Positions 1 to 64,000 of a DNA stretch of 64,000 nt are shown in pieces. Within the stretch, counting starts at the first letter, position 1, and every line of letters begins with the position of its first letter. The notes beneath the pieces were generated by a model. It was not told the origin of the DNA, made no database searches, and was given only the letters and a program-made list of their open reading frames with translations. Both the position numbers and the translations under genes were made by a program. This stretch comes from Saccharothrix saharensis (GTDB taxonomy: Bacteria; Actinomycetota; Actinomycetes; Mycobacteriales; Pseudonocardiaceae): positions 5,405,386-5,469,385 of the forward strand of contig NZ_VFPP01000001.1 in the NCBI RefSeq assembly GCF_006716745.1, in the 5' to 3' direction.

Positions 1-345
1 TCGGCTTACCACGACAAGGTCGTGATGCCGCACTCGAAGTTGAAGGCCAACATCGCCGAGATCCTCAAGCGCGAGGGCTACATCGCGAGCTACCGCGATG
101 AGCAGGGCGACGTGGCCAAGAACCTGGTTATCGAGCTGAAGTACGGCCCGAACCGGGAGCGCAGCATCGCCGGCCTCCGCCGCGTGTCGAAGCCCGGTCT
201 GCGCGTGTACGCGAAGTCGACCAACCTGCCGAAGGTGCTGGGCGGTCTGGGCGTCGCGATCATTTCGACCTCTGGCGGTCTGATGACCGACCGCCAGGCC
301 AACAAGTCGGGCGTGGGCGGAGAAGTCCTCGCCTACGTCTGGTGA
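1..345 (+). CDS. rpsH: 30S ribosomal protein S8, 5' truncated by window edge
   Basis: This is the C-terminal part of the S8 protein of the small ribosomal subunit, which binds the central domain of 16S rRNA. The frame is open from the first base ([13 protein letters not shown]), so the apparent ATG at 22-27 is internal and the true start lies upstream of the window. The C-terminal S8 signature [12 protein letters not shown] and the ending EVLAYVW are intact. It is followed after 17 nt by rplF in the usual spc-operon order. Confidence 0.97.
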
Positions 346-362
346 GAAAGGGGGACTAGGCA

Positions 363-902
363 ATGTCGCGCATCGGAAAGCTGCCGATCACCGTCCCCTC
401 CGGGGTCGACGTGAACATCGACGGCCAGGCTGTGAGCGTCAAGGGCCCCAAGGGCACCCTGTCGCTCAACATCGCTGAGCCGATCATCATCGAGAAGGCC
501 GAAGACGGCACCCTCGAGGTGAAGCGCCCGAACGACGAGCGTCGCAGCCGGTCGCTGCACGGCCTGTCGCGCACCCTGGTGCAGAACATGGTCGTGGGCG
601 TGACCCAGGGCTACGAGAAGAAGATGGAAATCCACGGCGTCGGTTACCGCGTGGCGCTCAAGGGCTCCGACCTGGAGTTCGCGCTGGGCTACAGCCACCC
701 GGTGAAGGTCGAGGCCCCCGCGGGCATCACCTTCGCGGTGGAGACCCCGACCCGCTTCTCCGTGTCCGGCATCGACAAGCAGCTCGTGGGCGAGGTCGCC
801 GCCAACATCCGCAAGCTGCGCAAGCCCGACCCGTACAAGGGTAAGGGCGTGCGCTACGCGGGCGAGAAGATCCGCCGCAAGGTCGGAAAGACGGGTAAGT
901 GA
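363..902 (+). CDS. rplF: 50S ribosomal protein L6
   Basis: A 179-aa L6 protein, normal length, with two L6 repeats. The N-terminus (MSRIGKLPI) and the C-terminal signature [14 protein letters not shown] are textbook. It binds 23S rRNA near the factor-binding centre of the 50S subunit. An AAGGGGGAC-type ribosome-binding region precedes the ATG. It lies between rpsH and rplR, with rplR starting 1 nt after its stop, so the genes are clearly co-transcribed. Confidence 0.98.
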
Positions 903-903
903 C

Positions 904-1302
904 ATGAGCGAGACTGCAACGAAGCGCAAGCCGGTGGGCAAGGACATCTCGACCACCCGCCGCGTCGCCAAGACCCGCCGTCACTTCCGCCTCCGCAAGA
1001 AGGTCAGCGGCACGCCGGAGCGCCCGCGCCTGGTCGTGCACCGGTCGTCGAAGCACATCACCGTGCAGATCATCGACGACCTCGCCGGCCGCACCCTGGC
1101 GGCGGCGTCCTCCGTGGAGGCGGACGTCCGGTCGATCGACGGCGACAAGAAGGCCCGTGCGGCGAAGGTCGGTCAGCTGGCCGCCGCCCGCGCCAAGGAC
1201 GCCGGGATCACCAAGGTGGTCTTCGACCGGGGCGGCAACGCCTACCACGGTCGGATCGCCGCTCTGGCCGATGCCGCTCGCGAGGCGGGGCTGGAGTTCT
1301 GA
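904..1302 (+). CDS. rplR: 50S ribosomal protein L18
   Basis: A 132-aa L18 protein, which binds 5S rRNA with L5 on the large subunit. The family core is visible: [29 protein letters not shown], and the C-terminal [15 protein letters not shown] basic N-terminal extension of about 20 residues ([16 protein letters not shown]) is common in actinobacteria. The ATG is almost contiguous with the rplF stop, which suggests translational coupling. Confidence 0.97.
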
Positions 1303-1336
1303 CAATGCACATGAACCGAATTGAGAGGGACGCCTG

Positions 1337-1942
1337 ATGCCAGGACGCACGCGTCGCGAAGGCGGCGGGGGCGAGCGCGGAGAGCGCCGCGACCGCCGTG
1401 ACGGTGGCCGCGGCGGAGCGGCCCAGGAGAAGACCCCGCACCTGGAGCGCGTGGTTGCGATCAACCGCGTCTCCAAGGTCGTGAAGGGTGGTCGTCGCTT
1501 CAGCTTCACCGCGCTGGTCGTGGTCGGCGACGGTGACGGCATGGTCGGTGTCGGTTACGGCAAGGCCAAGGAAGTCCCCGCGGCGATCGCCAAGGGTGTC
1601 GAGGAGGCGAAGAAGAACTTCTTCCGCGTCCCTCGCATCGCGGGCACGATCCCCCACCCGGTGCAGGGCGAGAAGGCGGCCGGTGTCGTGCTGCTGCGCC
1701 CGGCCTCGGCCGGTACCGGTGTCATCGCCGGTGGCGCGGTCCGCGCGGTGCTGGAGTGCGCTGGCGTCCACGACGTGCTGAGCAAGTCGCTGGGCTCCGA
1801 CAACGCCATCAACATCGTGCACGCCACGGTGGCGGCCCTGAAGGGCCTCCAGCGTCCCGAGGAGGTGGCCGCCCGTCGCGGTCTGCCGCTCGAGGATGTG
1901 GCTCCCGCCGGCATGCTCCGTGCCCGTGCAGGGGCGGTGTGA
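1337..1942 (+). CDS. rpsE: 30S ribosomal protein S5
   Basis: A 201-aa S5 protein. A Gly/Arg-rich extension of about 33 residues ([15 protein letters not shown]...) precedes the S5 double-stranded-RNA-binding domain ([19 protein letters not shown]). The C-terminal domain follows ([20 protein letters not shown]). S5 acts in decoding fidelity and lines the mRNA entry channel. The 34-nt gap after rplR contains a GAGAGGGA Shine-Dalgarno sequence. The extension is typical of high-GC Gram-positives. Confidence 0.97.
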
Positions 1943-1944
1943 CC

Positions 1945-2130
1945 ATGGCCCAGCTCAAGGTGACCCAGGTCAAGAGCAGCATCGGTACCAAGCACAACCA
2001 CCGCGAGTCCCTCCGGACCCTGGGGTTGCGCAAGATCCGCCAGTCGGTGGTCCGCGAGGACACGCCGCAGGTGCGTGGCCTGATCCAGGCCGTGCGCCAC
2101 CTGGTGGTCGTCGAGGAGGTCCAGTCGTGA
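1945..2130 (+). CDS. rpmD: 50S ribosomal protein L30
   Basis: A 61-aa L30 protein starting at the ATG 2 nt after the rpsE stop, within a longer open frame. It has the bacterial L30 pattern: [14 protein letters not shown], then [13 protein letters not shown], then [16 protein letters not shown]. It is a small beta-alpha-beta protein of the large subunit. Its last codons overlap the start of rplO (GTGA), so the two are translationally coupled. Confidence 0.95.
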
Positions 2131-2570
2131 CCATCAAGATCCATGACCTGCGTCCGGCCCCCGGCGCCAAGACCGCGAAGACCCGTGTCGGTCGCGGTGA
2201 GGGCTCCAAGGGCAAGACGGCCGGTCGCGGTACGAAGGGCACCGGCGCGCGGAAGAACGTCTCCCCGCGCTTCGAGGGTGGCCAGATGCCGCTGCACATG
2301 CGCCTGCCGAAGCTGAAGGGCTTCCGCAACCCGTTCCGCACGGAGTACCAGGTCGTGAACGTGGGCGACATCGCCCGCCTGTTCCCGAACGGTGGCCGGG
2401 TGGACGTGGACGCCCTCATCAACGCGGGCCTGGTGCGCAAGAACGAGCTCGTCAAGGTCCTCGGCAACGGTGACCTGGACGGCGTGAAGGTCGACGTCGT
2501 GGCGAACAAGTTCTCCGGCAGCGCGGTCGAGAAGATCGCCGCCGCCGGTGGCACCACCACCGTGCTCTGA
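2127..2570 (+). CDS. rplO: 50S ribosomal protein L15
   Basis: A 147-aa L15 protein starting at a GTG that overlaps the rpmD stop. It has the N-terminal motif [15 protein letters not shown], the glycine/basic loop [15 protein letters not shown], and the C-terminal L15 signature [20 protein letters not shown]. It is a late-assembling 23S rRNA-binding protein. It is the last gene of this part of the spc operon, and a strong hairpin follows 16 nt later. Confidence 0.97.
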
Positions 2571-2585
2571 CGCGCGAAGCACTGC

Positions 2586-2622
2586 CGAACGGCCCCGGAG
2601 CCCCCCGCTCCGGGGCCGTTCG
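2586..2622 (+). terminator. Rho-independent terminator after rplO
   Basis: A perfect 15-bp stem (left arm 2586-2600, right arm 2608-2622) with a loop of about 7 nt. It is followed shortly by GGGTTTTTG. It ends the rpsH-rplO transcript and separates it from the LysE-type gene. Confidence 0.85.
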
Positions 2623-2745
2623 CGTGCGCGGGTTTTTGACGGTTGCCGGCGCTGGTGGGGCGTCCCGCCGGTGGTGGGCGGGCTGCTGAGACGGTCGTTC
2701 GCGCAGGGCGTAAAAGCAGTTGGCGGGCCCGGTTAGCGTGCACCC

Positions 2746-3342
2746 ATGTGGCTCGCGGTCTTCTTCGGCGCCTCGGTGCTGGTCGCGCTGACGCCTGGCG
2801 CCAACAACCTCCTCGGGATGCACCACGGGGTCCACCACGGCCCGTTGCGGGCCGCTACGGCGCTCCTGGGCCGCCTTGCGGCCTTCTCCCTGATGGTCGG
2901 CGCGGTCGTGGCCGGGCTCGGGCCCGTGCTGGCCGCCAGTGGGACCGCCCTGACCGTGGTCAAGTGGGTCGGCGTCGCCTACCTCGTCTACCTGGCCGTG
3001 CGCATCCTGGTGACCGAGACCGGCGCGGAAGCCCCGGTCGGGAAGGGCACCCCGCTGCGCAAGGAGTTCCTGGTGGCGATCACCAACCCCAAGGCGCTGC
3101 TGATCTTCACGGCGTTCGTGCCCCAGTTCGTCGACCCGGCCCGCGGCCCCATCCCGCTGCAGCTCGCGACCCTGGGCGCGGTCTACCTGGCCGCCGAGGC
3201 CCTGGCCGGCACGGCGTACGTGGCGCTCGGCGCGGGCATCCGCAAGGCGGGCCTGACGCGGCGGGCCAGGGCCCGGCTCGACAAGGGCACGGCGGCCGTC
3301 CTGCTGGGCATGGCGGGCCTGCTGGCCACCGGTCGAACTTGA
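2746..3342 (+). CDS. LysE/RhtB family amino-acid exporter
   Basis: A 198-aa hydrophobic protein with the LysE/RhtB layout of about five to six membrane helices. The family N-terminal motif TPGANNLLGMHHG is present (usually TPGPN). A later segment, LVAITNPKALLIFTAFVPQF, matches the NPK-F motif of the family. Members export amino acids or their analogues; the substrate cannot be predicted. The ATG at 2746 has no clear Shine-Dalgarno, so translation may be leaderless or weak. The gene sits between rplO and secY, where actinobacteria often carry variable inserts. Confidence 0.85.
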   Translation: MWLAVFFGASVLVALTPGANNLLGMHHGVHHGPLRAATALLGRLAAFSLMVGAVVAGLGPVLAASGTALTVVKWVGVAYLVYLAVRILVTETGAEAPVGKGTPLRKEFLVAITNPKALLIFTAFVPQFVDPARGPIPLQLATLGAVYLAAEALAGTAYVALGAGIRKAGLTRRARARLDKGTAAVLLGMAGLLATGRT

Positions 3343-3596
3343 TCCATTCGGGGGCTTGCCGGCGGCGGTAGTCGATCGGGTACGAAGTGTGAGGGAAGAC
3401 TGACTACGGCGATCGGCCAGGCGACTGTTAAAGTCGCGGGCTGAACCCGGATGCCCTCCGGGTCGGTCGCGGCCATCCGTCGCTTCCGCCACCGTCGGCG
3501 ATGGGTCGACGGCATGTTCGCAAGACTGTGCCGGCAACACAGCCGGCACCGCAGGATGCCGACCCCAGTGGGGCGGCAACGCTGATGGAGGTTCGC

Positions 3597-4906
3597 GTGC
3601 TCGGCGCATTCCGCTCGGCTCTCGCGACGCCGGACCTACGCAAGAAGATCCTGTTCACACTCGGGATCGTCGTGGTGTACCGGTTGGGCGCCACCATGCC
3701 CGCGCCGGGCGTCTCCTTCAAGAACGTCAAACAGTGCGTCGAGCAGGTGGACCAGCAGGGGATCTACTCCCTGATCAACCTGTTCAGCGGTGGCGCGCTG
3801 CTGAACTTGTCGATCTTCGCGCTCGGCATCATGCCGTACATCACGGCGAGCATCATCATCCAGCTGCTCACCGTCGTCATCCCGCGGTTCGAGCAGCTGA
3901 AGAAGGAAGGGCAGGCGGGTCAGGGCAAGCTGACCCAGTACACCCGCTACCTGACCATCGCGCTCGCCGTGCTGCAGTCCACGGGCATCATCGCCCTGGC
4001 CGTGCGCGACCAGCTGTTCCAGAACTGCGACGTGCCCGTCATCCCCGACGAGAGCATCTTCAACCTGGTCGTCCTCGTGGTCACCATGACCGCCGGCACC
4101 AGCGTGATCATGTGGCTCGGTGAGATCATCACCGAGAAGGGGATCGGCAACGGCATGTCGCTGCTGATCTTCACCGGCATCGCGGCCCGCATCCCGATCG
4201 AGGGCAAGATCATCCTCGACCGCGGTGGCCTGACCTTCTTCCTGGTCTGCGTCGCGGCCCTGCTGATCATCGCCAGCGTCATCTACGTGGAGCAGGCACA
4301 GCGCCGCATCCCGGTCCAGTACGCCAAGCGCATGATCGGCCGGCGGATGTACGGCGGCACGTCGACCTACCTGCCGCTGAAGGTGAACCAGGCCGGTGTC
4401 ATCCCGGTCATCTTCGCCTCGTCGCTGCTCTACCTGCCCGACCTGATCTCCAGGCTGACCGCCTCCACCGACGGTTCCGCGCCCAACTGGTGGGAGAGCT
4501 TCGTCGCCACCCACCTGGTCAGCCAGTCGAGCCCGGTCCACATCGCGCTCTACTTCCTGCTGATCGTCTTCTTCACCTACTTCTACGTCGGCATCACGTT
4601 CAACCCGGACGAGCGTGCCGACGAGATGAAGAAGTTCGGCGGGTTCATCCCGGGCATCCGGCCGGGACGTCCCACCGCCGAGTACCTCCGCTTCGTGTTG
4701 GGGCGGATCACGCTGCCGGGCTCGCTCTACCTGGGCATCGTCGCCATCCTGCCGAACCTGTTCCTCGACCTCACCGGTCAGGGCCAGAACCAGAACTTCC
4801 CGTTCGGCGGCACGGCGGTGCTGATCATGGTCGGTGTCGGCCTCGACACCGTGAAGCAGATCGAGAGCCAGCTCATGCAGCGCAACTACGAAGGGTTCCT
4901 CCGCTA

Positions 4907-4907
<1 letters not shown>
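3597..4907 (+). CDS. secY: Protein translocase subunit SecY
   Basis: A 436-aa SecY, the channel subunit of the Sec translocon in the cytoplasmic membrane, with about ten membrane helices. The GTG at 3597 is chosen because a GGAGG lies 5 nt upstream and because mycobacterial SecY also begins with this LxAF..L..DLR pattern. A start about 32 codons upstream is open but looks non-coding. Family motifs include the plug-region [24 protein letters not shown] and the cytosolic loop [13 protein letters not shown]. It overlaps adk by one base (TAGTG). Confidence 0.97.
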
Positions 4908-5458
<551 letters not shown>

Positions 5459-5517
5459 GCGGTGGACTTGTCGATGCGCTGCGTCGGGTCGCCCAGGTCG
5501 TTCCCGGTCGTGATCGC

Positions 5518-6291
5518 ATGATCGAGATCAAGAGCCGCGGCCAGCTCGAAGCCATGAGGGCTGCCGGGCTGGTCGTGGCGCGCACGCTGGCGCTGCTGGC
5601 GTCGCACACCAAGGCGGGCGTCAGCACCGCCGAGCTGGACGAGCTGGCGGAGCAGAGCATCCGCGACGCGGGCGCCATCCCGTCCTTCAAGGGCTACCAC
5701 GGTTTCCCGGCGTCGATCTGCGCGTCGGTGAACGAGCAGGTGGTCCACGGCATCCCGAGCCGGACGCAGGTGCTGGCCGAGGGTGACCTGATCTCGATCG
5801 ACTGCGGCGCCATCCTCGACGGGTGGCACGGCGACTCGGCGATCACCCTGCCGGTGGGCTCGGTGACCGAGGGCGAGCTGAAGCTGTCCGAGGCGACGCG
5901 CGCGTCCATGGTCGCGGGCATCGAGGCCGCGGTGGTCGGTGCGCGGTTGAGCGACATCTCGTTCGCGATCGAGACGGCGACCATTCGCGCGGGCGAGGAG
6001 CACGGCGTCGAGTACGGCATCGTGGAGGGGTACGGCGGGCACGGCATCGGCACGAAGATGCACATGGACCCGTTCCTGCCGAACCACGGCAAGCCCGGCA
6101 AGGGGCCCCGGTTGAAGGCCGGCATGGCGATCGCGATCGAGCCGATGCTGACGCTGGGGACCGAGCGGACCGTCGAGCTGGATGACGGGTGGACCGTGAT
6201 CACCGCGGATGGTTCGCGGGCGGCGCACTGGGAGCACTCGGTGGCGATCACGGACGACGGGCCCTGGGTGCTGACGGCGTTGGACGACTGA
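5518..6291 (+). CDS. map: Type I methionine aminopeptidase
   Basis: A 257-aa enzyme that removes the initiator methionine from nascent proteins. The pita-bread fold motifs are visible: [32 protein letters not shown] (metal-binding Asp residues), [12 protein letters not shown] (His ligand) and [11 protein letters not shown] (Glu ligand). I chose the ATG at 5518, which gives the usual [16 protein letters not shown] beginning. A GTG at 5455 overlapping the adk stop would add 21 residues and cannot be excluded. It is the last gene of secY-adk-map. Confidence 0.93.
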
Positions 6292-6329
6292 ACGTCCGGT
6301 AGTGCCTGTGAGGCTGTAGGACCTGCTGA

Positions 6330-6359
6330 CGCCGGTGGACCGTTCCCGGTCCGCCGGCG
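6330..6359 (+). terminator. Terminator hairpin after map
   Basis: A 12-bp stem with one T-G wobble (left arm 6330-6341, right arm 6348-6359), a 6-nt loop, and a TTGGTGTT stretch downstream. It probably ends the secY-adk-map transcript. The remaining bases up to 6563 show no gene. Confidence 0.65.
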
Positions 6360-6563
6360 TTGGTGTTCGGTGGGCGAAAGCCCCGAGGGCGCTGTCATCG
6401 TTCGCCGCTCGCCGCTCGCCCGAGCGGTGTGCCGATGCCACCTCGCACCCCCTCCCCGCACGCCCACTCGGCACCCCGCACTCGGCGTCGAGCGCCGTTC
6501 GGCGGCCGGGAACCGGGGGTTAGCCCCCTGTTACGAGCCGACCCGCCCCGCCACGATTGAACG

Positions 6564-7007
6564 GTGACCCAGCCTGTGCGGCCCGAGGACATGCGGGCCT
6601 CAGACGCCGAGCGCGAACTGGTCCAGCAGTGGCTGCACCGTGCGCACGCCGACGGCAGCCTCGACCTCGCCGAGTTCGACAACCGGGTGGTGCGCACCTG
6701 GCAGGCGAAGACCAGGGGCGAGCTGGCCGCCCTCACGGCGGACCTGCCCACCATGCACCTCGCGCAACCGGTCCCGGGATCTCCGCTGCCCCCGTCACCC
6801 GTTCCGGTGAAAAGCGGTGGCGGGCGGAAGGCGTTGAAGGTGCTCACGACGATCTGGTTGAGCGTCAGCGCGCTCAACCTCGCCCTCTGGTTGCTCGTCA
6901 GCCTCCTCGGTGGCGACGGGCTGGTGCACCCGTGGTTCCTCTGGGTGTCCGTGCCGCCGGGTGCCGTGCTCGGGGTCATCTGGCTCAGCACCGGACCGAA
7001 ACGGTAA
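6564..7007 (+). CDS. DUF1707 and 2TM domain membrane protein
   Basis: A 147-aa protein with an N-terminal DUF1707 (SHOCT-like) domain. Its signature is RASDAERELVQQWLHRAHADG, shortly followed by LDLAEFDNR and ELAALTADLP. A Pro-rich linker leads to two hydrophobic helices at about residues 95-140 (a 2TM-type tail). DUF1707 proteins are small actinobacterial membrane proteins of unknown function. It starts with a GTG. The next gene is a paralogue with the same architecture, so this is a tandem duplication. Confidence 0.85.
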   Translation: MTQPVRPEDMRASDAERELVQQWLHRAHADGSLDLAEFDNRVVRTWQAKTRGELAALTADLPTMHLAQPVPGSPLPPSPVPVKSGGGRKALKVLTTIWLSVSALNLALWLLVSLLGGDGLVHPWFLWVSVPPGAVLGVIWLSTGPKR

Positions 7008-7048
7008 CGCTGTTACGATTAGGTGGGGCGGCGAGCGGAGGTGGTGAC

Positions 7049-7438
7049 GTGCACGAGTCCTTCACCCGGGCGGCTGACAACGACCGGGCGGCGGTCGCCG
7101 AGGAGCTGACCCGCGCCCACGCCGAGGGCAGGCTCACGCTGTCCGAGTTCGACGAGCGCACCCGCGCCGTCCACCGGGCCCGGACGTACGCCGAGCTCAC
7201 CGCCCTGACCGCCGACCTGCCCCGCTCCGCACCCGCCCCGGTCGAACGGCGGTCGAACGCGCTCTTCAGGGTGATGGTCGGCACGTGGCTCGTGGCCAGT
7301 TCGATCAACTTCCTCATCTGGGGCATCATCAGCCTCTCCCTCGGCGAGGTGCTCCACCCCTGGTGGGTCTGGGTCGCCGGGCCCTGGGGGCTGGTCCTCC
7401 TCGTCGCCCACCAGGGTCGATTTGGGCGTTCGAGCTGA
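7049..7438 (+). CDS. DUF1707 and 2TM domain membrane protein, second copy
   Basis: A 129-aa paralogue of the preceding protein. DUF1707 pattern: DNDRAAVAEELTRAHAEG, LTLSEFDERTRAVHRARTYAE, LTALTADLP. Two hydrophobic segments follow, with an LHPWWVWV turn matching LVHPWFLWV in the first copy. GTG 7049 is chosen because GGAGG lies 7 nt upstream; the frame remains open further upstream but is a shadow of the first gene. Function unknown. A good sigma-A-like promoter for infA overlaps its 3' end. Confidence 0.85.
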   Translation: MHESFTRAADNDRAAVAEELTRAHAEGRLTLSEFDERTRAVHRARTYAELTALTADLPRSAPAPVERRSNALFRVMVGTWLVASSINFLIWGIISLSLGEVLHPWWVWVAGPWGLVLLVAHQGRFGRSS

Positions 7439-7450
7439 CCCGCGTACTAT
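7422..7450 (+). promoter_or_regulatory. Candidate vegetative promoter for infA operon
   Basis: TTGGGC at 7422-7427 and TACTAT at 7445-7450 are separated by 17 bp, fitting a sigma-A/HrdB-type promoter. It lies at the end of the second DUF1707 gene and would give a leader of roughly 145 nt before infA. Confidence 0.5.
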
Positions 7451-7600
7451 GGAGCGGTGGCGCATACGTCGCGCCGGTTCCGTCATGCCCGGGGATCTGC
7501 TCCCCGCCGGCTGGCAAGGGTTCGCAAGGGCCTGGAGGAGTCGGGGTGCCGCGTGCCCGCACTCCGGAAGTAACACCCACCGTCACGAAACGCGGAGGAC

Positions 7601-7822
7601 ATGGGCAAGAAGGACGGGGCCATTGAGGTCGAGGGCCGCGTAGTCGAGCCGCTCCCCAACGCGATGTTCCGCGTCGAGTTGGAGAACGGTCACAAGGTCC
7701 TGGCACACATCAGCGGCAAGATGCGTCAGCACTACATCCGCATCCTCCCTGAGGACCGGGTTGTCGTGGAGCTCTCGCCCTACGACCTGTCCCGCGGGCG
7801 CATCGTCTACCGCTACAAGTGA
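7601..7822 (+). CDS. infA: Translation initiation factor IF-1
   Basis: A 73-aa IF-1, an OB-fold protein that occupies the ribosomal A site during initiation. The sequence is nearly invariant in the family: [40 protein letters not shown] and the ending [19 protein letters not shown] lies just upstream of the ATG. It leads the infA-rpmJ-rpsM-rpsK-rpsD-rpoA-rplQ cluster. Confidence 0.98.
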
Positions 7823-7875
7823 CCTCCGGCGCGCCCCAGCACGGGCGCGTCGGCTGACGCAGGAGAAGCTCAGGC

Positions 7876-7989
7876 GTGAAGGTCCAGCCGAGCGTCAAGA
7901 AGATCTGCGACAAGTGCAAGGTGATCCGCCGCCACGGCCGGGTCATGGTGATCTGCGAGAACCTGCGCCACAAGCAGCGCCAGGGCTGA
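7876..7989 (+). CDS. rpmJ: 50S ribosomal protein L36
   Basis: A 37-aa L36 protein read from GTG 7876 ([20 protein letters not shown]...KQRQG). It keeps the zinc ligands Cys11, Cys14, Cys27 and His32, so it is the C+ (zinc-binding) form. AGGAGAAG precedes the start by about 8 nt. It lies between infA and rpsM. Confidence 0.96.
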
Positions 7990-8209
7990 GCGGAGCACGA
8001 CCAGCACGAGTCGAGTCTTCACCGGACGCGACACCGAGTAAGCCTCTTCGCACCTGTCACACAAGGAACCACGTGTGGCACACCCCCGGACTCCAGGCCG
8101 GGGCCGGGACACCGGTCGCGAGAGCGACCGGAACTGACACAGCGAGTCAGTCCCGGGATCGGGCGAGGAGCAGACCTGGAGCGACACCACTGTTAGGAGC
8201 AAGCGCCGT
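7990..8209 (+). promoter_or_regulatory. 220-nt structured leader upstream of rpsM
   Basis: This is an unusually long gap inside a tightly packed ribosomal operon. It holds a hairpin with an 8-bp stem and GAGA loop (8112-8131), a CCCCGG...CCGGGG stem around 8085-8103, and an ACCACGTGTGG palindromic stretch near 8069-8079. In E. coli the leader of the equivalent alpha operon binds S4 for autoregulation. Whether this leader does so is an inference. A second promoter here is also possible. Confidence 0.4.
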
Positions 8210-8590
8210 ATGGCACGACTCGCTGGCGTCGACCTCCCCCGCGAGAAGCGGTTGGAGATCGCGCTCACCTACATCTTCGGCATCGGTCGGACGCGCTCGA
8301 AGGAGCTGCTGACCGCCACCGAGATCTCCCCGGACGTCCGGGTGAAGGACCTCGGTGACGACGACCTGGCGAAGCTGCGGGACTACATCGAGAACAACTT
8401 CAAGGTCGAGGGTGACCTCCGCCGCGAGGTTCAGGCCGACATCCGCCGGAAGATGGAAATCGGCTGCTACGAGGGGCTGCGCCACCGTCGCAACCTGCCC
8501 GTCCGCGGGCAGCGCACCAAGACGAACGCGCGCACTCGTAAGGGTCCGAAGAAGACCGTCGCCGGCAAGAAGAAGGCCGGAAAGAAGTAA
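8210..8590 (+). CDS. rpsM: 30S ribosomal protein S13
   Basis: A 126-aa S13 protein, which sits in the head of the 30S subunit and contacts the P-site tRNA and the 50S. The sequence begins [26 protein letters not shown]. The family signature [20 protein letters not shown] is followed by a lysine-rich tail ([13 protein letters not shown]). A TAGGAG Shine-Dalgarno precedes the ATG. Confidence 0.98.
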
Positions 8591-8627
8591 GACCTCGCGT
8601 CTCTAGCAAGTAGGAGTTCACCCAGAC

Positions 8628-9035
8628 ATGCCACCCAAGTCCCGCACGGGCGCCGGGGTCAAGAAGGTCCGGCGCAAGGAAAAGAAGAACGTCTCGCACG
8701 GCCAGGCGCACATCAAGAGCACGTTCAACAACACCATCGTGTCCATCACGGACCCGATGGGCAACGTGATCAGCTGGGCGTCCGCCGGCCACGTCGGCTT
8801 CAAGGGCTCCCGCAAGTCCACGCCGTTCGCCGCGCAGATGGCCGCCGAGAACGCCGCCCGCAAGGCCGCCGAGCACGGCATGCGCAAGGTGGACGTGTTC
8901 GTGAAGGGTCCCGGCTCCGGCCGCGAGACCGCGATCCGTTCGCTGCAGGCCGCCGGTCTCGAGGTCGGCACCATCCAGGACGTGACCCCGCAGCCCCACA
9001 ACGGCTGCCGCCCGCCCAAGCGGCGCCGGGTCTGA
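8628..9035 (+). CDS. rpsK: 30S ribosomal protein S11
   Basis: A 135-aa S11 protein, part of the 30S platform near the mRNA exit. It has a basic N-terminus ([10 protein letters not shown]), the core [19 protein letters not shown], and the C-terminal signature [18 protein letters not shown]. It lies 37 nt after rpsM and 23 nt before rpsD. Confidence 0.98.
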
Positions 9036-9058
9036 GGCACGGGGAGGAGTAAGACAAC

Positions 9059-9664
9059 ATGGCTCGCTATACCGGACCGGCCACTCGCATCTCGCGCCGT
9101 CTCAAGGTCGACCTCGTCGGCGGGGACCAGGCGTTCGAGCGTCGTCCTTACCCGCCCGGCCAGCACGGCCGCGGTCGGATCAAGGAGTCCGAGTACCTGC
9201 TGCAGTTGCAGGAGAAGCAGAAGGCCCGCTACACGTACGGCGTCCTGGAGAAGCAGTTCCGGCGCTACTACGAGGAAGCGGTTCGCCGCCCCGGCAAGAC
9301 CGGTGAGAACCTGCTGCAGATCCTGGAGTCCCGGCTCGACAACGTGGTGTACCGCGCGGGTCTCGCGCGCACCCGCCGTCAGGCCCGCCAGCTGGTCAGC
9401 CACGGTCACTTCATCGTGAACGGCCAGAAGGTCAACATCCCGAGCTTCCGGGTGTCGAAGTTCGACATCATCGACGTGAAGCCGAAGTCGCTGCCCACGC
9501 TGCCCTTCGAGGCCGCGCGCGCTTCCTTCGGCGACCGGCCGATCCCGGCGTGGCTCCAGGTCGTGCAGTCCAACCTGCGCATCCTGGTCCACCAGCTGCC
9601 GGAGCGGGCGCAGATCGACACGCCCGTCACCGAGCAGCTCATCGTCGAGCTCTACTCGAAGTGA
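9059..9664 (+). CDS. rpsD: 30S ribosomal protein S4
   Basis: A 201-aa S4 protein, a primary 16S rRNA-binding protein and translational regulator in several bacteria. The N-terminal region lacks the zinc-binding cysteines seen in other S4 proteins (MARYTGPATRISRRLKVDLVGG), so this is the C-minus form. The S4 RNA-binding domain is clear (LESRLDNVVYRAGLA, RQARQLVSHGHFIVNGQKV). A perfect hairpin follows the stop. Confidence 0.97.
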   Translation: MARYTGPATRISRRLKVDLVGGDQAFERRPYPPGQHGRGRIKESEYLLQLQEKQKARYTYGVLEKQFRRYYEEAVRRPGKTGENLLQILESRLDNVVYRAGLARTRRQARQLVSHGHFIVNGQKVNIPSFRVSKFDIIDVKPKSLPTLPFEAARASFGDRPIPAWLQVVQSNLRILVHQLPERAQIDTPVTEQLIVELYSK

Positions 9665-9669
9665 TCCTC

Positions 9670-9700
9670 CTGGAGGGGCGGCCCCGGGTCGCCCCTCCAG
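9670..9700 (+). terminator. Hairpin between rpsD and rpoA
   Basis: A perfect 11-bp GC-rich stem (9670-9680 with 9690-9700) and a 9-nt loop, with no T-run after it. It may act as a partial terminator, an attenuator or an RNA-processing site that adjusts rpoA relative to the ribosomal genes. Confidence 0.5.
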
Positions 9701-9809
9701 TCGGGTCCCGCGGCGGCACGGAATGGTGTGCCGCATGCGTTTGCCGGTCTCCGCGACCGGTTCCCACGACGTCAAATAGCGGGCGTCGGGGTCAGAGAGG
9801 AAGAACCCA

Positions 9810-10862
9810 GTGCTGATTTCCCAGCGCCCCTCGCTCAGCGAGGAAGCGGTCAACGAGACCCGCTCCCGGTTCGTCATCGAGCCGCTGGAGCCGGGCTTCG
9901 GCTACACCCTCGGCAACTCGATTCGCCGCACCCTGCTGTCGTCCATCCCCGGCGCGGCCGTGACCAGCATCCGCATCGACGGTGTGCTGCACGAGTTCAC
10001 GACCGTCCCCGGTGTGAAGGAAGACGTCACCGACATCATCCTCAACCTCAAGGAGCTGGTCGTCAGCTCCGAGGAGGACGAGCCGGTGACCATGTACCTG
10101 CGCAAGCAGGGGCCGGGCGCGGTGACCGCGGGCGACATCGTGCCTCCGGCCGGTGTCACCGTGCACAACCCCGACCTGCACATCGCCACCCTGAACGGCA
10201 AGGGCAAGCTGGAGATCGAGCTCGTGGTCGAGCGCGGTCGCGGCTACGTCCCCGCCGTGCAGAACAAGCAGGCCGGTGCCGAGATCGGCCGCATTCCGGT
10301 CGACTCGATCTACTCGCCCGTCATGAAGGTGACCTACAAGGTCGAGGCCACCCGTGTCGAGCAGCGGACCGACTTCGACAAGCTGATCCTCGACGTCGAG
10401 ACCAAGCCGTCCATCACGCCGCGCGACGCCGTCGCGTCGGCGGGCAAGACGCTGGTCGAGCTGTTCGGTCTCGCCCGCGAGCTGAACGTCGACGCCGAGG
10501 GCATCGAGATCGGCCCCTCGCCCGCCGAGGCGGACACCATCGCGGCGTTCGCGATGCCGATCGAGGACCTGGACCTCACCGTCCGGTCCTACAACTGCCT
10601 CAAGCGCGAGGGCATCCACACCGTGGGCGAGCTGGTCTCGCGCAGCGAGGCGGACCTGCTGGACATCCGCAACTTCGGCGCCAAGTCGATCGACGAGGTC
10701 AAGATGAAGCTCGTCGGTCTCGGCCTCGCGCTGAAGGACAGCCCTCCTGGGTTCGACCCGTCGGCCGCCGCGTCCGACTACCCGGCCGAAGGCTGGGGCA
10801 CGGACACCGCCGTGGACTCCCACGACGACGGCCAGGACTACGCGGAGACCGAGCAGCTCTGA
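9810..10862 (+). CDS. rpoA: DNA-directed RNA polymerase subunit alpha
   Basis: A 350-aa alpha subunit. The N-terminal dimerisation domain (residues 1-230; [20 protein letters not shown]) organises beta and beta-prime. The C-terminal domain (about 255-320; [19 protein letters not shown], then [16 protein letters not shown]) contacts UP elements and activators. An acidic tail of about 35 residues (ending [13 protein letters not shown]) follows. The GTG start is preceded by GAGAGGAAG. Confidence 0.98.
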
Positions 10863-10920
10863 GGTCGCTGAGCGGCCGGGCCGGAGCAGAGGATCAGAAA
10901 GAAATCCGAGGAGCAATTCG

Positions 10921-11526
10921 ATGCCCACCCCCACCAAGGGACCCCGTCTCGGGGGCTCGCCGGCCCACGAGCGGCTGATGCTGGCCAACCTGGCCACGTC
11001 CCTGTTCACCCACGGTCGGATCACGACCACCGAGGCCAAGGCGAAGCGGCTGCGCCCGTACGCCGAGAAGCTGATCAGCAAGGCGAAGGTCGGCGACCTG
11101 CACAACCGTCGTGAGATCCTCAAGGTCATCCGCGACAAGGACATCGTGCACAAGCTGTTCGCCGAGATCGGTCCGCAGTTCGCCGACCGCCCCGGTGGCT
11201 ACACCCGCATCACCAAGACGCTGCCGCGCAAGGGCGACAACGCCCCCATGGCCGTGATCGAGCTGGTCGCGGAGTCCACCGTGACCTCCGAGGCGGAGCG
11301 CGCCCGCAAGACGAAGTTCGCCAAGGACCAGACCGCCACCCCGAAGAACGACACGGCGGCGGCTGAGGCCGAGGAGACCAAGTCCGAGGACGTGCAGGAC
11401 CAGGACGCCGAGGCGCCCGAGTCGGCCACGAAGGACGCGACGGAGGAGCCCGCCGAGGGCGCCGACGACGCCTCCGCCGAGGCGAAGGCCGACGGCAAGG
11501 CCGAGGACAAGAAGGACGAGTCCTGA
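10921..11526 (+). CDS. rplQ: 50S ribosomal protein L17 with acidic C-terminal extension
   Basis: A 201-aa L17 protein. Residues 1-118 are the conserved domain ([55 protein letters not shown]). Residues of about 130-201 are an Ala/Glu/Asp/Lys-rich, low-complexity tail, longer than the E. coli protein (127 aa) but common in actinobacteria. It is the last gene of the alpha-type operon. The stop is followed by a 16-bp hairpin just before truA. Confidence 0.97.
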
Positions 11527-11545
11527 CGGACGCGCACTTCACCGA

Positions 11546-11580
11546 CGAGCCCGTCGTTCCCGCTGGGGACGACGGGCTCG
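11546..11580 (+). terminator. Strong hairpin between rplQ and truA
   Basis: A 16-bp stem (11546-11561 with 11565-11580, one T-G wobble) and a 3-nt loop, followed by TTCGTGTG. It ends 5 nt before the truA GTG, so it could both terminate the rplQ transcript and mask truA translation. Confidence 0.65.
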
Positions 11581-11585
11581 TTCGT

Positions 11586-12377
11586 GTGCGACTGGACCTG
11601 GCCTACGACGGCACGGACTTCTCCGGGTGGGCGCGGCAGCCCGGCCGCCGCACGGTGTGCGGTGTCCTGGAGGACACGATGTCGACGGTGCTGCGCGAGG
11701 ACGTGCAGCTGACCGTGGCCGGTCGGACGGACGCGGGCGTGCACGCGTCCGGGCAGGTGGCGCACGTCGACCTGCCCGCCGCGGTGGACGTCGCCGGCCT
11801 GCCGAAGCGCCTGGCCCGCGCGCTGCCCGCGGACGTGCGGGTGTTCTCGGCCCGGGTGGTGCCCGCCGAGTTCGACGCCCGGTTCGCCGCGCTGCGCCGG
11901 CACTACGAGTACCGGGTCACCGACGCCGCGTTCGGGGCGCACCCGCTGCGGCGGCTCGACACGCTGGCGTGGCCGCGTCCGCTCGACCTGGACGCGTTGA
12001 ACGCGGCGTCGCAGTTGTTGTTGGGCGAACAGGACTTCTGCGCGTTCTGCAAGCGCCGCGAGGGCGCGACCACGATCCGCGAGCTGCAACGCCTGGAGTG
12101 GGTGCGCGACGGCGCCGTGCTGACCGCGCACGTGTCCGCGGACGCGTTCTGCCACTCGATGGTGCGCAGCCTGGTCGGCGCGCTGCTGGCCGTGGGCGAG
12201 GGGCGCAAGCCGGTGGGCTGGCCCGCGTCGCTGCTGTCGCTGACCGCGCGGTCCAGCGAGGTCACCGTCGCCCCGCCGCACGGGTTGTCGCTGGTCCGGG
12301 TCGACTACCCGGCCGACGACGAGCTGGCCGCGCGGGCCGCCGTCACCCGGAACGTGCGCGGCGCGCCGACCAGGTGA
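11586..12377 (+). CDS. truA: tRNA pseudouridine(38-40) synthase TruA
   Basis: A 263-aa enzyme that isomerises uridines 38-40 in the tRNA anticodon stem. Visible motifs are [17 protein letters not shown], the catalytic segment [19 protein letters not shown] with Asp49, and the C-terminal [17 protein letters not shown]. No Shine-Dalgarno precedes GTG 11586. The frame stays open upstream to a CTG overlapping the rplQ stop but has no ATG or GTG there, and many homologues carry a short N-terminal extension. Its last 35 nt overlap the convergent membrane-protein gene. Confidence 0.93.
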
Positions 12378-13281
12378 GCCAGGCCGCGCCGCCCAGCGGG
12401 ATCTCCGCCAGGTAGGTGAAGAAGGCGAACAGGAGCACGCCCGCCACGGCCGGCGCGGCGGGCGTGCCCAGGCCGACCAGCAGCGCGATGGTGCCGTTCT
12501 CGGTGACGCCGACGCCGCCGGGCGTGACCACGGCCAGCGTGAGCAGCCTGCTCACCGCGAAGGCCGCCACCGTCGGACCGAGTCCCAGGTGGACGCCCGC
12601 GGCGGCCAGGCACCACCACAGCAGCACGCCCTGCAGCAGCAGGTAGGCGAGCATGCCCGCGGTCATCCGGCGCCACCCGGCCCGGACGACCTCGCCGGTC
12701 TGGCGGCGCAGCCGCAGCAGGAACCGGGCGGCCCGGCCGCCGAGGAGCCGGCACACCCACCGCAGGCGGATCAGCGCCACCACCGCGAGCAGCAGCCCGG
12801 CCGCCGCGCCGACCGCCGCGACCAGCACGCCGTCACCGAAGACCACCGCGCCCTGCACGGCCAGCGCGAGCAGCGGCAGCGCCGCCCGGGACAGCGCGTT
12901 CCACAGGCCGCTGACGAGCGCCGACGTGGTGATCGCCCGCGCCGAGTGGCCCCAGCTCGCGGCCATCACCGCGGTCACCGCCACCCCGGCCGCGCCGCCG
13001 AGCGGCAGCACGTTGCTGACCGCGCTGCCCGCGGCGTTCAGGCTGAACGCCTGGGTGTTGCGCAGGCCGGGCAACGAGCCGGTGAGCACGTAGGTGTAGG
13101 CCCAGAGCCCGGCCAGCCACAGCGCGGTCAACCCCAGTGCCGTGCCCGGGCCGACGGCGCGCAACTGCTCCGCGACCGCCGTCCACGCCACGCCGCTCAC
13201 GGCGGGCACCAGGGCGACCACGAGCCACGCCGCCAGGGCCAGTGACGCCAGCGACGCGGTGACGCGCAGCCACGGCCTCAT
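12343..13281 (-). CDS. LPG-synthase-type integral membrane protein (UPF0104/AglD-like)
   Basis: A 312-aa protein with about seven to eight membrane helices and the hallmark [20 protein letters not shown] of the lysylphosphatidylglycerol-synthase transmembrane family. It lacks the aminoacyl-transferase domain of MprF. Relatives often act as flippases or glycolipid-handling proteins, so its exact role is unknown. The ATG (13281) overlaps the stop of the PIG-L gene (ATGA), so the two are coupled. Together with the divergent glycosyltransferase it suggests a small glycoconjugate module. Confidence 0.8.
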
Positions 13282-14015
13282 CGCGCTCGCAATCGTTTGC
13301 GCTCGACGTACCACTCCGTTCCCAGGATCGTCCTGAACAGCGGTGGCGGCAGCTTGAGCAGCGCGGCGAGGGTGCGGCTCGAGTCGCCGCCGGTGGTCTG
13401 GGTGGCGTGCGCCGCCATCGCGCGCCGCTTCGCCCCCGCGTACCGCCGGACATCCACCGAGTGGGTGATCTCGGCGCGGGCGGTGTACGCGCGCTCGAAC
13501 GGCTCCAGGTCGAAGTCGCGGACCAGGCGGGCCAGCCGCAGGCCGCGCAGCAGCCACGTGCGGTCGACCGTCGCCTCCCACACGCGGGGCGTGCCGGCGA
13601 GTTCGGCGGCCAGCGCGCCCACCCGGTGCACCTGCACGTGGTCGGGGTGGCCGTAGCCGCCGTGCGGGTCGTAGGCGGTGAGCAGGTCGGCGCGTTCCTC
13701 GTGCAGCAGCTCGGCCAGCCGTTCGGCGGCCTCGCCGACGTCGGCGCGGGCGAAACCGCGCCGCCCGTCCAGGCCGGAGTCGGGGTAGCCGAGGAACTCC
13801 ACCCGCGCGCAGCCGAGAGCACGGGCCGCCGCGTGCGCTTCCTTCGTGCGCACGGTGCCCAGATCGGTCCGATGCGCGCTCAGCCCTCGTTCACCGGCGG
13901 TCGCGACGACGAGCACGACGCGGTGTCCCTCCCGCGCGAGGCGCGCCATCGTGCCGCCGGTCAGCAGGGCTTCGTCGTCTGGGTGGGCGTGGAAGAAGAC
14001 GCACGTTCGGCTCAC
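13278..14015 (-). CDS. PIG-L family zinc deacetylase
   Basis: A 245-aa LmbE/PIG-L protein. The zinc-binding motif AHPDDE is at residues 10-15 and the second motif GYGHPDH is near residue 125. Family members remove N-acetyl groups from GlcNAc-containing molecules, for example MshB in mycothiol synthesis. The ending [11 protein letters not shown] and the location beside a glycosyltransferase and an LPG-type membrane protein point to a glycoconjugate substrate rather than mycothiol. It is transcribed away from the glycosyltransferase across a 43-nt gap. Confidence 0.85.
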   Translation of the reverse strand: MSRTCVFFHAHPDDEALLTGGTMARLAREGHRVVLVVATAGERGLSAHRTDLGTVRTKEAHAAARALGCARVEFLGYPDSGLDGRRGFARADVGEAAERLAELLHEERADLLTAYDPHGGYGHPDHVQVHRVGALAAELAGTPRVWEATVDRTWLLRGLRLARLVRDFDLEPFERAYTARAEITHSVDVRRYAGAKRRAMAAHATQTTGGDSSRTLAALLKLPPPLFRTILGTEWYVERKRLRAR

Positions 14016-14058
14016 GGGTGCAAGAGTGTCAGTTGGTCCGTTCGGCGGCTTGACGGGA

Positions 14059-15132
14059 GTGCACTTGTCGATCGTTCACGTCACCGACTGCTTCCTGCCG
14101 CGCCTGGGCGGGATCGAGGTGCAGGTGGCCGGGTTGGCCCGCGAGCAGGCGCGCGCCGGGGAGGACGTGCACGTGGTGACCGCGACCAGGGACGCGGCAC
14201 CGGGGGACGGGTACGAGGTGCACCGGATCGCCGTGCGGCTGCCGTGGGACCTGCCCGTGCACCCGCGGGCGGGCTCGCACCTCGACCGGGTGATCGCCGC
14301 GCGGTGGCCGTCGGTGGTGTACGTGCACGTCGGCGCGATCTCGCCGTTCGCCTGGTCGGGGGTGCGGTCGGCACTGCGGCTCGGCCTGCCCGCGGTGGTC
14401 GTGGTGCACAGCATGTGGGACCCGGTGGTGCAGCGGTGCTACCGGGCGCTGGACCGGCTGGCGTCGTGGAGCACGGCGCGGGTGGCGGTGGCGGCGGTGA
14501 GCCGTGCGGCGGCGGACCGGGTGCGGGCGGTCGTCCCCGGGTTGCCGGTGGCGGTGGTGCCGAACGGGATCGTGCCGTCGGCGTGGCGCGGGTTACCGAC
14601 GCAGCGGCCGGACGACGCCGTGCACGTGGTGTCGGTGGGTCGGCTGGCGGCGCGCAAGGAGCCCATGGCGTTGCTGCGGGCGTTGCGGGCGGTGTCGTCG
14701 GACGTCCGGCTGCGGGCGACGGTGGCCGGGGCGGGGCCGGAGATGGCTGTCCTGCGGCGGTACGTCGAGCGGCACGGGATGGGGTGGGTGAGCCTGCCCG
14801 GGCGGCTGGACCGGCAGGGGGTGGGTCACCTGCTGGCCGGGGCGGACGTGTTCGTGAACCCGGCGGTGCGGGAGGCGTTCGGGCTGGCGGCGCTGGAGGC
14901 GCGGACGGCGGGGGTGCCGGTGGTGGCGCGGCCGGGGACGGGGGTGGCGGACTTCGTGCGCGACGGGGTGGAGGGGCTGCTGACGCACGACCTGGCGGCG
15001 GGGATCGCGCGCCTGGCGCACGACCGGGAGGAACGCCTGCGGATCGCGGCGCACAACCGGACCACCGAACCGACCCACTGCACGTGGCCGCGGGTGCTGG
15101 CGGCGCTGCGCTCGTGCGCGGCGCGGGTGTGA
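14059..15132 (+). CDS. GT4-family glycosyltransferase
   Basis: A 357-aa GT-B glycosyltransferase of the GT4 type. The N-terminal acceptor domain begins with LSIVHVTDCFLPRLGGIEV. The C-terminal nucleotide-sugar domain contains VVSVGRLAARKEPMALL, GAGPEMAVLRRYV and the GT4 motif NPAVREAFGLAALEARTAG with the EAFG core. The start may be GTG 14059 or TTG 14065, the latter with GGGAG 5 nt upstream. It is divergent from PIG-L and ends 3 nt before a convergent Uma2 gene. Donor and acceptor are unknown. Confidence 0.87.
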   Translation: MHLSIVHVTDCFLPRLGGIEVQVAGLAREQARAGEDVHVVTATRDAAPGDGYEVHRIAVRLPWDLPVHPRAGSHLDRVIAARWPSVVYVHVGAISPFAWSGVRSALRLGLPAVVVVHSMWDPVVQRCYRALDRLASWSTARVAVAAVSRAAADRVRAVVPGLPVAVVPNGIVPSAWRGLPTQRPDDAVHVVSVGRLAARKEPMALLRALRAVSSDVRLRATVAGAGPEMAVLRRYVERHGMGWVSLPGRLDRQGVGHLLAGADVFVNPAVREAFGLAALEARTAGVPVVARPGTGVADFVRDGVEGLLTHDLAAGIARLAHDREERLRIAAHNRTTEPTHCTWPRVLAALRSCAARV

Positions 15133-15135
15133 GGG

Positions 15136-15759
15136 CTAGAAGACGAGGTCGGCCGAGTCGAGCGTGATCGGGACGGGCGCGGCGGTGATGGTCGCGGCTC
15201 CGGCGGCCCGGACGGTGTTCTCCAGCACGTACTGGCCCTCGTGCAACCGGTGCGCGATCAGCTCCAGCCCGGGATGATCACCCTTGCGGCTGATCGTCCA
15301 GAGGAACGGCACGCCGGCAGCGGCGTAGGCGACCACCTTCGCTTCGCGTTCGTTCCGGTCGTTACCCGGTGACCAGACCTCGACCGCCAGTCGCAGCGCC
15401 TCGGCGGGGAAGCTCGCACCGGCGGGCGGCCGGTCCATGATCACCACATCGGGGATGGAACCGTTGCGGAGAGTGGAGGAGATCTTCACTCCCACGCCGA
15501 TCACCGCGTAGAGGTCTGTCCGGCCGGCCGCGGAGATCGAATCCTCGAACGGCCGGATGAGACGGGTCACCGCGAGCTGGTGCTCGCCGGAAGGAGGGGG
15601 ATCCACGTGGAAGTGTCCGAAGATCAGCTCGACGCTCGAACCGTCCTCCGGGGAGGGCAGCTCGATCCATTCCTGAATGGTGTGCGGGCCGATCAACGGG
15701 TTCGGCAGGGCGGCCCCTTCCAGTCGCGCCTGGGTCTCTTCCTTCAGCGCTGCGGACAT
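15136..15759 (-). CDS. Uma2 family protein (DUF820, PD-(D/E)XK fold)
   Basis: A 207-aa Uma2/DUF820 protein. Members have a restriction-endonuclease-like fold and are abundant in actinobacteria, but their biological role is unclear. Visible motifs are SIPDVVIMDRPP, LAVEVWSPGNDRNEREAKV (the putative D...EVxSP active site) and AYAAAGVPFLWTI. The ATG at 15759 is chosen because GGAGG lies 8 nt upstream; an ATG 30 nt earlier is less likely. Confidence 0.85.
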   Translation of the reverse strand: MSAALKEETQARLEGAALPNPLIGPHTIQEWIELPSPEDGSSVELIFGHFHVDPPPSGEHQLAVTRLIRPFEDSISAAGRTDLYAVIGVGVKISSTLRNGSIPDVVIMDRPPAGASFPAEALRLAVEVWSPGNDRNEREAKVVAYAAAGVPFLWTISRKGDHPGLELIAHRLHEGQYVLENTVRAAGAATITAAPVPITLDSADLVF

Positions 15760-15843
15760 GGTTCCAACCTCCACGATCGACTTGATCATGACCGTAGCGC
15801 AGTCCCACCGGGGCGAAGCAGTGCCGGATCGGGTGAAACGCGG

Positions 15844-15880
15844 AGCGGCCCCTCACCGGCGGAAGTGGTGAGGGGCCGCT
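15844..15880 (-). terminator. Terminator hairpin between Uma2 and subtilase genes
   Basis: A perfect 14-bp stem (15844-15857 with 15867-15880) and a 9-nt loop. It lies 27 nt after the stop of the minus-strand subtilase gene, so it most likely ends that transcript. Confidence 0.7.
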
Positions 15881-15907
15881 GTGGTGCGACTGGATCGGGC
15901 GACCGGC

Positions 15908-17470
15908 TTACAGGTCGAGGGTCCAGGTGTCGATGTAGCCCGTGTCCTGGCTGTACGCGTCACGCACGCGCAGCTGCCAGGTGCCGTTGGCGTTCTCCGC
16001 CGACAGGTTCAGCGTGTACGTGGCGTCGACGTTGTCCGCGCTGTCCGAACCGGACGTCACCTTCAGCTGCTTGACCGCGCCGCTCGGCGTGATCAGGTCG
16101 ATCGCCAGGTCACCCCGGTAGGTGTGCTTGACGTGCACCTCGACCGTGGCGGTCGAGCCGGCCTTGCCGGCGCAGTCGGTCACGGAGATCGGGCTGGTCG
16201 CGGTGCCCAGGTCCGGCACGGCCACGTCGGTCGCGTTGGTCTTGGCCGCGCAGTTGCCCGGCTGCGGGGTGGAGGAGCCGATCACGCGCAGCAGCTTGTT
16301 CGGCGAACCGGTGCCCGCGTTGCCGACCACGCCGTTCGTCGCGCCGTTGACCAGGGCGTCACGGACCTGCTGCGGCGTGGCGGTGGGGTTCGCGGCCAGG
16401 TAGACGGCCGCCGCGCCGACCACGTGCGGCGTCGCCATCGACGTGCCGCTGATCGTGTTGGTGGCGGTGTCGTTGGTGTGCCAGGCCGACGTGATGCTGG
16501 AGCCCGGCGCGAAGATGTCCAGGCAGGTGCCGATGTTGGAGAACGACGACCGGGCGTCGGTGTTCGTGGTGGAGCCGACCGTGATCGCCTCCGCCGTGCG
16601 CGCCGGGGACGTGTTGCACGCGTTGGCGCCGCTGTCGTTGCCCGCCGCGAGGCCGTAGGTCACACCCGACGCGATGGAGTTGCGCACGGCCTGGTCGACC
16701 GCGGCGTCCGCGCCGCCGCCGAGCGACATGTTCGCCACCGCCGGCTTGGCCGCGTTCGCCGTCACCCAGTCGATGCCCGCGATGACGCCCGCGTACGTGC
16801 CGGAGCCGGCGCAGTTCAGCACCCGCACGCCGACGAGCTTGGCCTTCTTCGCCACGCCGTAGGCCGAGCCCGCGACCGTGCCGGCGACGTGCGTGCCGTG
16901 GCCGTTGCAGTCGGTGGCGTCGTTGTCGTTGTCGACGGTGTCGCGGCCGGTCACGGCGCGACCGCCGAAGTCGCTGTGCGAGAACCGGATGCCCGTGTCG
17001 ATGATGTAGGCGGTGACGCCCGCGCCCTCGTTCGGGTAGGTGTAGGAGTTGTCCAGCGGCAGCGCGGCCTGGTCGACCCGGTCCAGACCCCACGACGGGG
17101 TCGGCGCCTGCGTGCCGGAGATCTTCACCTCGCCGTCCTGCTGCACGTACGACACCGACGGGTCGGCGGCGAGCTTGCGGGCCTGCGCCTCGGTCATGGT
17201 GGCCGAGAAGCCGCGCAGCGCGCTCGTGTACGTGTGCTTGACGTTCGCCTGGTACTTGCCGCTCAACGTCCCGACGCTGCTCGTGCTCATGTCCTTCAGC
17301 ACGACGATGTAGCTGTCCTTGACCGCGTTGGGCGCGTCGGCCCCGAGGATCTGTCCCTCCGCGGCGGCGGAGGTGAAGGTGGTCAGTGCGGCCGTGACCG
17401 CGAACGCCGTGCCCGTGGCCAGCCCGACACCGGCCAGCCGTCTCGTCCTGGACGCGCGAACGTCTCCCAT
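15908..17470 (-). CDS. Secreted S8 subtilisin-like protease with P domain
   Basis: A 520-aa exported serine protease. A signal peptide (residues 1-38, with RASRTRR before a hydrophobic core) is followed by an I9 propeptide (DSYIVVLKD...YVQQDGEV). The S8 catalytic domain has Asp158 (YIIDTGIRFSH), His191 (NGHGTHVAG) and Ser344 (SGTSMATPH). A C-terminal proprotein-convertase P domain spans about 410-520 (HTYRGDLAIDLITPSG...DTGYIDTWTLDL). The ATG at 17470 has a GAGGAG site upstream. No C-terminal membrane anchor is present, so it is a free secreted protease, unlike the mycosin at 23.1-24.6 kb. Confidence 0.92.
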   Translation of the reverse strand: MGDVRASRTRRLAGVGLATGTAFAVTAALTTFTSAAAEGQILGADAPNAVKDSYIVVLKDMSTSSVGTLSGKYQANVKHTYTSALRGFSATMTEAQARKLAADPSVSYVQQDGEVKISGTQAPTPSWGLDRVDQAALPLDNSYTYPNEGAGVTAYIIDTGIRFSHSDFGGRAVTGRDTVDNDNDATDCNGHGTHVAGTVAGSAYGVAKKAKLVGVRVLNCAGSGTYAGVIAGIDWVTANAAKPAVANMSLGGGADAAVDQAVRNSIASGVTYGLAAGNDSGANACNTSPARTAEAITVGSTTNTDARSSFSNIGTCLDIFAPGSSITSAWHTNDTATNTISGTSMATPHVVGAAAVYLAANPTATPQQVRDALVNGATNGVVGNAGTGSPNKLLRVIGSSTPQPGNCAAKTNATDVAVPDLGTATSPISVTDCAGKAGSTATVEVHVKHTYRGDLAIDLITPSGAVKQLKVTSGSDSADNVDATYTLNLSAENANGTWQLRVRDAYSQDTGYIDTWTLDL

Positions 17471-17663
17471 GGCGGGGGTTCTCCTCTTCGCAGGGTGGGT
17501 GCCCGGTCGGTGTCGCCCCCGAAACCGACCGGACACGGTGAGTAGTTCCTAGTTCGCCCTGCGGGTGAGGCGCAAGAATTTGGTGGCAACAGCCGACGAA
17601 TGGCTCCTCCACAGTTTTATTCGTGCTGTGAACGAATTGCTGCGGAGAGTGACTGGACCGAGG

Positions 17664-17700
17664 GCGAAAAATATGCCCCCGGACCGGTGGTCCAGGGGCA
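17664..17700 (-). terminator. Intrinsic terminator after the eccE-partner gene
   Basis: On the minus strand a 12-bp stem with one mismatch (17689-17700 with 17674-17685) is followed by TATTTTTC at 17673-17666. It lies 20 nt past the stop at 17721, so it ends the eccE transcript. The rest of 17471-17663 is AT-richer and without a gene. Confidence 0.8.
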
Positions 17701-17720
17701 CGCCGGGTGTCGCGCGCGGG

Positions 17721-18443
17721 TCAGTCGCCGCGTCGGACCGCACCCAGGATCTGCTGCTCACCGGGGGTGGTGACCAGTCGCAGCGGCCGCCACAGGTTCG
17801 TGCCGAGCGCGATCACCTGATCGTCCTTGAGCGTGGTGAGCTGGTGAGCCATCTGCGGCGGCAGCCGCCAGATCTGGCTCGCCAACTGCGCCTGCCCGAC
17901 CGGCAGCCGTTGCAGCAGCACGAGGTCCGCGGAATTCGCGGTGGTCGCCGCCTGGGGGTGCAAATAGGGCAACACGTACATCGTGGTCTGCCACGGCGAC
18001 CGCGGCGGGAACAACTCCTGCGGCACGTGCCCGCCGTCGTGCACGACGAGCAGCGGGGTGTCCTCCGACGGCCGCGGCAGCTCCACCGGGCTCAGCCGGC
18101 GCAACTGCACCAGCGGCGACGGCCTGCCGTCCGGGCCCGCGCCCGCCGCGCGCACCACCGGCTGCCAGGCCGCCGGGCGGCCCGTCGCGATGGTGATCCA
18201 CGCGCCGGTCGCCATCGCCCGCAACGCGATCTGCCGGGCCAGGTACAGCCCGCCGACCACGACCATGCGGGTCGGCGCGGACCGCAGCACGGAGATCGTC
18301 AGCGGCTCGCCCTGCAGGCCGGAGCCGAGCACCATGCCGCCGCGGTCGCCCGACGGGCTCACCACGTCCAGCATCTGCGGCGACACCAGGAACTCCGGTG
18401 CCACGCCCCTGCCGTTCGTGTCCATCAACCGGGAGTTGCTCAC
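17721..18443 (-). CDS. Conserved eccE-linked protein of unknown function
   Basis: A 240-aa protein starting at GTG 18443, which overlaps the eccE stop (GTGA). I do not recognise a named domain. A mildly hydrophobic alpha/beta-looking stretch (MVVVGGLYLARQIALRAMA, then AWITIATGRPAAWQPV) resembles a nucleotide-binding or Rossmann-like half, and no membrane span or signal peptide is obvious. The C-terminal half (QIWRLPPQMAHQLTTLKDD) is soluble. Tight coupling to eccE suggests a role in the T7SS, perhaps a cytosolic EccE companion. This is inferred from position only. Confidence 0.7.
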   Translation of the reverse strand: MSNSRLMDTNGRGVAPEFLVSPQMLDVVSPSGDRGGMVLGSGLQGEPLTISVLRSAPTRMVVVGGLYLARQIALRAMATGAWITIATGRPAAWQPVVRAAGAGPDGRPSPLVQLRRLSPVELPRPSEDTPLLVVHDGGHVPQELFPPRSPWQTTMYVLPYLHPQAATTANSADLVLLQRLPVGQAQLASQIWRLPPQMAHQLTTLKDDQVIALGTNLWRPLRLVTTPGEQQILGAVRRGD

Positions 18444-19777
18444 GCCACACCTCCGAGCGGCAGCGTCGCGGCCAGCCCGGCGACCTGCAGGCCGTTCAAC
18501 GGGGTCAGCGTGATGTCGAGCTTGTCGGCCAGCGCCTTGAGCCGGTCGTCGGCGCGGTCGAGCTCGGTCGGCGTCCGCGCGCTCACCCGCACCATGCCGC
18601 GCAGGCCGACCTGGCCCTGCTCGCTGCTCGGGGAGATCGTCATGGACAGCGTCGAGGACAGCGCGCGCACGCCGGTCAGCGCGTTGAGGTTGTTGCGCAT
18701 GCCCTTGGACGGCCAGCCGGTGATCGCGTAGCTGGCGTGGCCCACGCCGCCCGCCGTCACGCCGGACCACTTCTCCCGCAACGACACCGAGGTGTTCGAC
18801 CCGGCCACCGAGGTCAGCTCGGCCGCCGAGATGCCCGCCCGGATCAGCTCGTCGGGGTCCAGCGGCCGGATCGACACGCCCGTCGACTCCAACGCGTTGC
18901 GCACGCGCGAGAGAGCGCCGATCAGCGCCCGGTGCGCGCCCACGACGCCGCCGCCGCGCTCCCGGATCGCCGCCGCGCACCGCCGCGGGTCCAGCCGCAC
19001 CGCGATCCACGTGGTCCGACGCGCCGCCGCGGGCAGCGGGCCGAGCACCTCCATGTAGGAGTTGAGCGCGGGCGAGTTCGAGGGCAGCGCCGCGCTGCCC
19101 GGGTAGCAGTGCCAGATCACCGAGATCGCGTCGAGCACCACACCGCGGTCCTCCAACGTCGGCGCCAGCGCGCCGAGCGGCAACGACGGCGCGCTGCCCA
19201 CCGCGGTGATCAGACCCGGCGCCGGGTCGACCAGCAGCACGGCGGTCCACGCGCCCTGGTGCCAGGCCATGCCCAGCGGACGGCGCTCGTGGTCGACGCC
19301 CCGGGCCACCACCAGGTCCGGCACGGCCAGGCGCAGCAACGCCACCCGCGGGTCGTCCGGGCCGATGACCGAGGACTCCTCCTCCGACGGCGGCTTCATC
19401 TCCACCGGGCCGGTGCGCTTGGCCGTGCGGCCGTGCGAGCGGAACGCGTAGCGGAACACCAGGCCGATCCACTGGGTCAGCCAGCGACCCCGGGACCGGG
19501 TGAACGCCAGGATCAACGCGATCAGCACGATGCCGCCCGCGACGTACATCGGCACGGGCGCGACGCCGTCACCGGTCGCGCCGACCGCGATCAGGACCAG
19601 GCCGACCGCGACGCCGACCTCGAGGACAACCAGGTTGGCGACCGGCAGCGAGCCCAGGCTCGCGCCCGCGGTGCGGCGGCGCGCCCGGAGCAGCGCGGCG
19701 CGCACGGCGCCACCTGCCGCCTGCGCGCGTCCCATGGCGGGATTGGGTTGGCCCGGATGTGGGGTGGTCACGGACAT
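18440..19777 (-). CDS. eccE: Type VII secretion protein EccE
   Basis: A 445-aa EccE-type protein, a peripheral part of the ESX membrane complex. Two adjacent membrane helices near residues 50-100 (VANLVVLEVGVAVGLVLIAV and YVAGGIVLIALILAF) are followed by a large soluble domain. The placement of WHCYPGSAALPSNSP and ARRTTWIAVRLDPRRCAAAI within a long cytosolic region fits the family. ATG 19777 is the natural start. It is divergent from eccB across 129 nt. Classical mycobacterial ESX-4 lacks eccE, so its presence here is notable. Confidence 0.83.
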   Translation of the reverse strand: MSVTTPHPGQPNPAMGRAQAAGGAVRAALLRARRRTAGASLGSLPVANLVVLEVGVAVGLVLIAVGATGDGVAPVPMYVAGGIVLIALILAFTRSRGRWLTQWIGLVFRYAFRSHGRTAKRTGPVEMKPPSEEESSVIGPDDPRVALLRLAVPDLVVARGVDHERRPLGMAWHQGAWTAVLLVDPAPGLITAVGSAPSLPLGALAPTLEDRGVVLDAISVIWHCYPGSAALPSNSPALNSYMEVLGPLPAAARRTTWIAVRLDPRRCAAAIRERGGGVVGAHRALIGALSRVRNALESTGVSIRPLDPDELIRAGISAAELTSVAGSNTSVSLREKWSGVTAGGVGHASYAITGWPSKGMRNNLNALTGVRALSSTLSMTISPSSEQGQVGLRGMVRVSARTPTELDRADDRLKALADKLDITLTPLNGLQVAGLAATLPLGGVA

Positions 19778-19906
19778 CCGCTCTGGTTCTCTTTCCGTCG
19801 GCGTGCGCCGGGTGGACCGACCGGGTCTGACCAACCCGCACACGGACCACCCGCCGTCCGGCTATCGTGCAGACCGTACCGCGACTGGGAGAGCAGCGAG
19901 CCGAGA

Positions 19907-21547
19907 ATGGCATCAACACCCACCACCAAGTCACAGGTCCAGGCCTACCGCTTCGTGCTGCGCAGGATGCAGTCCGCCCTGGTGCGCAGAGACGCGGTGA
20001 TGCTGCACGACCCGATGCGCACGCACTCGCGCGCGACCGCGGTGGGCGTCCTGCTCGGCGTCATCGGGTTGCTCGGCTTCCTGATCTTCGGCTTCTTCTC
20101 GCCGGACCCGCAGGTCGACGACCAGACGCAGATCGCGATCTCCAAGGAGACCGGCCAGGTCTACGTCGTGCACACGGTCGGCTCGAACAAGACGCTGATC
20201 CCGATGACCAACCTCGCGTCCGCCCGGCTGCTGCTGCTCCAGCGGTCCAACCCGGACAAGGGGCAGGCGGCGGTCTCGGGTGGTGACGCGGCGGCGGGCC
20301 AGGTCAACGCGGGACCGCAGGTCGCGGGCGGTGAGCCGAAGCTGGTCAGCGAGAAGGCACTGGCGAAGCTGCCCAAGGGGCGGCTGACGGGCATCCCGGA
20401 CGGGCCGGACGTGCTGCCCAAGCCCGCCGACCGCATCGGGCCGGACTGGTCGGTGTGCGACACGCTGCAGCTGGACGAGTCGCTGAACGACCCGTCCGCG
20501 CCGGGCAAGTTCACCACCACCGTCCTCGCGGGCTACAGCGGCGGCGGCGAGCTGCTCGACGGCAACCGGGCCCTGCTGGTGCGCGCGGGCACCGACGACA
20601 AGCAGGCGTACCTGATCTACAAGGCCCCGGTGAACTCGAAGATCACCTCGACGTCCACCGTGCGGGCCAAGGTCGACCTGACCAACGCCGAGGTGCGCAC
20701 CGCGCTCAACCTGAGCCAGAAGAAGCCGCGCGCGATCAGCTCCGGCCTGCTCAACGCGATCCCCGAGGCGAAGCCGTTGGTGGCGCCCGAGATCCCGGGC
20801 CGCGGCCAGAACGTGAACTACGTGCAGAACGAGAACCTGAAGATCGGCGCGGTCATCGAGGTCCGCCGCTCCGGTGCGGAGTCCGAGTTCCACGTGGTGC
20901 TCAAGGACGGCCTGCAGAAGATCAGCCGGGCCGCGGCCGACCTGCTGCGCGCGGCCTACGCCCAGGGCGCGGAACCCAAGCTGGTCGACATCGCGCGCAC
21001 CAACGACGCGCCGACCGTGGACCAGCTCGACTTCGACGACTACCCGCCGGACGTGCCCGAGGTGCTGGAGCCGAACCAGAACAACCGGGTGATCTGCCTG
21101 GGCTGGCAGGCGCAGAACGTGACGTCGGACAACAAGTCGCAGCACACCAAGGTGACCATCGCGCCGTCCCTGCCGATCCCGTCGAACGTGGTGCCGGTGG
21201 AGATCAACCAGGTGGGCGCGACCGGTGAGGTCGTCAGCCAGTTCGTGATGGCGCCGGGCAAGTCGGCCGTGGTGCGCAGCGCGACGTCCACCCAGGACTT
21301 CGACAGCGGTCCGATCCACCTGATCACCGGCCGCGGCGTCAAGTACGGCGTCCCGGACGTCACCACCAGCGGCGCGCTCGGGCTCGGCGCGGACGGGTTC
21401 TCGCCCGGACCGGAGTCGATCCTGCGGCTGCTGCCCAACGGGCCGCAGCTCAACCGCAACGACGCCTCCCGCAGCTGGGACTCGATCCCCGTGCCGAAGA
21501 ACAACGGCGTGCTGCCCGAGGAGAAGGCCGGGAAGCAGGGCGGCTGA
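19907..21547 (+). CDS. eccB: Type VII secretion protein EccB
   Basis: A 546-aa EccB. The family N-terminus is exact (TPTTKSQVQAYRFVLRRMQS), with one membrane helix at about residues 45-65 (AVGVLLGVIGLLGFLIFGFF) and a large periplasmic region of degenerate repeats. The membrane-distal region includes a paired cysteine pattern (Cys in DWSVCDTLQ and in NNRVICLGW), as is usual. EccB links the inner-membrane complex to the outside. The ATG at 19907 is chosen by homology; the open frame extends far upstream only as a shadow of eccE. Confidence 0.93.
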   Translation: MASTPTTKSQVQAYRFVLRRMQSALVRRDAVMLHDPMRTHSRATAVGVLLGVIGLLGFLIFGFFSPDPQVDDQTQIAISKETGQVYVVHTVGSNKTLIPMTNLASARLLLLQRSNPDKGQAAVSGGDAAAGQVNAGPQVAGGEPKLVSEKALAKLPKGRLTGIPDGPDVLPKPADRIGPDWSVCDTLQLDESLNDPSAPGKFTTTVLAGYSGGGELLDGNRALLVRAGTDDKQAYLIYKAPVNSKITSTSTVRAKVDLTNAEVRTALNLSQKKPRAISSGLLNAIPEAKPLVAPEIPGRGQNVNYVQNENLKIGAVIEVRRSGAESEFHVVLKDGLQKISRAAADLLRAAYAQGAEPKLVDIARTNDAPTVDQLDFDDYPPDVPEVLEPNQNNRVICLGWQAQNVTSDNKSQHTKVTIAPSLPIPSNVVPVEINQVGATGEVVSQFVMAPGKSAVVRSATSTQDFDSGPIHLITGRGVKYGVPDVTTSGALGLGADGFSPGPESILRLLPNGPQLNRNDASRSWDSIPVPKNNGVLPEEKAGKQGG

Positions 21548-21570
21548 CTTTCCGGTGCTGAGCCCTTCGG

Positions 21571-21594
21571 GGGAACCGGCGTGTGCCGGTTCCC
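21571..21594 (+). terminator. Hairpin between eccB and the downstream substrate pair
   Basis: A perfect 10-bp stem (21571-21580 with 21585-21594) and a 4-nt loop, without a clear T-run. It is a possible attenuator separating eccB from the 21620 gene. Confidence 0.5.
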
Positions 21595-21619
21595 GTCAGA
21601 GGGTGCAGGAGGTGTCGGG

Positions 21620-21976
21620 GTGAACGAGGTCACACGCGGGCCGGCGGGCGGCGGGCAGGTTGCGGTCGACCCGCGCCGGCTCGAGCTGTACGCGCGGCGC
21701 GTCGAGGAGGCGGCCGAGGAGCTGACCCGTGCGCGGGCCGAGCTGCGGGACGCGCCGATGGGCCCCCGGAGCTTCGGCGAGCTGGGGCGCACCCTGCGCA
21801 GCGCCGAGGCGTACGGCCGGGCCGCCGGGCTGCTGCACCAGCAGCTCGACCGGGCGTGCGAGGTGCTGACGTCCGCGGCGAAGGGCCTGCACGACGTGGC
21901 CGAGCACTACGGCGCCCAGGACGACGACGCGGTGGCGTTGATCAAGGCGATCGACCGGCGGGCGGGGTTGGGCTGA
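21620..21976 (+). CDS. Small T7SS substrate-like protein (EspC/WXG100-like partner)
   Basis: A 118-aa helical protein with a helix-turn-helix layout: VDPRRLELYARRVEEAAEEL, a turn around GPRSFGELG, then YGRAAGLLHQQLDRACEVL. It lacks a WXG motif but ends with HYGAQD, giving a YxxxD motif at residues 97-101, the general ESX secretion signal. GTG 21620 has AGGAGG 7 nt upstream. It overlaps the next gene (TGATG), which encodes a larger WXG-containing protein, so the two may form a co-secreted heterodimer. This is inferred from family architecture. Confidence 0.75.
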   Translation: MNEVTRGPAGGGQVAVDPRRLELYARRVEEAAEELTRARAELRDAPMGPRSFGELGRTLRSAEAYGRAAGLLHQQLDRACEVLTSAAKGLHDVAEHYGAQDDDAVALIKAIDRRAGLG

Positions 21977-23058
21977 TGCGGGGCAAGGACGGCAGGCAGA
22001 TCGCCGCCGAGGTCGGGCCGGAGCTGGACTACCTGTCCGGGATCAGCAGGCGGCTCGGCGTGCGCGACCTCGTGGCCGACTACTTCGCGCCCGTCGTGGG
22101 CGACTGGAACGACCTGCACGAGGAGGCGGAGCGCTGGCGCAAGGCCGGGTTGGTCGCCGAGCACGTGACGCGTGACCTGACCAAGCCGCTGGGCAAGCTC
22201 GACTCGGCGTGGCAGGGCAAGGACGCGGACTCGTTCGTGGAGCACATGCGGGAGGTCGGCCTGGCCGGGCACGACATGTCCGACGCGATGCACGCGATGA
22301 GCGAGGCGTTGGACCAGACCGCCGAGGGCATCCGCGGGATCGTGCAGGACATGTCCCGGGTGTTCGCCGAGGCGGCCGACGCGGTGTCCGGCGCGGCGGC
22401 GTTGCCGGTGGACGGCGACCGGCGCGTGGTGGAGGCGTTGGACGAGCTGCACGACCCGGCGAAGGAGCTGCACGAGTCGGTGCGGGACGTGCTGGAGGCG
22501 TTCCTGCGGCTGTGCGAGGGGGTGTCGGGCTCGGACGACTTCGCCGACGTGAAGATGGAGCACCGCTACCCCGAGCGGAACTGGTCGTACACCCCGCCCG
22601 TGAAGCCGACCGCGCCGGAGCCGCCGGCCACCACGCCTCCGGCGGAGACGAAGCCGGCCGCGTCCGGTGGGGCCGGGTCCGGATCGGGCGGTGGCGGTGT
22701 GCCCGGTGGCGGCGGTGGCGGTGTGCCCGGTGGTGGCGGTGGCGTGCCCGGCGGTGGTGGTGTGCCGGGCGGTGAGCACGCGGAGCGGTTGCAGCAGGGC
22801 GGGTCGACCGGGGTGTCCGAGCCCCGTCCCGCGGAGCCCGGGGCACGTCCGGCGGCGGCCGCGGCGGCGGGCCCGTCCGGTCCGCCCGCGGCCGGCGGCA
22901 CCGGGATGATGGGCGCGGGGATGATGGGCGGCATGGGCGCGGGCGGCCAGCAGGGCGGCGACAAGGACCACAAGTCGAAGGTCCAGCTCGCGGGCTCGAC
23001 CGAGCAGGTGTTCGGCAAGCCCAAGAAGTCCGCACCACCCGTCCTGGGCGAGGACTGA
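21976..23058 (+). CDS. WXG-domain T7SS substrate-like protein with Gly/Pro/Met-rich tail
   Basis: A 360-aa protein. The helical N-terminal half has W79-Q-G81 (LDSAWQGKDADSF), matching the WXG turn. Residues of about 200-265 are a low-complexity Pro/Gly linker with repeats of GGGGVPG. The C-terminus is Met/Gly-rich (GMMGAGMMGGMGAGGQQGG) and ends SAPPVLGED. The 937-aa protein at 50402 has the same tail plan, so the two are probably one substrate class. It is translationally coupled to its small partner upstream. Confidence 0.75.
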   Translation: MRGKDGRQIAAEVGPELDYLSGISRRLGVRDLVADYFAPVVGDWNDLHEEAERWRKAGLVAEHVTRDLTKPLGKLDSAWQGKDADSFVEHMREVGLAGHDMSDAMHAMSEALDQTAEGIRGIVQDMSRVFAEAADAVSGAAALPVDGDRRVVEALDELHDPAKELHESVRDVLEAFLRLCEGVSGSDDFADVKMEHRYPERNWSYTPPVKPTAPEPPATTPPAETKPAASGGAGSGSGGGGVPGGGGGGVPGGGGGVPGGGGVPGGEHAERLQQGGSTGVSEPRPAEPGARPAAAAAAGPSGPPAAGGTGMMGAGMMGGMGAGGQQGGDKDHKSKVQLAGSTEQVFGKPKKSAPPVLGED

Positions 23059-23065
23059 GCTGTCC

Positions 23066-23105
23066 GAGCGTTGAACTCACGGGCCTGGACGTAGGACTCA
23101 CGAGG
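23066..23105 (+). repeat. Dispersed 40-bp intergenic repeat, copy 1
   Basis: GAGCGTTGAACTCACGGG followed by CCTGGACGT and GACTC aligns over about 40 nt with the right arm of the long inverted repeat at 58441-58480. Both copies lie directly downstream of a plus-strand stop codon. Confidence 0.6.
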
Positions 23106-23132
23106 AAGGGCCGCCCGTCGGGCGGCCCTTCC
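23104..23132. terminator. Bidirectional terminator between converging genes
   Basis: A perfect 13-bp stem (23104-23116 with 23120-23132) and a 3-nt loop, placed between the plus-strand WXG protein gene and the minus-strand mycP. It would serve both transcripts. Confidence 0.7.
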
Positions 23133-23136
23133 GGCG

Positions 23137-24561
23137 TCAGATCGTCGAGCGCCTGGGTGGTGCGAGGGCGCGGCGGGCGCGGTTGCGGTTCACGGTGTGG
23201 ACGATGAACAGGGTCAGCAGGAGCAGGCCGACGCCCGCGCCCGTGCCCGACAGCGCCACGATCATCGGTGTGCTGCTCGGCGGGTTCAGCGGACCCAGGT
23301 TGGTGATCAGCTGCTCCGGCGTGGTGGGCTTCGCGCCCGGCCGCTCGGACGGCAGCTCGGCGGTCAGCGCGGCCACCGGGTTGATCATCCCGTAGCCGAC
23401 CTTGTGGTCGCGGCCGTTCGGGTTGCCCGGGTGCTGCGCGGTCGCCTTGATCCGGTCCATCACCTGCCGCGCCTTCAGGTCCGGGAACCGCTGGCGCACC
23501 AGCGCGACCACGCCGGCCACGTACGGCGAGGCGAAGCTCGTGCCCTGGATGGCGGTGAGCCGCTTGTTCTCGTCGGAGTTCGCGTCGGTCAGGCCCTGGC
23601 CGCGCGGGTCGAGGGTGACGATGTTCTCGCCGGGCGCGGCCACGCTGACCCACGGGCCCCACACGGAGAACGACGACACCTCGCCGTCCATGTTCATCGA
23701 CGCCACCGACAGGACGTTGTCGGCGTACCAGGGCGGCGACGCGACCACGTTGACCGTGTTCGGGTCCTGGTTGTCGTTCTGGCCCTGGCAGCCGCCCTTG
23801 GAGTCGATGTTGCCCGCGGCGGTCACGATGACGACGTCCTTGTCGTTCACCGCCCAGTCGATCGCGGCCTGCAGCTCGCGTTCCTGGTCGCTGGGCGCGC
23901 TCGGGGCCGCGCACGCGGTCAGCGAGATGTTGATGACCTGCGCGCCCTGGTCGACGGCGGAGATGATGGCCTTGGCCAGCGTGGCGACCTTGCCCGCGGA
24001 GTCCCGGTTGTCCTTCTTGGCCGGGTCCTCGTACTTGAAGTGGTTGCTGGTCTGCCGGAACGCCAGCACGGTGGCCTCGGGCGCGGCGCCGATGAACCCG
24101 GTCTGCTCGTCCTTGCTGGCCGCCGCGACGCCCGCCACCTCGGTGCCGTGGCCGTCGCAGTCGTCGTTGCCCTTCTTCTCGGTCTCGACGTAGTCGCCGG
24201 CCGGGATGACGCGGCCCTGCAGCCGCGGGTGGGTGTTGACGCCGGTGTCGATGATCGCGAGCTTGATGTCCTTGCCGGTGGCGAAGCGGTGCGCCTCCTC
24301 CAGCCGGAGCTGCATCTGGCCCCACGGCTTGTTCGGGATCGGGCGGTTGCCCGTGCCCGAGGTCACGCACTCGGTCTTCTTCTGGTAGTCGACGTCTTCC
24401 TTGGGCGCCTCGGGCGGGCGCAGGAACGACCGGTCCACCGGCGGCGGCTGCGAGTTCGGCCGGGCGTTGGCGTTCGTCGTGGACGGCTGGGCGTACGCGC
24501 CGGGTGCGGTCACCAGGGTGACCGCGGCCGCGGTCAGCGCGGCGATCTTGCGGATGCGCAT
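23137..24561 (-). CDS. mycP: Mycosin, membrane-anchored T7SS serine protease
   Basis: A 474-aa mycosin. It has a signal peptide (residues 1-24, cut near AYA-Q) and a subtilisin domain with Asp105 (LAIIDTGVNTHP), His138 (DGHGTEVAG), oxyanion Asn251 (TAAGN) and Ser342 (GTSFASPYVAG). A C-terminal membrane helix (MIVALSGTGAGVGLLLLTLF) ends with an Arg-rich tail. Mycosins stabilise the ESX membrane complex and can process substrates. The gene is 7 nt downstream of eccD in the same operon. Confidence 0.94.
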   Translation of the reverse strand: MRIRKIAALTAAAVTLVTAPGAYAQPSTTNANARPNSQPPPVDRSFLRPPEAPKEDVDYQKKTECVTSGTGNRPIPNKPWGQMQLRLEEAHRFATGKDIKLAIIDTGVNTHPRLQGRVIPAGDYVETEKKGNDDCDGHGTEVAGVAAASKDEQTGFIGAAPEATVLAFRQTSNHFKYEDPAKKDNRDSAGKVATLAKAIISAVDQGAQVINISLTACAAPSAPSDQERELQAAIDWAVNDKDVVIVTAAGNIDSKGGCQGQNDNQDPNTVNVVASPPWYADNVLSVASMNMDGEVSSFSVWGPWVSVAAPGENIVTLDPRGQGLTDANSDENKRLTAIQGTSFASPYVAGVVALVRQRFPDLKARQVMDRIKATAQHPGNPNGRDHKVGYGMINPVAALTAELPSERPGAKPTTPEQLITNLGPLNPPSSTPMIVALSGTGAGVGLLLLTLFIVHTVNRNRARRALAPPRRSTI

Positions 24562-24568
24562 CGGGTCC

Positions 24569-25963
24569 TCACGCGGGGATGAGCTGGCGCATGGCCACGT
24601 ACAGGTCCATCACCGCCAGCGCCAGCGGCAGCACCGCGGCGATCAGGATGGCTTCCAGCACGTCGACCGTGCGGCGCAGCACCGGGGAGAACTTCTGGTT
24701 GGGGAAGATCACGCCGAGCACCAGGGCGGCCGCGCCGACGATCACCAGGGCGCCGAACACGTACAGCAGCCGGTCTCCCGGCGACGACTCCACCAGCCAC
24801 CCGAGCAGCACGCCCGCGCCCGCGACCATGCCGCTGACCAGCAGCGCCACCGCCTGCGCGCCGTTGGCGTACGCGCGGCCCCGCAGCAGCAGCACCAACG
24901 TCACCACGATCGCCAGCAGCGGGCCCCAGATGGTGCCGTCGCCCGCGGCGATCACGGCGAACAGGGCGGCCGTGCCGCCACAGCCGATGATCATGCCGGT
25001 CAGGTACTCGTGCGCGTTCGCGGTGCGCCGCTCGATCACCGAGTACTCCGGGAAACCGGTGTCCTCCTTGAGGTCCTCCGCGCTGCCCGGCACGGTCGGC
25101 AGCGGCAGCTTGGCCAGCTGGATCGTCAACCGGGGCAGCACGGACAGCGCCGCCAGCGAGACCGCCGCGGTGCCCGCCGCGATGCCCTGCACGGGGTGGT
25201 CGACGAAGATGCCGATCAGGAACGCGAGGGCGCTCAGCGCGCCGGCCGTGGCGGCGGCGATGAACACCGTGATGCCCCGGCCGATCAGCAGGATCGCGGC
25301 CGAGGCGAAGATCAGCACCAGCACGCTGGCCAGCAGCAGGCTCGGCCGGCCGATCGGACCGGGCACGATGTAGAGGCCGGCGACGTAGGCCATGGGCAGG
25401 CCGCCCGCCGCCGCGACCAGCACGCCCGTGCCGGTCGCGGAGTAGGACCGGGCCACCACCGCGCCCGCCGCGATGGCGACGACGGCGAGGACGCCCGCGC
25501 AGATGGCGGGCGCGAGGTTGCCGCCGCCCGCGAGCGGACCGGCCATCAGCACCGCGACCGCGGCCGTGATGAGCGCCAGCGCGCCCGCGAGGTGGCCGTA
25601 GCGCCGCGCCGTGTCCTTGGTCCACGGGCGGAAGCTGTCCGGGTCCGACTCGGCGATCGCGTCGACCACGTCGTCGTACAGCGGGGGCGGCGGGTTCTCG
25701 TTGCGCTTGCGCAGCTGCAGGAGCTCGCCGTCGACCACGCCGAGCGAGGCCAGCGTGCGGCTGGGGTCCAGCGGGGCGTCGCCCAGCTTGGCCAGCGCCC
25801 AGCCGCCGTGCCGCACGCCACCGTCCGGAGTGGCCTCCTTGGCCATGTCCAGCAGCATCGGCAGCAGGTCGGCCACCGCGACGTCGGCGGGCAGCGCGAC
25901 GTCGATACGCGTTCGCGGCGCAACCACCGTCACCCGGCTGAACACCGTCGTACCGGTCGCCAC
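24569..25963 (-). CDS. eccD: Type VII secretion integral membrane protein EccD
   Basis: A 464-aa EccD. An N-terminal ubiquitin-like (YukD) domain occupies residues 1-90 (TVVAPRTRIDVALPADVAVA), followed by a short linker and eleven or so membrane helices forming the ESX membrane vestibule. Helix-rich stretches such as ITVFIAAATAGALSALAFLI and the final LAVMDLYVAMRQL are visible. It is divergent from eccC across 283 nt that contain no gene and should hold both promoters. In Mycobacterium ESX-4 the same eccC/eccD divergence is seen. Confidence 0.94.
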   Translation of the reverse strand: MATGTTVFSRVTVVAPRTRIDVALPADVAVADLLPMLLDMAKEATPDGGVRHGGWALAKLGDAPLDPSRTLASLGVVDGELLQLRKRNENPPPPLYDDVVDAIAESDPDSFRPWTKDTARRYGHLAGALALITAAVAVLMAGPLAGGGNLAPAICAGVLAVVAIAAGAVVARSYSATGTGVLVAAAGGLPMAYVAGLYIVPGPIGRPSLLLASVLVLIFASAAILLIGRGITVFIAAATAGALSALAFLIGIFVDHPVQGIAAGTAAVSLAALSVLPRLTIQLAKLPLPTVPGSAEDLKEDTGFPEYSVIERRTANAHEYLTGMIIGCGGTAALFAVIAAGDGTIWGPLLAIVVTLVLLLRGRAYANGAQAVALLVSGMVAGAGVLLGWLVESSPGDRLLYVFGALVIVGAAALVLGVIFPNQKFSPVLRRTVDVLEAILIAAVLPLALAVMDLYVAMRQLIPA

Positions 25964-26246
25964 CAGCGCCCCCTAATGTCCTGATCAGTGTGTGCCGTGG
26001 TCCGCCCCGACCTTATTGGTCCGGTCGGACGCGGTTCGGTCCGCCCCTGGCGGAGCAGACCCAGTATGGGGCCGGGGGCCGCCGTGGCACGGCCGTTCCG
26101 CGCAACACGTCGGCCGCGGATTTCACCGACCCCCCGTCGTGCGGGGTTCCGATGCGCCATAGTGTCGGTGCGACTGTGGCGGGCCGAGGCAGTGGAGCGC
26201 AGTCGGGGTGTTGGTTTCTGGATCGACCTGAAGAGGTGCCTGTTAG

Positions 26247-29200
26247 GTGAGCACGCTGCAGTTCAAGCGCACGGCACGCCTCGCCGCCCCCCGCCCTCCG
26301 GGCGGTGAGGTCCACCTCGAACCGCCACCCGAGGTGCCCCGGGTCATCCCCGGCAACATCATGATGAAGGCGATGCCCGTCGTCATGATCGTGTCGTCCG
26401 TCGGCATGATGGTGCTGATGTTCAGCTACAGCGGGCGCAGCCCCGCTGCGATGATCATGCCCGGCATGATGCTGGTCTCGACCATCGGCATGATGGCCGG
26501 CGGCATGGGCAGTGGCAAGGGCCAGAAGAAGGCCGAGATGAACGAGGACCGCAAGGACTACCTGCGCTACCTCGGCCAGATGCGCGACCGCGCCCGCGAA
26601 GCCGCCAACGAGCAGCGCGCCGAGCGCGAGTGGGTGCACCCCGACCCGCAGATGCTGTGGTCCCTGGCCACCACCCGGCGCATGTGGGAGCGCCGGCAGA
26701 ACGACCCCGACTTCTGCCACCTGCGCGCGGGCCGCGGCTCGCAGCGGCTGGCGACCCGGCTCGTGCCGCCGCAGACCGGCCCGGTCGAGGAGCTGGAGCC
26801 GATCGCGACGCTGGCGCTGCGCCGGTTCGTGCGCGCCCACTCGCTGGTGCCCGACCTGCCGATCTCCATCGCGCTGCGCGGCTTCGCCGCCGTCGGCCTG
26901 CTCGGCGACATCGAGGAGAAGCGCGGCCTGGCCCGCGCCCTGCTGGCCCAGATGGTCACCTTCCACTCGCCGGACGACCTGCTGATCGCCGTCGTCACCA
27001 CCGGCCGCACCAAGGCCGAGTGGGAGTGGATGAAGTGGCTGCCGCACGTGCAGCACCCGACGATCGTCGACGGCATCGGCCAGATGCGGATGATGGCGGG
27101 CTCGTTGGCCGAGGTCGAGCAGATGCTGGACGACCAGCTGCGCGACCGGCAGCGGTTCACCCGCAACGCGCCGCCGCCCGCCGACCAGCCGCACGTCGTG
27201 ATCGTGATCGACGACGGCGACGTCACCCGGGAAGAGCAGATCATCCTGGAGGAGGGGCTGGTCGGTGTCACGCTGCTCGACCTGTCCGAGTCGCTGGGCA
27301 ACCTCACCGCGCGCCGCGGCCTGCGGCTGGTGATCGAGGACGGCAAGCTCGGCGCGCGCAGCGCCAGCGGCGTGGAGTGGTTCGGCTCGCCGGACTGGCT
27401 GAGCGTGGTCGAGGCCGAGGCGCTGGCCCGGCGGCTGTCGCCGTACCGGATCGGCGGCGTGGACGCGGGCGGCAGCGACGAGGACCCGCTGTCGATGAGC
27501 AACAACCCGCCGCTGCTGGAGTTCCTGGGCATCCCCGGCGACCCGATGACCTTCGACGTGCAGGCGGCCTGGCGGCCGCGGCCGGTGCGCGACCGCTACC
27601 GGGTGCCGTTCGGCATCGGCGAGTTCGGCCAGCAGGTCGAGCTGGACATCAAGGAAGCGGCCATGGAGGGCATGGGCCCGCACGGCCTGTGCATCGGCGC
27701 GACCGGTTCCGGCAAGTCCGAGTTCCTGCGCACGCTGGTGCTGGGCATGCTGGCCACGCACTCCTCGACCTCGCTCAACATGATCCTGGTCGACTTCAAG
27801 GGTGGCGCGACCTTCCTCGGCCTGGACAAGGCGCCGCACGTCGCCGCGACGATCACCAACCTGGCGGGCGACCTGACCCTGGTCGACCGCATGAAGGACG
27901 CCATCGCGGGCGAGGTGTCCCGGCGCCAGGAAGTGCTGGCCAAGGGCAACTACAAGAACGTGTGGGACTACGAGAAGGCGCGTGAGAACGGCGCCGACCT
28001 CGACCCGCTGCCGGCGCTGTTCATCTGCATCGACGAGTTCTCCGAGATGCTGACCGCGAAGCCGGACTTCATCGACATCTTCCTGCAGATCGGCCGCGTC
28101 GGCCGGTCGCTGCAGATGCACATGCTGCTGGCCTCGCAGCGCCTCGAAGAGGGCAAGCTGCGCGGCCTGGACACGTTCCTGTCCTACCGGATCGGCCTGA
28201 AGACGTTCTCCGCCGCGGAGTCGCGCGCCGCGATCGGCGTGCCGGACGCCTACGAGCTGCCGCCCATCCCGGGTTCGGGGTACCTGGGCGTGCAGGGCTC
28301 GCCGCTGACCCGGTTCAAGGCGCTGTACGTGTCCGGTCCGTACCGGCCCGCCGGGTTGCAGGTCGCGGGCCCGTCCGCGCCGGTGACCAGCGACAAGCGC
28401 CCGCGCTACTTCGTGCCGGACTACATCGAGATCCCCAAGGAGCCGGTCCGGCCGATCGAGCCGGTCAAGCAGGAGAAGAAGGAGGAGGACTCGAACGAGC
28501 CCTCCGAGCTCGAGGTCATCGTCGAGCGGCTGGTGGGCCAGGGCCCGCCGGCGCACGAGGTGTGGCTGCCGCCGCTCAACGAGCCGCCGTCGCTGGACAC
28601 GCTGCTGCCGCCGTTGCAGGCGACCGAGGACCGCGGCCTGACCCCGCCCGGGTTCTTCTCCAACGGCAAGCTCCAGGTGCCGCTGGGCGTGGTGGACAAG
28701 CCGTTCGAGCAGCGGCGCGACCTGCTGTGGGCGGACTTCTCCGGTGCCGCGGGCCACGGCGCGATCGTCGGCGGCCCGCAGTCGGGCAAGTCGATGATGC
28801 TGCGCACGATGATCACCGCCATGGCGTTGACGCACACGCCGCAGGAAGTGCAGTTCTACTGCCTCGACCTCGGTGGCGGCACGCTGGCGTCCCTGGAGAA
28901 CCTGCCGCACGTCGGTGGGTTCGCCAGCCGGTTGGACGTGGACAAGGCGCGCCGGATGGTGGCCGAGCTGTCGGGCCTGATCACCGAGCGCGAGCAGCGG
29001 TTCCGCGCGCAAGGCATCGACTCGATGGTCGAGTTCCGCAACCGCAGGCGGCGCGGCGAGATCCGGGACGACAACTTCGGTGACGCGTTCCTCGTCGTGG
29101 ACGGCTGGATGAACTTCCGGCAGGAGTTCGAGGCGCTGGAGCCGATGGTCCAGGCGCTGGCCGCGCAGGGTCTGTCCTACGGCGTGCACGTGGTCGTGGC

Positions 29201-30251
29201 GGCGAACCGGTGGGCGGAGATCCGGCCCGCGATGAAGGACCTGCTCGGCACGCGGTTCGAGCTGCGCCTCGGTGACGTCAGCGAGTCCGAGGTGGACCGC
29301 AAGGTCGCGGTGAACGTGCCGCCCGGCCGCCCGGGTCGCGGTCTGTCGCCGCAGAAGCTGCACTTCCTGACCGCGCTGCCGCGCATCGACGCCTCGTCCG
29401 ACGCGGAGAACGTGGCGGCGGGCGTGCAGGACATGATCGCCAAGGTGAGCGGCGCCTGGCGCGGCCCGCGCGCGCCGCAGGTCCGCCTGCTGCCCGACCT
29501 GCTGCCGTACCCGGAGTTCCTGGGCCAGGTGCAGCAGCACCGGCCGAACCGGGGCCACCTGGTGCCGATCGGCGTCAACGAGGACGAGCTGGCGCCGGTG
29601 TACCTCGACTTCGACGCCGACCCGCACTTCATGGCGTTGGCCGACGGCGAGTCCGGCAAGACCAACCTGCTGCGCACGATCGTGCGCGGCATCATGACCA
29701 GCTACACCTCGACCGAGGCGCTGATCATGCTGGTCGACTACCGGCGCACCATGCTCGGCTACATCGAGACCGACCACCTGCTGTCCTACGCGGTGTCCTC
29801 GGCGCAGCTGACGGACATGATCAAGGACGTGCGGGGCTCGATGGCCAACCGCCTGCCCGGCCCGGACGTCACGCAGGAGCAGTTGAAGAACCGCTCCTGG
29901 TGGAAGGGCCCGGAGCTGTTCGTGGTCGTGGACGACTACGACCTGGTGGCGCCGCAGGGCGCGCAGAACCCGTTGCAGCCGCTGGCGGAGTTCATCCCGC
30001 AGGCCAAGGACGTGGGTCTGCACATCGTCGCGGTGCGCCGCATGGGTGGCGCGTCGCGGGCGATGTACGACCCGATCCTGGGCAAGCTGAAGGAGATCTC
30101 GGCGCCCATCATGGTCGGTTCCGGCTCGAAGGAGGAGGGCGCGATCGTGGGCAACCTGAAGGCGTCGCCGCAGCCTCCCGGTCGGGGCACGCTGGTCACC
30201 CGCAAGCTGGGCCAGCAGCGCATCCAGGTGGCGTGGATCGACCCGGACTGA
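26247..30251 (+). CDS. eccC: Type VII secretion ATPase EccC (three FtsK/SpoIIIE domains)
   Basis: A 1334-aa single-chain EccC (EccCa+EccCb). Two membrane helices near residues 35-90 precede three P-loop domains with Walker A motifs GATGSGKSE (about residue 484), GGPQSGKSM (about 842) and DGESGKTN (about 1132). The first is canonical; the other two end GKS/GKT but lack the second conserved Gly. EccC is the motor that recognises YxxxD/E-bearing substrates. The GTG start follows TTAG-GTGAG. Fusion of both halves is the ESX-4 arrangement. A terminator follows. Confidence 0.96.
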   Translation: MSTLQFKRTARLAAPRPPGGEVHLEPPPEVPRVIPGNIMMKAMPVVMIVSSVGMMVLMFSYSGRSPAAMIMPGMMLVSTIGMMAGGMGSGKGQKKAEMNEDRKDYLRYLGQMRDRAREAANEQRAEREWVHPDPQMLWSLATTRRMWERRQNDPDFCHLRAGRGSQRLATRLVPPQTGPVEELEPIATLALRRFVRAHSLVPDLPISIALRGFAAVGLLGDIEEKRGLARALLAQMVTFHSPDDLLIAVVTTGRTKAEWEWMKWLPHVQHPTIVDGIGQMRMMAGSLAEVEQMLDDQLRDRQRFTRNAPPPADQPHVVIVIDDGDVTREEQIILEEGLVGVTLLDLSESLGNLTARRGLRLVIEDGKLGARSASGVEWFGSPDWLSVVEAEALARRLSPYRIGGVDAGGSDEDPLSMSNNPPLLEFLGIPGDPMTFDVQAAWRPRPVRDRYRVPFGIGEFGQQVELDIKEAAMEGMGPHGLCIGATGSGKSEFLRTLVLGMLATHSSTSLNMILVDFKGGATFLGLDKAPHVAATITNLAGDLTLVDRMKDAIAGEVSRRQEVLAKGNYKNVWDYEKARENGADLDPLPALFICIDEFSEMLTAKPDFIDIFLQIGRVGRSLQMHMLLASQRLEEGKLRGLDTFLSYRIGLKTFSAAESRAAIGVPDAYELPPIPGSGYLGVQGSPLTRFKALYVSGPYRPAGLQVAGPSAPVTSDKRPRYFVPDYIEIPKEPVRPIEPVKQEKKEEDSNEPSELEVIVERLVGQGPPAHEVWLPPLNEPPSLDTLLPPLQATEDRGLTPPGFFSNGKLQVPLGVVDKPFEQRRDLLWADFSGAAGHGAIVGGPQSGKSMMLRTMITAMALTHTPQEVQFYCLDLGGGTLASLENLPHVGGFASRLDVDKARRMVAELSGLITEREQRFRAQGIDSMVEFRNRRRRGEIRDDNFGDAFLVVDGWMNFRQEFEALEPMVQALAAQGLSYGVHVVVAANRWAEIRPAMKDLLGTRFELRLGDVSESEVDRKVAVNVPPGRPGRGLSPQKLHFLTALPRIDASSDAENVAAGVQDMIAKVSGAWRGPRAPQVRLLPDLLPYPEFLGQVQQHRPNRGHLVPIGVNEDELAPVYLDFDADPHFMALADGESGKTNLLRTIVRGIMTSYTSTEALIMLVDYRRTMLGYIETDHLLSYAVSSAQLTDMIKDVRGSMANRLPGPDVTQEQLKNRSWWKGPELFVVVDDYDLVAPQGAQNPLQPLAEFIPQAKDVGLHIVAVRRMGGASRAMYDPILGKLKEISAPIMVGSGSKEEGAIVGNLKASPQPPGRGTLVTRKLGQQRIQVAWIDPD

Positions 30252-30268
30252 CCGGGTACCGGAACGAC

Positions 30269-30298
30269 CGGGAGGCCCCGCCCAGGCGGGGCCTCCCG
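30269..30298 (+). terminator. Terminator after eccC
   Basis: A GC-rich stem of 13-14 bp (30269-30282 with 30285-30298), 17 nt after the eccC stop. It separates eccC from the regulator array. Confidence 0.75.
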
Positions 30299-30431
30299 TG
30301 TGTCCGGCTCCCGGGTCCGGCGGGCCGTCGCCGCACCGCGACCGTCCCACCTGCCCGGACGGCGGCACCCCCCGGGTCGCGGGCCGCCGTGCGGCCGGTG
30401 CGGTGGACGGGTCCGACTCTGCCGGACGGCG

Positions 30432-30448
30432 CTCACACTCGACTCACG
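30432..30448 (+). promoter_or_regulatory. CTCAC direct repeats, 11-bp spacing, upstream of regulator array
   Basis: CTCACACTCGACTCACG contains CTCAC at 30432 and 30443, exactly one helical turn apart, 79 nt upstream of the first GTG of the array. Nearly the same sequence occurs at 33771. SARP/AfsR-type winged-helix proteins bind heptameric direct repeats with 11-bp periodicity, so this is a candidate autoregulatory operator. Confidence 0.45.
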
Positions 30449-30510
30449 CCGTCCCGGGGGTTGTCGGTGCGCTGCCCTATGCTTCGGCGCGCACGTTAGG
30501 GGGGTGGCGC

Positions 30511-30846
30511 GTGGAGACCGAGTTCAAGGTGCTCGGGCCCCTTGAGGTCTGGCACGGTGGCAGGCAGGTGGCGTTGCCGACGGGCAAGGCGCGCGTGCTG
30601 CCGGCGACTCTGCCGCTCCGCGCGGGTGACGTGGTGCCGACCGGTGTGCTGGTGGACCGGCTGTGGGACGGCAGGTCGGCGAACCCCGGCCGCGCCAGGG
30701 CGACGTTGCGACTGGGCGACACGCACGCGCCGGCGGGCGACCACGCCGCGGCGCGCGAGGCGTGGCAGGCGGCGCCGGCGATCCCGGAGGAGCCGGGGCA
30801 CGGCAACGTGGCGGCGTTGCGGGCGGAAGCGGCCGGTCTGCCGTGA
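30511..30846 (+). pseudogene. AfsR-type regulator remnant with internal deletion
   Basis: The 111-codon frame starts like the neighbouring regulators (VETEFKVLGPLEVWHGGRQV, then VDRLWDGRSANPGRARATL), which is the first part of the winged-helix domain. It then jumps directly into what looks like the final TPR of an AfsR protein (RLGDTHAPAGDHAAAREAWQ). The middle, about 800 codons in the intact paralogues, is gone without breaking the frame. Its stop overlaps the next regulator's GTG, so it may still act as a leader cistron for it. A short functional product is possible but unlikely. Confidence 0.75.
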
Positions 30847-33566
30847 CCGGGCCGGTGACCCGCTTCGCCGTCCTCGGGCCGCTGGAGGTGTGGCGCGGTG
30901 ACGAGCCGGTGGTGGTGCCCGCCGGCCGGGGCCGCGCGCTGCTGGCCGCGTTGCTGCTGCGGGCGGGCCAGGTGGTGACGGTCGACGAGCTGGTCGAGCG
31001 GCTGTGGGACGGCGACCGGCCCAACCCGCAGCGGAGCAGGGCGACGCTGCACATGGTGGTCGCCCGGCTGCGGCAGGCGCTGGGCGATCCGACCGTGGTG
31101 CGCACGGTCACGCACGGCTACGTGGCCGACGTCGCGCCCGGCGCGCTGGACCTGCACGAGTTCCGCGACCTGGCGGCGCGGGGCCGGTTCGCCGAGGCGC
31201 TGGCGCTGTGGCGCGGCACGCCGTTGTCGGACGTGCGGTCGGACGTGCTGCACGCCGAGGAGGTCGCGCCGCTGCTGGAGGAGCGGCTGACCGTCCTGGA
31301 ACGGCGCATCGACGTCGACCTGGAGGAGGGCCGGGCCGCCGAGCTGGTGCCGGAGCTGCGTGCGCTGACCCGGGAGCACCCGTTGCGGGAGCGGTTCTGG
31401 GCGATGCTCGTGCACGCCCTGCACCGGTCGGGGCGCACGGCCGAGGCGTTGGCGGCGTACCAGGAGGTGCGCGTGCTGCTGGCCGAGGAGCTGGGCGTGG
31501 AGCCGGGCGAGCAGTTGCGGGAGGCGCACCGGCTGGCCCTGGGCGCGGTGCCGGAGCCGCCCGGCCGGGTGGCCGCGCCCCGGCAGTTGCCCGCCGACGT
31601 GCGCAGCTTCACGGGCCGGCGGGACGAGGTGGCCGCGCTGGACCGGTTGGCGGCGCACGCGCGGGCGGCCACCGCGGTCGCGATCACCGGCATGGGCGGG
31701 CTGGGCAAGACGGCGCTGGCGGTGCACTGGGCGCACCGGGTGGCGGCCGACTTCCCGGACGGGCAGTTGATGGTCAACCTGCGCGGCTACGACCAGGAGT
31801 TCCCGCCGCTGACGCCGGAACAGGCGTTGACCCAGTTGCTCGGCGCGCTCGGCGTGCCCGCGGAACGGGTGCCCGCGGCCCTGGACGAGCAGGTCGCGCT
31901 GTACCGGTCGGTGCTGGCCGACCGGCGGATCCTGGTCGTGCTGGACAACGTCGCCGACGTGGCGCAGGTGCGGCCGCTGCTGCCGCCGGGCGCGGGCAAC
32001 TTCGCCGTGCTGACCGGCCGCAACGACCTGCGCGGCCTGGTGGCGCTGGACGACGCCGTGCTGGTGCGGCTGAACGGGTTGGCGCCGGCCGAGGCGGTGG
32101 ACCTGCTGCGCCGCGTCCTCGGCCCGGACCGGGTGGACGCGGAGCCGGACGCGATCGCCGAGCTGGTGGACCTGTGCGCGGGGCTGCCGCTGGCGCTGCG
32201 GGTGGCGGCGGCGACGCTGGCGGGCGAGCCGCGCGGCGTGGCCGACTACGTGACCGCGTTGCAGGCCGGTGACGGCCTCTCCGAGCTGGAGATCCCCGGC
32301 GACCCGGCGTCCGCGGTGCACAGCACGTTCTTCCTGTCGTACCGCGCGTTGACGCCGGCCGCGCAGCGGTTGTTCCGGCTGTTCGGCGTGGCGCCGTGCC
32401 GCGACCACACCGTCGAGACCGCCGCCGCGCTGGCCGGGATGGGCCTCGACGAGGCCAGGCGGGTGCTGGGCGAGCTGCTCCGCGCGCACCTGCTGGAACA
32501 GCCGCGGGCGGGCCGGTTCGTGCTGCACGACCTGCTGCGGCTGCACGCGGAGAGCACCGCGCGCAGCGAGGGGTCCGCGGCGGAGCACGACCTCGCCGTC
32601 ACCCGGTTGTTGGACTTCTACCTGCACAACATCGATCGCGCGGACCGGGTGATCCGGCCGACCCGCACCGAGCTGCCGCTGACCCCGGTCGACGGCGCCG
32701 TGCCGCTGCTGGCGTTCGCCGACCAGGCGGAGGCGGTGGCCTGGATCGACGGCGAGATGCCGAACCTGCGGCTGGTGATCCCGTACGCGGGCGAGCACGG
32801 CAGGCACGAGCACGCGTGGCAGATCCCGACCGCGCTGTGGGGCTACCTGTACCGCAACTACGTCTGGACCGAGTGGCGGGGGTTCACCGAGGTCGCGCTG
32901 GCGTCCGCGCGCCGGCTGGGCAACCGGTTCGCCGAGGCGGTGGCCCTGCACACGCTCGGCGGCATCACCCGCAACATGCGGCCCGAGGAGGCGCTGGACC
33001 ACCTGCACCAGGCGTTGGCGATCCGGGAGGAGATCGGCCACGTGCACGGCATGGCGGCAAGCTGCCTGGAGCTCGCGGGCGCCTACGAGTCGTTCGGCCG
33101 GCACGACGAGGCCGTCCGGTTCGGCGAGCGGGCGGTGCAGCTGTGGGCCGGGTCGGGCAACGAGCCCGCGCTGGCGATCGCGTTGAACAACCACGCCGGG
33201 ACGTTGAGCGCGGCCGGTCGCCACGAGCAGGCGCTGGAGGTGTGCCTGCGGGCCGTGGAGCTGTACCGGCGGCTGCCCGGCCGGTTGGCGCCGGCCGTGG
33301 TGGAGGAGACGTTGGCGCAGGTCCTGATCGGTCTCGGGCGGTTGACCGACGCGGCGGCGACCTACCAGCGGATCTTCGCGCGGGGCGTCGGCGAGTTGAA
33401 CAGCCTGTCCGCCATGCGGACCCACCTGAACTACGCGGACCTGCTGCTGCGCCTGGGCGACCCGGGCACCGCCCGCGTGCACCTGACCCACGCCCTGGAG
33501 CTGTGCGTCAAGGCGGGTTTCCCGCAGGAGGCCGAGATCCGGGCGCGGCTGGCCGGAGGGGAGTGA
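30843..33566 (+). CDS. AfsR-type transcriptional regulator (BTAD-NB-ARC-TPR), copy 1
   Basis: A 907-aa regulator. Residues 1-95 form an OmpR-type winged helix (FAVLGPLEVWRGDEPV, LVERLWDGDRPNPQRSRATL), followed by a bacterial transcriptional activation domain to about 245. The NB-ARC ATPase has P-loop GMGGLGKTALA at about 283-293 and Walker B ILVVLDNVADV. The C-terminal region of about 600-907 is TPR-like. Relatives such as AfsR activate secondary-metabolite genes; the target here is unknown. GTG 30843 overlaps the stop of the upstream remnant. Confidence 0.9.
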   Translation: MTGPVTRFAVLGPLEVWRGDEPVVVPAGRGRALLAALLLRAGQVVTVDELVERLWDGDRPNPQRSRATLHMVVARLRQALGDPTVVRTVTHGYVADVAPGALDLHEFRDLAARGRFAEALALWRGTPLSDVRSDVLHAEEVAPLLEERLTVLERRIDVDLEEGRAAELVPELRALTREHPLRERFWAMLVHALHRSGRTAEALAAYQEVRVLLAEELGVEPGEQLREAHRLALGAVPEPPGRVAAPRQLPADVRSFTGRRDEVAALDRLAAHARAATAVAITGMGGLGKTALAVHWAHRVAADFPDGQLMVNLRGYDQEFPPLTPEQALTQLLGALGVPAERVPAALDEQVALYRSVLADRRILVVLDNVADVAQVRPLLPPGAGNFAVLTGRNDLRGLVALDDAVLVRLNGLAPAEAVDLLRRVLGPDRVDAEPDAIAELVDLCAGLPLALRVAAATLAGEPRGVADYVTALQAGDGLSELEIPGDPASAVHSTFFLSYRALTPAAQRLFRLFGVAPCRDHTVETAAALAGMGLDEARRVLGELLRAHLLEQPRAGRFVLHDLLRLHAESTARSEGSAAEHDLAVTRLLDFYLHNIDRADRVIRPTRTELPLTPVDGAVPLLAFADQAEAVAWIDGEMPNLRLVIPYAGEHGRHEHAWQIPTALWGYLYRNYVWTEWRGFTEVALASARRLGNRFAEAVALHTLGGITRNMRPEEALDHLHQALAIREEIGHVHGMAASCLELAGAYESFGRHDEAVRFGERAVQLWAGSGNEPALAIALNNHAGTLSAAGRHEQALEVCLRAVELYRRLPGRLAPAVVEETLAQVLIGLGRLTDAAATYQRIFARGVGELNSLSAMRTHLNYADLLLRLGDPGTARVHLTHALELCVKAGFPQEAEIRARLAGGE

Positions 33567-33580
33567 GGCGCGGACCGACA

Positions 33581-33620
33581 TCGCGGGGTCGCCGACGGGG
33601 AGGAGTCGGCGGCCCCGCGA
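33581..33620 (+). terminator. Terminator after AfsR-type copy 1
   Basis: A 16-bp stem with one T-G wobble (33581-33596 with 33605-33620) and an 8-nt loop, 14 nt after the stop. The 317-nt gap to 33884 otherwise holds the CTCAC repeats described separately and no gene. Confidence 0.75.
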
Positions 33621-33770
33621 TCCGGTCGTCACCGCGGCGAGGGCCGGACGGGCGCGTCGCCCCCCGACGACCCGCCCGTCACCGGGACCGGCTTCCCCCC
33701 TCGATCGGACCTCCGGTCCCGCGGCCCGTTGGAGTCGCGGCGGTGCACGTGACCACTGTGCGCGACGGAC

Positions 33771-33797
33771 CTCACAATCGGCTCACGGCCTGCTCAC
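33771..33797 (+). promoter_or_regulatory. Three CTCAC direct repeats at exact 11-bp spacing
   Basis: CTCAC occurs at 33771, 33782 and 33793. The first 17 nt match the site at 30432 at 15 of 17 positions. It lies 87-113 nt upstream of the ATG of the second regulator unit. The helical phasing fits a SARP/AfsR-type binding site. Confidence 0.5.
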
Positions 33798-33883
33798 CCC
33801 GGCGGGAATCGCCCGCGACGCCGGGTGACGAGGGCGGGTACACAGGCGGCGTCGACACCACGTGGAGCGGAGGGCTGCCCGGT

Positions 33884-34254
33884 ATGACGGCGAACGTCCG
33901 GTTCGGCGTGCTCGGACCGCTGGACGTGCGGCTCGGCGAGCGGCCGGTGCCCTGCCCGCGGGGCGGGCGCGCGTGCTGCTGGCGACGTTGCTGCTGCGCG
34001 CCAACCGGCCGGTGGCGGTGGACGACCTGGTCGAGCGGCTGTGGGACGGCGACCCGCCCGACCCGCGCCGGGCCAGGGCCACGTTGCAGATGGCGGTGAC
34101 GCGGCTGCGGCAGGCGCTGGGCGAGGCGAACGTGGAGCGCACGGCCGGGAACGGCGACCTCGCCGACGTCCCGCCCGGCGCGCTGAACGCGGTCGGCTGG
34201 TTCCACACCGAGGCGGCGTCGCTGCGCGGGGAGATCGACCACCTGTCGTCGTGA
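33884..34254 (+). pseudogene. AfsR-type regulator remnant, frameshifted and truncated
   Basis: The ATG at 33884 begins a normal winged-helix start (MTANVRFGVLGPLDVRLGER). Near 33950-33965 the coding frame shifts, and the expected continuation (PAGRARVLLATLLLRANRPV, VERLWDGDPPDPRRARATLQ, LRQALGEANVERT) is read in another frame. After about 90 codons the similarity ends at NAVGWFHTE and a stop follows, so the activation, NB-ARC and TPR domains are missing. The clean match in both frames supports a single indel plus a 3' deletion. Confidence 0.8.
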
Positions 34255-34291
34255 CGTCACCAGGCGTGATCACGCCGGTACACTGGCGACC

Positions 34292-34477
34292 GTGGGGGAA
34301 AGGTCGATCACCGGGTTCGGGGTGCTCGGACCGCTCGGAGTCACGCGCGCCGCCCGCCCCGTCGCCGTCCCCGCGGGCAGGGCGCGGGTCCTGCCGGCCA
34401 CGTCGTTGGTGCGGGCGGGCGAGGTCGTCACCGCCACCGAGCCGGGCGTCGAACCGGGGTCACCGCACGGGCGCTGA
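34292..34477 (+). pseudogene. AfsR-type regulator remnant, N-terminal fragment
   Basis: A 61-codon frame from GTG 34292 begins ITGFGVLGPLGVTRAARPVA and VPAGRARVLPATSLVRAGEV, the first third of the winged-helix domain of its neighbours, then stops. Bases just after it in another frame (ALTRYAHTAANAVGRLPAEA) look like part of the post-NB-ARC region of an AfsR protein, suggesting a large internal deletion. The 183 nt to the next regulator hold nothing else recognisable. Confidence 0.65.
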
Positions 34478-34660
34478 CCCGGTACGCCCACACCGCGGCC
34501 AACGCCGTCGGGCGGCTGCCCGCCGAGGCGTCGGCCCGGCTCGGGTCCGGGTGGGGTCCGGGTGGGCGCGCTTCGTCCGGCTGGTGCGTGCCGCCACAAC
34601 TCGGTAGCCGCCCGGCGGCACGTCGTGAACCATGTCAACGCCGAGGTGGAAGGGGGTCCG

Positions 34661-37375
34661 GTGATCGAGTTCGCCGTGCTCGGTCCGCTGCGCGTGCGGG
34701 TCGACGGCCGGGACGTGCCGGTGCCCGCCGGCGCCGGGCGCACCCTGCTCGCCGCCCTGCTGCTGCGGGCCGACGAGGTCGTGCCCGCGGACCTGCTGGT
34801 CGACTGGCTGTGGGACGGGGCGCCGCCCAACCCGGAGCGCGCCAAGGCGACGTTGCACATGGCGGTGACCCGACTGCGCCGGGCGCTGGGCGAGGCGAAC
34901 GTGATCCGCACCGCCATCGGCGGTTACGTCGCCGAGGTGCCGCCCGACAGCCTCGACCTGCACCGCTACCGCGCGTTGGCCGGGCGGGGCGAGCACGCCG
35001 AGGCGCTGGCCCTGTGGCGCGGTGACCCGCTGCCGGACGTGCGGTCCGACCTGCTGCACCGCGACGAGGTCGCGCCCCTGCTGGAGCACCGCCTCGGCGT
35101 GCTCGAACAACGCCTCGACGGCGACATCGAGGCCGGTCGGGCCGCGCAGGTCGTGGAGGAGCTGCGGGTGCTGACCCGGCGGCACCCGGTGCGGGAGCGC
35201 TTCTGGGCCCAGCTGGTGCTGGCGCTGCACCGGTCGCAACGGCAAGCGGAGGCGTTGACCACCTACCAGGAGGTGCGCGCGCTCCTCGTCGAGGAGATCG
35301 GGGTGGAGCCGGGACCGGTGTTGCGCGAGGTCCACCGGCTGGTCCTGGCCGAGTCGGCCACGCCGGCGCGCGATGCCCGCCCGCCGCGCCAGTTGCCGGT
35401 CCGGCCGCGGGTCTTCGTCGGACGGCACCGCGCCCTGCGCGAGCTGGACGCCGCCGCGTCCGGTTCGGCCGTGGTGATCTCGGCGATCAGCGGCACGGCC
35501 GGCATCGGGAAGACCGCGCTGGCCGTGCACTGGGCGCACGAGGTCGCGGCGCGGTTCCCGGACGGCCAGCTGTACGTGAACCTGCGCGGCTACGACCCGT
35601 CCGGGCAGCCGATGCCGGCCGAGGACGCGCTGCGCGGGTTCCTCGAAGCGCTGGACGTGCCGCCGTCCCGGATCCCGCCGACGGCGCAGGGGCAGGCGTC
35701 GCTGTACCGCAGCCTGCTCGCGGGCCGGAGGGTCCTGGTGGTGCTGGACAACGCCCGTGACGCGGACCAGGTGCGGCCCCTGCTGCCCGGCACGCCCGGC
35801 TGCCTGGTGCTGGTCACCAGCCGCGACCGGCTCACGGGCCTGGTCGTGCGGGAAGGCGCCCGGCCCGTGCGGCTGGACCTGCTCGACCGCGACGAGGCCG
35901 TGGCGCTGCTGGAGGCCGGTGTGGGCCGGTCGCGGTCGACCGCCGAGCCGGAGGCGGTGGACCAGCTCGTCGCCCGGTGCGCGGGCCTGCCGCTGGCCCT
36001 GGCGGTGGTGGCGGCCCGCACGGCGGGCGCGCCCTCCGCGCCGTTGCGCGCGTTCGCCGACGAACTGGCGGCCGACCGCACGCGGCTGGACGCGCTGGAC
36101 ACCGGTGACCGGCTCACGTCGGTGCGCGACGTCTTCTCCTGGTCCTACCGGTACCTGAGCGACGACGCCGCCCTCGTGTTCCGGCTGCTCGGCCTGCACC
36201 CGGGCCCGGACATCTCGCCGGCCGCCGCGGCGAGCCTGGCCGCCCTGCCCCTCACCACGACCCGCCGCGCGCTCGCGGAGCTGGCGCGGGCGCACCTGGT
36301 CGCCGAGCAGGTCCCTGGCCGGTACTCGCTGCACGACCTGCTGCGCGGCTACGCCCGCGACCAGGCCGCCGAGGAGCACGCGCCGGCGGAGCTCCGCGAG
36401 GCCGGCACCCGCCTGCTCGACCACTTCGTGCGGACCGCCGAGCAGGCCGACAAGACGCTCTACCCGGAGCGCAAGCCGGTGGACCCGCCCCCGGCGCGGC
36501 CGGGCGTCCGGCCCGAGCACGTCGAGTCGCACGCCGCCGCGCTCGCCTGGTACGGCACCGAGTTCCGGACGTTGCTGGCGGTGGCGGCCCACGCGGCCGA
36601 GCACGCGTCGGACGCGCGGGCCTGGCTGATCCCCGAGTGCACCGCGACGTACTTCCACTCCAGCGGGCACTGGCCGGAGTGGCTGGACGCGTGCCGGCAG
36701 GCGTTGGGCGCGGCGCGACGGCTCGGCGACGTCCGGGGGCAGGCGGCCATGCACCGCGGCCTGGGCCGGGCGGCCACCCTGCTGCACCGGTGGGGCGAGG
36801 CCAGGGAGCACCTCGGCACGGCCCGCCGGCTGTTCCACGACCTCGGCGACCGCGTGTCCGAGGCTTACGTGCTGGTGAACCTCAGCGGCATCCAGGAGAC
36901 GGGCAACAGGTCCACCGAGGCGCTGCCGCTGCAACTGGCCGCGCTGGAGCTGTTCCGGGAGCTCGGCCACGCGCACGGGCAGGCGCGGGCGCTCACCGCG
37001 AGTTCCTGGAGCTACCACCTGATCGGCAGGCACGAGGAGGCGGTCCGGCACGCCACGGACGCGGTCCGGTGGTACGAGCGGCTGACCGACCTGCCCGGGC
37101 ACGCGGCGGCGTTCGGCACCCTGGGACTCGCCTACCGCGAGCTGGGACGGCTGGACGACGCGCTGACCATGATCCGCGAGAGCCTGGACCTCTTCGTGGA
37201 GTCCGGCGACCGCTACTACGAGGCCGGGGTGTGGCGCGACCTCGCCGAAACCCACCGGCGCCTGGGTGACCGGGAAGAGGCACGTGCCGCCGTCCGCGCG
37301 GCGCTGACGATCTTCGAGGAGCTCCGGCACCCGCTCGCCGACGAGGTGCGGCGCGAACTGGAAGAACTGGGTTGA
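34661..37375 (+). CDS. AfsR-type transcriptional regulator (BTAD-NB-ARC-TPR), copy 2
   Basis: A 904-aa regulator. The winged helix (FAVLGPLRVRVDGRDVPVP, WLWDGAPPNPERAKATLHM) is followed by a BTAD domain to about 245. The NB-ARC domain has P-loop GTAGIGKTALA (about 278-288) and Walker B VLVVLDNARDA; the TPR region ends in HRRLGDREEARAAVRAALTI. GTG 34661 follows AAGGGGG and begins where the homology begins. Its N-terminal third is close to the other copies but its TPR part is clearly diverged, so ligand or partner sensing may differ. Confidence 0.9.
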   Translation: MIEFAVLGPLRVRVDGRDVPVPAGAGRTLLAALLLRADEVVPADLLVDWLWDGAPPNPERAKATLHMAVTRLRRALGEANVIRTAIGGYVAEVPPDSLDLHRYRALAGRGEHAEALALWRGDPLPDVRSDLLHRDEVAPLLEHRLGVLEQRLDGDIEAGRAAQVVEELRVLTRRHPVRERFWAQLVLALHRSQRQAEALTTYQEVRALLVEEIGVEPGPVLREVHRLVLAESATPARDARPPRQLPVRPRVFVGRHRALRELDAAASGSAVVISAISGTAGIGKTALAVHWAHEVAARFPDGQLYVNLRGYDPSGQPMPAEDALRGFLEALDVPPSRIPPTAQGQASLYRSLLAGRRVLVVLDNARDADQVRPLLPGTPGCLVLVTSRDRLTGLVVREGARPVRLDLLDRDEAVALLEAGVGRSRSTAEPEAVDQLVARCAGLPLALAVVAARTAGAPSAPLRAFADELAADRTRLDALDTGDRLTSVRDVFSWSYRYLSDDAALVFRLLGLHPGPDISPAAAASLAALPLTTTRRALAELARAHLVAEQVPGRYSLHDLLRGYARDQAAEEHAPAELREAGTRLLDHFVRTAEQADKTLYPERKPVDPPPARPGVRPEHVESHAAALAWYGTEFRTLLAVAAHAAEHASDARAWLIPECTATYFHSSGHWPEWLDACRQALGAARRLGDVRGQAAMHRGLGRAATLLHRWGEAREHLGTARRLFHDLGDRVSEAYVLVNLSGIQETGNRSTEALPLQLAALELFRELGHAHGQARALTASSWSYHLIGRHEEAVRHATDAVRWYERLTDLPGHAAAFGTLGLAYRELGRLDDALTMIRESLDLFVESGDRYYEAGVWRDLAETHRRLGDREEARAAVRAALTIFEELRHPLADEVRRELEELG

Positions 37376-37380
37376 CCGCG

Positions 37381-40122
37381 GTGGGGGACGGGACGACCTT
37401 CCGGGTGCTCGGTCCGCTGGAGGTGTGGCGCGGTGACGTGCCCGTGCCGGTTCCGGCGGGGCGGGCGCGGTTGTTGTTGGCGGTGTTGCTGTTGCGGGCG
37501 AACCGGCCGGTGGCGGTGGACGAGTTGGTGGACCGGTTGTGGGACGGTGGTGCGTCGAACCCGGACCGGGCCAGGGCGACGTTGCAGATGGTGGTGCGGC
37601 GGCTGCGGCAGGCGCTGGGTGAGGCGAACGTGGTGCGCACGGTCACGAACGGCTACCTGGCCGAGGTGCCCGCGGGTGCGTTGGACCTGCACCGGTTCCG
37701 CGCGTTGGTGACCGACGAGCGGTTCGCCGAGGCGTTGGCGCTGTGGCGGGGTGACCCGCTGTCCGACGTGCTGCGTCCCGAGGAGGTCGCGCCGCTGGTG
37801 GAGGAGCGGTTGGCCGTCCTGGAACGGCGGGTCGAGGCGGACCTGGAGGCGGGCCGGGCCGCCGAGCTGGTGCCGGAGCTGCGCGCCTTGACGCGGGAGC
37901 ACCCGTTGCGCGAGCGGTTCTGGGCCGCGTTGGTGCCCGCCCTGCACCGGTCGGGGCGCACGGCCGAGGCGTTGGCCGCGTACCAGGAGGTGCGCACGCT
38001 GCTCGCCGACGAGCTGGGCGTGGACCCCGGTGAACGGCTGCGTGACGCGTACCAGGAGGTCCTGGGCGCGGGGGTCGGGCCGCGCGGCCGGCCGATCGCG
38101 CCCCGGCAGCTCCCGGCGGACGTGCGCAGCTTCACCGGGCGGCACGGGGAGATCGCGGAGCTGGACCGGGTGGCGGCGGACGCGCGGGTGGTCGCGATCA
38201 CCGGCATGGGCGGGCTGGGCAAGACGGCGCTGGCCGTGCACTGGGCGCACCGCGCGGCCGCGGCCTTCCCCGACGGGCAGCTGGTGGTCAACCTGCGCGG
38301 CTACGACCACGACCTCCGGCCGCTCACGCCCGGTCAGGCGTTGACCCACCTGCTCGGCGGGCTGGGCGTGGCGCCGGAACGCATCCCCCTCGGGCTGGAC
38401 GACCAGGTCGCGCTGTACCGGTCGGTGGTCGCCGACCGGCGCACCCTGGTCGTGCTGGACAACGCCGCCGACGTGGCGCAGGTGCGGCCGCTGCTGCCGC
38501 CCGGCGGCGGGAACTTCACCGTGATCACCGGCCGGGACGACCTGCGCGGCCTGGTCGCGCTGGACGACGCCGTGCTGGTCCGGCTGAACGGGCTCGCCCC
38601 GGCGGAGGCGGTGGACCTGCTGCGCCGCATCCTGGGCCCGGACCGGGTGGACGCCGAACCGGAAGCGGTCGCCGACCTGGTGCGGGTGTGCGCGGGGCTG
38701 CCGCTGGCGCTGCGGGTGGCCGCCGCGACCCTGACCGTCGAGCCGGGCGGCGTCGCCGACTACGTGGCCGCGCTGCGGTCGGGTGACCGGCTCGCCGAGC
38801 TGGAGATCCCCGGAGACCTGCCCGCCGCGGTCCGCTCGACGTTCAACCTGTCGTACCGGAAGCTGACGCCGACCGCGCAGCGGCTGTTCCGGCTGCTCGG
38901 CGTGACGCCGTGCCGCGACTTCACCGCCGAGTCCGCCGCGGCGCTGACCGGCGTCCGGCCGGACGAGGTGCGGTCGACGCTGGGCGAGCTGCTCCGCGCG
39001 CACCTGCTGGAACAGCACCGCCCGGGCCGGTACGCGCTGCACGACCTGCTGCGGCTGCACGCCGAGGGCCGCGCCCGGACCGACGAGACCGGGCCCGAGC
39101 GGGACCGGGCCGTGGACCGGTTGCTCGACTTCTACCTGCACAACGTCGACCGGGCGGACCGGGTGCTGCGCAAGAGCCGCACCGAGCTGCCGCTGACCCC
39201 GCTGACCGACGCCGTGCCGCTGGTGGCCTTCCCCGACCGCCGGCGCGCCGTGGGCTGGGTGGACGACGAGTTCCCGAACCTGCGGGTGCTGGTCGGGTTC
39301 GCGCGGGAGCGGGGCAGGCTGGAGCACGCCTGGCAGCTGCCCACCGGTCTGTGGGGCTACCTGTACCTGTCGTCGGTCTGGGCCGAGTGGTCGACGTTGA
39401 CCCGGATCGCGCTGGACTCGGCGCGCCTGCTGGGCAACCGGTTCGCCGAGGCCGTCGCGCTGCACACCCTCGGCAGCATCCACCGCAACACCCTGCGCGG
39501 CGAGGAGGCGGTGCCGCTGTTGCGCCAGGCGCTGGAGATCCGCGAGGAGATCGGGCACGGGCACGGCATCGCGGTGACCCTGACCGAGCTGGCGAGCGCG
39601 TACCAGGCGCTGGGCCGCTACGACCTGTCCGTCGAGCACGGCAGGCGCGCGGCCGAGCGGCGCGCCGAGCAGGGCGACCTGGCCGGCCTGGTCGTGACGT
39701 TGAACAACTACGCCGGGACGCTGCTGCTGGCGGGCGACCCGGAGCAGGCGCTGGAGGTGTGCCTGCGGGCGGTCGCGCTCAGCGAGCGGATGCCCGACCA
39801 GCCGGACTTCGGCGCGGTGAAGGACACCCTGGCGCAGATCCTGGCCAAGCTGGGCCGGTTGCGGGAGGCGGCGGACACGTACCGGGAGATCCTGGCGCAC
39901 GGCACCGAGGCGTGGAGCGGGCTGAACGTGGTGCGCCTGCACGCCAACTACGCCGACCTGCTGCTGTCGACGGGCGACCGGGACGCGGCCCGGACCCACC
40001 TGGTCCGCGCGCTGGACCTGTCGGTCGAGCGCGGCCTGCCGCACGAAGCCGACCTGCGGGCCCGGCTCGCCGCGCTCGGGGTGGGCGCGGACGAGGCGGG
40101 GGAGCCGCGCGGTCGGGCATGA
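37381..40122 (+). CDS. AfsR-type transcriptional regulator (BTAD-NB-ARC-TPR), copy 3
   Basis: A 913-aa regulator, the closest paralogue of copy 1 along its whole length (shared QLPADVRSFTGR, GMGGLGKTALAVHWAHR and HTLGSIHRNT/HTLGGITRN TPR motifs). The P-loop is near residues 275-285. The start is GTG 37381; a TTG at 37372 that overlaps the copy 2 stop is an alternative. It directly follows copy 2, so the two form one operon. The stop overlaps an ATG that opens a decayed fragment. Confidence 0.9.
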   Translation: MGDGTTFRVLGPLEVWRGDVPVPVPAGRARLLLAVLLLRANRPVAVDELVDRLWDGGASNPDRARATLQMVVRRLRQALGEANVVRTVTNGYLAEVPAGALDLHRFRALVTDERFAEALALWRGDPLSDVLRPEEVAPLVEERLAVLERRVEADLEAGRAAELVPELRALTREHPLRERFWAALVPALHRSGRTAEALAAYQEVRTLLADELGVDPGERLRDAYQEVLGAGVGPRGRPIAPRQLPADVRSFTGRHGEIAELDRVAADARVVAITGMGGLGKTALAVHWAHRAAAAFPDGQLVVNLRGYDHDLRPLTPGQALTHLLGGLGVAPERIPLGLDDQVALYRSVVADRRTLVVLDNAADVAQVRPLLPPGGGNFTVITGRDDLRGLVALDDAVLVRLNGLAPAEAVDLLRRILGPDRVDAEPEAVADLVRVCAGLPLALRVAAATLTVEPGGVADYVAALRSGDRLAELEIPGDLPAAVRSTFNLSYRKLTPTAQRLFRLLGVTPCRDFTAESAAALTGVRPDEVRSTLGELLRAHLLEQHRPGRYALHDLLRLHAEGRARTDETGPERDRAVDRLLDFYLHNVDRADRVLRKSRTELPLTPLTDAVPLVAFPDRRRAVGWVDDEFPNLRVLVGFARERGRLEHAWQLPTGLWGYLYLSSVWAEWSTLTRIALDSARLLGNRFAEAVALHTLGSIHRNTLRGEEAVPLLRQALEIREEIGHGHGIAVTLTELASAYQALGRYDLSVEHGRRAAERRAEQGDLAGLVVTLNNYAGTLLLAGDPEQALEVCLRAVALSERMPDQPDFGAVKDTLAQILAKLGRLREAADTYREILAHGTEAWSGLNVVRLHANYADLLLSTGDRDAARTHLVRALDLSVERGLPHEADLRARLAALGVGADEAGEPRGRA

Positions 40123-40818
40123 GGGCGTCGTGGGCGTGCCCGCGCGCGCTGAGCGGGATGAACCCGCTGGTCGAGCACCGACCCGGCCGCTTCTCCCGGC
40201 ACGACCTCGTGCACGCTTACGCCCGCGAGGTCGTGGCCGGGTGCTTGGGGCCGGCTCGACCACTACCTGCACACCGCGAAGGAGGTCGAGTCCGTGCGCG
40301 CCCCCCACCGCGACCCCGGGACACCACTCGACCCGCCGGCCTGGCTGGAACCGGAGAGGACCACCGTGTCGGGGGTGGTCGAGCAGGCGCCGGCCGCGGC
40401 CCGCGCCACCGGCGACCGGCGGGCCCGCGCCAACCTCCACGCCGACCCGCGCGTCCTGCACGAGGACGACGGCAAGCACGTGGAGGCGCTGGACCATGCC
40501 CGACAGACCTTGGCGATCGCGGACGGGCCGGGTGAGGCCATGCTCCACCGCCGCACCCTCGACCCGGCCGGCCACCTCCACCACCGCGTCGGCACCCTCG
40601 CCGACGCGGTGCGCGGCTACGTCGTAGCGCCGCCGGTGCACCGGTCCATCGGCGAGCGCTACGACGAAGCCCTGACCCCGGACCGCCCGGGCGACACCCT
40701 GGCGGCCTCGGGCGACCACGACGCGGCGCGCCGGCTGTGGTCCGGGGCCGTGACCGCGCCGGACGGCCCGGGTCGCGCCGCCGCGCACCGCGCCCAGGCC
40801 GAGGCGGGCCCGCCGTGA
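40119..40818 (+). pseudogene. AfsR-type regulator remnant, C-terminal part, frameshifted
   Basis: From ATG 40119 (overlapping the copy 3 stop) the frame reads NPLVEHRPGRFSRHDLVHAY, which is the end-of-NB-ARC/winged region of AfsR proteins. Near 40245 the similarity moves to another frame (LDHYLHTAKEVESVRAPHRD). From about 40294 to 40818 an open frame continues with degraded TPR-like sequence (EALDHARQTLAIADGPGEAM). The N-terminal DNA-binding and P-loop regions are missing. Its end overlaps the GTG of copy 4. Confidence 0.7.
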
Positions 40819-43709
40819 CCGCCGCGGGACCGCGCCCGGCCGTCCGGTTCACCCTGCTGGGCCCGCTGGAGGTGTGGCACGGTGACGTGCCCGTCCCGAT
40901 CCCCGCCGGCCGCGCGCGGGTGCTGCTGGCCACCTTGCTGTTGCGGGCGAACCAGCCGGTGCCGGTGGACGCATTGGTCGAGCGGCTGTGGGGTGACGCC
41001 GCGCCGAACCCCGACCGGGTCAAGGCGACGTTGCAGATGGCGGTGCGGCGACTGCGGCAAGCGCTCGGCGACGCCAACGTCGTGCGGACGGCCACCAACG
41101 CGTACGTGGCCGAGGTCGACCCCGAGTCGGTCGACCTGCACCGGTTCCGCCGACTGGCGGCGGGAGGCCGGCACGCCGAGGCGCTGGCGTTGTGGCGCGG
41201 CGAGCCGTTGTCGGACGTCGAGTCGGACGCGCTGCACCGCGAGGACGTCGAGCCGCTGCGCGACGAGTGGTTGGCCGTGCTGGAACGACGGGTCGAAGCG
41301 GACCTGGCGGCGGGCCGGGCCGCCGGGCTCGTCCCCGAGCTGCGCGCGCTGACCAGGGCGTACCCCCTCAGGGAGCGGTTCTGGGGTCAGCTGGTGCTGG
41401 CCCTGCACGGCAGCGACCGGCAGGGCGAGGCGCTGGCCGCGTTCCGCGAGGTGCGCGAGCTGCTGGCCGAGGAGCTGGGCGTCGACCCCAGCGAGTACCT
41501 GCGCGCGGTGCACCGCACCGTGCTGGCCGGTGACGCGAGGCCCGCGCTCACGCCGTGGACCGCCCTGTGCCAGCTGCCCCCGGACACGGCCGACTTCATC
41601 GGCCGCGACGACCTGTGCGCCCGTGCGTCGGCGCTGCTCACCGACCGGTCGCGGACGGCGGTGCCGGTGGTCGCGATCACCGGGGCACCCGGCACGGGCA
41701 AGAGCACCCTGACCGTCCGCGTCGCGCACGCCCTGCGCGACCGGTTCCCGGACGGCCAGCTGTTCGTCCGCCTGGACGGCGCCGGCGCGGCGCCGCGCGA
41801 CCCGGCCGAGGTGCTGGCCGAGCTGCTGACGGCGGTCGGCCTCAACCCCGCCGCCATGCCGGACCGGCTCGAGGCCCGCGCCGCCGCGTTCCGGTCCCGC
41901 GTCGCCGACCGCGCGGTGCTCCTGGTCCTGGACGACGCCGCGCGCTTCGACCAGGTGCGGCACCTCCTGCCCGGCACGGCGACCAGCGCGGTGCTGATCA
42001 GCAGCCGGCACCTGCTCGGCGGCCTGCCCGGTGTCCACTCGCTGCGCGTGCCGCCGCTGACCGCCTCGGCGGGACTCGCCCTGCTGTCGCGGGTGATCGG
42101 CGACGGCCGGGTCGAGGCGGAGGCCGGGGCCGCGGCCTCGATCGCGGAGGCGTGCGGCGGCCTGCCGCTGGCTCTGCGGATCGTCGGCGCGCGGCTGGCC
42201 GCGCGGCCGTCGTTGCCGCTGGCCAAGCTGGCCGACCGGCTCGCCGACGAACGCCGCAGGCTGGACGAGCTGGCCGCGGGTGACCTGGAGGTCCGCGCCG
42301 GCCTGGAGCTGAGCTACGAGGCGTTGCCGCCCGACGCGGCGCTCGCGTTCCGCAGGTTGGGGCTGATCGGCGCGTCCGACGTGGCGTCCTGGGCGGTCAA
42401 GGCGCTGACCGGCTTGGCCGACCCGGAGCAGCCGATCGAGCGGTTGGTCGAGGCCAACCTGCTGGAGGAGGTGGGCCGTGACGCGACCGGCGAGCCGCGC
42501 TACCGGCTGCACGACATCCTGGCCGTGTACGCCGCCGAACTGGTCGAGCAGGACGACGGCGGCACCCGGGCGCTGCGGGCCTACCTCGACGCGCTGACCG
42601 CGCTCGCGGACGCCGCGTGCCACCGGCTGGCGGCGACCGTGGACGAGCTGCCCCTGATCCCGGCGGAACCGTCGACCGTGCTCACCGCGGCGGAGGTCGA
42701 CCGGTTGACCGAGGACGGCGTCAAGTGGCTGCTGGTCGAGCAGGTCCCGCTGGAGCGCGCCATCGAGGTGGCCTGCCGCCGGGGCTGGGGAGCGGTGGCG
42801 GCCGGGCTCTACCAGCGCACGGTCAGGTACCTCGACGTCTACATCCCCCTGGACCGGGTGGCCGAACTGGCCGAGCGGGTGGCCGGCGTCCTGCACGCCG
42901 GGGGTGACGTCCGGTTGGCGTGGGGCGTGGAGTTCCACCGGGTCTACCAACTGCTCAAGCGCTCCGTCGAGGACGGCCTGTTGCAGCAGTTGGAGCGGTG
43001 CGCCGAGGTGTTCGGGCAGCACGGCGACACCGTGGAGGAGGCGATCGCCCTGGCGACGCTCGCGCACTACGGCCACATCAACGGCCAGGAGTCGGCGATC
43101 GACCTGGCCCGTCGCGCGGTCGAGGCGGGGCGGAACAGCGGTTCCCGCACCGCCTACTGCTCGACGGTGCGGGAGCTGGCCCTGATCCTCGGCGAGTCGG
43201 GACGTCACCGGGAATCCCTGGCCTGCTTCGAGGAGGCGTTGGCGATCTCCCGCGACCTCGGGCCGCTCCCCGAGGCCCAGGTGCACTACGGCATCGCCCG
43301 GTGCGCGCTGGACAGCGGCGACGTCGACCGGGCGGTCGAAGCGGTGGACCGGGCGGTGCGCCTCGTCGGGACGATCGACGACCCGCGGGCCGCGGGCTGG
43401 GTGACGAACCTCGCCGGCCGGGTGAAGCTCGCCGCCGGCGACCACGCCGAGGGCGTGCGGCTCGCCGGCCGGGCGCACCGGATCTTCGTCGACATCGGGG
43501 AAGGCATCGGCGTGGTGGACGCGGTGGCGTCCATGGCCGAGGGCTACCTGGAGCTCGGCCGGCCCGAGGACGCGCTGGCCGTGCTGGAACCGGCGATGCG
43601 CGAGTACCGGGACGTCGGCGCGGCCCAGGCGATCGACAGGTTGCGACAGGCCCTCCAGCGGGCCTCGGCCGTGGTCCCGCGACCCGGCGGCGCACCGTCG
43701 GTCCCGTGA
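40815..43709 (+). CDS. AfsR-type transcriptional regulator (BTAD-NB-ARC-TPR), copy 4
   Basis: A 964-aa regulator. The winged helix and BTAD (FTLLGPLEVWHGDVPVPIP; LWGDAAPNPDRVKATLQMAV) are close to copies 1 and 3. The NB-ARC part is distinct: the FIGRDDLCARA linker, P-loop GAPGTGKSTLT (about 290-300), Walker B VLLVLDDAARF and a different TPR tail. This suggests a shared DNA-binding head fused to a different sensor module. GTG 40815 overlaps the stop of the remnant upstream. Confidence 0.9.
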   Translation: MTAAGPRPAVRFTLLGPLEVWHGDVPVPIPAGRARVLLATLLLRANQPVPVDALVERLWGDAAPNPDRVKATLQMAVRRLRQALGDANVVRTATNAYVAEVDPESVDLHRFRRLAAGGRHAEALALWRGEPLSDVESDALHREDVEPLRDEWLAVLERRVEADLAAGRAAGLVPELRALTRAYPLRERFWGQLVLALHGSDRQGEALAAFREVRELLAEELGVDPSEYLRAVHRTVLAGDARPALTPWTALCQLPPDTADFIGRDDLCARASALLTDRSRTAVPVVAITGAPGTGKSTLTVRVAHALRDRFPDGQLFVRLDGAGAAPRDPAEVLAELLTAVGLNPAAMPDRLEARAAAFRSRVADRAVLLVLDDAARFDQVRHLLPGTATSAVLISSRHLLGGLPGVHSLRVPPLTASAGLALLSRVIGDGRVEAEAGAAASIAEACGGLPLALRIVGARLAARPSLPLAKLADRLADERRRLDELAAGDLEVRAGLELSYEALPPDAALAFRRLGLIGASDVASWAVKALTGLADPEQPIERLVEANLLEEVGRDATGEPRYRLHDILAVYAAELVEQDDGGTRALRAYLDALTALADAACHRLAATVDELPLIPAEPSTVLTAAEVDRLTEDGVKWLLVEQVPLERAIEVACRRGWGAVAAGLYQRTVRYLDVYIPLDRVAELAERVAGVLHAGGDVRLAWGVEFHRVYQLLKRSVEDGLLQQLERCAEVFGQHGDTVEEAIALATLAHYGHINGQESAIDLARRAVEAGRNSGSRTAYCSTVRELALILGESGRHRESLACFEEALAISRDLGPLPEAQVHYGIARCALDSGDVDRAVEAVDRAVRLVGTIDDPRAAGWVTNLAGRVKLAAGDHAEGVRLAGRAHRIFVDIGEGIGVVDAVASMAEGYLELGRPEDALAVLEPAMREYRDVGAAQAIDRLRQALQRASAVVPRPGGAPSVP

Positions 43710-43713
43710 GGTA

Positions 43714-43723
43714 TGCATATGCA
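43714..43723 (+). promoter_or_regulatory. AT-rich palindrome TGCATATGCA upstream of Hsp70-like gene
   Basis: A perfect 10-bp palindrome in an otherwise GC-rich stretch, 31 nt before the ATG of the Hsp70-like gene. It may be a -10-like element or an operator; no convincing -35 is seen. Confidence 0.3.
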
Positions 43724-43753
43724 GGCCCGCCCCGGCCGACGAGGGGATGACGG

Positions 43754-45577
43754 ATGAGCTTGCACGTGGCGGTGGACTTCGGCACGTCCAGCACCTGCGT
43801 CGCCATGTCCCGGCACGGCCGCGAACCGCAGGTCGTCGTGGTCGACGGGCAGCCGATCGTGCCGTCCGCGGTGTTCGCGGCGGCCGACGGCACGCTGTTC
43901 GTCGGGCAGGAGGCCGAGCGCCAGGCGGCGGTGGACCCGTCCCGCTACGAGCCGCACCCCAAGCGCCGCGTCGACGAGGGCGAGCTGCTGCTCGGCACCA
44001 GCGTGCTGCCCGTGGTCGACGTCGTGCGCGCCGTGCTGACCAGGGCCGTGGACGAGGCGCGGCACGTGGCCGGCGGCGCCCGGGTCGACCTGCTCGTGCT
44101 CACCCACCCGGCGGACTGGGGCGCGATCCGCACCAGGGTGCTGCTCCAGGCCGCACGGGGACTCGGCCAGGAGGTCCGGCTGGTGCCCGAGCCGGTCGCG
44201 GCGGCGGTGTTCCACTCGGCGACCCACGCCATCCCCGACGGCGCGGCGCTGGCCGTGCTCGACCTCGGCGGCGGCACGGTGGACGCCAGCGTGGTGGCCC
44301 GCCAGGGCGGCGCGTTCCGCGTGCTGGCCACCAAGGGCGACCCCGGTTTCGGCGGCGCGGACGTCGACCAGGCGCTGCTGGAGCACGTCGGCTCGCTGGT
44401 CTCGCCCGGCGACCCGGACGCCTGGCGCCGGCTCGTCGAGGGCCGCGAGCTGGCCGACCGCCGCAAGCGCCGGGTGCTGCGCCAGGACGTGCGCGGCGCG
44501 AAGGAGACGCTGTCCCGGCACGCCTACACCGACGTGCCGATGCCGCCGCCGTTCCCCGACGCCCACGTCACCCGCACCGACCTGGAACGCCTGATCAGCA
44601 CGCCGCTGACCCGCGCCGCCGCCCTGGTGGTCACGGCGGTGCGCGACGCCGGGCTCGACCCGCGCGGCCTGGCCGGCGTGTTCCTGGTCGGCGGGTCCAG
44701 CCGCATCCCGCTGGTGGCGCGCCTGGTGCTGGAGCAGTCCGGCGTGGTGCCCACGAGCATCGACCAGCCGGAGACCGTGGTGGCGCGCGGCGCGCTGCGG
44801 GCGGTCAGCGTGGACCCGCTGCGGACGGGCGCGCTGCCCGCCGGCCAGGGCGACGTCACCCGGAAGATCACCGACGACCGGACCCGCAAGATCACCCGGC
44901 GGATCACCCCGCCCTCGCCGCCCGCCGGGTTCGCGCAGCCCGGGTACTTCCCGCCGCCCGCGCCCCCGCCACCGCCCGCGCCCCCGCCACCGCCCGCGCC
45001 GCCGCGCCGCAGCCGCGTGCCGCTGCTCGTGACGGCCGTCGTCGTGGTGGTCGCGATCGTGGGCGCGTCCGTGGCGTACGCGCTGTCCCGGGACGACGAC
45101 ATCGGCGGTGGACCGACGACGCCCACCACGACCTCGACCGGCGTGGCGGGCAAGACCATCGCGCAGTACGACTACAGCTTCGTCGCGCCGGGCGGCTGGC
45201 AGCAGACCGGCGGCCAGGTCGAGACCCGCAAGGTGCTGCTCAAACCCGAGTCGGCCGGCTCCGAGCTGGACGTCATCGCGGTGGAGGAGCGGCTGCTCAA
45301 CTACAACGCCACCGAGGACCGGGGCCGGGCCGAGGCCGAGCTGCGCGACCAGTACGACCAGCGCGAGAACGTGTCCGACTTCGACCCTTCCGCGGACTTC
45401 GCCACCAAGGATGTCGTTTACTACCGGGAACAGGTGGGGTCGGCCGTCATCGACTGGTACGTGCTGTTCCAGGACGACGTACAGGTCAGCGTCGGGTGCC
45501 AGTACCCGCAGGACGGGCACGACCGGGTCCGCCCCGCGTGCGAGCAGGTGGTCGGCACGCTGACCGTGACCAAGTGA
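43754..45577 (+). CDS. Hsp70-like type VII secretion-associated membrane protein (Rv3446c-type)
   Basis: A 607-aa protein. Residues 1-360 form an actin-like Hsp70 ATPase domain (VAVDFGTSSTCVAMSRHG, VLDLGGGTVDASVV, VFLVGGSSRIPLVARLV). A Pro-rich linker (PPPAPPPPPAPPPPPAPP) leads to one membrane helix near 422-444. A C-terminal extracytoplasmic domain of about 140 residues follows (YDYSFVAPGGWQQTGGQVET). This order and position match the Rv3446c-type protein of mycobacterial ESX-4, whose C-terminal domain is a T7SS-associated family. No substrate-binding domain like that of DnaK is present. Confidence 0.87.
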   Translation: MSLHVAVDFGTSSTCVAMSRHGREPQVVVVDGQPIVPSAVFAAADGTLFVGQEAERQAAVDPSRYEPHPKRRVDEGELLLGTSVLPVVDVVRAVLTRAVDEARHVAGGARVDLLVLTHPADWGAIRTRVLLQAARGLGQEVRLVPEPVAAAVFHSATHAIPDGAALAVLDLGGGTVDASVVARQGGAFRVLATKGDPGFGGADVDQALLEHVGSLVSPGDPDAWRRLVEGRELADRRKRRVLRQDVRGAKETLSRHAYTDVPMPPPFPDAHVTRTDLERLISTPLTRAAALVVTAVRDAGLDPRGLAGVFLVGGSSRIPLVARLVLEQSGVVPTSIDQPETVVARGALRAVSVDPLRTGALPAGQGDVTRKITDDRTRKITRRITPPSPPAGFAQPGYFPPPAPPPPPAPPPPPAPPRRSRVPLLVTAVVVVVAIVGASVAYALSRDDDIGGGPTTPTTTSTGVAGKTIAQYDYSFVAPGGWQQTGGQVETRKVLLKPESAGSELDVIAVEERLLNYNATEDRGRAEAELRDQYDQRENVSDFDPSADFATKDVVYYREQVGSAVIDWYVLFQDDVQVSVGCQYPQDGHDRVRPACEQVVGTLTVTK

Positions 45578-45593
45578 CTTTGTGGGGAATGTG

Positions 45594-46016
45594 ATGACCG
45601 GCATCCCGGAGGCCTTCGCCCGGTTCCGCGCCGACCTCGACGCGGCGGTGACCAGAGGACGGCGCGCGGCCGCCGCCGCGGGCGAGCGGAGCGCGGCCCA
45701 GCGCGAGCGGAACCGGCAACTCGCCGACCAGGCCAGGGCGCGGCAGGTCCAGCCCGACCGGCACGCGCCCACGTCGCCGGACGTGCAGCGGGTCGCCACC
45801 GGTTTCCGGCAGCACCGCGGCCTGCCCGTGGAGGAGGTGCCGTCGGGCCCCGAACTGCTCGCGCCGGAGAAATCGCGAGAGCAAACGGACGCGAATGCAA
45901 ATTCGGTTCCGCCGCGCCCCGTGCTCGGTTCCCGCGCAGTTGCCGGGCCGAGCGGGCAACTTCCCCCCGAAAGGGGCGATGACGAGGACTTTTCGCAAGC
46001 GCGAATCCTCTACTGA
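45594..46016 (+). CDS. Small hypothetical protein with acidic DDEDF tail, T7SS-linked
   Basis: A 140-aa hydrophilic protein of unknown function. The N-terminal third is helical and Arg/Ala-rich (FRADLDAAVTRGRRAAAAAG, AAQRERNRQLADQARARQVQ), followed by a disordered-looking region and the C-terminus RGDDEDFSQARILY. The protein at 53212 also has a basic helical start and ends DDDDDFGGQSWLT, so a shared short C-terminal motif seems likely. ATG 45594 follows GGGGA. It lies 16 nt after the Hsp70-like gene, in the same unit. Confidence 0.65.
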   Translation: MTGIPEAFARFRADLDAAVTRGRRAAAAAGERSAAQRERNRQLADQARARQVQPDRHAPTSPDVQRVATGFRQHRGLPVEEVPSGPELLAPEKSREQTDANANSVPPRPVLGSRAVAGPSGQLPPERGDDEDFSQARILY

Positions 46017-46035
46017 GCGCGCTTCCGCACCCGCT

Positions 46036-46051
46036 GCGTTTACACCCGCAA
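46036..46051 (+). promoter_or_regulatory. Shared leader motif GCGTTTACACCYGCAA, copy 1
   Basis: GCGTTTACACCCGCAA lies 112-127 nt upstream of the first WXG100 gene. The same 16-mer with one change occurs at 49948, upstream of the second T7SS-substrate operon. Downstream, GGAACC with CGTCGT 17 nt later also resembles an ECF-type promoter. Confidence 0.45.
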
Positions 46052-46162
46052 CTACTTCCCAAGAAGTCGGGACAGCGTGGAACCGGACGTGGCAAGGTCT
46101 GCGTCGTAAGAGGCGTACCGAGCAAGAACGCCTGATCTCGTCTACCAAGGGGGTCGCACCCA

Positions 46163-46474
46163 ATGGCTGGTTACGCGTCCGGATCTCAGGAGCTCTTCGA
46201 TGCCGCCAAGGACATCGTGAGCACCAACAACAACGTGCAGGGCGTCCTGGGCCAGCTGGGCGGCACGATCGACGGCCTGTCCAGCGCGTGGAGCGGTGGC
46301 GCCGCCCTCGCGTTCCAGAAGCTGATGGAGCGCTTCCGCGAGGACGCCGACAAGCTGCAGAAGGCGCTGCTCGACATCGCCGACCAGATGGACGGCACCG
46401 CGCAGACCTACGTCCAGCAGGAAGAGGAGCAGGCGCAGGAGATGTCGGCGATCACCAACCGCCTCGGTGGCTGA
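46163..46474 (+). CDS. WXG100 family protein (EsxU/EsxT-type), first of pair
   Basis: A 103-aa WXG100 protein of the usual length, made of two helices joined by the W43-S-G45 turn (SSAWSGGAALAFQKL). The C-terminal YxxxE signal is at Y83-E87 (TYVQQEEEQ). Such proteins form antiparallel dimers and are secreted by EccC-driven ESX systems. It is followed after 75 nt by a second WXG100 gene, its likely dimer partner, as with esxU/esxT in mycobacterial ESX-4. Confidence 0.92.
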   Translation: MAGYASGSQELFDAAKDIVSTNNNVQGVLGQLGGTIDGLSSAWSGGAALAFQKLMERFREDADKLQKALLDIADQMDGTAQTYVQQEEEQAQEMSAITNRLGG

Positions 46475-46549
46475 CGCTTCGCATTCGCGCTTCGTTTCCG
46501 TTCCTTTCGCTTTTCCTTCTCTTTCTGACTCGACTTCCAAGGGGAGACA

Positions 46550-46840
46550 ATGGACACCAACCAGATCAAGGTCGACTTCGGTGCGCTGAGCAGCGCCTCC
46601 GGTGACATCACGAACCAGGCCGGCAAGATCCAGTCCGAGCTGGACAACCTCAAGTCCCGCCTGGCCCCGGTCATCGCGCAGTGGGAAGGTGGCGCGTCGG
46701 AGAGCTACCAGGCCGCCCAGCGCGCGTGGGACGAGTCCGCCGCCGGCCTCCAGCAGGTCCTGGCGCAGATCGGTACCGCCGTGCAGTCGGCGACCGACGC
46801 CTACCAGGCCGCTGAGGCCAAGAACACCCAGCGCTGGTGA
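46550..46840 (+). CDS. WXG100 family protein (EsxU/EsxT-type), second of pair
   Basis: A 96-aa WXG100 protein with the turn W45-E-G47 (VIAQWEGGASESYQAAQRAW) and a YxxxE signal at Y85-E89 (DAYQAAEAKN). An AAGGGGAG site lies just before the ATG. It is the probable partner of the preceding gene and precedes rplM, exactly as esxT precedes rplM in Mycobacterium tuberculosis. The intervening 75 nt are a pyrimidine-rich tract. Confidence 0.93.
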   Translation: MDTNQIKVDFGALSSASGDITNQAGKIQSELDNLKSRLAPVIAQWEGGASESYQAAQRAWDESAAGLQQVLAQIGTAVQSATDAYQAAEAKNTQRW

Positions 46841-46864
46841 CCTCGGTCACCTCGGTGTGACCCC

Positions 46865-46905
46865 ACGCGTGGCCCCGGGAACCTCGAGGTTCCGGGGCCA
46901 CGCGT
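46865..46905 (+). terminator. Strong terminator between WXG100 pair and rplM
   Basis: An 18-bp stem with one bulged G (46865-46883 with 46888-46905) and a TCGA loop. It ends the ESX transcript 25 nt after the second WXG100 gene. Confidence 0.8.
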
Positions 46906-46934
46906 CTGTTCGAGGCCGGTTCGGGGGCCCCGTT

Positions 46935-46964
46935 TTGACCCACGCCGACCCCACCCGGTATCTT
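46935..46964 (+). promoter_or_regulatory. Promoter for rplM-rpsI
   Basis: TTGACC at 46935-46940 and TATCTT at 46959-46964 with an 18-bp spacer, a good sigma-A-type promoter. It would give a leader of roughly 120 nt before rplM. Confidence 0.6.
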
Positions 46965-47093
46965 CCTACGTTGTTGTGCGGTAACTGGTGCGCAGTATGC
47001 GTGCCGCGTGTTCTGGTCCTCTGCCCACCTGGGGTCTCTGGCCTGAGCAACCGCCGCAATGACCCCAGACGCAAGTGACGACGAGGTAGACCC

Positions 47094-47537
47094 GTGCGCA
47101 CGTACAGCCCGAAGCCCGGCGAGGTGACCCGAACCTGGCACGTGATCGACGCCCAGGACGTGGTGCTCGGTCGGCTCGCCACCCAGGCCGCGACGCTGCT
47201 GCGCGGCAAGCACAAGCCGACTTACGCCCCACACGTTGACACCGGTGACTTCGTCATCGTCATCAACGCGGACAAGGTGGCGTTGACCGGCAAGAAGCGT
47301 GATCAGGAGTTCGTGTACCGGCACTCCGGTTTTCCGGGCGGCCTGAGCCAGCGCTCGTTCGGCGAGGTGCTCGACACCCGCGCCGACCGGCTGGTCGAGA
47401 AGGCGATCAAGGGCATGCTGCCCAAGAACCGCCTCGGCCGCGCGATCGCGGGCAAGCTCAAGGTCTACACGGGCCCGAACCACCCGCACGCTGCGCAGCA
47501 GCCGCAGCCGTTCGAGATCAAGAAGGTCGCCCAGTGA
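47094..47537 (+). CDS. rplM: 50S ribosomal protein L13
   Basis: A 147-aa L13 protein, an early-assembling 50S protein. Family motifs: [64 protein letters not shown] and the C-terminal [16 protein letters not shown]. The GTG start is followed by the usual rpsI partner with a 4-nt GTGA overlap. Confidence 0.98.
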
Positions 47538-48124
47538 CCGAGCACCAGACCGAGGACATCGACGTGACGACCCCTGAGGCCGACCTCGAAGCTGTCGAGA
47601 CCGACGCCGTCGAGGCGGAGGCCACCGAGGCCGAGGCCACCGAAGCCGACACCGCGGCAGCCGAGTCCGACGAGGTCGAGGACTCCGCCGAGGTCGAGGC
47701 CGCGCCCGTCGTGCGGCACACCCTCAACGCGGGTGCGCACCACCTCGCGCAGACCGTCGGCCGGCGCAAGCAGGCCATCGTCCGCGTGCGGCTGCTCCCC
47801 GGCTCCGGCAAGTTCACCCTGAACGGGAAGTCCCTCGAGGACTACTTCCCGAACAAGGTGCACCAGCAGCTCATCCGCGAGCCCCTGGTGACGACCGAGA
47901 AGCCGGAGACGTTCGACGTCATCGCGAACCTGCGCGGCGGCGGCACGACCGGCCAGGCCGGCGCGCTGCGCCTCGCGATCGCGCGTGCGCTGATCGCCGT
48001 CGACTCCGAGGACCGCCCGGTGCTGAAGAAGGCCGGCTTCCTCACCCGCGACCCCCGGGTCAAGGAGCGGAAGAAGTACGGTCTCAAGAAGGCCCGCAAG
48101 GCGCCTCAGTACAGCAAGCGCTGA
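47534..48124 (+). CDS. rpsI: 30S ribosomal protein S9 with acidic N-terminal extension
   Basis: A 196-aa S9 protein. About 65 residues of Glu/Ala/Asp-rich extension ([20 protein letters not shown]) precede the conserved domain ([38 protein letters not shown]). The C-terminal tail [11 protein letters not shown] reaches the P-site tRNA. Such extensions are common in actinobacterial S9. It is coupled to rplM and followed by an excellent terminator. Confidence 0.97.
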
Positions 48125-48152
48125 CCCCTTCCCGGGTCGAGCGAGCACCACT

Positions 48153-48202
48153 CTGCGGGAGCAGTCAGTTCTTCGTCGAACTGCTGCTCCCGCAGTGTTT
48201 TT
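48153..48202 (+). terminator. Intrinsic terminator after rpsI
   Basis: A 12-bp outer stem (48153-48164 with 48184-48195) plus a further inner 6-bp stem, followed by TGTTTTTC. This is a classic rho-independent terminator. Confidence 0.92.
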
Positions 48203-48241
48203 CTCCCCCTTTTCCTCGCGTACATGGAGGTCACGGCGATC

Positions 48242-49576
48242 ATGGCTCGGCTGTTCGGCACCGACGGCGTACGCGGTCTCGCCAACGCGGACCTGACCCC
48301 GGAACTCGCGCTGTCCATCGCCGCCTCGGCGGCACGGGTGCTGGCCGAGCACGACCGCTCGCACCGCCCGGTCGCGGTGGTCGGCCGCGACCCGCGGGCC
48401 AGCGGCGAGATGCTGGAGGCGGCCGTGGTGGCCGGCCTCACATCGGCGGGCGCGGACGTGCTGCGCGCGGGCGTGCTGCCCACCCCCGCGGTCGCCTACC
48501 TGGTGTCGGCGCTGGGCGCGGACGTCGGCGTGATGATCTCCGCCTCGCACAACCCCATGCCCGACAACGGCATCAAGCTCTTCGCCGCGGGCGGGCACAA
48601 GCTGCCCGACGCGGTCGAGGACGAGATCGAGCAGAAGCTGGACGAGCGCGACCACCGCCCGACCGGCGCGGGCATCGGCCGCGTCCGCGACATCGAGGAC
48701 GCCGAGGGCCAGTACGTGCAGCACCTGCTGAAGGTGACGCCGCACCGCCTGGACGGCCTGAAGGTCGTGGTGGACTGCGCGAACGGCGCCGCGTCCGTGG
48801 CCGCGCCCGACGCCTACCGCCGCGCCGGCGCGGAGGTCGTGGAGATCCACGCCGCGCCCGACGGCCTGAACATCAACGACGACTGCGGCTCCAACCACGT
48901 CGCGAAGCTGCGGGCCGCGGTGGTCGAGCACGGCGCCGACCTGGGCATCGCGCACGACGGTGACGCGGACCGCTGCGTCGCGGTCGACGCCGACGGCAAC
49001 GACCTCGACGGCGACCAGGTCATGGCGGTGCTGGCGCTGGGCATGAAGGAAGCCGGCGAGCTGACCGACAACACGCTCGTCGCGACCGTGATGAGCAACC
49101 TCGGCCTGCACCTGGCGATGCGGGAGCACGGCATCGCGCTCAAGACGACCGCCGTCGGCGACCGCTACGTGCTGGAGGAGCTGCGCGCGGGCGGGTTCGC
49201 GCTGGGCGGCGAGCAGTCCGGGCACGTGATCCTGCCGGCGCACGCCACCACCGGTGACGGCCTGCTGACCGCGTTGCGCTTGATGGCGCGGATGGCGGAG
49301 ACCGGCAAGCCGCTGGCCGAGCTGGCGGGCGTGATGCGCCGGCTGCCCCAGGTGCTGATCAACGTGGTCGTCGGCGACAAGGCGGCGGTGGCGAAGGACG
49401 CCGCGGTCAACGAGGCCGTCGCCGCCGTGGAGGCCGAGCTGGGCGACACCGGCCGGGTGCTGCTGCGGCCCTCCGGCACCGAGCAGCTGGTGCGGGTCAT
49501 GGTCGAGGCGGCCACGCACGAACTGGCGGAGTCGGCGGCGCAGCGACTCGCCGGTGTGGTTTCCTCGGTGCACTGA
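48242..49576 (+). CDS. glmM: Phosphoglucosamine mutase
   Basis: A 444-aa enzyme converting glucosamine-6-phosphate to glucosamine-1-phosphate for UDP-GlcNAc and peptidoglycan. Key motifs: [13 protein letters not shown], the phosphoserine loop SASHNP (Ser102), the metal-binding DGDADR near residue 243, sugar-binding GEQSGH and the phosphate-binding [17 protein letters not shown] 48242 is chosen by homology, with GGAGGT 10 nt upstream; an ATG at 48224 is an alternative. It sits next to rpsI and, 5.4 kb on, glmS, as in other actinobacteria. Confidence 0.97.
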
Positions 49577-49601
49577 CGGCACGTCGTTCGGGGGTTCGGG
49601 G

Positions 49602-49934
49602 ATGGGCAACCTGGGTTTCGCCGAGATGGCGATCATCGCGCTCGTGGTGATCGCGGTCGTGGTCGGCATCGTCGTGCTGGTGAAGAAGAGCGGCAACAAG
49701 CCGCCCCGACACCCGTACCAGGGCCAACACCCCGGTCAGCCGTACCCCGGTCAACCCCACCCGGGTCAGCAGCACCCCGGCCAGGGGCACCCGGGGCAAC
49801 CGTTCCCCGGTCAGCAGTTCCCGGGCGGGCAGCCCGGTGGCCCGTACCCCGGCCGGCCGGGCCAGCCGCCGCACGGCCCGAACCCTCCCCACGGCCACCA
49901 GCCGCCCCAGCCGCCCGCCGGTCCGCCGCAGTAG
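49602..49934 (+). CDS. Single-pass membrane protein with PGQ-rich repeat tail
   Basis: A 110-aa protein of unknown function. One N-terminal membrane helix (AEMAIIALVVIAVVVGIVVL) is followed by KKSGNK and a Pro/Gly/Gln/His tail built of repeats such as HPGQPYPGQ and HPGQQHPGQ. The tail is probably disordered and, if the N-terminus is outside, cytosolic. The ATG at 49602 follows GGGGGTTCGGGG. No enzymatic motif is seen. It lies between glmM and the second T7SS-substrate operon. Confidence 0.6.
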   Translation: MGNLGFAEMAIIALVVIAVVVGIVVLVKKSGNKPPRHPYQGQHPGQPYPGQPHPGQQHPGQGHPGQPFPGQQFPGGQPGGPYPGRPGQPPHGPNPPHGHQPPQPPAGPPQ

Positions 49935-49947
49935 CGCCGACACCTCG

Positions 49948-49963
49948 GCGTTTACACCTGCAA
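49948..49963 (+). promoter_or_regulatory. Shared leader motif GCGTTTACACCYGCAA, copy 2
   Basis: GCGTTTACACCTGCAA, 137-152 nt upstream of the 50100 gene, differs at one position from the motif at 46036 ahead of the WXG100 pair. It may bind a common regulator of T7SS substrates. Confidence 0.45.
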
Positions 49964-50099
49964 GGACCAGCGCGGAACCCCCGTCGGGCGGACCGCCGGG
50001 GTGCCACCATGGGAACCGCACACCGAAGCGTCGCGTCGAAAAGGGGCGAGTCGTCGAGTTGGGTCGTGGCCTTCGCGCCACGGAGGGGAGTGGAGCGCC

Positions 50100-50402
50100 G
50101 TGGCCGGTTACGGCACCAGTACCGAGGCGATGCAAAAAGCCTCGAAGGGCATTTCCGATGCGGCGAAGGAGACGGCCGACGGGTTGAAGGACGTCGGTCA
50201 GACCCAGACGATCGCCCGCGATTTCGGTGAAGCGCACCAACAGCACTTCACCAACTACAAAGCGGGCATCGACAACTTCGGCAAGGGCATCACGAACATG
50301 ACGAGCGTGCTCGGCGGATTCGCCGGGAAGATCGCTTCCGGTGCCACGACCTACGGCGACGTCGAATCCACGAACGCCGCCGACTTGGGGAGCCAGTACT
50401 GA
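50100..50402 (+). CDS. Small T7SS substrate-like protein with YxxxE signal
   Basis: A 100-aa helical protein (AMQKASKGISDAAKETADGL, then FTNYKAGIDNFGKGITNMTS) without a WXG motif. The C-terminus has Y85-GDV-E89 (TTYGDVESTN), the YxxxE general secretion signal. GTG 50100 is preceded by GGAGGGGAG; the open frame upstream is not convincing. Its stop overlaps the next gene's ATG by 1 nt, a large WXG-containing protein, repeating the small-plus-large arrangement at 21620/21976. Confidence 0.72.
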   Translation: MAGYGTSTEAMQKASKGISDAAKETADGLKDVGQTQTIARDFGEAHQQHFTNYKAGIDNFGKGITNMTSVLGGFAGKIASGATTYGDVESTNAADLGSQY

Positions 50403-53215
50403 TGGCCGAGCCGAGCTGGAACGACGTCAAGGCCGTTCTCGACGACCCGAACGTGTCGGAGGACAAGAAGGCGGAGCTGATGCACGCCTACGTGTCCGAG
50501 ACCGCGCCGTGGAACATCCCCGACGAGGCGAACACCTACAAGGACCGCTACGACACCTCCAGCTTCTGGAACTGGGGCGACGGCGCGTCCGCCGACAACG
50601 GCCTGCAGAACCGCTACGACGAGGCCAAGGCCGAGGGCGAGTCCAACAGCTACAACAGCGACGAGCAGACCAAGGCCGTCGACGACGGCCGGCAGGACCT
50701 CGACGCGAAGCAGCCGCCGACCGCGTCCGGCTCGGGCGTGAAGCTGTCCGACGAGCTGTTCGACGCGGGCAAGGCCGGGCTGAAGGTCTTCGAGAAGTTC
50801 GAGGGCATCTGGAACAACCGGCCCGGCGACTGCATGGGCAACACCACGGCGATCAACTACGCCGAGCAGATCCAGAAGCCGTACGACGAGCAGCGCGGGA
50901 TCAACTTCCACAAGCTGCTGATGGAAGCCGACGAGTTCAGCACCGCCAAGACCAAGATCGACGAGATGAAGTCCGACGTCGACAACCAGCTCAAGGCGCT
51001 GTACGGCGAGTGGGAGGGCCAGGCGGCCACCAAGTCCCACGAGCACTACACCGGCGAGCTCTCGCCGAAGATCACCGAGCTGGCCGACGCGTTCGAGGGC
51101 GCGGCCAAGCTGACCCGCACCGCGGTCCGCGGCGTGTACGACCTGTGCAAGAGCAAGGCCGACGAGGTCCTGGGCATGTACCGGGAGCAGATCGGCCAAG
51201 CCGACACGTACATGGCGGAGAAGGTCGTCTCGTTCGCGCGCGGCGAGGGCGACTACTCCAAGGACCGCGTGCTGGAGATCGCCGGCTGGGTCGACTCGAA
51301 GACGGGCAGCAACATCGCCGACCGGATCCACTCCGACGACTGCAGCCTGAACGACGAGAACCGCGACTACGCGATCAACCAGTGCAAGAAGTGGATCCGC
51401 GAGTCGTTCAACCGCGAGTTCTGGCAGCTCTACGAGCAGTTCAAGACGTGCTGCACGGAGACCAAGTCCTCGGTGGACGCCCAGTGGGAGACCCTCGCCG
51501 GCTACATGGCGGAGTTCGAGAACCCGTTCCCGGCGCCCGCGAGTGACAAGGGCGGTGACGACAAGGGCGGGGACACCGGCGGTGGCACCGGCGGCGGTGG
51601 TGGCACCGGCGGCGGCACGGGTGGCGGCACGGGTGGCGGCGGCAGCGGTTCCGGCGGCGGTGGCGGCGGCACGCCGCCCGTGCCCGAGATGCCGAAGCCC
51701 GAGAACCCGCTGGACAAGGACGGCGACGGCAAGCCGGACGACGTCAAGCTGCCCGGCGACACCGATGGCGACGGCAAGATCGACGACCTCGACGGCGACG
51801 GCAAGCCGGACGACCAGGCCGGCAAGCCCGACGGGCTGAAGGGCGACGAGGAAGCGCCGGAGACCGTCACCATCAAGAGCGGCGACAACGAGATCAAGAT
51901 CACGGAGCCGGACGAGAACGGCCACGTGCAGATCACCGTGGACACGCCGCAGAGCGAGCCGAAGACCTACGACGTCGACTTCAGCAACAACCCCGACGCG
52001 CTGAAGGCCCTGATGGGCCAGAACGGCGCGGCGGCGCTGGCGGGCGCGGTGGCCGGCGCGACGTCGACCACGGGCGCGGTGCCCGCCGGAACCCCCGGTG
52101 CGGCCGGTGCGGCAGGGGTCGTCGCGGGCCCGGCCGAGGGCGGCGCGAACGGTGCGATCCCGATCGAGGCGGGCGCGGACGGCAAGGCGTTGATCGAACT
52201 GGACGGCCTGGCCATCACCGCCGAGGTCGACCCGTTGACCGGCGAGATCAACCTCACGGTCGACAACGGCGACGGCTCGCCCGAGGAGTACGGCGTCGAG
52301 TTCGGCGAGGACAACGCCGACTCCGGCGCGACTCCGGGCATCCCGGGCATGGACAACGCCGTGCCGCTGCCGGCGGACGTCACCACCATGCCCGCACCGA
52401 CGGAAACCCTGATCGGTCAGCCGGAACCGGCCGTCGGCGCGGCCGTCGGCGGCGGTGGCTTCGGCGAGCCCCAGGTCAGCGCGATGCCCGCGCCGGACTC
52501 GGGCTTCGCCGGCGGGTTCACCGAACCGCAGGCCGCCCCGCCGACCGCGCCCGACCCGGGCTTCGCCGGCGGCTTCACCGAACCGCAGGCCGCCCCGCAG
52601 GCCGCACCGGCCAACGCGGCCTTCACCGCCGCCCCCGCGGCCGCCCCGATCAGCGGCGGCTTCACCGAACCGTCGGCGTTCCCACCACCGCCCGCACCGT
52701 CGTTCCAGGGGCCGGGCTTCCAGGCTCCGGGCTTCCAGGCCCCGCCGCCGGCGTTCGACGGCGGTTTCACCCAGTACAACACCGAGGGCACCACGTCGAC
52801 GTCCGGCGCTTCCGTCCTCGGTGGCGGCTCGGGCTTCAACGGCGCGGACTCCGTGCTGGGCGGCGGTTCGTCGGCGTCCGGTTCGGACCACACGTGGAGC
52901 AGCCCCCCGGCCAACGCCGCCGACCAGGGCTTGGCGTCCGACACGAACGCGTCGCAGGCCGGCCAGGCCGGTTCGGCCACCCTCCCGTCGATGCAGGAGT
53001 CGCAGGCGGCGGGCCAACCCGGCGGATCCGCCGTCGGTGGCGGCATGATGGGCGGCGGGATGATGGGTGGCGGCATGCCCGGCGGTGGTCAGCAGGGCGG
53101 TGGCGGCGACAGCGAGCGCAACAGCCCCGGGCAGTGGCGCACGACCGGGTCGCTGTTCGACGACGACGCCAGCCTCAGCCGCGTCCAGGGCGTGTTGGGT
53201 GAGGAGGGCCGATGA
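50402..53215 (+). CDS. Large WXG-type T7SS substrate-like protein with Ca-binding-type repeats
   Basis: A 937-aa protein of unknown function. Residues 1-375 are helical and carry W204-E-G206 (LYGEWEGQAATKSHEHY) plus six cysteines (144, 249, 314, 328, 350, 351). A Gly/Thr/Ser linker (388-423) leads to aspartate-rich repeats at 438-471 (DKDGDGKPDD, DTDGDGKIDD, DLDGDGKPDD) of the thrombospondin-3/dockerin calcium-binding type. Then come two beta-rich stretches (about 480-640), a Pro/Ala region with repeated FAGGFTEPQAAP, and a Met/Gly tail (GGGMMGGGMMGGGMPGG) ending GVLGEEGR. No classical signal peptide is present, which fits ESX export. Confidence 0.75.
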   Translation: MAEPSWNDVKAVLDDPNVSEDKKAELMHAYVSETAPWNIPDEANTYKDRYDTSSFWNWGDGASADNGLQNRYDEAKAEGESNSYNSDEQTKAVDDGRQDLDAKQPPTASGSGVKLSDELFDAGKAGLKVFEKFEGIWNNRPGDCMGNTTAINYAEQIQKPYDEQRGINFHKLLMEADEFSTAKTKIDEMKSDVDNQLKALYGEWEGQAATKSHEHYTGELSPKITELADAFEGAAKLTRTAVRGVYDLCKSKADEVLGMYREQIGQADTYMAEKVVSFARGEGDYSKDRVLEIAGWVDSKTGSNIADRIHSDDCSLNDENRDYAINQCKKWIRESFNREFWQLYEQFKTCCTETKSSVDAQWETLAGYMAEFENPFPAPASDKGGDDKGGDTGGGTGGGGGTGGGTGGGTGGGGSGSGGGGGGTPPVPEMPKPENPLDKDGDGKPDDVKLPGDTDGDGKIDDLDGDGKPDDQAGKPDGLKGDEEAPETVTIKSGDNEIKITEPDENGHVQITVDTPQSEPKTYDVDFSNNPDALKALMGQNGAAALAGAVAGATSTTGAVPAGTPGAAGAAGVVAGPAEGGANGAIPIEAGADGKALIELDGLAITAEVDPLTGEINLTVDNGDGSPEEYGVEFGEDNADSGATPGIPGMDNAVPLPADVTTMPAPTETLIGQPEPAVGAAVGGGGFGEPQVSAMPAPDSGFAGGFTEPQAAPPTAPDPGFAGGFTEPQAAPQAAPANAAFTAAPAAAPISGGFTEPSAFPPPPAPSFQGPGFQAPGFQAPPPAFDGGFTQYNTEGTTSTSGASVLGGGSGFNGADSVLGGGSSASGSDHTWSSPPANAADQGLASDTNASQAGQAGSATLPSMQESQAAGQPGGSAVGGGMMGGGMMGGGMPGGGQQGGGGDSERNSPGQWRTTGSLFDDDASLSRVQGVLGEEGR

Positions 53216-53673
53216 GCGTCGCGTCGGAGCGGCTGGCCGTGGCGATGAGCCGCATGGACCAGATCTCCCGGGAGCACGCCGACCGGCGTGAGCTGCGGGA
53301 ACGTCGCACGCGTGAGGCGAAGGAGCAGGCGAGCGACAGCTTCGCCAAGCAGGGCCAGGTCGCGCAGAAGATCGTCGAGCGGCTGAACGAGGCCGAGAAG
53401 GCCCAGAAGGCCGCCGGCGGGTGGAACACGCAGGCGGCGACGGAGAAGAAGAGCGGCGAGTACAGGTTCGGCGCGGAAGACGACGAACCGACCTACGAAA
53501 CCCCGCCACCGGCGACCACCTCGTGGACCCCGACCCCACAACCTCCTCCACCACCACCACCACCCACCGCCGTCCCGCCACCGCCGCCACCACCCCCGGC
53601 CCGCCCGGCCCCCCGCCGCCCGGCACCAGTGGATGATGACGACGACTTCGGCGGCCAGAGCTGGCTGACCTGA
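53212..53673 (+). CDS. Hypothetical protein with Pro-rich region and DDDDDF tail
   Basis: A 153-aa protein of unknown function, coupled to the preceding gene by an ATGA overlap. Residues 1-65 are a charged helix or coiled coil (REHADRRELRERRTREAKEQ). A Pro-rich low-complexity stretch (PPPPPPPPTAVPPPPPPPP) follows, and the protein ends VDDDDDFGGQSWLT. The similar organisation and tail of the 45594 protein suggest they are functional counterparts serving two T7SS-substrate operons, perhaps as cytosolic chaperones or adaptors. The role is inferred only from position. Confidence 0.65.
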   Translation: MSVASERLAVAMSRMDQISREHADRRELRERRTREAKEQASDSFAKQGQVAQKIVERLNEAEKAQKAAGGWNTQAATEKKSGEYRFGAEDDEPTYETPPPATTSWTPTPQPPPPPPPPTAVPPPPPPPPARPAPRRPAPVDDDDDFGGQSWLT

Positions 53674-54064
53674 CGTCCCCCCGGCCCCTCGCCGCGTCCT
53701 ACCGACCCAATCGGGTGAACATCGCCCGAAGATGTACGGAAACACCGTTCCCGTACCTCGGTTAGAACGAGACCGCCCCCGACAACCACAGCCGACGCCC
53801 ACCGCAGCGCCGACCGTGCGACCCGGGAACGGCCACAGGACACGACGAGGGGCCGGAGGACCCCAGCCCACTGCAACCCACCCACCCACGCCACCGAACT
53901 GGAGGCGCCCACTGGAGGCGCCGGAACCCCAGCAGGAATCGCGGCCCGCAGCGAATCCCGGCCCGCCGCGAATCCCGGCCCGCCGCGAATCCCGGTCCGC
54001 CGCGGATCACGGCCCTGCGGCGAACCGCGTCAGAGCCGCACCGCGCGAATGCCGGACCTGACCG
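53674..54064. other. 391-nt intergenic region without a gene
   Basis: This stretch separates the T7SS-substrate operon from the convergent hydrolase. It contains a hairpin (GTACGGAA at 53735-53742 pairing with 53749-53757, one bulge), a short duplicated GGAGGCGCC near 53901-53922, and the 17-bp tandem repeat listed separately. Open frames here lack coding character. Confidence 0.6.
53937..54021. repeat. 17-bp tandem repeat, about five copies
   Basis: The unit AATCCCGGCCCGCCGCG occurs at 53954 and 53971 exactly, at 53988 with one change, and as more degenerate copies at 53937 and 54005. It ends just before the hydrolase 3' end. Confidence 0.75.
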
Positions 54065-54883
54065 TCAGCCCCGGACCAGGGGGCCGCGTTGGTAGGTCAG
54101 CACGGCGCCCTTCACGTCGCCGTCCAGCAGCGCGTCCCACCGCTTGTCGCCCTTGAGCGTCCGCAACAGGAACGCCGTCGTCAGCGCCCGCGCCAACTTC
54201 TGCGCCGCCCGCTCGCCCTTGCCGTCGAGCAGCAGCTCGCTCCAGTGCCGCCCCTCCGCGAACCCCAGGTGGCTGGCCTTCGGCAACGACCGCAGCTGCA
54301 CCGGCCCCTGCCACGCCTCCGCGATCGCCTCCGCGTGCCCGACCGGCGGCGCGATGCGGTCCTCCCCGCCGGCCAGGTGCAACCCCGGCACGGCCACCCG
54401 GCGGGCCGCGTCGAGCGCCGACGGCCGGGTCTCGGATGCGGCGAACGTCACGACCGACCGCACGCGCTCGTCGTCCGCCGCCGCGAGCACCGCCGCGCCG
54501 CCGCCCATCGAGTGACCAGCCACCGCGAGCCGGGACGCGTCCACGCTGATCCCGCCGTCACCCAGCCGCACGCCGGTGCACACGTCCAGCGTCGTCCGCA
54601 GGTTCCCGGCCAGCAGCCGAGCCGACATCAACGGCCCGCGCTGGGTCCCGGGCGCGGCGGCCACGAAACCCCACGACGCCAGGTGCCGCAGCAGCGCGCG
54701 ATAGCGGTTGACCGGCTGCAACCAGCCGTGGCCGAAGGCCACCGCGGGCAGTCCCAACCCGACCGCGGGCGTGTAGACCAGGCCCGGAAGTCCGACCAAC
54801 GCCAGGTCGCCGCGCAGCACGGGGTGCTCACCGGGCTTGCTGAGCTGGTCGAGCACCTGCTTCGCCGAGTAGCCGCTCACCAC
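54065..54883 (-). CDS. Alpha/beta hydrolase (dienelactone hydrolase/lipase-like)
   Basis: A 272-aa serine hydrolase. The nucleophile elbow GHSMGGG (Ser in AVAGHSMGGGAAVLA) is near residue 125, the oxyanion HG region is VAFGHGWLQPVNRY, an acid candidate is in LHLAGGEDRIAPP, and the His is in LPKASHLGFAEG. No signal peptide is visible, so it is cytosolic. The substrate is unknown; the sequence resembles chlorophyllase/PET-hydrolase-like lipases. GTG 54883 or GTG 54880 may start translation. Confidence 0.85.
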   Translation of the reverse strand: MVSGYSAKQVLDQLSKPGEHPVLRGDLALVGLPGLVYTPAVGLGLPAVAFGHGWLQPVNRYRALLRHLASWGFVAAAPGTQRGPLMSARLLAGNLRTTLDVCTGVRLGDGGISVDASRLAVAGHSMGGGAAVLAAADDERVRSVVTFAASETRPSALDAARRVAVPGLHLAGGEDRIAPPVGHAEAIAEAWQGPVQLRSLPKASHLGFAEGRHWSELLLDGKGERAAQKLARALTTAFLLRTLKGDKRWDALLDGDVKGAVLTYQRGPLVRG

Positions 54884-54977
54884 GCGAACGGTAGTCGATC
54901 GAGGTGACGGCGCGCACGCCCGGATTGGTCTACACCAATCTGCACCCTGACCTGCGCGAACCCGGTCGAGCGGCCCG

Positions 54978-55007
54978 TTCGAGGGACGGCCCTGGTCTAG
55001 TTACGCT
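54978..55007 (+). promoter_or_regulatory. Candidate promoter giving leaderless glmS mRNA
   Basis: TTCGAG at 54978-54983 and TACGCT at 55002-55007 with an 18-bp spacer. Transcription would start at about 55014-55015, on the glmS GTG itself, which has no Shine-Dalgarno. No glmS ribozyme-like leader is present. Confidence 0.4.
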
Positions 55008-55014
55008 GTGCGGC

Positions 55015-56877
55015 GTGTGCGGAATCGTGGGATATGTGGGCCACAGGTCGGCGCTGGACGTCGTGCTCGACGGTCTGCGGCGGCTGGAGTACCGGGGTTA
55101 CGACTCGGCGGGCGTCGCCGTCCTCGACGGTGACGGCGGCCTGGCCGTCGAACGCAAGGCCGGCCGCCTGACGAACCTGGAGGCCCGCCTGGACGAAGTC
55201 GGCCGCGACGCCTTCGCCGGGACCGCCGGCATGGGCCACACCCGCTGGGCCACCCACGGCGCGCCGGTCGACCGCAACTCCCACCCGCACCGCGACGCCA
55301 CGGGCCGCGTCGCCGTCGTCCACAACGGCATCATCGAGAACTTCGCCGCCCTGCGCGCCGAGCTCGAGGCCGTCGGCGTCGAGATGGCCAGCGACACCGA
55401 CACCGAGACGACCGCCCACCTCATCGCCCGCGCGTACGACGAGGGCGACACCAAGGCCGACCTGGAGGCCAGCGTCCGCTCGGTCGTCCGCCGCCTCGAA
55501 GGCGCCTTCACGCTCGTCGTCACGCACGCGGATCACCCGGACGTGGTGGTCGCGGCCCGCCGCTCGTCACCGCTGGTAGTGGGCGTCGGCGAGGGTGAGA
55601 CGTTCGTCGCCAGCGACGTGTCCGCGTTCATCGAGCACACCCGCGAGGCCGTCGAGCTCGGCCAGGACCAGCTCGTGGTGATCGACCGGGACGGCTACCG
55701 CGTCACCGACTTCGACGGCGCGGACGCGCGGGCCAAGCCGTTCACGGTGAACTGGGACCTGTCCGCCGCCGAGAAGGGCGGCCACGAGTACTTCATGCTC
55801 AAGGAGATCGAGGAGCAGCCGGAAGCGCTGGCCAACACGCTGCGCGGCCACTTCCGCGACGGCCGGGTCGTGCTGGACGAGCAGCGCCTGTCCGACCAGG
55901 ACCTGCGTGACGTGGACAAGGTCTTCGTCGTGGCCTGCGGCTCGGCGTACCACTCGGGCCTGGTCGCCAAGTACGCCATCGAACACTGGACGCGGCTGCC
56001 CGTCGAGGTCGAGCTGGCCAGCGAGTTCCGCTACCGCGACCCGGTGCTGGACCGCGACACGCTCGTCGTCGCCGTGTCCCAGTCGGGTGAAACGGCTGAC
56101 ACGTTGGAGGCCGTCCGGCACGCGCGGTCGCAGAAGGCGCGGGTGCTGGCGGTGTGCAACACCAACGGCGCGCAGATCCCGCGCGAGTCGGACGCCGTCC
56201 TCTACACGCACGCGGGCCCGGAGATCGGCGTCGCGTCGACCAAGGCGTTCCTGGCCCAGATCGCGGCGAACTACCTGGTCGGCCTGGCACTGGCGCAGGC
56301 GCGCGGCACGAAGTACCCCGACGAGGTGGCGCAGGAGTTCCACCGGCTCGAGGCCATGCCGGACGCCGTGCAGAAGGTGCTGGGCACGGTCGAGCAGGTC
56401 CGCGCGCTGGGTCGGGAGCTGGCCGACTCGAAGGCGGTGCTGTTCCTCGGCCGGCACGTCGGCTACCCGGTCGCGCTCGAAGGTGCGTTGAAGCTCAAGG
56501 AACTCGCGTACATGCACGCCGAGGGCTTCGCGGCGGGCGAGCTGAAGCACGGGCCCATCGCGTTGATCGAAGAGGGCCTGCCGGTGGTCGTGGTGATGCC
56601 GTCGCCGAAGGGCCGCGCGGTGCTGCACTCGAAGCTGGTGTCGAACATCTCGGAGATCCAGGCACGCGGCGCGCGCACGATCGTGATCGCGGAAGAGGGT
56701 GACGAGACGGTTCGCCCGTTCGCGGATCACCTGATCGAGATCCCGGCGGTGGCGACGCTGCTGCAGCCGTTGATCTCCACGGTGCCGTTGCAGGTGCTGG
56801 CCGCGGAGATCGCCCGCAGCCGCGGGTACGACGTGGACAAGCCGCGCAACCTCGCCAAGTCCGTCACGGTCGAGTAG
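55015..56877 (+). CDS. glmS: Glutamine-fructose-6-phosphate aminotransferase (isomerizing)
   Basis: A 620-aa enzyme making glucosamine-6-phosphate from fructose-6-phosphate and glutamine, the first step to UDP-GlcNAc. The start GTG 55015 places Cys2 as the catalytic N-terminal nucleophile (VCGIVGYVG). The glutaminase domain contains RRLEYRGYDSAGVAV and GHTRWATHG. Two SIS sugar-isomerase domains follow (VACGSAYHSGLVAKY, VAVSQSGETADTLEA, GRHVGYPVALEGALKLKEL), with the C-terminal KPRNLAKSVTVE. A longer upstream frame would bury Cys2 and is rejected. Confidence 0.98.
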   Translation: MCGIVGYVGHRSALDVVLDGLRRLEYRGYDSAGVAVLDGDGGLAVERKAGRLTNLEARLDEVGRDAFAGTAGMGHTRWATHGAPVDRNSHPHRDATGRVAVVHNGIIENFAALRAELEAVGVEMASDTDTETTAHLIARAYDEGDTKADLEASVRSVVRRLEGAFTLVVTHADHPDVVVAARRSSPLVVGVGEGETFVASDVSAFIEHTREAVELGQDQLVVIDRDGYRVTDFDGADARAKPFTVNWDLSAAEKGGHEYFMLKEIEEQPEALANTLRGHFRDGRVVLDEQRLSDQDLRDVDKVFVVACGSAYHSGLVAKYAIEHWTRLPVEVELASEFRYRDPVLDRDTLVVAVSQSGETADTLEAVRHARSQKARVLAVCNTNGAQIPRESDAVLYTHAGPEIGVASTKAFLAQIAANYLVGLALAQARGTKYPDEVAQEFHRLEAMPDAVQKVLGTVEQVRALGRELADSKAVLFLGRHVGYPVALEGALKLKELAYMHAEGFAAGELKHGPIALIEEGLPVVVVMPSPKGRAVLHSKLVSNISEIQARGARTIVIAEEGDETVRPFADHLIEIPAVATLLQPLISTVPLQVLAAEIARSRGYDVDKPRNLAKSVTVE

Positions 56878-56892
56878 GGCAGGCTTGGCCCC

Positions 56893-58287
56893 ATGCGGGG
56901 TCTGTGGACGACGGATCGGGTCCGGGCGGCGGAAGAACGGGTGATGGCGGTCGTGCCGCCCGGCACGCTCATGCGGCGGGCGGCGTTCGGCGTGGCGGTC
57001 GTCGCGGCGGAGCTGCTCGCGGGCAAGCGGCGCGTCGGCCTGCTCGTCGGCGCGGGCAACAACGGTGGTGACGCGCTGTGGGCGGGTTACTACCTCCGCA
57101 AGCGCGGGGTCGCCGTGTCCGCTGTGCTGCTGACACCTGATCGTGTGCACGCCGAGGGTTTGGCCGCGTTCCGCCGGGTCGGCGGGCGGGTGGTCGACCG
57201 GCTGGTGGACGTCGACCTGGTGATCGACGGGATCGTGGGCCTGTCGGCTCGCGGCCCGCTGCGACCGGACGCGGCCGAGCACGTGGCGCACCTCGACGCG
57301 CCCGTGCTGTCGGTCGACCTGCCCAGCGGCATCGACCCCGACACCGGCGCGATCCCCGGTCCCGCCGTGCGGGCGCACACCACCGTGACGTTCGGCTGCC
57401 TCAAGCCCGTGCACGCGCTGGCGGACTGCGGTGACGTGCGGCTGGTCGACATCGGGCTGGGCGGTGAGCTGCACGGGCCGGACCTGGTCGAGCTGGACGT
57501 GGACGACGTCGGGCTGGCGTGGCCGGTGCCGGGGCCGGAGGACGACAAGTACACGCAGGGCGTGACGGGGGTGGCGGCCGGGTCGGCGACGTACCCCGGC
57601 GCGGCGGTGCTGGCGACCGGTGCGGCGTTGCTGTCGACGTCCGGGCTGGTCAGGTATGCCGGTGCGGCGGCCGAGGGTGTGCGGGCGCGGTGGCCGGAGG
57701 CGATCTGCACCGGGTCGATCACGGACGCCGGTCGCGTCCAGGCGTGGGTCGTGGGGCCGGGGTTGGGCACCGGGCTGGGCGCGGAGTCGGTGCTCCGGGC
57801 GGTCCTGGAGGCCGGGGTTCCGGTGTGCGCGGACGCCGACGCGATCACCATGCTCGCGAACAACCCGGACCTGTGGGACGCGCGCGACCCCGACACACCG
57901 CTCGTGCTGACGCCGCACGACCGCGAGTACGAGCGGTTGGCCGGGCCGGTCGGCCCTGATCGGGTGACGGCCGCGCGGAAGGCGGCGGAGCGGTTCAACG
58001 CCGTCGTGCTGCTGAAGGGGCACGCGACCGTCGTCGCCGGCCCGGACGGCCGCGTCCTGGTCAACCGCGCCCGCACGTCGTGGGCCGCGACCGCCGGCTC
58101 GGGCGACGTCCTCTCCGGCGTCCTGGGTTCCCTCCTGGCCTCGGGCCTGGACCCGGTCCTGGCCGCCGGCTGCGCCGCCAAGGTGCACGTCCTCGCCGCC
58201 GACCTGGCCGCCGACGGCGCCCCCATCCCCGCCACTTCCCTGCTGCACTCCCTCCCCGACGCCATCCGCGCCGTCCGCCCCCTCTGA
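56893..58287 (+). CDS. nnrD: Bifunctional NAD(P)H-hydrate epimerase/dehydratase
   Basis: A 464-aa fused metabolite-repair enzyme. The N-terminal YjeF-type epimerase domain (about 1-210; VGAGNNGGDALWAGYYL and VDLPSGIDPDTGAIPG) interconverts R/S NAD(P)HX. The C-terminal dehydratase/ribokinase-like domain (about 225-464; YPGAAVLATGAALLSTSG, ADADAITMLANN, LTPHDREYERL, ATAGSGDVLSGVLGSLLA) restores NAD(P)H. The fusion corresponds to nnr in actinobacteria and E. coli. It starts 15 nt after glmS and precedes alr, the same order as in mycobacteria. A long inverted repeat follows. Confidence 0.94.
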   Translation: MRGLWTTDRVRAAEERVMAVVPPGTLMRRAAFGVAVVAAELLAGKRRVGLLVGAGNNGGDALWAGYYLRKRGVAVSAVLLTPDRVHAEGLAAFRRVGGRVVDRLVDVDLVIDGIVGLSARGPLRPDAAEHVAHLDAPVLSVDLPSGIDPDTGAIPGPAVRAHTTVTFGCLKPVHALADCGDVRLVDIGLGGELHGPDLVELDVDDVGLAWPVPGPEDDKYTQGVTGVAAGSATYPGAAVLATGAALLSTSGLVRYAGAAAEGVRARWPEAICTGSITDAGRVQAWVVGPGLGTGLGAESVLRAVLEAGVPVCADADAITMLANNPDLWDARDPDTPLVLTPHDREYERLAGPVGPDRVTAARKAAERFNAVVLLKGHATVVAGPDGRVLVNRARTSWAATAGSGDVLSGVLGSLLASGLDPVLAAGCAAKVHVLAADLAADGAPIPATSLLHSLPDAIRAVRPL

Positions 58288-58290
58288 CCC

Positions 58291-58480
58291 CGCGCGAGTC
58301 GAACGCTCCGGTCCCGAGTGTCGAACGCTCACGTCCCGAGTGTCGAACGCTCCGGTCCCGAGTGTCGAACGTTCAGGTCCCGCCAGTTCAACGCTCAGCG
58401 CGGCGACCCCCGCGACCCGAGTGTTGAATTCAGGGGACGCGAGCGTTCGACACTCGGGACCTGGACGTTCGACTCGCGCG
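58291..58480. repeat. Long inverted repeat (40-bp arms, 37/40 matched) with 22-bp tandem units
   Basis: The left arm 58291-58330 and right arm 58441-58480 are reverse complements at 37 of 40 positions. Between and within them, a 22-bp unit beginning GTCCCGAGTGTCGAACG repeats at 58311, 58333, 58355 and 58377, with a partial copy before it (58295-58310). The right arm is related to the repeat at 23066. The structure lies between nnrD and alr and could terminate or insulate transcription. Confidence 0.8.
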
Positions 58481-58506
58481 GTTGGGGTGGAGGTGGTTGT
58501 GTCACC

Positions 58507-59631
58507 ATGAACGGCGTTATGGCTGCTCCTCGCGCTGAGGTCGTGATCGACCTCGACAACCTCCGGCACAACGTCGCCCACCTCGACGCCCTCGCGCCCA
58601 ACGCCGACACGATGGCCGTCGTCAAGGCCGACGGGTACGGGCACGGCGCGGTGGAGGTGGCCAGAGCGGCGGTCGAGGCGGGCGCGACGTGGCTCGGCTC
58701 CTGCTCGCTCGCCGAAGCCCTGACGCTGCGCGCCACCGGGCTGACCGTGCCGATCCTGGCCTGGCTCGACCCGCACGGCACGGACTACGCACCCGGCGTC
58801 GAGCAGGACGTCGACCTGTCGGCGTCGTCCCTGACCCAGCTGGAGGAGATCTCGGCGGCGGCCGAGAAGGCGGGGCGGACCGCCCGCGTCCACCTCAAGA
58901 TCGACACCGGCCTGTCCCGCAACGGCTGCCCGGCCGCGCGGTGGCCGGAGCTGGTCGAGCGCGCCGCCAAGACCCCGAACGTCGAAGTTCACTCGATCTG
59001 GTCCCACCTGGCCGCGGCCGACGAGATCGGGCATCGCGCCACCGACGCCCAGGCCGAGCGCTTCGACGACGCCTACCGCGAAGCCGTCGCGGCGGGCCTC
59101 GACCCGCGCCGCCACATCGCCAACTCCGCCGCGCTGATCACCCGCCCCGACCTCCACCTGGACCTCGTCCGCCCGGGCATCGCGATCTACGGCCTCAACC
59201 CGGTCCCCGTCCCCACCGACCTGCGGCCCGTGATGACGTTCCGGTCCGCGGTCGCCCTCGTCAAGCGCGTCCCGGCCGGTGAGTCGGTGTCCTACGGTCT
59301 GAGCTGGACCGCGAAGAGCGACACGAACCTGGCCCTGGTGCCCGTCGGTTACGCCGACGGCGTGCCGCGCAGCCTCTCGAACCGGATGGACGTCTGGCTG
59401 GCCGGACGCCGCCGCCCGGTCGTCGGCCGCGTCTGCATGGACCAGGTGGTGGTCGACTGCGGCGACGACGTGGTGGCGGAGGGGGACGAGGTCGTGCTGT
59501 TCGGACCGGGGGGCGACGGCGAGCCGACGGCCCGCGAGTGGGCCGACACCACCGGCACGATCGACTACGAGATCGTCACCGGCATGTACCGACCGCGTGT
59601 CACCCGGAAGTACGTGGGGACACGGCGGTGA
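58507..59631 (+). CDS. alr: Alanine racemase
   Basis: A 374-aa PLP enzyme interconverting L- and D-alanine for peptidoglycan. The PLP-binding Lys40 lies in AVVKADGYGHGAVEV, the catalytic Tyr of about residue 263 in GESVSYGLSW, and GRVCMDQVVVD is conserved in the C-terminal domain. The fold is a TIM barrel plus beta domain. ATG 58507 is chosen; an in-frame ATG at 58519 is possible, and the open frame upstream lies within repeat DNA. The stop overlaps the GTG of the next gene. Confidence 0.96.
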   Translation: MNGVMAAPRAEVVIDLDNLRHNVAHLDALAPNADTMAVVKADGYGHGAVEVARAAVEAGATWLGSCSLAEALTLRATGLTVPILAWLDPHGTDYAPGVEQDVDLSASSLTQLEEISAAAEKAGRTARVHLKIDTGLSRNGCPAARWPELVERAAKTPNVEVHSIWSHLAAADEIGHRATDAQAERFDDAYREAVAAGLDPRRHIANSAALITRPDLHLDLVRPGIAIYGLNPVPVPTDLRPVMTFRSAVALVKRVPAGESVSYGLSWTAKSDTNLALVPVGYADGVPRSLSNRMDVWLAGRRRPVVGRVCMDQVVVDCGDDVVAEGDEVVLFGPGGDGEPTAREWADTTGTIDYEIVTGMYRPRVTRKYVGTRR

Positions 59632-60731
59632 ACACGGTGTGGAAAGCCGTCGGCTGGGCCGGCGGCATCCTCGGCGCCGCCGCGACCGGTGTCGCGGTGG
59701 GCGTGGCCGCGAACCAGAAGAAGGTCTCGCACGACCGGCAAGCCGACGACCCGCTCGCCGGCGAACCGCTCGGCCGCCTCACCCCGACCCGCGAGTCGAC
59801 CGTCGCGGCGGACGACGGCGTGCCGCTGTCGGTCGAGGAGGTCGACCCGGAGGACGGCGGGAAACCCGAGGTGACGGTCGTCCTCGTGCACGGTTTCGCC
59901 CTGGACCGCCGTTGTTGGCACTTCCAGCGCCGCGACTTGGCCGAGCTCACCGAGCCCCGCGTCCGCCAGGTCCTGTACGACCAGCGCAGCCACGGCCGCT
60001 CCGGCCGGTCCACGGCCGAGGGCAGCACGATCGACCAGTGCGCCAAGGACCTCGACGCGGTGATCCGCTCGATGGCGCCGGACGGTCCGCTGGTGCTGGT
60101 CGGTCACTCGATGGGCGGAATGACCATCATGGCGTTGGCCGAGCAGCGCCCCGACCTGTTCGCCGACCGGGTGCGCGGAGTGGCGCTCGTCGGCACGGCC
60201 GCCGGCGCGGTGGGTGGTGCCGGCCTGCCGAAGTCCGTGCTGTCCCGCTACAACCCGGTGACGTTGGGCGTCGGCAGGCTCGCGGGGTTGCAGCCGGGTC
60301 TGGTGGAGTGGGTCCGGCGGCGCGCCTCGACGCTGACGTGGAGCGGCATCCGGGCGCTGGCGTTCGGCACCGGCGAGGTCAGCCCGTCGTTGGTCGACCT
60401 GATGGAGCAGATGATCGGCGGAACGACGGTGCAGGTGCTCACCGAGTTCCTGGAGACCCTCGGCACCCACAACCGCTACAAGGCGCTGGCCGGTCTGCGG
60501 CACTGCGAGGTGCTCGTGATCAGCGGTGACGCGGACAAGCTGACGCCGTTCTCGCACGCCGAGCGGATGGCCGAGGAGATGCCGCACGGCGAACTGGTCC
60601 GCGCGTCCGGGGCGGGCCACATGCTCATGTTGGAACAACCCGACCTGGTCACCGGGCACCTGGTCGGAGTGGTTCGGCGCAGTGCCGCCGAACGGTCGGA
60701 AAGCAGGCGGCGTTGGTGGCGACGAGCGTGA
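59628..60731 (+). CDS. Alpha/beta hydrolase with N-terminal membrane anchor
   Basis: A 367-aa hydrolase, coupled to alr by a GTGA overlap. A short hydrophobic N-terminal segment (AGGILGAAATGVAVGVAA) may anchor or export it. The catalytic triad is visible: nucleophile in LVGHSMGGMTIMAL (residue about 163), Asp in VISGDADKLTP, and His in GAGHMLMLEQP. An oxyanion loop VLVHGFALDRRCW is present. The substrate is unknown. The alr-hydrolase-tsaE order is widespread in actinobacteria, so the gene probably belongs to this housekeeping operon. Confidence 0.88.
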   Translation: MNTVWKAVGWAGGILGAAATGVAVGVAANQKKVSHDRQADDPLAGEPLGRLTPTRESTVAADDGVPLSVEEVDPEDGGKPEVTVVLVHGFALDRRCWHFQRRDLAELTEPRVRQVLYDQRSHGRSGRSTAEGSTIDQCAKDLDAVIRSMAPDGPLVLVGHSMGGMTIMALAEQRPDLFADRVRGVALVGTAAGAVGGAGLPKSVLSRYNPVTLGVGRLAGLQPGLVEWVRRRASTLTWSGIRALAFGTGEVSPSLVDLMEQMIGGTTVQVLTEFLETLGTHNRYKALAGLRHCEVLVISGDADKLTPFSHAERMAEEMPHGELVRASGAGHMLMLEQPDLVTGHLVGVVRRSAAERSESRRRWWRRA

Positions 60732-61228
60732 GCGTGACGCTCCCCGAGGTGCACGACACCGAGGAGTTCGGGCGCGAGCTGGGTGGGCTGGTGCGGGGTG
60801 GCGACCTGGTGCTGCTGTCCGGGCCGTTGGGCGCGGGCAAGACGGCGCTGGTGCGCGGCCTGGCCGACGGCCTCGGTGTGACGGGACGGGTCAGTTCGCC
60901 GACCTTCGTGATCGCGCGCGTCCACGATCCCGCGCCCGGTGGCCGCGGGGTGCCCCTGGTGCACGTGGACGCCTACCGGCTCGGTGGTCATCTCGACGAG
61001 CTGGACGACCTCGACCTCGACACGGATCTGGTGGACGCGGTGGTGGCCGTGGAGTGGGGGGAGGGCGCGGCCGAGCGGCTGTCCGAGGACCACCTGCTGA
61101 TCAAGCTGGAACGCCGGGACGACGACGTGCGCATCGCCCACCTGCACCCTCACGGTGCCTGGGTCGACCGCGAACTCCCCGGTCGACCGGCGATCCCCCG
61201 CACCACGCCCAGCTCCACCAAGTCCTGA
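60728..61228 (+). CDS. tsaE: tRNA threonylcarbamoyladenosine biosynthesis ATPase TsaE
   Basis: A 166-aa ATPase of the t6A pathway, which assists TsaB/TsaD in making threonylcarbamoyladenosine on ANN-decoding tRNAs. The P-loop GPLGAGKTALV includes Lys38, with SPTFVIARVH, HVDAYRLGG and VEWGEGAAERL following. GTG 60728 overlaps the preceding stop; a GTG at 60716 is an alternative. The tail (WVDRELPGRPAIPRTTPSST) is longer than usual and overlaps the convergent carboxyltransferase by 79 nt. tsaB, which often follows, is absent here. Confidence 0.92.
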   Translation: MSVTLPEVHDTEEFGRELGGLVRGGDLVLLSGPLGAGKTALVRGLADGLGVTGRVSSPTFVIARVHDPAPGGRGVPLVHVDAYRLGGHLDELDDLDLDTDLVDAVVAVEWGEGAAERLSEDHLLIKLERRDDDVRIAHLHPHGAWVDRELPGRPAIPRTTPSSTKS

Positions 61229-62394
61229 GGCCGCAACCGCAGGTCATCCGCGAGCCGCAGCACGTCGTCCCGCTTCAGGATCGCCGCCGCCAACTCCGGT
61301 GCGATGACCGAGAAGTACGCATCCGGGGTGATCCACGTGTGCTCCGGGGACGACAGGGCCAACGCCCCACCCGACCCGCCTTCCCCCACGACCAGGGTGG
61401 TGATCGGAACCCGCGCCTCCGCGACCGCCGCGAACAGCTCGGCGATGGCCGCGCCGACCCCGGCCCGTTCCGCCGCCGCGTCGTTCGCCGCGCCCGGCGT
61501 GTCGACCAACGTCAACACCGGCAAGGCGAACCGCGACGCCAGCCGGACCAGGCGGGCCGCCGTGCGGAAACCGGCGGGCGTGGTGGCGGTGCCCGTCTGA
61601 GCGGCGAAGGCGATGGCCCGGTCGCCCCGCCGCCCGACGCCGCACAGCACCCCCGCGTCCACGCCACCCGCCCGGTCGCCGTTGATCGGCATCCGGGAGT
61701 CGAAGTAGTCGTCCAGGTAAGCCCCGGCGCGGGGGCGGTCCGCCGAACGCGCCCGCCGCACGGCACTCCACCCGTCCGCGGGCAGCTCCTGGGCACCCAG
61801 TGCGCGCGGCACCTCGGCAGGTACGGCGTCGCCGTGCGTCAGCAGCCAGACGACCTCCGCCACGGTCGCACCGACGTCGGCGGCCGGCACGACGAGGTCC
61901 ACCGTGCCGGCCGCGAACTGGCCCTCAGCGGTGTAAGCGGGGTCGTCGGCGGGCCGCACGCGACTGCCCGCGAAGCCGACCTGCGCGCCCGCCACGCCGA
62001 TGACGAAGTCGGCCCCGGCACCCAGTGACGCCCACAGGCCACCGGTGGTCGGGTCACCCAGCACCGACACGTGCGGCAAGCCCGCCTCCCGGTGCGCGGC
62101 GCACAGCCGCGCCACGCGCTGGAGCTGCCGCAACGACAGCATCCCCTCCTGCATCCGGCTCCCACCGGTGGCGATCCGGGACACCACGGGCAAGCGGGCG
62201 GCCCGCGCCCCGGTGAACGCCTCCTCGATCAGGGCGCCGGTCGCGGTGCCGACGGAGCCGCCGAGGAACCGGAAGTCGAAGGTGATCTCCACCGCGTGCG
62301 CCGACCGCTGCCACGTCACCGACTCGACGCCACCGGACCGCGCCCGCGCCCGGCCGAGCTGCTCCTCGTAACCCGGCCAGCCCAGCGGGTTCAC
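61150..62394 (-). CDS. Fused acetyl-CoA carboxylase carboxyltransferase (AccD-AccA type)
   Basis: A 414-aa carboxyltransferase that combines beta and alpha halves. The N-terminal half (FDFRFLGGSVGTATGALIEE, RIATGGSRMQEGMLSL, SVLGDPTTGGLWASLG) is AccD-like. The C-terminal half (VDTPGAANDAAAERAGVG, VVGEGGSGGALAL, VIAPELAAAILKRDD) is AccA-like. It transfers the carboxyl from biotin to acetyl-CoA. No N-terminal zinc finger is seen. GTG 62394 overlaps the stop of the matB-like gene, so the two are coupled. S. coelicolor carries a comparable fused gene beside matB (from memory). Confidence 0.85.
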   Translation of the reverse strand: MNPLGWPGYEEQLGRARARSGGVESVTWQRSAHAVEITFDFRFLGGSVGTATGALIEEAFTGARAARLPVVSRIATGGSRMQEGMLSLRQLQRVARLCAAHREAGLPHVSVLGDPTTGGLWASLGAGADFVIGVAGAQVGFAGSRVRPADDPAYTAEGQFAAGTVDLVVPAADVGATVAEVVWLLTHGDAVPAEVPRALGAQELPADGWSAVRRARSADRPRAGAYLDDYFDSRMPINGDRAGGVDAGVLCGVGRRGDRAIAFAAQTGTATTPAGFRTAARLVRLASRFALPVLTLVDTPGAANDAAAERAGVGAAIAELFAAVAEARVPITTLVVGEGGSGGALALSSPEHTWITPDAYFSVIAPELAAAILKRDDVLRLADDLRLRPQDLVELGVVRGIAGRPGSSRSTQAP

Positions 62395-63725
62395 CGCAGC
62401 TCCCGCTTCAGCACCTTGCCCATGTCGTTGCGCGGCAACGCGTCCACGTACCGCACGACCCTCGGCCGCTTGTGCGGCGACAGCAACCTGGCCACGTGGT
62501 CGCCCAACGCCTCGGGCGCGGGTGGTTCGCCGTCGGCCACGACCCACGCCACCACCCGCTCGCCCAGGTCGTCGTCCGGCTCGCCGGTCACCGCGACCTC
62601 GGCCACGGCCGGGTGCTCCAGCAGGGCGTTCTCGACCTCGCCCGCACCGATCTTGTACCCGCCGCTCTTGATCAGGTCCGTGGCCCGTCGCCCGACGATC
62701 CGCACGTACCCGTCCGGCTCCACCACGGCCAGGTCACCGGTCCGGAACCAGCCGTCGCGGAACGCGTCACGCGTGGCGTCCGGCCGGTTCAGGTACTCCA
62801 GGAACAGGTTCGGCCCGCGCACCTCGATCTCGCCCGGCTCGTCGCCGGACCCGCCGACGACCCGCAGCTCCACCCCGTCCAGCGGCAGCCCGACCGCGCC
62901 GGGCCGCCGGTCGCCGTCCGCGCGGACGCTGGTGTTCATCAGCGTCTCGGTCATCCCGTAGCGCTCCACCACCCGCTGGCCGGTGAGCTGCGAGATGCGC
63001 TCGTGCACGGTGGCCGGGAGCGCCGCGGACCCGGACACGAGCAGCCGGGCCCGCCCGAACGCGGCGGCGTGCTCGGGCTCGGCCGCGATCCGGTGGTACA
63101 TCGTGGGGACGCCGAACATCATCGTGCCGCCGCCGCGCAGCGCCTCGGCCGCCTCGGCGACGCCGAACGACCCGAGGTGGTGCACCGTCCCGCCCCGCCG
63201 CAACGGCCCGAGCACCCCGACGCCCAAGCCGTGCACGTGGAACAACGGCAGGCCGTGCACCACCACGTCGTCCTCGGTCCACGCCCACGCCGCCGCCAGC
63301 GCGTCGAGGTTCGTCGCCAGCGCCCGCCTCGGCAGCACCACGCCCTTGGGCGGTCCCGTCGTGCCGCTCGTGTAGACGATCAACGCCGGCGCCTCGCCGT
63401 CCGGCTCCGGCAGGTCGACCACCGGGCCGGACGGCAGCACGTCGTCCACCACCAGGTCGGGCTCGCTGTCGGCGAGGATGTGCGCGAGCTCCCGCTCGCC
63501 GACCTTGGGGTTGAGCGGCACGACCGGCACGCCGGCCAGCAACGCGCCGACGACCACCACGCACGTCTCGGGGGTCGGCCGCGCCCACACCGCGACCCTC
63601 CGCCGCCCGACCAGCCCGCCCGCCACGGCGCGGGCCTCGCGCGCCAACTGCTCGTAGGTCAGCTCCCGCTCGGGGAACCGCAGGGCGATCTTCGGCGACG
63701 GTGAGGCCAGCGCTGGCAGCAGCAT
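62391..63725 (-). CDS. matB: Malonyl-CoA synthetase-like acyl-CoA synthetase (MatB type)
   Basis: A 444-aa ANL-superfamily enzyme that activates malonate or methylmalonate with ATP and CoA. Motifs: P-loop VYTSGTTGPPKGVV at residues 118-131, QGLPLFHVHGL-like GLPLFHVHGLG, GVPTMYHRIA, ERYGMTETLMNT, GWFRTGDLAV and catalytic Lys437 in PRNDMGKVLKREL. The LNPKVGERELAHILADSEPD and DLIKSGGYKIGAGEVENALL stretches match Streptomyces MatB closely. Coupled to the carboxyltransferase, it would give a second route to malonyl-CoA. Confidence 0.87.
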   Translation of the reverse strand: MLLPALASPSPKIALRFPERELTYEQLAREARAVAGGLVGRRRVAVWARPTPETCVVVVGALLAGVPVVPLNPKVGERELAHILADSEPDLVVDDVLPSGPVVDLPEPDGEAPALIVYTSGTTGPPKGVVLPRRALATNLDALAAAWAWTEDDVVVHGLPLFHVHGLGVGVLGPLRRGGTVHHLGSFGVAEAAEALRGGGTMMFGVPTMYHRIAAEPEHAAAFGRARLLVSGSAALPATVHERISQLTGQRVVERYGMTETLMNTSVRADGDRRPGAVGLPLDGVELRVVGGSGDEPGEIEVRGPNLFLEYLNRPDATRDAFRDGWFRTGDLAVVEPDGYVRIVGRRATDLIKSGGYKIGAGEVENALLEHPAVAEVAVTGEPDDDLGERVVAWVVADGEPPAPEALGDHVARLLSPHKRPRVVRYVDALPRNDMGKVLKRELR

Positions 63726-63759
63726 CCCCTTACAGTGACCGGCCCCGCCCCCGGACGCA

Positions 63760-64000
63760 TCACAAGTGTGGTTCGAGCCACGCGATCAGGTGGATCTTCG
63801 GCCGAGCGCCGACTGTCTGTGCGACCAACCGGCCGTCCCGGTAGAGCTGGAGCGTGGGCGCGGACATGATCCCCTGGTCGCGGGCCGTGCCCGGGCTGGC
63901 GTCCATGTCGACCTTCAGCACGGTGAGGTCGTCGCGCTCCCGGTCGATCTCGTCCAGCACCGGCTCCAGCATCCGGCACGGCCCGCACCACGCGGCGCCG
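63760..64000 (-). CDS. Thioredoxin, 5' truncated by window edge
   Basis: The frame is open to the window end and reads GAAWCGPCRMLEPVLDEIDR, so the redox-active WCGPC motif is present and the upstream residues are outside the window. It continues with LTVLKVDMDASPGTARDQGI, MSAPTLQLYRDGRLVAQTVG (the cis-Pro loop SAPT) and ends IAWLEPHL. It is a disulfide reductase of the thioredoxin fold, cytosolic. The gene lies 34 nt upstream of matB. Confidence 0.92.
   Translation of the reverse strand, partial: GAAWCGPCRMLEPVLDEIDRERDDLTVLKVDMDASPGTARDQGIMSAPTLQLYRDGRLVAQTVGARPKIHLIAWLEPHL

Follow-up and report, generated by a model that had tools for sequence, protein, structure and literature searches.

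Large SARPs of Streptomyces, AfsR among them, are built in the order head, NB-ARC (NOD), arm and TPR, and are associated with operators made of direct repeats with an 11-bp period close to the -35 region. In the excerpted text of PMC10936776, the NOD and TPR parts of AfsR are inhibitory, ATP relieves the inhibition, and the AfsR box consists of two 11-bp direct repeats. The excerpt of PMC10972967 describes SARP sites as heptamer repeats with spacers, and medium SARPs as proteins consisting of a head and an NB-ARC part without TPR.

Herein, an array of such regulators from Saccharothrix saharensis is compared with these systems. The window, i.e., the whole stretch of 64,000 nucleotides that was analysed, belongs to a genome of 8.92 Mb with 45 BTAD matches, 41 of which are non-array. 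The array shares the domain order with AfsR and other large Streptomyces SARPs, and its candidate operators are repeats with an 11-bp period comparable to the AfsR box, but it differs in that the genes stand in tandem at a single locus, with a CTCAC repeat of their own, apparently exchanged sensors and relics left in place; in addition, the TPR part of regulator D lies beyond the AfsR sequence match. Gene clusters encoding NLRs in plants and fungi undergo gene turnover, and these clusters and bacterial STAND receptors have the STAND core, the variable repeat sensor and the gene turnover in common with the array, whereas the output of the array is a DNA-binding head. A diversified sensor on a STAND core is also found in the DGR-diversified STAND sensors, as the excerpt of PMC10907252 presents them; in the array, by contrast, whole cassettes appear to be replaced by recombination. 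Gene G of the array matches the medium SARPs, as outlined in the excerpt of PMC10972967, in size (637–660 aa), but it is part of an array and has the array head, and its missing TPR is judged by length. No description of a comparable array was found in the titles and abstract openings among the literature matches listed, a body of text mostly outside subscription journals. Large SARPs as such are known; what distinguishes the array is their probable organisation around a single type of head and operator, to which different sensors can be joined.

The regulator array and its flanks

The array occupies positions 30252–43753 of the window, within an ESX-4-type locus, where it is enclosed by eccC on one side and the Hsp70-like gene on the other (Table 1). 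A sequence-only reading had placed four full-length regulators and four remnants exactly between these two genes, most of them chained by start/stop overlaps. The array is confirmed: the 13,502 bp from the eccC stop (30251) to the Hsp70-like start (43754) are filled by four intact genes, A–D, and four relics, rE–rH, and overlaps are present at three junctions (rE/A, B/C and rH/D). The flanks are assigned to an ESX-4-type locus because EccB (TIGR03919), EccC (TIGR03924 and TIGR03925), the Rv3446c-type domain (TIGR03931) and GlmM (TIGR01455) exceed the NCBIfam cut-offs. Further genes are designated eccD, mycP and WXG100 genes by position, and the gene order, with glmM adjoining, presumably corresponds to that of mycobacterial ESX-4. 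The closest named relatives found through the Hsp70-like protein are Saccharothrix species, with identities of at most 92%.

Table 1. Features of the array and its two flanking genes (window coordinates).
Feature	Position	Strand	Description
eccC	26247..30251	+	Left flank, ESX-4-type locus; TIGR03924, TIGR03925 over cut-off
Hairpin	30269..30298	+	3' of eccC; 13-bp stem, 4-nt loop; terminator-like without T run
Predicted operator 1	30432..30447	+	CTCAC direct repeats, 11-bp period, before rE/A
-10-like TATGCT	30478..30483	+	Putative role; in 9/10 aligned E-bearing sequences
rE	30511..30846	+	Relic of regulator E, one internal in-frame deletion
A	30843..33566	+	Regulator, wHTH-BTAD-NB-ARC-TPR, 907 aa
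Predicted operator 2	33771..33797	+	Three CTCAC repeats, 11-bp period, before rF, ~0.9 kb before B
rF	~33884..34251	+	Relic of regulator F with disrupted frame and deletions inside
rG	~34310..34607	+	Relic of short regulator G; ~46 first and ~60 last residues left
B	34661..37375	+	Regulator, 904 aa; own upstream DNA without exact operator
C	37372..40122	+	Regulator, 916 aa; 4-bp overlap with B
rH	~40119..40818	+	Relic of regulator H, lacking the head and most of NB-ARC; deletions in the sensor part
D	40815..43709	+	Regulator, 964 aa; member of ortholog cluster with two TPR classes
Hsp70-like gene	43754..45577	+	Right flank, T7SS_Rv3446c domain; PF00012; TIGR03931 over cut-off

Each of A, B, C and D matches wHTH (Trans_reg_C), BTAD, NB-ARC and TPR in that order and above curated cut-offs, with B passing the Trans_reg_C cut-off by 0.1 bit. 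This is the domain order of large SARPs of the AfsR type, and D also matches AfsR (8k60) by sequence over residues 9–597 (E 5e-95). The start codons of A–D are predicted ones, and the open frames extend further upstream.

An AlphaFold model of D, built on 12 sequences, is of moderate quality (mean pLDDT 75, pTM 0.46), and its residues 581–953 fold into a superhelix of helical repeats with pLDDT values mostly above 80. Residues 245–252 and 543–580, near the two breakpoints discussed below, are among twelve low-confidence segments, which is weak support because many of these segments lie in the head. Structures matched by the model include STAND-TPR proteins, Apaf-1 and plant resistosomes (TM over query at most 0.27). 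Together with presence/absence turnover and replaced sensors, these matches would suit a conflict or immune receptor cluster, in which variable sensors on STAND proteins recognise molecules of phages or competitors and trigger a transcriptional response. Such a role is very unlikely, however: PADLOC gave only partial matches for A–C to generic TPR-protein models (best 3e-11, B) and for D to mads_8 and Csx3, with no defence model covering the whole of any of the four proteins, the head is a transcription factor and not a killing domain, and dN/dS is below 1 in close orthologs.

Among the six A–D pairs, protein identity is 60–70% in the wHTH part of the head, 62–78% in BTAD, 40–81% in NB-ARC and 22–57% in TPR. 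The DNA-binding heads had been read as near-identical, which pairwise values of only 60–78% contradict. Greater divergence of the NB-ARC and TPR parts, also proposed, is seen as a fall in identity from head to NB-ARC to TPR, except for the pair A/C, which peaks in NB-ARC (81%). Furthermore, dS is 0.30–0.68 in the heads and 0.38–0.74 in the TPR parts, so that constraint accounts for part of the contrast seen at the protein level. Median dN/dS is 0.28–0.35 in head, NB-ARC and TPR alike (38 close pairs). Such uniform values would be compatible with ordinary tandem duplicates of large SARPs, evolving by birth and death, in which the heads stay alike through DNA-binding constraint, the sensors drift and no parts are exchanged.

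Distribution, slot order and relics

Relatives were found via the Hsp70-like protein, and the best 80 of 169 loci were compared. In this set, regulators stand upstream of the Hsp gene in 12 of the 13 loci from Saccharothrix and 21 of the 22 from Lentzea, which include one labelled Nocardia sp. NRRL S-836. Both flanks are visible in 41 loci of other genera, and in none of these does a regulator separate eccC from Hsp; eccC is out of view in four further loci of other genera. The two genes lie side by side without an array, 14–583 bp apart, in 39 of these 41 loci, and two Saccharopolyspora intervals of 5–6 kb contain other genes. Among the best 80 of 169 loci, eccC–Hsp regulator arrays are restricted to Saccharothrix and Lentzea. 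Initially, eccC was out of view in nine of the 33 array loci; six were completed, and L015, L023 and L034 stop at contig ends. Within the window's own genus group, 18 of 24 genomes carry the array and six do not, in a set that overlaps the named species and in which L015 ends at a contig end. In one genome (G028) the array is that of L011, and a full-length eccC stands on another contig without an array. The EccC protein of the window shares 97–98% identity with that of eight array genomes, whereas the best A–D orthologues are 77–88% identical. Before counting, L016, L017, L018 and L043 (duplicates of L132, L119, L120 and L122), L034, open-ended ORFs, ORFs shorter than 620 aa and one L015 ORF were dropped.

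Comparison of the eccC–Hsp intervals also shows that the array differs from relative to relative, in agreement with its portrayal as a changing locus; gene content varies. S. carnea has six genes (E-A-F-G-B-H), strain S26 has E-A-F-G-H, and the short gene G is open in four relatives. The window reads rE-A-rF-rG-B-C-rH-D, and every relic in it corresponds to a gene that is intact in the same slot in other genomes. For instance, rE retains its start, roughly the initial 66 and the final 46 codons of E, the GTGA overlap with A and the predicted upstream operator. With slot labels assigned by NB-ARC identity, 64 ordered pairs in the Saccharothrix group yield a single conflict, which concerns B/H in L131. 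The order read from the window, relics included, is in agreement 44 times (six of these come from intact genes of the window itself) and in disagreement once. Much of the array turnover is loss in place within a kept slot order, a pattern that tandem duplication with birth and death would also produce. A tRNA-Ala call falls inside rH. The proposal that gene H is an in-genus chimera was judged weak.

Ancestry of heads and sensors

Three-domain trees were built from 86 of the 91 array genes, five genes shorter than 800 aa being excluded. Misfit between the trees of head, NB-ARC and TPR amounts to a delta lnL of 424–2121, compared with only 58–126 for trees from random half-columns of one domain, which the AU test rejects as well. 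Normalised tree distances are 0.43–0.58 across domains and 0.40–0.58 between random halves of one domain. Because the cross-domain distances barely exceed the within-domain ones, a point in favour of plain tandem duplicates, topology alone is weak, and the evidence lies in the size of the likelihood loss, which speaks against them.

Genus changes between the Saccharothrix group (49 genes) and Lentzea (37 genes) number one for the head, six for NB-ARC and eight for TPR. Two sensor groups, D and A/C (25 genes), are present in both genera; in these, cross-genus pairs with the same sensor have head identities within 3 points of unrelated pairs over C residues 6–205, and the signal reverses at residues 206–245, which comprise the BTAD end and the linker to NB-ARC. 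The ancestry switch is located at this BTAD/NB-ARC linker. Against this genome's other SARPs, the 91 array heads form one clade (SH-aLRT 99, printed as 92 after re-rooting); the dispersed comparison set comprised 31 ORFs, representing 28 distinct genes of the 41 non-array BTAD matches. Array monophyly is rejected for NB-ARC (AU p 7.8e-8) and for TPR (AU p 0.0024), and changes between array and other SARPs number seven on the NB-ARC tree, seven on the TPR tree and one on the head tree. A fast NB-ARC tree set the dispersed SARP L103 next to group D with support 96, and grouping the D heads with L103 is rejected on head data (AU 0.0002); a longer NB-ARC search, however, did not place L103 beside group D. 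Several lineages, interleaved with dispersed SARPs, make up the NB-ARC and TPR parts of the array.

The regulators had also been described as actively recombining, and this stands in part. Recombination between head and sensor is indicated by the misfit of the domain trees, the monophyly tests and the TPR replacement in two clusters described below. Recent recombination within genomes is not, as heads are no more alike within than between genomes: 33 of 63 matched comparisons are positive, with a mean excess of +0.28% in protein and +0.87% at third positions. This absence of a within-genome excess, an excess that recent concerted evolution would produce, speaks against recent gene conversion, which the 63 comparisons do not support. 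The heads may either have been homogenised per genus long ago, or one head family may have captured sensors repeatedly.

Replacement of TPR sensors

A single TPR class is kept in 12 of 14 ortholog clusters, as tandem duplicates would predict, and more than one occurs in two: the gene D cluster has two classes among five genes and one Lentzea group seven among 12. Between the D genes of L112 and L126, DNA identity is 84–97% through head and NB-ARC and drops to 52–76% in the arm and TPR, a segment of about 1,050 bp. It returns to 88–99% at the end of the gene and stays there for the initial 0.1 kb of the Hsp gene, at which point the L112 sequence stops. A similar break separates L036 and L039 of Lentzea (77–97%, 40–67% and 77–100%), with a longer right flank. 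In discordant pairs, defined by a conserved head and NB-ARC and a TPR identity below 55%, TPR dS exceeds head+NB dS in 23 of 23 cases (median ratio 1.79), compared with 50 of 67 concordant pairs (ratio 1.1); pairs share genes in both sets and are non-independent. Faster protein change instead of replacement is disfavoured as a cause of the TPR break because synonymous divergence is also raised and the DNA is conserved on both sides. The arm and TPR appear to have been swapped as one cassette in two ortholog clusters.

The raised dS in the replaced TPR parts, the rejected NB-ARC monophyly and the heads of groups D and A/C, which across genera are no more alike with the same sensor than without, make tandem duplication without exchange of parts improbable.

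Candidate operator repeats

Among the 75 array regulators with upstream DNA of their own (at least 60 bp), exact CTCAC repeats precede 50; the other 25, window B among them, lack them. The repeats are found at 22 of the 40 regulators from the Saccharothrix group and at 28 of the 35 from Lentzea, where mononucleotide shuffles gave 0 and 0.1. Operator 2 of the window stands before a relic, rF. A site matrix yielded 120 strong sites (score >15) inside the intervals, some from the duplicate records L016, L017, L018 and L043, and none outside array intervals in the locus sequence examined; the absence outside is the informative part because the matrix was trained on inside sites. Four weaker TCAC-N7-TCAC matches outside the intervals (L011, L120, L124 and L131) score no higher than 15. 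In the window, no site apart from those at the array scores >12, and the one-mismatch pattern is not significantly enriched (five matches, reached by 7 of 100 shuffles).

On the scale of 24 genomes, there are 55 occurrences of the exact pattern, 26 of them at the array by manual count, with at least one at the array in 18 of 18 array genomes and none in the six array-less genomes. The reversed control pattern gives 15 occurrences, to be set against the 29 found away from the array. The window's own genome contains the exact pattern five times, two of them at the array, and the control pattern 0 times. A tighter variant has four sites in this genome: one at the array, one at 3016882, an exact-pattern site with no promoter by inspection, a third some 0.5 kb upstream of the BTAD match at 4602778, and a fourth preceding an ORF that looks like deoC by eye. 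One head lineage (wHTH+BTAD) and one type of CTCAC repeat with an 11-bp period mark the locus.

These sites also bear on the possibility that the array acts as a set of local ESX-4 regulators, sensing a cue and controlling eccC, the Hsp70-like gene and WXG100-type genes. Its fixed position within the ESX locus in two genera would fit such a role, as would the Hsp70-like start 44 bp past D and the last regulators of relatives' arrays, which often end near the Hsp start. Nevertheless, we consider it unlikely, given the lack of strong operators outside the intervals in the loci examined and the side-by-side position of eccC and Hsp in nearly all array-less loci of other genera among the best 80 of 169. 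A hairpin 3' of eccC is likewise seen with and without an array: stems of at least 8 bp also occur there in the other 35 array and nine array-less sequences, counted as raw presence. On the same raw presence, the array as a splitter of an eccC–Hsp operon was rejected. The link to control of secretion that had been proposed receives no support from the operator positions.

A proposed switch bank and its significance

The locus is probably best explained as a bank of autoregulated large SARP switches, in which one locus-private head and operator are combined with exchangeable STAND sensors. By analogy with AfsR, the TPR sensor would keep its own NB-ARC and head inactive, and ligand and ATP would free the head. 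The freed head would then bind the common repeats and activate the array's own promoters, an autoactivation suggested by the operator positions, and one sensor could thereby raise the expression of its neighbours. Recombination at the linkers would wire a new sensor to the old operator. A more far-reaching and unlikely version sees a bacterial counterpart of NLR clusters with transcriptional output. One head and operator would be kept, STAND-TPR sensors would be exchanged with dispersed paralogues and neighbouring species, and rewiring would connect changing, perhaps non-self, ligands to one autoactivating circuit.

As a probable bank of switches, the locus offers a natural test bed for rewiring bacterial sensors to a common switch, since a presumed operator and a small set of cognate heads are available in one place. 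Its apparent natural chimeras point to positions at which SARP/STAND proteins tolerate fusion, namely the BTAD/NB-ARC linker and the NB-ARC/arm junction. In addition, it makes testable what the sensors of large SARPs detect, and how sensor specificity may evolve while the output remains unchanged.

Variant gene arrangements around eccC and the Hsp70-like gene

Coordinates of individual features
Feature	Locus	Position	Strand
tRNA-Ala (ggc) call, 94 nt	window	40330-40423	-
Two AfsR-type regulators	L045 (Solihabitans fulvus)	13146-19174	
Array-less interval	L027 (Umezawaea endophytica)	9421-10001	
Additional predicted operators	L040 (Lentzea)	6521-7230	

The Umezawaea endophytica locus has no array between eccC and the Hsp70-like gene, yet this interval still contains two sequences resembling the operator, which score 19.1 and 17.6 with the matrix, together with a weak regulator-like match. 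The interval looks as if it had once housed an array that was subsequently lost. In four other array-less loci (L117, L121, L123 and L125), an ORF encoding 213-225 aa lies on the minus strand between eccC and the Hsp70-like gene. In Solihabitans fulvus the two regulators lie not upstream of the Hsp70-like gene but downstream, at a distance of about 1.3 kb.

In Lentzea, two or three additional operators are predicted between eccC and the first regulator, as at L040; operator positions in L025, L031 and L038 are similar. At L040, the one locus whose sequence was inspected, they are interleaved with hairpin-like sequences; this stretch perhaps represents short transcripts or remnants of lost genes.

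Genome G028 has a full eccC (L130, contig C66; 96% identical), followed by other genes, in addition to an eccC end at the array contig (L011, C65), reflecting either a second copy or an assembly fault. The tRNA called by ARAGORN within rH, the relic of regulator H, on the opposite strand, is probably false.
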